Below, in pieces: positions 1 through 21,824 of a stretch of DNA of 21,824 nt. Within the stretch, counting starts at the first letter, position 1, and every line of letters begins with the position of its first letter. The notes beneath the pieces were generated by a model. The model ran no database searches. It had not been told where the DNA came from and worked only from the letters and a program-made list of their open reading frames with translations. Position numbers and translations under genes: made by a program. Origin of the DNA: a virus; IMG/VR virus record IMGVR_UViG_3300030328_002803, positions 1 through 21,824 of that record; one strand, 5' to 3'.

Positions 1-1598
1 GTTGATTCTTCTAATTCATTAATAATTATTTTTTCGCCAGGAATAAATGATCCAGAAGTTTGTGATAAAATTATTTCTGTTCCAGTAACTGTCGCATTAA
101 CAAATCCTGTAGCACCACTACTAGCACCTCTAACAAAAGAACTAATTGATGCAGTCAATGTAGTATTTAATGTTAGATATGTGTATGTCTGAACATCAAA
201 TAAATGCAAGTTCCATTGAGTAGCATCATTAACATATGGTGTATTTCTTAATCCAAATGAATATACTCTTGCCTTTCCTATCTCATATCCACCTGTAGGT
301 GGTGCACTTGCAACAGCTGCAGTTTTTCTTCTAGAATAAAGAGAAACTGTATTTGTAGCAATATTTGTACCTATAACAGGTGTTCCTGCTACATTATTAA
401 CACGAATTAAAGTTCCCATATCAAAAGGAACCAAAGCAGTATTTACACTGTCAGTATCTCTTGGTTTATCAAAATCTATGATTGAAGTTCCAGGTTCACT
501 AATACGGAAACCTTTTACATATGCTTTACCTGCACTTATCTCTACACAAGCTAAATCATCTGATGGAGTATTTCCATCTTCAGTAACTTGATTTGATTTA
601 AAGATTCCACCATTTGAAAGTCCATTATCTAAAGAATCTGATACATTAATTTTAAAATTATCTAGAGAATAGTTTCCAGACTCTTCATATGTTCTAGCAG
701 CCAAATATTTTTCTAATTCATTATATACAGAGAAATCTTGTAACTTTTTAAGTTCACCTTCTCTTAATTTAATTAATTCTACAAAACTGACATCACTAGT
801 GTCATCTAAACCTTTCTTTGCTAAAGATGCAGTTATCTTAAATCTATCAGCACCTGGTGCTGCAAAATTAGAAAATCCTTTTGCATTATCATATAATGAT
901 GAATCATCTTTTGCTGTAATAATAGATTCTAATATATTCAAACCAACTCTATATGATGGTATATTTGAATATGGATCTAATACTATAGTGTCCGTAGGAA
1001 CGCTTATAAACGTCCCTCTAACGAAATATACACCAGCATTCATTTTTACTGCACTACCCACCGCAGAGGCGTTTGAGGGTATCAATGTAGCAACACTTTG
1101 TCCTGAAAGTATAGTTGTATTACCGTAAGTTATATCTTCTAACGCAAGTAAAGGTTCACCATCTTCTAAATTGGATATTTCATTATCCGAATTTCCTGTA
1201 AGATATTTAATAAACAGAGTTGGATCTGTATAATCTGTAGAGTCCTCTGGGAATTTAACATCATTAACTAGAATTTCTACTCCAGAATTTTGCCCCTTTA
1301 ATTTCTTACCTTTTAACTCAGTAGAGTAAAGAGATATTGGAAGACCAAGATGTTCAGATTCTACCTTTACCGAATAATATGAATTATCAAAGAAGACTCC
1401 TCCAGGAATAACCATAGATCCTTCTTTGAATACATGCGACCCAAAAGACTCTACCTGATTTTGAAGTATTGATTGGAGAGTTGATAATTCTCTAGCTTGA
1501 ACAGGTCTACCTGGCCTAAACAATACTTTATAAAAATTATTGTCCTTGTTAAAATCATCATAATAAGGACTTATATTTAAATTAGTTTTTTGTGACAT
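1..1598 (-). CDS. DUF4815-type virion structural protein (3' end beyond window)
   Basis: This gene starts with ATG at 1596-1598 and stays open to base 1, so about 532 codons are visible and the C-terminus is missing. The N-terminus contains 'YYDDFNKDNNFYKVLFRPG' followed by 'RPVQARELSTLQSILQNQV' and 'FKEGSMVIPGGVFFD'. I recognise this as the signature of the DUF4815 family, found near the baseplate genes of T4-like marine phages. The remainder is predicted beta-rich, with 'GVYFVRGTF' near residue 190 and 'GKAYVKGFRI' near residue 345, as in tail-associated proteins. It lies 3 bases after the gp8 stop, so it is probably co-transcribed with gp8 from the late promoter at 3270. In T4 this place holds genes 9 and 10, so a role in attaching fibres or peripheral baseplate parts is plausible but inferred. 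No strong ribosome site is seen; a GAG lies about 11 bases upstream. Confidence 0.85.
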   Translation of the reverse strand, partial: MSQKTNLNISPYYDDFNKDNNFYKVLFRPGRPVQARELSTLQSILQNQVESFGSHVFKEGSMVIPGGVFFDNSYYSVKVESEHLGLPISLYSTELKGKKLKGQNSGVEILVNDVKFPEDSTDYTDPTLFIKYLTGNSDNEISNLEDGEPLLALEDITYGNTTILSGQSVATLIPSNASAVGSAVKMNAGVYFVRGTFISVPTDTIVLDPYSNIPSYRVGLNILESIITAKDDSSLYDNAKGFSNFAAPGADRFKITASLAKKGLDDTSDVSFVELIKLREGELKKLQDFSVYNELEKYLAARTYEESGNYSLDNFKINVSDSLDNGLSNGGIFKSNQVTEDGNTPSDDLACVEISAGKAYVKGFRISEPGTSIIDFDKPRDTDSVNTALVPFDMGTLIRVNNVAGTPVIGTNIATNTVSLYSRRKTAAVASAPPTGGYEIGKARVYSFGLRNTPYVNDATQWNLHLFDVQTYTYLTLNTTLTASISSFVRGASSGATGFVNATVTGTEIILSQTSGSFIPGEKIIINELEES

Positions 1599-1601
1599 GT
1601 T

Positions 1602-3248
1602 TTAGAACTCTAGTATAACTTTGATGTCTTCTTTTTGTCTACTATCTCTAGTAATTAATTGTCTATTATCCAAGTAGATAATATCACCCGACTGATTATT
1701 TATCTCAGATTGTGATATACCATTTTTAAACTCTACACCAAGATCAATAACCTTGGTTCCTGTTGGGTTTGTAGTTATACCACTAAAATTAGAATTTACT
1801 TCTACCGAATATGAAGATGATCCATCAGTTCCACTAATAGACCCACTTGTAGTAAAATCATAAATCTGACTATTAGTACCACCTATACTACTAATACCCA
1901 CAGTATCACTTTGATCACCTGTTGCAGTATCAAAATATAGTGATCTATCACGGTAGTATTTTAAAACACCTATTTTATTACCAACTTCACTTGATATAAG
2001 ATCAAAAGAAACAACATACCCTCTTACTTGTCCGATAGTAGTACCACTATCACTTTGCACATCTTGGGTAATTAAATCACCAATCTTAATAGTACCTGTA
2101 GGAAAAGTATCTAAGTATAAGGCAGAAACTGAAGAATATTGATTTTGTTGATAAATTTGTGTAGATCCAATTGATGTTGGATTTTTAACAATTCCTATCT
2201 GTGCAAATTTAGTATCAATTGGAAAATCTTTAGTAGAATCATCAAATCTTGCATAGACTAAAACTCTATCTGCACCTAATTCTTTGTAAATATCAGATCC
2301 ATGACCTTTTGATGGTGGGATAATTGGAATTAATTCAGCATTAGGTGAAGTTGGTTGAATTGATGATAAATCAACAAGAGCATAAGTATATCCTTTACCA
2401 CCAACTGATACTTTAACATCACTAATCTTGGTATCAGTTCCCACTTCTACAATAGCCTTTCCTCCAGAACCATCTCCAACAATATTAAATTCTTGTCCTC
2501 CAGCACCAGCATTGTTGTAACCAGTTCCCTTTTTATCTACATAAATGGTTTTAATCTGATTATTATTAATATCAGAATCTCCATTATCCCTAATATTTGC
2601 TATATTAGCATCAGTAGAAGATGACCAATCGTTAGGTAATGGTATATATTCTGTTGCATCAAATTTTATAATATCACTTGGAGCAACTGTGAATAGATAC
2701 TTCCAAAGATACCCATCATCACTAGAACCAGATGCCTTAAACGGTTCTAACCCAGTTAACGTTGGTTCATTTAAAGAACGATTACCTGTCGTATTAATTC
2801 CAGATGATGCGTTACTAATACAAATATAAACATTAAAATCTTTATTAATTACATAAAAATCACTATCATATAGTCTAGCAGTTTTTCCATTTGGTGCTAA
2901 ATTAGATTCACTATAATCATGACGATACATATCGTATCTAGTTTCTTTAGTCCAAGTAACTTTTCTTACAACCCGTCTAACATTATCTGAGGTAATTTTC
3001 TTACCAAAAATCATAGTATCTTTAACATGATTTGAGTAATTAAAATTATCAATTGGTTTTTTTCTAGTAGTATCAGAATTCCACTCAGCATTATTGGCAT
3101 TTCTACCAAAAGCTACCGAAGATCTAACCGCAGCAGAAGGATTTGATAATCCGACAAACACATAATAAGAGTTTTCGGAATTATTTACATCTCCTAAAAA
3201 ATTACCTGCGTTATTAATTCTAAACTGGTCTGTTACAATTGCCGACAT
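1602..3248 (-). CDS. 8: Baseplate wedge subunit gp8
   Basis: This 548-residue protein is a T4 gp8-like baseplate wedge component. The N-terminus 'MSAIVTDQFRINNAGNFLG' resembles T4 gp8 ('AIVTSKFRTEKMLNFY'), and the central 'DDGYLWKYLFTVAPSD' parallels 'GDGYVWEYLFEIPPD'. The last residues, 'SGDIIYLDNRQLITR' then 'KEDIKVILEF', match the T4 ending 'SGEMIYMENRPPII' then 'EEINILFTF'. These comparisons are from memory. T4 gp8 has 334 residues, so this version is about 210 longer. Most of the extra length is an insertion after about residue 230, with GxGY-type motifs ('KKGTGYNN', 'VGGKGYTYA') also seen in the upstream giant protein. In T4, gp8 binds gp7, gp10 and gp6 in the wedge. Here it follows the gp7-position gene after a 34-base gap carrying its own late promoter. 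The SD is weak (AGAAA just before ATG). Confidence 0.87.
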   Translation of the reverse strand: MSAIVTDQFRINNAGNFLGDVNNSENSYYVFVGLSNPSAAVRSSVAFGRNANNAEWNSDTTRKKPIDNFNYSNHVKDTMIFGKKITSDNVRRVVRKVTWTKETRYDMYRHDYSESNLAPNGKTARLYDSDFYVINKDFNVYICISNASSGINTTGNRSLNEPTLTGLEPFKASGSSDDGYLWKYLFTVAPSDIIKFDATEYIPLPNDWSSSTDANIANIRDNGDSDINNNQIKTIYVDKKGTGYNNAGAGGQEFNIVGDGSGGKAIVEVGTDTKISDVKVSVGGKGYTYALVDLSSIQPTSPNAELIPIIPPSKGHGSDIYKELGADRVLVYARFDDSTKDFPIDTKFAQIGIVKNPTSIGSTQIYQQNQYSSVSALYLDTFPTGTIKIGDLITQDVQSDSGTTIGQVRGYVVSFDLISSEVGNKIGVLKYYRDRSLYFDTATGDQSDTVGISSIGGTNSQIYDFTTSGSISGTDGSSSYSVEVNSNFSGITTNPTGTKVIDLGVEFKNGISQSEINNQSGDIIYLDNRQLITRDSRQKEDIKVILEF

Positions 3249-3269
3249 TTTCTATAGACTTTTTTTCTT

Positions 3270-3277
3270 TATTTATA
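3270..3277 (-). promoter_or_regulatory. T4-type late promoter for gp8
   Basis: The minus strand reads TATAAATA exactly, the consensus T4 late -10 element recognised by gp55-type sigma factors. It lies in the 34-base gap between the giant gene stop (3283) and the gp8 start (3248), with 21 bases between motif and ATG. It would allow gp8 and the DUF4815 gene to be expressed independently of the 12.7 kb gene upstream. The location supports function; the transcription start has not been measured. Confidence 0.75.
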
Positions 3278-3282
3278 CCATA

Positions 3283-6200
3283 TTAAGTTGAATCCTTTAT
3301 AGCACCCGTTTCTCTAAGTCCAGAACCTCTTCTCTGAACTCTAGGGAAGGTTGTCAATCCAGAATTAACAGTGTTACCAGATACTGTGAGTGTAAGTGGA
3401 TTTGATGATCTTGTACCACCAGTTAACTTACCCCAAGAGAATCTACCACAAATAGTATTCTCTGTAGCGATACCCACAATTGAAGTATCTGTTTTCACTC
3501 CTGCAACAAATTCACCCAAATTACTACTTGAACTTAAAGAACTAACAATGTAGATGTTATCAAAGAATGATGTTCCAATACCTACAGGTGCACCTGATGA
3601 TATTACTGTAGATGTTGCACCAGAACCAACAGATGTATCGAATATGTAAATTGGATCGCCATTTGCTAATCCAGTAAATGATCCTGATTCTTTATCAAGG
3701 AAGAATTTAATAGTCGAACTACTAAGAACTGTTATTCCTGTTACAATACCAGAGAAACCAGCAGAACCACTAAATCCAGTAATAGTCTCAGATGGAGTGA
3801 CTGGAACTGCTGCTATAACATTAGGAGCAGAAGAACTAGTATATCCAAGACCTGGATTAGTAATACTAATACTAGTAATACTTCCAGCAGTAATTGATGC
3901 AGTTGCTGTTGCAGTTTCTCCTGTTCCAACTGTTCCATCACCCTTCATGAAAGTAGTAATACCTGTAGTAGGAATACCAACTGAAATAGATGTTGTTGCT
4001 CCAACATATCCACTTCCACCGTCAGTAACGGTTATTGATTGAATGGTTCCAGCAGCAGAGACAACTGCATTAAGATCAGCAGATTGTCTAGTCATATTAT
4101 CATCAATAACTAAAGTACTTATTGTTGAAGGACTATCATAAGAGAAGAAATTATTAATACTATCAAAATAAACAGTAGAGTCACCAGGTGCTACATCTTT
4201 AATGATTCTTGCATCTGGGAATACTAATGGTTCTATTAAAGGTCTAACTTTAGTAATTAATCGACCATTTATAAACTTATCAGATTTTTGCTTTATCCAT
4301 CTAACAGGTTTGAAATTAACATCATCAATACCTTGAGAATAATATAATTCAGTTTCAACAGTGTCTGCAGTTGTTATTCCAGAAATTGTTCTTACATTTT
4401 GATCTTCAGATTCGAGTATAGTATTACTCTTTAATATTTGAAGTTCATCACCAACTTTAATGGATTCTTTAACATCCACATAGGTAACATCAACACCATT
4501 TGTTCCCTTAAAGAAGAAAATAGATATATTATCATCTTCTTTTGGTGCTTCAGTAAACTGGAATCTTGTTCCTCCATTAAAGATGTAAGATTCTCCAGGA
4601 TTTTGTAAAACTCCATTAACAAATATTAATAATAATGATTCCATATTAACCAATGATCCAGATTTAGGTTGGAAAGATACCAACTCATCTTTAAAGTTTA
4701 ATGGGAATACTGTTCTAATTCCGTCCTGAAGATATGCAATAGAATCGATATAATCAAATTCACCCACATTCCAAGAACTGAAACTATCTGTAAATACTTC
4801 ATTTACTGTAAACTGAATCTCTGATATTGGTGAAGATAATCCTTTATCTGTAATTAACCCAACAGGTTTAAATACATCACCTTTTCTAAATCCATACCCA
4901 CTTCTAGGACTATAAAATGATTTTACTTCAAATAGAGTAGATCCGATACCAGTTGTATTACTACCACCAACATCAATATTCAATAATAATCCTGTTCCAG
5001 TATCTGTTGTAGCACCTAGACCTATTCTTGAAACTCCCGTTATTGGTAGATTCTCATATGATGGAGATGGTGGCATTACAACTGGATTGATATATCCAGT
5101 TCCACCACCAACAACAGTGAAACTTAATGTTCCACCAACACCAACTGTTGCTGTTATAGTAGCACCAGTTCCAACTCCACCACCAGTTCCAACTCCAACC
5201 TTGAAATAATTATCAGTCGCCTCAAGAATATTTAAATCTGTATTGTAAGCTGGATCTGTTGAACGTGGATATGTATGATCAGTTGCATGTGCATCTTTAT
5301 CGCAAGTATATACTAAAGATTCTGTTGCTATACGAATTTTATTAGCAGATCTTTTAACACCACTAGAAGTAGCACTTACAAATGTGTGAACACCTGTATT
5401 TGATGATGGGATAGTTTCAAGAACATTAATATCAAATTGATCTCCTCCACTTACGTTAGATATTGGCAACCATTTACCACCTAAAGGATCAGTTGATCTT
5501 GGATATGTGTGATTAGTAGCATGTGCATCTTTATCACATGTAAATGTAAGAGAATTATTATCAAATTTCACTATTTGACCATTTGCTAACGCTGGTGAAG
5601 GTGATGCACTGAGTTTTATAGTTAAAACACCTGTAGTTGGATTATAAACAGTTCCTGTAGTTGCTGTATATGAATCTGATGTTATAAGATTGTGATTATT
5701 TTTTGTAAATGTTACAATACCTGTTGATGATGTATAAGGAGCGTCAACAGGTGTAAATGTAGCAGTTACTCCAATTCCACCAGACTTAACGGTGATAGAA
5801 CTAGAAGAACCTACAAATCTATGTTCATATGATTCATCCACAACATTAATACTAATAATACCATTTCCTGTTACGCTTTGTTCAGGACGATATCCAGATC
5901 CGTGGAAATCTCTTGTACCAATACCAACAGCAGTTATAGTTCCACTAGAATTAGTGACTGCTGTAACAGCAGCACCAGCTAAAGGTGCATATCCCAATCC
6001 ACCACTATATCCAATAGATATAATTTGTCCAGATCTAGGTAATTGGTTTTGATTAACATCAGATTCACTTATTATTTGAGTTCCATCTGCAGAAGAAATT
6101 CCACTAAACACAAAACTTGTTATTCCAGTAGACTCACTAAAATCATAATTGTTTAGAGGATTTTGTTCTGTTGTTGGTCTTTGGAATATACCATTAAGTG

Positions 6201-9200
6201 TTAAGAAACTACTACCAGTTGTAAGACCAGTTGTATTAACTCCAGATATAGATGTTCTAAATGTTTGTGCTATACCAGTAAATTCGTGAGATACATCATC
6301 AAAGATAGCATTAGATGAATAATCTTGTCTTAAAAATACTCTTCCACTGAAACTTGCCCTACCCCGATCACGATTAGAATCGTCTGTTTCAAGAACATTA
6401 GTTCCTCTTGGAGGATTAGTAAAGAAAATACTTTCACCAACTATGTTATATCCACCCTTATATAATCTAACAGTAGAGGTATCAGCATGTGTAGTTGCTG
6501 CAGAACCAACAGATGCTCTTGTAACATCTATTAAATTTAAAGATCCAGTATTGGTTATTGGACCAACGCTTGTGGTTCCAAATCCAACATTATTAACTCT
6601 CACAAATTCATCATTTATCTTTAAAATATCATCAGTTACAATTGATGTAATTCCTGCTAAAGATATTATTGAAGTTGTAATTGAAACTTGGCTACTAACA
6701 TTATTAGTTAAAGTAGTTGTTATAGGAGTAAATGATATTGGCGATTGAATAACATTATCAAGTGTAATTATAGATTTTTCATTTTTCTTAAACATCTCCA
6801 ACTTATGCCTATTTCCAGATCCTGCAGTATTAAAGGTAACTGCTGTTCCTCCTCTAGTTGTTGAAAGTCCAAATACATTTGAATTAGTTGTTCCTGAAGG
6901 AAGAGATACATAGACTTCACTAGGTAAAGAAATTCCGTTAGACATTACTAAAGATGCAGAACTAACACCATCTAAAGATGATCCAGGTGTGTATATTAAT
7001 CTTTCATTTCTATTAAAGAAATTATTTTCAAGCGTAAATTGACCAGTACTTGTATTGAGACCAACAGATGGATTAAAGAAATTAGCAAATATAAGATTAT
7101 TATTATTTCTTAATTTAAATGATCCTACATCTGACCTATCACCACTTATAGAATTATATTGTAAGAGAGATAAAGATTCTGATGATTTACCATAAGTTAA
7201 AGTCGGTGTCTCATTAACTAAATCTAACTCAGTATTAATAACTTCATTATATGATTGAACTTGCAAATTACCAACTCCTATAAAAGCAGCGTCGGGATGG
7301 AATTTTAAATTAAAATCAGAACCACTAAATTCTGCAGAGAAAGTTCCAATTCCAGCATCTGTTCCAATAGATATAAATGGATATTGTGTAATAAAAGTAT
7401 CTGTTCCATCATGAGCCATTAGAACTTGATGTAACGCACTAGTGTTACCTATAGAAACTTTAACAATACTCTTAATTGTCGTATCTCTGGATGTAGTAAA
7501 TCCACATATAGTTGCTGTAGATCCTATACTTACAAATTTAGATTCTAATCTAGCTGAATTTTCAGATCCATCTGATTGTTCATCCAATTTAAATCTATAT
7601 GTTCCAATACCAGATGATGTTTTACCAAAACCAACAATCTTAGATCTAACTAAAACTTGATTTGATCTATCATTTTCATAATTTAAAGATAAAACTCCAG
7701 AATCAATTTCTGACGTAAATGTTCCTATTGAGTTTCCAGTATTAGTCTCTAAGGAATAGTTTGATATGTAAGAATTAGTTCCATCATGAGTTACATAAAG
7801 TTCAACTATATTATTTTCATCTGCAATATCATCATTTACTGAAATAGTAGCAAAATAAGATTCTAAAGTAGTAATACTAGAAGATATTATAGTTGAAGTG
7901 CTAGAAGAAGATACATTAACATTGTTTCCTGTTAAATCAATAAATCCAATAGTATCTGTTCCAACACCAACTCCTGCTATAAAATTATTTTGAAATATCT
8001 TAATATCTAAATCCGTATTATAAATCTCAACTGGATTAAACTTCAAACTATAATTATCATCAACATCTTTATCTCCAATAATATCTACTAATTTACTTCC
8101 ATTATTAATAGAACTTTTTTCAATAGTATAGATGTTTTGATTAGTAAAATCTGCAGATGATATAACTTCTGTAACTTGAAGTGTATGTGTTGTCCTTGCT
8201 ATTCCAGTGCTAGGTAATGGAACTTTAGTTTGAACTAAAAATCTATTAAAGGAATCTGTAATTGACAGTTTACCGTCTGTTCTTGCATTATTAGCAGCAT
8301 CCGAGAATAAAGTACTAATATCATCTATTTGTATAGCATTGTTTGTATTACATTCAAAATAATTAGCAAGTTTTTTGTTTTGGAAATTAATAAATTTAGA
8401 TCTTCTAGGAGATGATAAAATATCAGAATCTCTTACTAAATCAAAATTATCTATTGCATCAACTCTATTTTCAGATGAAAGATCTCTTATTATTGTTGAT
8501 GAGTCAACAGATGATGTTGTTCCAACACCAACTGCTGAAGTAATTCCAACATCAGCAAAGTTTTTAAGACCAGTTGTATGTAATAATTTATTTACAGGAC
8601 TTGATAATTTTGTATATTCAATTGGACTTTGAATAGTATATGATAAATTTTGATAATAATCATTATCTGGCAATACCTGATAATCTTCATTCAATTTTCC
8701 GACATTATCACGCCAACCCTTATCCTTCTTAGAAGAATAGTCTACCAAAAATTCCCCTTTATTTGAAAATAAAGTATTGATTGTAGCTATTGTTCCAGTG
8801 AATAAACCCTGTATTTTATCACCAACCTTTAAATCATATCTACCAAGAACTTTTATATAATTATTTGATACTTTATCCAATATAAGATCAACTTTTTCAA
8901 ATAATTCATTATCTCTAGAAACTAAAATACTTTCACCTTCACTGAATGGTGAAAGATCTGTAATAACATCAAATTTAGGATAGTTATTAAAATTAATTAC
9001 AGAACCATAAGTTTGAAGAGTTTTAGCTAATCCAGGATTTGATACCAATCCATCTAAATTAATTTCCATCTTAAATGGATTTGGATTACTTCCTCCAACA
9101 ATATTAGTTACTGGATAGAATTTAAATTGATTATTTGGTGAATTAAAAGTATCTCCATACTCATTTTCAACATTTTCAATAAATAACGTATCTCCAACTT

Positions 9201-12200
9201 CAAATGGTGCAGTAGAGAATCCTAAAATCGGAGTTGCTAATGTGAAAGTTACTAAACCAGTAGCCTCACTTGTAACTATTGTACCACCAATTGCAATATT
9301 AGTTATTTGTATTCCATTTGTATTATCTTCAGCAAATATCTTACATTCCCCAATTCCTTTTGGAGTTGATATAATGTCAACAGCACTAATTGATTGAGTT
9401 GCTTGACTGACTTTAGCTTGTAAAGAACCACTTTTTATAATTTCTTTAGATTCATCATCTAAAATAACTAAAGTAGGTGCAGTTATATAATTTTTTCCAC
9501 CATCAGAGACATTTATAGATACAATTTGATCTGAATTTTTTATTGTTATAACTGGTGATATATTCGCTATTGGTGTTAGTGTCTTATCTGATGAATACTC
9601 AAAACCAATATTAACTATTTCAGTATTTTCAATTTGATTAGCATTAGTAGAATCTGGTAAAACTTTAGCATTAGTTCCTTGAGTAGAAGCAACACTTACA
9701 AATTTTGGTAATGCTTTATATCCATCCCCACCAAAATCCAAACCTACCTCATTAATTGGTCCTCTTTCGGTTTTTGAAGTAGTTGAATATTTCAAATTAC
9801 TTGTATTATCGGAAGTATATACTAAATTTTCAGGTTTAGTATCTAATCTAATATCAAATGTGGTTGTTCCAACTCCTACGATAGAATAATCATGATTATA
9901 TTCACTAGTTTTATATGATATTCTAGATCCATTAACAACATCTACATCAGATGTGCTTATAAAACCTGATTTTTCAACATTATAAAATAAATTTACTGGA
10001 TTAGTAGGAGAATAATTTATTGTCAAAGAAGCAGTTGATGTAACTCCAATTGTTCCAGATGTAGAAACAACATTAAGTGTAGTTGCTCCTGTAGAAACAA
10101 AATCATTATTAAAATTTTCATCCTGATATATTTTAAAATCTAAACCCAATAATGATGAATCTGATAAATCAAAAACTAAATTATTATTTCTTGTTACAGA
10201 AATTGGAGGATTAATTAACGATAATGTATGTGTTGCACCAACTGATACTAAATTTACAACTTTCGGTGGAATTATACTTGAATCATATAATGTTTCTGCT
10301 AATTTTATTTGACTATCAGAAACTTTATAAACAAAATAACCTCCAGTTTCTAATCCACTAGCTACCTCTACGGCATCATAATAAACTTTATCTCCTGTTT
10401 TTAATCCATGAGAATTTAAAGATATTGTATTTGTAGTTGTATTAATTCCAGAAGTAAAACCAATTCCATTTATTAATAAACTATCAATCGAAGAATTGTA
10501 CTTAACTCCAACAGAAGCAGAAGTTCCAACACCAACTGATTGATTTGGTTCTACATTTAAACTAATAATGTCTCCTCCAGACAAACTATGAGATGTAGTT
10601 AAAGTAACTTTTGAATTTATTCTTTCTAAATTTCCAGTTACTTGTGTAAAATTAGATTCAATTGAATAATCAAAATAATCATCTCCATTAGTTCTAAAAA
10701 ACAGTCCATTGGTTGTTGTCAAACCAACTTGAGTTACAATTCCAATATAGTCTTTAGATTTATTAATAACAAATACATCTTGACTAGTTCCTGATAATGG
10801 CAAACTAAATTGTTGACCCACTGATCCATCTCTAGAAACAGAAATAGCTGATCCTCCAGAACCCCTACTAAAAGTAACTGACTGTCCAGTTTTAAATGGA
10901 TGATTTGGTAAATACATACTCTGTGCTGGAACAGATACTTGTCTTGAAGTATCTCCAACAGCTACAGTTATTGCTGTAGATATACCAACTGTAGTTGCTA
11001 CTCCTATAGATTGTCTAGGATTAAAATAAGCAATATCATTTACCTTAGAAGTAAATGAGTTCGTTTTAAAGTTAATATCAAAGAAATTAGGAAGTAAATT
11101 TACTCTCGATGATAAAGTATGTGCTGTTCCAGTTACACCTCTTTTAACTCTTATAATATTTCTATCATCAAATTTATTAAGAACTAATAAGTTTTCAGTT
11201 CCTATTCCAATACTACTACCAACAGAAATTATATTTGTCTGATAAACATAGATATCAGTTACTACTCCAGCAGTTGCATTTGAAGCAAGTTGTTTATATA
11301 AAACTGTACTTTCACTAGTAATACCAGACACCAATTTATTTCCAGATAAAGGAAGTCCATCTAAAGATGAAATATCTGTAGTCAATCCAGATATCTCTAA
11401 ACTATTTCCAACTACTAATTGATGTGTGCTTGGGACATAAGCAGAAATTGTATTCTGATCTTTCCATATAAAAGTTACATTGCTTAAAGATTCATAAGAA
11501 GTATCAATATTTAATATACTTTTACCATCTAATTTCGATACAGAGGCACTTACACCACTTCCATCTGTGTCGCTATTATCAAAAGTTATACTATCACCAA
11601 CTTTATAATTATCACCAGATTTTATAATATTTACAGAATCTACTTTACCTTGAGATACTGAAGTAACTTTTGTTAATTGTGGTAATAATTCATCAGATTC
11701 AATAATAAAATCATTATCAGCAAAGTCATTAGATACTTTATATGGAAAAGTATTTCTAACTAACTTGGAATTATTAAAATCAAATGATTGTGTTAATGAT
11801 TTACCACTATCTAAAGTTTCTGGTATTGATCTATAAGTATTTCCAACAAAGTATGGAAACTTTGGTTCCTGAGTTATTGTGTCTATTCCTACGAAATAAG
11901 CATAAACACCATTTGGATATTCTGGAGTTTTACCAAATCTACCATTATGTTGATCTAAATCTGTTGTGGATGTTGGTGTGTATGAAAAATCATCTGCAAA
12001 GAATCCCAAATCAAAAGATAAATCTGATCTATTTTCAATTGTAGAATTTAAAGAATATCCTGTTTCTAATATTTTTATACCAGAGTTAATATCCAAAGGA
12101 TCAGTATATCCATATGGACCATAAATTGGATTTCCATCATACGCCCATCCAATTATAGGAGAGTGACTACCAGGTAATTGTCCATATTGTTCTCCTCCAA

Positions 12201-15200
12201 TTTGAGTTGAATATCCAACAACTGAATACTGTAATCCTTCATTGGATGAAATTATTTGCTGATTGGTATATTTTGCACTATAAGGTCTAGTAGTTTGAAT
12301 ACCACATAAATTTAATTTATCGATTGAAATATTAAATACTGCATTTTTTCCTCTTGGAACTACAGTTATTCTTGTTTTATCATAGGTATAATTAGTTCCA
12401 CCATTTATGATGATAACATTAATAATCTTTAAATATGTTGCTGAATTTTCATCTCTATCAATAACTGCTCTTAATTTAGCACCTACTCCATCCCCAATAA
12501 CTTCTAAATCAGGTGTTGAATAAAATTCATCACCACCATCTTGGATATTAATGTTAGATATTTTTCCATTAACTATTAATGCATCTAAAGAAGGAGTAAT
12601 ATTTTTACCTGTTCTTGAGGATCCATTCTTAATTACAACATCAGGTTTATTTTCATAATTAATAATATCTTTAGTTCCATATCCAGTTCCTTTATTGTAT
12701 AGAGACACATCTACCAATCTTCCCTGTACTACTGGTGTTAGAACTATTGTATCATTTGTAGGTACAGAATATGAAACATCTATAGAAATTTCTATATCAG
12801 GGTATTTAAATAACTGATATCCAGTTCCTCTAGTTTTAAACTTGACATAGTTTTTACTAATATAATTGGTATTATCAGTTCCACCAACACCTGCATTCGA
12901 TACTCTAAAGGTATCATCATCAATTTTAAGAACTTTATACTGATTTGTAGTCGTCAATCCAGATATAGATTGTGGTGTTGTAGACCCTAATCCAACACTT
13001 GTTTGATAAGTAACTAACTCACCATCAGAGAATCCATGATTGCTAAAAGTTACTGTTGATTTTTCTATGGATATTCCAGTATCTGAATTAGCATAAACCT
13101 TTCTATTTGTATATGGTTTACCAGATTGTATGACTCTTACAGCAACTAAATTAGGTTTAGCATCTTTTATTCTAAACTTATGAATACCTTCTTTTGCAAC
13201 GTCAGTAAATCCTATCGTATTAATACCACTAATATAATCATCCTCACTTCTATAAAGTTGAATTGTTGAACTAGTACCAACTTGACCTATAACTTTTGGC
13301 CAATATGGTTGTCCATCTATCAAAGATTCATAATTTGCTACATTACTACCTTTAAATGTTCCAATTCCTAACTGCGTATTTTTATTCTTATCATATATTA
13401 ATACTTGACCATCATTTAAATTATGTGGTTTTATAAACGTTAAAGTTTCAATATTAGTATCAATTCCACCACCAAAAGCACTTGTTACTCCACTAAATTC
13501 TAAAACCCTATTTCTTCTTGAAGTAATTGGTTGTAATTTAGCTTCTCCACTATTTCCACCAGTTATTGATATGGAATTTATAATTTCTATATCAACATTT
13601 TGCCCATCAACTAATATTTCTCTAATATCACCTTCTACAACAGGACTTGCAAGTGCTTGTGTTCCCCCTGAAGAAACTATTTCTATTTCTGGTGGGTTAA
13701 TAACATCATAGTCGGTTCCAAATCCAACAGATGAAAAATCACTTATTGAACCATAAAAAACACTATCTTCAGATCTACCATTTCCAATTTCAACACCATC
13801 TATCAACATTCCTACAGGTCCAGGAATTGTCTTTACATTTTTACCTAAATTTTGTTTAACTTCTATTGGGAATTTCTTTAATATCTTCTGTGATGTAATT
13901 TTCTGATCATATTGATCATTTAAAATGAAGGAATGTGCAGTAGTAGTAATTAGTGGAACCGCAAATTCAACAAAAGAATTAGATTCAATAAATGCAGGTG
14001 ATTGATATAATTTTATCTTATTATTTCCAATAGTTTTAATATAATAAACTCCTGAAGATATTCCAACTAAAGGATTACCTTCAGGACTATAATATATCGC
14101 ATCTCCAGTTACAAACGGGATATCCTCATCAAATGCTATTGTTGAATACTTTTCAGTTAATGAATTATAATCTTGTACTGTATCATTTTCAATTACTGTA
14201 GAAATACCAACTTTAGAAATATTCTTACCGATGGTATATGATGGTAATGAACCACTTGCTACATATAAATTTTCATCAGATTCATTATATACATTTTGAA
14301 CATCTGATGTTAATATATTATCTCCAAACTGAAGAAGATTAAAACTACTAAATGCCTTTTTAAGAGATCTTCTAATTGAATATTTTTTATTAGATTCTAA
14401 ACCTGATATTGTGTCTGTTAATATTACATAATTTCCAGATTGACTTACTTGATTAATTTTTGAAGTAGCAATAAGTGTTCCTAAAGAAAAAGGATCACTT
14501 GTTTTCTCTAAAAATTGAATATCATCACCCTTTTTTAAACTTGAGGGGTCAATTGTAGATTTTAATGTAAATTGAGATAAATTTCCAGAAATTCCTTCAT
14601 TAATTTCATAAGTACTAGATGTATTATAATTCCATGAGTTTGCAAATATTTCCTTTTGAGTCTTATCTAGATTTGGATTTTTGATCTCCTCACCAATACT
14701 TTTGATAGTAATTGTTTCATCATTTAATGATAGTTTATTATTAGAAGAAGGAACAAATTGTTTTAAAACTCCAGTTAATCTTAATTCAACTTTTTTAGTT
14801 TGATCCCCATTCTCATACCCAAAGACAATATCATCTGCAATGACATCAGAACCTAAACTTATCGCAGTATTGATACCTGAACAATTTAAAAATTGATTTA
14901 TAGTTTTATTAGTATATGTAATATTTGTATTCACTCCAGCAAGCACGGTACCTGTTGCACCAAAACCAATAGTGGAATCAACTGTTATAACTGATGATCC
15001 AATACTTATAGTATCAATTACTTTAGTTTTACCCGTTACATCAAATGTTCCAGTTATAAACTCTTCATCATTATATCCAACAAAAATATCTAAAGTAAAA
15101 TACTCTTTTACAGAAGATGCTCCAGTTATTCCTGTTAATACCTCAACTTCAGAAATTGAAGCAGTAGTTTGTAAATCAGTTGATCTAAATATTGTTTGTC

Positions 15201-15975
15201 CCTGTAATTTGAGGGGATCTCCAGATATTTTTTCTGCTACTATTCTTTCACGTCTTAAATATTTTGCGGAAGATGGTTTTACTAGGTATTGTTCAAGATC
15301 AATTACTTTTGGAGTTACTCCATATAGAACATTAAATAAAATCCTAAAGGACTCTTCTGTACCCTTTGCTTCATAAAATGTTCTTGCTTCTTTTATAAAA
15401 TTATTTACATCTAAATCTGATATAAAATCTGAATTTTCTAGTCCAGGTGTAAAGGTTTTCTTTAACTTTTTATAAAACTCTTGTAAAAATAATGCACTTA
15501 AATTATCTACAACAGACCCATTAACATGAGATGCTGCAGATGAATCTGAAAAAATTATTTCTGATGGATTATTACTATCTCTATATGATGTTATTCCACT
15601 AAATCCACGCTGACATCCTGTAAAACTATTCGTTGTTATTCCAGTATAACTTATAACCTCACTTCCAATTTTTAGTAATCCATACTGATTTGGGAATCCT
15701 TTCGTAGTTTCAACTGAAATTGTAGTATCACTAGAAGTGATCCCAGCCGTAAGACCTGTTACTCCTTTAATAACTTCTGGAGTTAAATTATCTAATTTTA
15801 AATATTGATCAAGATTATCTACCAGATCAATAGGACCACCAGTATATTCCTGAGAAATATAATATTGTTTTAAAAAGTCTGCAGTTTTTGGACTTTCAGA
15901 TAATATAAATTCTGGAAGTTGATTTTCAATTATTTGATGAACTTTAATTCTTGTATCAATACCCGTACTTATCAT
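3283..15975 (-). CDS. 7: Giant gp7-position baseplate wedge protein, 4230 aa, with YHYH-type domain
   Basis: This uninterrupted 4230-codon gene lies between gp6 and gp8, the place of T4 gene 7 (1032 residues). Residues 194-224 include 'YEAKGTEESFRILFNVLYG', resembling the T4 gp7 stretch 'STKGIEASYKFLFKVLYN'; 'FLKQYYISQE' (34-43) resembles the helix before it. That wedge-like part is interrupted at about 80-155 by a beta insert ('LLKIGSEVISYTG', 'CQRGFSGITS'). The rest looks like chained beta modules. 'NHGF/SHGL..G(D/E).V.Y' units occur near 683, 853, 981, 1515, 1695, 1797, 1858 and 3432. GGxGY units are scattered from about 745 to 4050. A YHYH-type domain begins near 1276 ('GWAYDGNPIYGPYGY') and ends near 1385 ('PKFPYFVGNTYRS'). 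A pair of 'HDGT' modules lies at 2730 and 2855, and a pair of 'TCDKDAHAT' motifs at 3480 and 3558. The C-terminus, 'FPRVQRRGSGLRETGAI', is an ending I recall from cyanophage giant proteins. No signal peptide is seen. The start is fixed by a strong SD (AAGGGG, 5-base spacing) and a 1-base gap to gp6. Confidence 0.8.
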   Translation of the reverse strand: MISTGIDTRIKVHQIIENQLPEFILSESPKTADFLKQYYISQEYTGGPIDLVDNLDQYLKLDNLTPEVIKGVTGLTAGITSSDTTISVETTKGFPNQYGLLKIGSEVISYTGITTNSFTGCQRGFSGITSYRDSNNPSEIIFSDSSAASHVNGSVVDNLSALFLQEFYKKLKKTFTPGLENSDFISDLDVNNFIKEARTFYEAKGTEESFRILFNVLYGVTPKVIDLEQYLVKPSSAKYLRRERIVAEKISGDPLKLQGQTIFRSTDLQTTASISEVEVLTGITGASSVKEYFTLDIFVGYNDEEFITGTFDVTGKTKVIDTISIGSSVITVDSTIGFGATGTVLAGVNTNITYTNKTINQFLNCSGINTAISLGSDVIADDIVFGYENGDQTKKVELRLTGVLKQFVPSSNNKLSLNDETITIKSIGEEIKNPNLDKTQKEIFANSWNYNTSSTYEINEGISGNLSQFTLKSTIDPSSLKKGDDIQFLEKTSDPFSLGTLIATSKINQVSQSGNYVILTDTISGLESNKKYSIRRSLKKAFSSFNLLQFGDNILTSDVQNVYNESDENLYVASGSLPSYTIGKNISKVGISTVIENDTVQDYNSLTEKYSTIAFDEDIPFVTGDAIYYSPEGNPLVGISSGVYYIKTIGNNKIKLYQSPAFIESNSFVEFAVPLITTTAHSFILNDQYDQKITSQKILKKFPIEVKQNLGKNVKTIPGPVGMLIDGVEIGNGRSEDSVFYGSISDFSSVGFGTDYDVINPPEIEIVSSGGTQALASPVVEGDIREILVDGQNVDIEIINSISITGGNSGEAKLQPITSRRNRVLEFSGVTSAFGGGIDTNIETLTFIKPHNLNDGQVLIYDKNKNTQLGIGTFKGSNVANYESLIDGQPYWPKVIGQVGTSSTIQLYRSEDDYISGINTIGFTDVAKEGIHKFRIKDAKPNLVAVRVIQSGKPYTNRKVYANSDTGISIEKSTVTFSNHGFSDGELVTYQTSVGLGSTTPQSISGLTTTNQYKVLKIDDDTFRVSNAGVGGTDNTNYISKNYVKFKTRGTGYQLFKYPDIEISIDVSYSVPTNDTIVLTPVVQGRLVDVSLYNKGTGYGTKDIINYENKPDVVIKNGSSRTGKNITPSLDALIVNGKISNINIQDGGDEFYSTPDLEVIGDGVGAKLRAVIDRDENSATYLKIINVIIINGGTNYTYDKTRITVVPRGKNAVFNISIDKLNLCGIQTTRPYSAKYTNQQIISSNEGLQYSVVGYSTQIGGEQYGQLPGSHSPIIGWAYDGNPIYGPYGYTDPLDINSGIKILETGYSLNSTIENRSDLSFDLGFFADDFSYTPTSTTDLDQHNGRFGKTPEYPNGVYAYFVGIDTITQEPKFPYFVGNTYRSIPETLDSGKSLTQSFDFNNSKLVRNTFPYKVSNDFADNDFIIESDELLPQLTKVTSVSQGKVDSVNIIKSGDNYKVGDSITFDNSDTDGSGVSASVSKLDGKSILNIDTSYESLSNVTFIWKDQNTISAYVPSTHQLVVGNSLEISGLTTDISSLDGLPLSGNKLVSGITSESTVLYKQLASNATAGVVTDIYVYQTNIISVGSSIGIGTENLLVLNKFDDRNIIRVKRGVTGTAHTLSSRVNLLPNFFDINFKTNSFTSKVNDIAYFNPRQSIGVATTVGISTAITVAVGDTSRQVSVPAQSMYLPNHPFKTGQSVTFSRGSGGSAISVSRDGSVGQQFSLPLSGTSQDVFVINKSKDYIGIVTQVGLTTTNGLFFRTNGDDYFDYSIESNFTQVTGNLERINSKVTLTTSHSLSGGDIISLNVEPNQSVGVGTSASVGVKYNSSIDSLLINGIGFTSGINTTTNTISLNSHGLKTGDKVYYDAVEVASGLETGGYFVYKVSDSQIKLAETLYDSSIIPPKVVNLVSVGATHTLSLINPPISVTRNNNLVFDLSDSSLLGLDFKIYQDENFNNDFVSTGATTLNVVSTSGTIGVTSTASLTINYSPTNPVNLFYNVEKSGFISTSDVDVVNGSRISYKTSEYNHDYSIVGVGTTTFDIRLDTKPENLVYTSDNTSNLKYSTTSKTERGPINEVGLDFGGDGYKALPKFVSVASTQGTNAKVLPDSTNANQIENTEIVNIGFEYSSDKTLTPIANISPVITIKNSDQIVSINVSDGGKNYITAPTLVILDDESKEIIKSGSLQAKVSQATQSISAVDIISTPKGIGECKIFAEDNTNGIQITNIAIGGTIVTSEATGLVTFTLATPILGFSTAPFEVGDTLFIENVENEYGDTFNSPNNQFKFYPVTNIVGGSNPNPFKMEINLDGLVSNPGLAKTLQTYGSVINFNNYPKFDVITDLSPFSEGESILVSRDNELFEKVDLILDKVSNNYIKVLGRYDLKVGDKIQGLFTGTIATINTLFSNKGEFLVDYSSKKDKGWRDNVGKLNEDYQVLPDNDYYQNLSYTIQSPIEYTKLSSPVNKLLHTTGLKNFADVGITSAVGVGTTSSVDSSTIIRDLSSENRVDAIDNFDLVRDSDILSSPRRSKFINFQNKKLANYFECNTNNAIQIDDISTLFSDAANNARTDGKLSITDSFNRFLVQTKVPLPSTGIARTTHTLQVTEVISSADFTNQNIYTIEKSSINNGSKLVDIIGDKDVDDNYSLKFNPVEIYNTDLDIKIFQNNFIAGVGVGTDTIGFIDLTGNNVNVSSSSTSTIISSSITTLESYFATISVNDDIADENNIVELYVTHDGTNSYISNYSLETNTGNSIGTFTSEIDSGVLSLNYENDRSNQVLVRSKIVGFGKTSSGIGTYRFKLDEQSDGSENSARLESKFVSIGSTATICGFTTSRDTTIKSIVKVSIGNTSALHQVLMAHDGTDTFITQYPFISIGTDAGIGTFSAEFSGSDFNLKFHPDAAFIGVGNLQVQSYNEVINTELDLVNETPTLTYGKSSESLSLLQYNSISGDRSDVGSFKLRNNNNLIFANFFNPSVGLNTSTGQFTLENNFFNRNERLIYTPGSSLDGVSSASLVMSNGISLPSEVYVSLPSGTTNSNVFGLSTTRGGTAVTFNTAGSGNRHKLEMFKKNEKSIITLDNVIQSPISFTPITTTLTNNVSSQVSITTSIISLAGITSIVTDDILKINDEFVRVNNVGFGTTSVGPITNTGSLNLIDVTRASVGSAATTHADTSTVRLYKGGYNIVGESIFFTNPPRGTNVLETDDSNRDRGRASFSGRVFLRQDYSSNAIFDDVSHEFTGIAQTFRTSISGVNTTGLTTGSSFLTLNGIFQRPTTEQNPLNNYDFSESTGITSFVFSGISSADGTQIISESDVNQNQLPRSGQIISIGYSGGLGYAPLAGAAVTAVTNSSGTITAVGIGTRDFHGSGYRPEQSVTGNGIISINVVDESYEHRFVGSSSSITVKSGGIGVTATFTPVDAPYTSSTGIVTFTKNNHNLITSDSYTATTGTVYNPTTGVLTIKLSASPSPALANGQIVKFDNNSLTFTCDKDAHATNHTYPRSTDPLGGKWLPISNVSGGDQFDINVLETIPSSNTGVHTFVSATSSGVKRSANKIRIATESLVYTCDKDAHATDHTYPRSTDPAYNTDLNILEATDNYFKVGVGTGGGVGTGATITATVGVGGTLSFTVVGGGTGYINPVVMPPSPSYENLPITGVSRIGLGATTDTGTGLLLNIDVGGSNTTGIGSTLFEVKSFYSPRSGYGFRKGDVFKPVGLITDKGLSSPISEIQFTVNEVFTDSFSSWNVGEFDYIDSIAYLQDGIRTVFPLNFKDELVSFQPKSGSLVNMESLLLIFVNGVLQNPGESYIFNGGTRFQFTEAPKEDDNISIFFFKGTNGVDVTYVDVKESIKVGDELQILKSNTILESEDQNVRTISGITTADTVETELYYSQGIDDVNFKPVRWIKQKSDKFINGRLITKVRPLIEPLVFPDARIIKDVAPGDSTVYFDSINNFFSYDSPSTISTLVIDDNMTRQSADLNAVVSAAGTIQSITVTDGGSGYVGATTSISVGIPTTGITTFMKGDGTVGTGETATATASITAGSITSISITNPGLGYTSSSAPNVIAAVPVTPSETITGFSGSAGFSGIVTGITVLSSSTIKFFLDKESGSFTGLANGDPIYIFDTSVGSGATSTVISSGAPVGIGTSFFDNIYIVSSLSSSSNLGEFVAGVKTDTSIVGIATENTICGRFSWGKLTGGTRSSNPLTLTVSGNTVNSGLTTFPRVQRRGSGLRETGAIKDST
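5252..5308 (-). repeat. In-frame repeat, copy 2 (CDKDAHAT motif)
   Basis: This 57-base segment matches 5486-5542 at 49 of 57 positions by direct comparison. It encodes 'TCDKDAHATDHTYPRSTDP' around residue 3558 of the giant protein. The offset is 234 bases, exactly 78 codons, so the repeat keeps frame and marks a duplicated protein module. Confidence 0.85.
5486..5542 (-). repeat. In-frame repeat, copy 1 (CDKDAHAT motif)
   Basis: This is the partner of 5252-5308 and encodes 'TCDKDAHATNHTYPRSTDP' around residue 3480. Both copies keep the Cys, two Asp, two His and Tyr residues, while the linkers between them have diverged. That suggests selection on the motif itself. Confidence 0.85.
7240..7862 (-). 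repeat. Tandem pair of ~125-residue 'HDGT' modules in the giant protein
   Basis: Two consecutive protein modules share the pattern HDGT-x3-I-x2-Y, then about eight residues, then IGTF-(T/S)-(S/A)-E. The first reads 'VTHDGTNSYISNYSLET' and 'SIGTFTSEIDSG'. The second reads 'MAHDGTDTFITQYPFIS' and 'GIGTFSAEFSGS'. The HDGT codons begin at 7788 and 7413, a period of 375 bases (125 codons). DNA identity outside the motif is low, so this is an old duplication. I recall similar HDGT modules in other marine phage tail proteins. Outer boundaries are approximate. Confidence 0.7.
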
Positions 15976-15976
15976 A

Positions 15977-17878
15977 TTATCCCCTTATTAATTCTCCGTT
16001 TGTGTAACTTGAAGTAACTTTAAACCCAACACCAGATATCTGATCACCTGATGAAATGGTATCCTTAACCATATTTATCGCACTATCACCAATGTTAAAT
16101 TTCAAATATAAATCCTGTAATCCAATGATATCATTAGATTCTGGGAATGCTTGAACTTCTATAATATTATTTGCCCTTTCAGTGGATGTTATATTAATGG
16201 TTGTTAAATTAATTTCACCTTTTATATAATCAACAGTTCCTGCATTTTCAACAATAACTATTTTTCCACCAGTAGCAAGATCTTTTTTAACAATAGAAAC
16301 AATTCCTGTTCTTTTATCAGTATTTGGCGTATCTGTAAAATATACCGTTGCAGATACGCCAGATATAGTAAATCCAGTGCTTTTAATATTTAAACCTTCT
16401 GGTTTAATATTAAATTGATTACCAAAACAAAGTTCATATTGTGCAAATTGATTAATAAGAGCATTTAGATTTCTTCTAATCCTTACTTTTGTTATATTTG
16501 AAGTTATAGAATCCTCTATATTATCAATTACACCTAAAACTTTACTATATTTAAATCTACCGCCAAATTTATTAATTTCCGTAGATTTAGAGTATTCTGT
16601 TAATCCACTAATAACATTTGTCCTTAATCCATCTATATCTTTAACTTTTGATGAATTATAATAGATAGAACTATCTAATTCTATATGAAGAATTTTAAGA
16701 TCTACTATTTTTTGGTTTATTCCTGTTAAAGAATAATTTTTTAAATCTGATAATATACTGTTTTTATCAAAATCTGATACAAAATCACCATTTTGAGGTT
16801 TTATTGTAATAAAGACAGTTCCAAACTGGGGTGGATCTATTTCTTCCCCACCAACAACCGAAACACTTTCAGTATTTGGGTAAATTTGTTGTATTATTGC
16901 TTCATAATCCCTTGCTGTAACCGCCCTGTACTGCGATGAATAGAGTCTAGGTGCAAAATACTTAATAGAGTCTACAGACTCAATATTGCCGCCATTAGAG
17001 GCACCTGAAGTTACTGATATAGTCGGAGTCTGGGATAAATTCACTGCAGATCCTTCAATAGATTCTACTGTTCCTGCAAATGAGAACACTGATGGTCCAT
17101 TACCATCTTTTCCATCAGTAACAATGTAACTAACATCTATTGTTTTACCATTTTCTAACTTTCTACCAAAAGTACCATCACCAAAGAGAAGTTCATATTT
17201 TTCATCTTGAACTTCTTGCAATAAGAAAGTTGTAGATGATGGTTTAATATTTAAAATATTATCTACCTTACTGAATAATATCCCTTTGTCTGCACTATCT
17301 AAAGCATCCCTAACATAAACAAGAATTGTTGATGTATCAATATATGGATTGTCTAATATGAATCTTTGGTCTAAAGATCCATCAACTGTAAATGATTTTC
17401 TTAAAAATGTGCCTTGTAGAACTTCAATATCATTAAATGCATAAACACCGCTATTAGCAGAGTATGTAGTAGTTATATCGTCTGGAATTGAAAAAGTGTA
17501 CGTAATATTATTACCTGTTCCAATGCATACTAGACCTGCTTTAAGGGTCACTGTAGGGGGTTGTGGGTTGTTTGTGTATGCAACATTAAATGATATAGTC
17601 GCTTTTGCTGCCGTTCTAGATCTAGGAACATATCCAATGTTTCTTGCTAGTGATACTACATTCTCTCTTACTGTTGCAGAGTCTAAAAACGACTCATTTA
17701 CAACTAGGTTTGAGTTAACAGCAGTTATGTAAGTATTATATGCTAATGTATCAATTAAAACTGAAAAATTAGATCCTTCAAAGTCAAAATCAGTAAAATC
17801 CGAGTTTGAACGTAAATAATCCTTAATGGATGTTTTGATTTGATCAAAATCTAGGTTTGAAAATTTAGTAAATGGCAT
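15977..17878 (-). CDS. 6: Baseplate wedge subunit gp6 (baseplate J-like)
   Basis: This 633-residue protein is a gp6-like baseplate wedge component, close to the length of T4 gp6 (660). The first ~100 residues carry the usual start of these proteins: 'FTKFSNLDFDQIKTSIKDYL', then 'VLIDTLAYNTYITAVNSNL' and 'ATVRENVVSLARNIGYVPRS'. A baseplate J-like segment follows at about 320-385, with 'AVTARDYEAIIQQIYPNTES' and 'FGTVFITIKPQNG'. In T4, gp6 dimers join neighbouring wedges into the inner baseplate ring and contact gp7, gp25 and gp53. It starts 1 base after the gp25 stop and ends 1 base before the giant gene, so translational coupling is likely. Its last codons (AGG GGA TAA) supply part of the SD for that next gene. 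Confidence 0.93.
   Translation of the reverse strand: MPFTKFSNLDFDQIKTSIKDYLRSNSDFTDFDFEGSNFSVLIDTLAYNTYITAVNSNLVVNESFLDSATVRENVVSLARNIGYVPRSRTAAKATISFNVAYTNNPQPPTVTLKAGLVCIGTGNNITYTFSIPDDITTTYSANSGVYAFNDIEVLQGTFLRKSFTVDGSLDQRFILDNPYIDTSTILVYVRDALDSADKGILFSKVDNILNIKPSSTTFLLQEVQDEKYELLFGDGTFGRKLENGKTIDVSYIVTDGKDGNGPSVFSFAGTVESIEGSAVNLSQTPTISVTSGASNGGNIESVDSIKYFAPRLYSSQYRAVTARDYEAIIQQIYPNTESVSVVGGEEIDPPQFGTVFITIKPQNGDFVSDFDKNSILSDLKNYSLTGINQKIVDLKILHIELDSSIYYNSSKVKDIDGLRTNVISGLTEYSKSTEINKFGGRFKYSKVLGVIDNIEDSITSNITKVRIRRNLNALINQFAQYELCFGNQFNIKPEGLNIKSTGFTISGVSATVYFTDTPNTDKRTGIVSIVKKDLATGGKIVIVENAGTVDYIKGEINLTTINITSTERANNIIEVQAFPESNDIIGLQDLYLKFNIGDSAINMVKDTISSGDQISGVGFKVTSSYTNGELIRG
15981..15986 (-). 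promoter_or_regulatory. Ribosome binding site for the giant gene, inside the end of gp6
   Basis: The minus strand reads AAGGGG, then five bases, then ATG at 15975. It is the strongest Shine-Dalgarno match seen in the structural block and lies within the last codons of gp6. It fixes the start of the giant gene and suggests coupled translation. Confidence 0.75.
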
Positions 17879-17879
17879 A

Positions 17880-18278
17880 TTATCTTGAGGCTTCTAATAT
17901 GAATTGAAATGCTTGAGAGGGAAACTGCTGTCCTACAATGTCAAAATATATATTTACTTCAAATTCGTTAGTATCTGGTTTAGGAAAGACTTCGATTTTC
18001 AAATTATCTACTCTTGGTTCGTAATTTTCAATTGTAGTTTGGATTTGTTGCTCTATAACTGATGCAGTACCAAAATCACAGAAGTCAAACAGACTACCCC
18101 TTATGTCTGTACCTAAATTTGGGTTAAAAAACCTTTCTCTAGGTATAGTTTGCACTAAATTTCTTACAGCTCTCTTAATTGCGTTCGCATCTTTGATAAC
18201 TGTGAGGTCTTTTGTGACTGGATGAGGTGTAAATGATAAGCTAATATCCTTAAATGACCTAGATATCCTAGTTTTCAT
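17880..18278 (-). CDS. 25: Baseplate wedge subunit gp25 (GPW/gp25 family)
   Basis: This 132-residue protein has exactly the length of T4 gp25. Family features include 'AIKRAVRNLVQTIPRERFF' (33-51), 'FNPNLGTDIRGSLFDF' (51-66) and 'TTIENYEPRVDNLKIEV' (81-97), with the conserved EPR at 87-89. gp25 is a small inner-baseplate subunit at the junction of wedge and sheath, where it helps start sheath assembly; it shares its fold with subunits of type VI secretion and other contractile systems. It is the first gene of the structural block and lies downstream of two late promoters. No strong SD is seen in front of the ATG. Confidence 0.93.
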   Translation of the reverse strand: MKTRISRSFKDISLSFTPHPVTKDLTVIKDANAIKRAVRNLVQTIPRERFFNPNLGTDIRGSLFDFCDFGTASVIEQQIQTTIENYEPRVDNLKIEVFPKPDTNEFEVNIYFDIVGQQFPSQAFQFILEASR

Positions 18279-18305
18279 TCAATTTAGTAAACAGTTTGCT
18301 AGATT

Positions 18306-18313
18306 TATTTATA
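18306..18313 (-). promoter_or_regulatory. T4-type late promoter, proximal copy, for gp25
   Basis: An exact TATAAATA on the minus strand, with 27 bases to the gp25 ATG. It is one of two copies between the terminator at 18351-18376 and gp25. It is expected to be read by the phage late sigma (gp55) with gp33 and gp45. Confidence 0.8.
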
Positions 18314-18331
18314 CTTAAAGTCTTAATTCTT

Positions 18332-18339
18332 TATTTATA
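18332..18339 (-). promoter_or_regulatory. T4-type late promoter, distal copy, for gp25
   Basis: A second exact TATAAATA on the minus strand, 26 bases upstream of the proximal copy and 53 bases from the gp25 ATG. It begins 12 bases after the terminator T-tract, so late transcription would start fresh just past the terminator. Confidence 0.75.
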
Positions 18340-18350
18340 GTAAAAAACAT

Positions 18351-18376
18351 AAAAAAATCGCCCTTTTAGGCGATTT
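18351..18376 (-). terminator. Intrinsic terminator after the early-type small-gene operon
   Basis: On the minus strand an 8-bp stem, AAATCGCC / GGCGATTT with a 6-base loop, runs into a T-tract of seven bases. This is a textbook rho-independent terminator. It lies 24 bases after the stop of the 48-codon gene and separates the glycosyltransferase operon from the late structural block. Confidence 0.9.
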
Positions 18377-18400
18377 CGAGGTCTTTTTTACCTTAATAAT

Positions 18401-18547
18401 TTATTTTCCTTGCCCTCTTCTTCTTTTACGAGCCGAGTTACGGGACGATGCCGAGTATTTTGAGTGTTTTCCGTATCCTTGACGAGTTTTTTTGGGTCGT
18501 GACTCTACAAATGTATCACCACTTAATCCTTGTCTTACTTTTGCCAT
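18401..18547 (-). CDS. Small basic conserved phage protein, 48 aa
   Basis: This 48-residue protein begins 'MAKVRQGLSGDTFVESRPKK' and ends 'RKRRRGQGK'. It contains eight Arg and seven Lys, concentrated in the second half, so it should be strongly basic and could bind nucleic acid or a DNA-bound protein; that is inference. I recall very similar short proteins in T4-like cyanophages, always without known function. It starts 2 bases after the stop of the 54-codon gene and is followed by the intrinsic terminator, which makes it the last gene of the operon. A GAG about 8 bases before the ATG may serve as a weak SD. No membrane segment or signal peptide is visible. Confidence 0.8.
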   Translation of the reverse strand: MAKVRQGLSGDTFVESRPKKTRQGYGKHSKYSASSRNSARKRRRGQGK

Positions 18548-18549
18548 AG

Positions 18550-18714
18550 TTACTCTGTTGTAATTTCAGTTTTTATATCATTTGGATGAGGTTGACCTGT
18601 CTGATAGTATTCTATCGAAAGGTCTTCTAGTCTCTCAAACATTTCATACTCTGAAAGACTAGAAAATATTACTTTATCTTTTAAAAGAATATTATATAAC
18701 TCTTGTTTTTTCAT
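18550..18714 (-). CDS. Small acidic hypothetical protein, 54 aa
   Basis: This 54-residue protein starts 'MKKQELYNILLKDKVIF' and continues 'FERLEDLSIEYYQTGQPH'. It is Glu/Asp-rich and probably largely helical up to about residue 40, with a short polar tail. Its start overlaps the end of the glycosyltransferase gene by 23 bases, and the 48-codon gene follows after 2 bases, so all three should be one transcript. AGGA lies almost directly before the ATG, an unusually tight SD. I believe I have seen relatives in cyanophage genomes, but no function is known to me. Confidence 0.75.
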   Translation of the reverse strand: MKKQELYNILLKDKVIFSSLSEYEMFERLEDLSIEYYQTGQPHPNDIKTEITTE

Positions 18715-19447
18715 GTCCTACACGAATTCGAGGGTCGCACCAGATTTCAAAACCTGCTTCTTTCGCATCGAGACAGAAAGAAACGTCCTCACCGCACATA
18801 TCTTGCACTTCTCCTGATTCAAAAACTTGCATCTTCGGTGCGAACCAAGGATAAGGCATTCCTTTATCTTCAAAGACTCCTTTCTTAATCAATAACCATC
18901 CGAAACCTGTATAATCTACTGTGAATGGTTTTTTGCGTTTGGATATACTTTCGATAGTTTCGTGATTCATCACTCCACCATTGCTACGAAAATCATCCTC
19001 TTCTAACCAATGTGCTACAGAAGTAGTCTTACCATCTTCGGTACAATACCATCCACCTGCAATATCTTTGTCCATTAAGACTAACTGAAAGAATTTTTCA
19101 GAATTAAAAACAATATCTGAATCAATCCATAATTGATAATCATAATTTAATTTACCATCCCAAGGTATTTGATCTGGTCCTCTCAATACATTTGCTCCAA
19201 GACACTTGCAACGGGCAAAGTTAACCATTGATGAATAATCTTGAGATATTTGTATACTTGCTCCACATTGCACTAGGTCAAAACAAAGTTGAACAAATGC
19301 TTTTAAGTAAGTATATGATACCCCTCTACCAGGTAAACAAAATACTACGGACTTTCCTTTAAGTAATTCTTTTGCTTTATCATAATCCCATTCTGCTTCT
19401 TTCTTCGCAGCAGGTGGGTTTGCTTTTACTGTAAATCCTTTAGCCAT
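18692..19447 (-). CDS. Glycosyltransferase-like protein (GT-A fold)
   Basis: This 251-residue protein looks like a GT-A type (family 2-like) glycosyltransferase, which moves a sugar from a nucleotide-sugar donor to an acceptor. After a basic N-terminal tail comes a first beta strand, 'GKSVVFCLPGRGVSYTYL' (31-48). A DXD-type metal and donor site, 'LWIDSDIVF' (106-114, Asp109 and Asp111), follows, then 'GGWYC' (131-135), 'YTGFGWLLIKKGVF' (179-192) and 'CGEDVSFCLDAKEAG' (218-232), the usual acceptor-side acidic motif. The C-terminus, 'WCDPRIRVGHEK' (236-247), adds a His often found as a metal ligand. No signal peptide is seen. The substrate cannot be read from sequence; DNA, capsid or host surface glycan are all possible. 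It is the first gene after a near-consensus sigma-70 promoter and lacks a clear SD. Confidence 0.8.
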   Translation of the reverse strand: MAKGFTVKANPPAAKKEAEWDYDKAKELLKGKSVVFCLPGRGVSYTYLKAFVQLCFDLVQCGASIQISQDYSSMVNFARCKCLGANVLRGPDQIPWDGKLNYDYQLWIDSDIVFNSEKFFQLVLMDKDIAGGWYCTEDGKTTSVAHWLEEDDFRSNGGVMNHETIESISKRKKPFTVDYTGFGWLLIKKGVFEDKGMPYPWFAPKMQVFESGEVQDMCGEDVSFCLDAKEAGFEIWCDPRIRVGHEKTRVI

Positions 19448-19469
19448 AACGTGTTGTAATTACATTCAT

Positions 19470-19498
19470 ATCATACTCTATTATCTATACTTTGTCAA
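19470..19498 (-). promoter_or_regulatory. Sigma-70-type promoter for the glycosyltransferase operon
   Basis: The minus strand has a perfect -35 (TTGACA, 19493-19498), a 17-base spacer and a -10 of TATGAT (19470-19475), one base off consensus. The expected start is near 19463, giving a leader of about 16 bases. It would be read by host RNA polymerase with its primary sigma factor, so the operon is probably early. Confidence 0.85.
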
Positions 19499-19507
19499 TA
19501 TGGTGTT

Positions 19508-19675
19508 TCAATATGATGCATCGATCATCTCAGTTTCGCTTAACTTTTCATACGTTAAGTCTTCTGTAAAATACGACTTATATATCCGTCTCCATATAAT
19601 ATTGAACTCCCACTCGGTTAAATCTTTGAATAAACAATTATTCTGTAAGTATATGTGATAAGTGGGATCAGTCAT
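19508..19675 (-). CDS. Small conserved phage protein, 55 aa
   Basis: The preferred start is ATG at 19675, giving 55 residues starting 'MTDPTYHIYLQNNCLFKDL'. An in-frame ATG at 19699 would add eight residues but overlaps deeper into the preceding gene. With the chosen start the two genes overlap by 8 bases (ATGACTGA), typical of coupled phage genes. The protein has aromatic, acidic and basic residues in a compact pattern ('EWEFNIIWRRIYKSYF', 21-36) and is probably helical. I recall similar 'YLxNxCLFKDL' proteins in cyanophages, with no known function. It ends 10 bases upstream of the next promoter's -35. Confidence 0.7.
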   Translation of the reverse strand: MTDPTYHIYLQNNCLFKDLTEWEFNIIWRRIYKSYFTEDLTYEKLSETEMIDASY

Positions 19676-19841
19676 CTTTCTCTGTGAGCATGATCTCACC
19701 TTTATCTACATTCCATTTTAACACAAGATCTTCATACCAGTCAAGTTCATTTATGATTTCCTCTGGTATAGTCATGTGATACCTATCCGTTACTGGATCA
19801 ATCTCTATGGTCGAAAAAATATCATCGAAATTTTTTTTCAT
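19668..19841 (-). CDS. AbrB/SpoVT-like small protein, 57 aa
   Basis: The start chosen is ATG at 19841, because AGAGGG lies 9 bases upstream; the alternative ATG at 19862 has no SD. The 57 residues include 'DPVTDRYHMTIPEEIINEL' (15-33), then 'LVLKWNVDKGEIML' (39-52). This resembles the swapped-hairpin AbrB/MazE DNA-binding fold, where a strand with 'xxTIPxxI' leads into 'LGWxxGDxLxxxVxxGxIxL'. Such proteins act as transition regulators or antitoxins. No toxin-like partner is evident: the overlapping downstream gene does not look like MazF or PIN. A phage regulatory role is possible but unproven. Confidence 0.65.
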   Translation of the reverse strand: MKKNFDDIFSTIEIDPVTDRYHMTIPEEIINELDWYEDLVLKWNVDKGEIMLTEKDD

Positions 19842-19850
19842 ATAAGTGAA

Positions 19851-19856
19851 CCCTCT
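19851..19856 (-). promoter_or_regulatory. Ribosome binding site deciding the start of the AbrB-like gene
   Basis: AGAGGG on the minus strand lies 9 bases before the ATG at 19841 and falls inside the coding stretch that would follow the alternative ATG at 19862. It favours the shorter 57-residue product. Confidence 0.6.
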
Positions 19857-19957
19857 GGTCATTTTATATATGGGAAAATATTTTTTGATTATCGTGATAT
19901 TGAAAGGTCGATCTGGGTCGTTTATAGCTTATAGAGTCCCATCGAATTAATATAACG

Positions 19958-19976
19958 CCCCCCGATCAACGGGGGG
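19958..19976 (-). terminator. G/C-tract hairpin after the nuclease-like gene
   Basis: A perfect 7-bp stem of CCCCCCG with CGGGGGG encloses a 5-base loop, 28 bases past the stop at 20005. The minus strand continues GTTATATTAATT, AT-rich but without a proper T-run. It may be a terminator or a 3'-end stabilising hairpin. Confidence 0.6.
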
Positions 19977-20004
19977 GACTGTCTGATTCACGAACGAATG
20001 ATAC

Positions 20005-20751
20005 TCAAATACTCTCTACACGCACACCCTCTGCAGTTTTCAATACTCTGCCTACACTGTCCTGCTGCAATTTCAATACTACCTGTGAGTTCTTATTTGC
20101 TTTGCTTAATCCTAAAAACGCAGTAATGCCATTATTGGATGTGAGACGGAGACGCAAACCAGTATCCACAGTGTGATCACCTTTACGAAGTGCGACCTTA
20201 CGTGAGGTTGACCCCTTACCCTTTACCAACTCCGCAGTGTATCCAGAATTCAAAAGACGAACTGACTCAATCGCATCATGCTCACAAATATACATTTTAT
20301 CCGTGAGGGTGTCGGTGATGACCATTGCCATGTTAGAATTAGCATTGATCAGTTGATCATGTAACCACGCAGTCAAATCATCTGACTCTATAGAATCCAA
20401 ACCAACACGGCAAAGGTTGGCAAATATTTCTCTCATGGGTTCAACCTGTGACGCTGCATCATCGGTGAATCTTAAAGAGGCAACCGTTAATAAGAATTCC
20501 TGGAACTGGTCACGGTTTGTGAGTGCCTCTACTTTGGAAGTGTTCACCCAGTCAAACGAACCGTTATTGATTCCCTTCTTATGCTTTATGCTGATTTTCT
20601 TTGATCCTGCAATTGCGTCTGCTTTATTTTTGGTACCACCCAAGTGGGTTACCTGCTCATTAAAAATCCCACGCTCATTAAGAATAGCAATTGTCTCATG
20701 CTCATTCTTAACGCCGTGGGTGTGAGTTGATCCGTCTGTTTTAAAAGTCAT
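20005..20751 (-). CDS. Candidate PD-(D/E)XK-type nuclease-like protein
   Basis: This is a 248-residue protein of uncertain function. The N-terminal third has 'NEHETIAILNERGIF' (16-30), 'THLGGTKNKADAI' (35-47) and 'KKISIKHKKG' (51-60), followed by 'GSFDWVNTSKVEAL' (64-77). An early Glu (18), an Asp after a GGT-x-x-K-A turn (45) and a strand ending xIK (56) fit the layout of a PD-(D/E)XK nuclease core, but Ser54 stands where Glu or Asp is usual. Activity is therefore uncertain. The C-terminal half (about 120-248) has no motif I know. The gene has its own extended -10 promoter and a leader hairpin, and is followed by a hairpin at 19958. The codon composition is less AT-rich than in the structural genes. 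I recall similar 'HLGGTxxKADA' proteins in marine myoviruses. Confidence 0.6.
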   Translation of the reverse strand: MTFKTDGSTHTHGVKNEHETIAILNERGIFNEQVTHLGGTKNKADAIAGSKKISIKHKKGINNGSFDWVNTSKVEALTNRDQFQEFLLTVASLRFTDDAASQVEPMREIFANLCRVGLDSIESDDLTAWLHDQLINANSNMAMVITDTLTDKMYICEHDAIESVRLLNSGYTAELVKGKGSTSRKVALRKGDHTVDTGLRLRLTSNNGITAFLGLSKANKNSQVVLKLQQDSVGRVLKTAEGVRVESI

Positions 20752-20766
20752 TTGTTTAATAGTGGT

Positions 20767-20785
20767 GGGGTGACGTGTTCACCCC
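20767..20785 (-). promoter_or_regulatory. Leader hairpin upstream of the nuclease-like gene
   Basis: A perfect 7-bp inverted repeat, GGGGTGA / TCACCCC with loop ACACG on the minus strand, lies 15 bases before the ATG at 20751. If transcription starts about 7 bases after the -10, the hairpin begins near +6, so it could stabilise the 5' end or affect ribosome loading. No SD is visible between it and the ATG. Confidence 0.55.
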
Positions 20786-20797
20786 TTTACATTTTTA

Positions 20798-20806
20798 ATT
20801 ATACCA
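20798..20806 (-). promoter_or_regulatory. Extended -10 promoter for the nuclease-like gene
   Basis: The minus strand reads TGGTATAAT, a perfect extended -10 (TGnTATAAT). No -35 match is present at the usual distance, because that stretch is taken up by the hairpin at 20807-20832. Extended -10 promoters can work without a -35. Confidence 0.65.
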
Positions 20807-20832
20807 GATCAACCCCCTTAATAGGGGGGATC
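20807..20832 (-). terminator. G/C-tract hairpin after the ligase-like gene
   Basis: The inverted repeat pairs GATC with GATC and CCCCCT with AGGGGG around a TAAT loop, with two unpaired A's on one arm. It starts 12 bases past the stop of the upstream gene. No T-run follows; the next bases are the extended -10 of the next gene. It may be a terminator, an RNA-end stabiliser or a regulator of that promoter. Confidence 0.55.
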
Positions 20833-20844
20833 TGTTATAAAGCG

Positions 20845-21774
20845 TTACGCCGTGGCAAACCTCCGATTAGGGTTGGTGAAATTATTGTAACTGAATTCTC
20901 TACGGTCAACTAATTTGAAATATCCGAACCGTGAGATCATAACGTATCCCTCACCCTTCGTGCGTTCCGTGTAATTTACACGTGTTTCAAAATCTGCATT
21001 ATCTTCACATAGGTCTAATGCTTTCAACTTTATCTCATTAACGACCTTCCATAATTCAATTAGATTAGCATTGCCATAATTTCCATCATCGTCAAAATCA
21101 GCAGGGTTAACTTCTTTACCCTCACGGATAAGATAGTTTAAGTTGATCTTAATTTTCTTTGCTGTTCGCTCATCTACAAAGTCAACAGCAGTTGCCATGT
21201 TCTTGGCATACTCAATTAAATCTGCTAACTCATGGAAAGCATTTGCCCCGTCAGATATGAACGCTTTTGGTTGAACATATCTTACATGAGATCCGCTTTC
21301 TAATCTTTCAGTAAGAGGCATTGCGATTGCATCACGTAAATCCTCCGCAGCATAATACTTTGTATGCGGTGCAATGATGATTTTTGACTTAACGATCTCA
21401 GGGAACGAATAGGTTAAAGTGTTCGGTCTGTAATTCTTAGACCCTCCGAACCCGATAAAGTCACCCTGATAAATGTTCTTTGTGATTGGCAGGTATGCCA
21501 TGCAGTACATTAGGATTTTCTCTAATGCAGGTTTGTGACCATAGAACTTTTCAATATCTGAAGGGGTTTCACATATTAAGATTTTATTCTTATTGAAAAC
21601 TGACTTGGTTCCCACGAACTGGCAACCAGTGGCAGGATTGCGACCCCATACAATGGAAGGTGCCCCATCTATTTTCAATGATAGAATTAAAGGCAGTAAA
21701 AAAGCATCCAACACGGATAAATCACCTGTGAGGATGCTGTCTTCGGGGTGCTCAATGTGAAGGTTTTTAGTCAT
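20845..21774 (-). CDS. Ligase-like nucleotidyltransferase-fold protein (DUF6267-like)
   Basis: This 309-residue protein resembles the covalent nucleotidyltransferase fold of ligases and capping enzymes. 'LKIDGAPSIVWG' (33-44) fits motif I (KxDG), making Lys34 the candidate AMP- or GMP-accepting residue. 'FVGTKSVFNK' (53-62) follows; 'YQGDFIGFGG' (102-111) may stand for motif III, 'GEGYVMI' (274-280) for motif IV (EGxV) and 'YFKLVD' (285-290) for motif V. Marine T4-like phages carry such proteins, which I recall as DUF6267 or hypothetical, with an N-terminal 'HIEHPED' as here (6-12). DNA or RNA joining is possible, but substrate and activity are unknown. The frame is open upstream to the window edge and no SD is seen, so a slightly longer protein cannot be excluded; the 'HIEHPED' position supports the ATG used. 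Confidence 0.65.
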   Translation of the reverse strand: MTKNLHIEHPEDSILTGDLSVLDAFLLPLILSLKIDGAPSIVWGRNPATGCQFVGTKSVFNKNKILICETPSDIEKFYGHKPALEKILMYCMAYLPITKNIYQGDFIGFGGSKNYRPNTLTYSFPEIVKSKIIIAPHTKYYAAEDLRDAIAMPLTERLESGSHVRYVQPKAFISDGANAFHELADLIEYAKNMATAVDFVDERTAKKIKINLNYLIREGKEVNPADFDDDGNYGNANLIELWKVVNEIKLKALDLCEDNADFETRVNYTERTKGEGYVMISRFGYFKLVDRREFSYNNFTNPNRRFATA

Positions 21775-21824
21775 AAAAACGAATGTAAAAAAATGAGAGT
21801 GTGGAGGAAATAGCAGATGTCTGA

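Follow-up and report, generated by a model that had tools for sequence, protein, structure and literature searches.

A ligase-like gene directly beside a nuclease-like gene in a viral genome raises the question whether the two products cut and seal nucleic acids as one system. We studied this for two genes at the end of a 21,824-nt (21.8-kb) record of an uncultured virus, the whole of which is referred to here as the window. The first gene (20845..21774) encodes a 309-aa protein of the DUF6267 family, predicted to be an RNA-ligase-like covalent nucleotidyltransferase, and is followed after a gap of 93 bases by a gene (20005..20751) for a 248-aa protein, the predicted PD-(D/E)XK restriction-type endonuclease called the nuclease in what follows. 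Both genes are located on the minus strand, to which all coordinates within them refer, and the window edge is reached 50 bases beyond the DUF6267 gene. A minus-strand T4-like baseplate block (gp25, E 1.7e-12; gp6, 6e-18; gp8, 1.7e-9) is also present in the window, and a glycosyltransferase-like gene, the DUF6267 gene and the nuclease gene all lie upstream of it. A first-pass annotation had located both reading frames correctly and had proposed that their products could form a functional cut-and-seal pair, for repair or perhaps against damage by host defence.

The 309-aa protein was assigned to DUF6267 (PF19782) with an E value of 1.2e-69 and 236 bits, compared with a curated cut-off of 27, and to phrog_455 with an E value of 9e-102. 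The KxDG, EGxV and K-x-V elements pointed out in the first-pass annotation are present as K34-I-D-G, E275-G-Y-V and K287-L-V, and the lysine in the first of them proved to be conserved: K34, D36, G37, P39, T56, K57, Q103, D105, E275, G276, K287 and R291 were invariant in 85 viral DUF6267 sequences, and K34, D36, G37, E275, G276 and K287 were invariant also in a second set of 18 sequences, which reaches down to about 30% identity. Judged from these alignments, the conservation of the motifs is far above chance. When compared with the RNA ligase motifs as generally defined, motif I (K34-I-D36-G37, 21664..21675), with K34 as the predicted nucleotide-accepting lysine, and motif IV (E275-G-Y-V278, 20941..20952; V278 in at least 90% of the 85 sequences) are clear. 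Q103-G-D105 (21460..21468) is read here as a motif III, and K287-L-V-D-R291 (20902..20916) is motif V-like. Motif V usually reads K-x-K; in DUF6267 a valine stands where the second lysine would be.

The predicted model of the DUF6267 protein (pLDDT 92.7, pTM 0.88) has the nucleotidyltransferase fold of the ATP-dependent RNA ligase superfamily. In VIA-align, rows 1-31 were all RNA or tRNA ligases, headed by the Naegleria RNA ligase (6vt0; Z 9.0, rmsd 3.5, 176 aligned) and continuing with T4 Rnl1 (Z 7.9), a tRNA ligase (7.2), T4 Rnl2 (7.2) and then archaeal RNA ligases, with DNA ligases lower. Ligases led the Foldseek list as well, yet with E values of 0.014 or worse, and no match to the PDB was obtained at E ≤ 0.001. 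The protein is like T4 Rnl1 and the Naegleria RNA ligase in fold and, as compared with T4 Rnl1, in the order KxDG, EGYV, K; TKEDGS and EGYVAVMKDGSHFKIK of T4 Rnl1 resemble LKIDGA and EGYVMISRFGYFKLV of the window protein. Unlike these ligases, it has K-x-V/I instead of K-x-K as motif V, and its profile does not match T4 Rnl1 (hhalign gave no signal, with E 0.15 and out of motif register). Pfam, NCBIfam and PDB sequence searches named no ligase either, so that a sequence relation to a known ligase was not detected by these means. Sequence alone would be insufficient, and it is the combination of the model with the motif order that supports a covalent nucleotidyltransferase closest to RNA ligases.

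DUF6267 was found by tblastn in 470 of 50,697 phage records, mostly from Synechococcus and Prochlorococcus phages and nearly all from cyanophages; among the matches listed, nearly all are annotated as hypothetical, and a literature search returned no mention of DUF6267. A cytidyltransferase gene directly follows DUF6267 in P-RSM4, MED4-213, S-WAM2 and S-CAM22 and lies one gene further on in C48C1. In S-PM2, DUF6267 is fused to a cytidylyltransferase-like domain, and phrog_455 covers both DUF6267 (22-336) and the cytidyltransferase (343-724). The stretches around DUF6267 in S-SRM01, P-SSM2, S-SM2, S-H38, ACG-2014f and SynMITS9220M01 contain no annotated cytidyltransferase. We know of no ligase arrangement with a cytidylyltransferase fusion, and this fusion, the single one of two usual lysines kept in motif V and the missing sequence link to ligases would all suit a covalent nucleotidyltransferase of another kind, capping-like or modifying proteins or metabolites together with the cytidylyltransferase. 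We consider such a non-ligase function rather unlikely, because the 31 top VIA-align rows all belong to RNA and tRNA ligases, with DNA ligases behind them, and capping enzymes reached only low positions in the Foldseek list; the absence of a family from a fold list was not counted as evidence.

For the second protein, a possible PD-(D/E)XK core had been proposed and at the same time called weak, as Ser54 takes the place of the usual acidic residue. Conservation was counted over 143 hmmsearch rows, which are redundant. The candidate catalytic aspartate D45 (20617..20619) is covered by 140 of the 143 rows and was invariant in all of these. Of the 141 rows with position 56, 137 have a lysine there; the remaining four are identical proteins from four loci, in which the S-x-K motif is offset by one alignment residue. 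Position 54 was Ser in 134, Thr in 4 and Gly in 3 of 141 rows. Since Ser54 is itself conserved among the relatives, the alignment presents S-x-K in place of (D/E)-x-K (S54-I-K56, 20584..20592) as a family trait; the serine is there as described. A serine before x-K is a variant known from Cfr10I/NgoMIV. Passages of PMC4081073 did not confirm this variant.

Further conserved positions had escaped the first-pass annotation, namely E17 in the N-E motif of helix A (20701..20703; covered by 140 of the 143 rows and invariant in these), D67 (20551..20553; covered by 141 of the 143 rows and Asp in all of them) and a C-terminal block with the signature GLRLR..SNNGI.AFLG.SKANKNSQ...KLQQD (20059..20160). 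R200, R202, N207, N219, K227, Q229, Q230 and D231 were kept in 143 of 143 rows, and N70 is, like E17, D45, K56 and D67, essentially universal. The aspartate, the x-K lysine and the helix-A glutamate of a PD-(D/E)XK centre are thus represented by the essentially invariant D45, K56 and E17, with E17 as a candidate catalytic acid; a serine takes the place of the remaining acid, and D67 is a candidate to stand in for this acid.

The predicted model of the nuclease (pLDDT 89.9, pTM 0.85) points in the same direction. VIA-align rows 1-8 were all PD-(D/E)XK proteins, with Z values from 7.6 to 4.7, and the next row, an unrelated protein, had Z 4.0. The Holliday-junction resolvase Hjc (2wcw) was at the top (Z 7.6, rmsd 3.0, 105 aligned), followed by DpnI (6.8), a second Hjc (1gef, 6.8), D212 (6.0), 1y1o (5.4), MspI (4.8) and MvaI (4.7); Hjc and DpnI are thus level, and the Z values are middling. 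Because the Foldseek comparison with the PDB gave no match at E ≤ 0.001, support from the model for a PD-(D/E)XK core is moderate. With Hjc, DpnI, MspI and MvaI the nuclease shares the core fold in VIA-align, but it differs from them in lacking sequence similarity, in the serine for the second acid and in the extra C-terminal signature. Fold and conservation supported both enzyme assignments of the first-pass annotation, with ligases on top for one model and PD-(D/E)XK proteins for the other; a sequence link to a known ligase or nuclease was not obtained for either.

The window nuclease did not match any described restriction or defence family in Pfam, PHROG, NCBIfam or PADLOC, and searches of the PDB by phmmer and by profile were empty or gave scattered weak matches. 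Scattered weak Pfam and PHROG matches were also all that 28 members of the family produced. At least 133 relatives were found in IMG/VR, and none in the 50,697 phage records; the divergent member L028 had no match in isolate phages, and among 84 stretches of bacterial genomes that fit a sequence pattern none encodes a relative. The titles and starts of abstracts covered by our literature search did not describe the nuclease or its pairing with a methylase.

The recurrent neighbour of the nuclease gene is a PF01555 DNA N6/N4-methyltransferase gene (E 4e-38 to 8e-40), below called the methylase. After merging loci whose last 200 bases agreed, 85 distinct nuclease loci including the window were obtained, and the methylase was directly downstream in 17 of them, 9 of which had been brought in by the methylase query. 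In several loci the nuclease stop and the methylase start are no more than about 10 bases apart, and in several the reading frames overlap; gaps between the nuclease and its neighbours were measured from stop to stop and are underestimated by the in-frame stretch ahead of each start. The family therefore shows the linkage of type II restriction-modification (RM) systems, an endonuclease gene by a methyltransferase gene. In a tree of 88 nucleases the methylase-linked state (24 rows, within about 1.8 kb) was present in every deep branch and required only 4 changes. The nuclease was carried by 17 of 34 methylase-chosen contigs (the longer ones and a few of 8-18 kb, drawn from 80 methylase loci) and by none of 21 DUF6267 contigs; the other 17 methylase contigs are without it, some perhaps by truncation. 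The methylase, too, was missing from all 21 DUF6267 contigs, and isolate phages gave no match to it at 60% identity, the best among the matches listed being about 30% identical.

None of the 56 rows in the clade that holds the window has an adjacent methylase. Eleven contigs carry the methylase at a distance, 7.7-13.8 kb upstream and in the orientation of the nuclease gene, as calculated by hand from contig ranges; G030 and G059 are two of these, and their nucleases fall within the group that is sister to the window's clade. A set of 36 contigs, representing a part of the nuclease loci, yielded seven that were chosen by the nuclease, extend at least 14 kb upstream and have no adjacent methylase. 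Five of the seven (G021, G028, G029, G030 and G036) carry a methylase 10-12 kb upstream, where G021 and G029 share one nuclease sequence and G028 has the same tblastn figures. The other two, G001 (135 kb) and G003 (63 kb), lack PF01555 genes altogether, and in G002 about 102 kb separate the nuclease from the family methylase. The incomplete PF01555 stretch with which G002 ends comes from a different methylase and was rejected as family methylase.

A fold comparison provided a second view of this linkage. In a viral fold library the nuclease model matched a protein of S-CAM22, 17% identical in the fold alignment, which the nuclease sequence profile did not find at E 1. The match fits gp186, the 208-aa ORF being equated with UniProt A0A1D8KQX4 by length, genome and motif, and gp186 is present in 11 isolate records. 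Its predicted fold is similar, it shares a GG-x3-K-x-D...S-I-K string with the window nuclease, and its stop overlaps by 4 bases the start of the next gene, gp185, which is annotated as a DNA methyltransferase (gp186-gp185, NC_055710 32917-34262); a helicase gene is nearby. A difference is that gp185 is a distant methylase (E 8.6e-15 to the family methylase profile). As gp186 was found by fold alone, it serves as an independent check on the methylase linkage. Another fold match, a 433-aa protein of ACG-2014f, was not used as evidence; three ORFs have that length, one of them with a D...S-x-K string.

In the window's clade the nuclease could nevertheless be solitary, degrading host DNA that is distinct in some other way, like T4 endonuclease II, or it could be specific for Holliday-junction-like structures; Hjc as the best single fold match, the 56 rows without an adjacent methylase and the lack of a PF01555 gene in G001 and G003 would agree with this. 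We regard it as unlikely, since five of the seven suitable contigs have the distant upstream methylase, the linkage is found in all deep branches, and the S-CAM22 relative adjoins a methylase. The methylase was not found within the window. L042, a contig near-identical to the window, continues for 8 kb upstream of DUF6267 without one, and from synteny with G030 the place expected for it would be beyond the end of that contig. Two scans with the far-end genes of L042 gave one contig, L341, in which the true methylase (E 1.6e-191) lies at about 5 kb from genes that share 75-78% identity with those of L042. This is at most a hint that the window's lineage has a methylase; the nuclease was in none of the 82 loci scanned. 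The methylase of the window phage itself probably lies beyond the window edge.

The stretch between the two window genes contains signals of its own. A hairpin at 20813..20829, detected by a stem search and compared in an alignment of six relatives, is followed by an extended -10 element, TGGTATAAT (20798..20806, minus strand), which may be the nuclease gene's own promoter. Its TGGTATAA is identical in six of six aligned close relatives, with the final T absent in L003, and the element was not among the matches of the promoter scan. The leader of the nuclease gene contains an inverted repeat, GGGGTGA-N5-TCACCCC (20767..20785), found by structure search and alignment of relatives, and 3' of the nuclease gene there is a terminator-like hairpin with 7 G-C pairs (19958..19976, minus strand).

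The proposal of a cut-and-seal pair did not withstand the co-occurrence check, as DUF6267 is present in 470 of the 50,697 phage records and the nuclease in none. The nuclease profile found nothing in 13 whole phage records (0/13). The 21 DUF6267 contigs without nuclease had been chosen by length from 80 loci (562 relatives confirmed); L137, a DUF6267 locus outside this choice, is on a contig that does carry the nuclease. Conversely, nuclease-bearing contigs of 135, 99.5 and 63 kb are without DUF6267, which was found in 5 of 27 nuclease-bearing records searched, a set chosen mostly for the absence of a nearby DUF6267. Direct adjacency of the two genes occurs in 11 of the 85 distinct loci, scattered over the nuclease tree with 7 changes. 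L004 combines a nuclease of 92% identity with an upstream DUF6267 of only 47%, and its intergenic hairpin is different; recombination between the two genes is the simplest reading, and an assembly error is also possible. A parallel is offered by T4, where a site-specific endonuclease gene, denA, directly adjoins an RNA ligase gene, rnlA, also in a T4-like phage. DenA is a GIY-YIG nuclease and thus of another family, the gene order is reversed, and the likeness to the window genes is taken as a parallel rather than as common descent. Although this parallel and the recurrence of the adjacency in 11 loci, in one of them with a nuclease of just 38% identity, speak for one functional pair, the independent distributions, the scattered adjacency, the different DUF6267 in L004, the candidate separate promoter and the methylase partner led us to reject it as the main reading and to consider it very improbable.

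DUF6267 and the nuclease therefore have a common neighbourhood and not a necessary common function. Because the usual partner of the nuclease is a methylase and DUF6267 is known from other cyanophages, we take both to be probably real enzymes outside a cut-and-seal pair; the two genes are probably independent and occupy a variable spot, upstream of the baseplate operon, in the genome of a T4-like phage, presumably a cyanophage. Of 12 contigs with the nuclease or the methylase that were searched, 3 carry PF00124 photosystem-reaction-centre genes, and L042 is labelled Kyanoviridae, which together argue for cyanobacterial hosts of some of the contigs.

The reading that we favour, and regard as fairly probable, is that the nuclease represents a new family and serves as the endonuclease in a type II-like RM pair borne by the phage, and that the adjoining DUF6267 protein is an independent RNA-ligase-like nucleotidyltransferase. 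From the conservation, the predicted folds and the gene linkage observed, we infer the activities, the targets and the window phage's methylase as follows. The phage would make a sequence-specific endonuclease from its own promoter, perhaps early, which would cut DNA with a PD-(D/E)XK centre formed by E17, D45, S54/K56 and perhaps D67. The phage DNA itself would be marked and protected by a beta-class N6/N4 DNA methyltransferase of the same phage, so that, as in chloroviruses, the attack would fall on unmethylated DNA of the host or of rival phages. The methylase gene of the window's lineage would no longer stand beside that of the nuclease; its expected place is outside the window, about 8-14 kb upstream. 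The DUF6267 protein would form a covalent lysyl-nucleotide at K34 and, separately from the nuclease, act on nucleic-acid ends by joining, repairing or modifying them; elsewhere among cyanophages it occurs together with a cytidylyltransferase-like protein, and the two can be fused.

According to passages of PMC7019647, chloroviruses encode nuclease and methylase genes, with a proposed attack on host DNA while the viral DNA is methylated, and their nucleases are packaged and presumed to cause the host DNA breakdown that starts within 5 minutes. The virus-encoded nuclease and methylase genes are the likeness to the family described here; unlike it, chloroviruses have a eukaryotic host and always adjacent genes, as opposed to genes often 8-14 kb apart, and their activity has been demonstrated, whereas the window nuclease is known from sequence and model. 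It is doubtful, in our estimate, that one can go as far as an undescribed RM family of uncultured T4-like cyanophages, absent from the isolates searched, that methylates the phage DNA and digests unmarked host chromosomes in chlorovirus fashion, along with a likewise undescribed two-enzyme unit of DUF6267 and cytidylyltransferase for nucleic-acid end processing in hundreds of cyanophage records.

Adjacency alone would have linked two genes that appear to recombine independently, which may serve as a warning. With the analysis presented here, a nuclease family without a database name gains a testable function, and so does DUF6267, mostly a 'hypothetical protein' in 470 phage records. If the nuclease-methylase pair is active, it would lead directly to an account of how host DNA could be degraded by some marine T4-like phages that leave their own DNA intact, and it might also yield new cutting specificities.

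The leader of the gene encoding the predicted nuclease contains the inverted repeat GGGGTGA-N5-TCACCCC (20767-20785), which is retained in six relatives; in two of these six a C-to-T change is found, with which a G-U pair is still possible. An operator function or a hairpin formed in the RNA would both be possible roles for the repeat. A short distance downstream, the nuclease gene is followed by a 64-aa phrog_661 gene (19668-19862, minus strand), for which a sub-threshold MazE-antitoxin-like match was obtained (E 0.15). Further along the same strand lies a 251-aa phrog_1574 gene (18692-19447) with a weak match to glycosyltransferases, and the family of this gene (cluster 4) was the commonest neighbour between nuclease and gp25, being present in 25 of the 45 clustered loci of relatives.

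In several cyanophages a cytidylyltransferase-like protein is fused to DUF6267, the predicted RNA-ligase-like protein, or encoded directly after it (L039, 2995-4770; also the cyanophage loci L036, L037, L038 and L197), and both parts fall within phrog_455. Restriction and methylase genes also surround DUF6267 in isolate phages: an MjaI-type endonuclease in S-SM2 (L035, 679-1206; PF09568, E 1e-46), a 'restriction endonuclease II' in S-H38 (L041, 808-1503) and two DNA methyltransferases in P-SSM2 (L034). In phage T4, the endonuclease gene denA adjoins the RNA ligase gene rnlA (L308, 2341-3952). Upstream of DUF6267, the near-identical relative L042 (96% identity at the DUF6267 start) carries two large genes side by side (1561-4667), the first of which matches phrog_61, 2OG-Fe(II) oxygenase.

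Elsewhere in the window, a single ORF of 4230 aa (3283-15975, minus strand) is flanked by the baseplate genes gp6 and gp8, a position occupied in T4 by the much shorter gp7.
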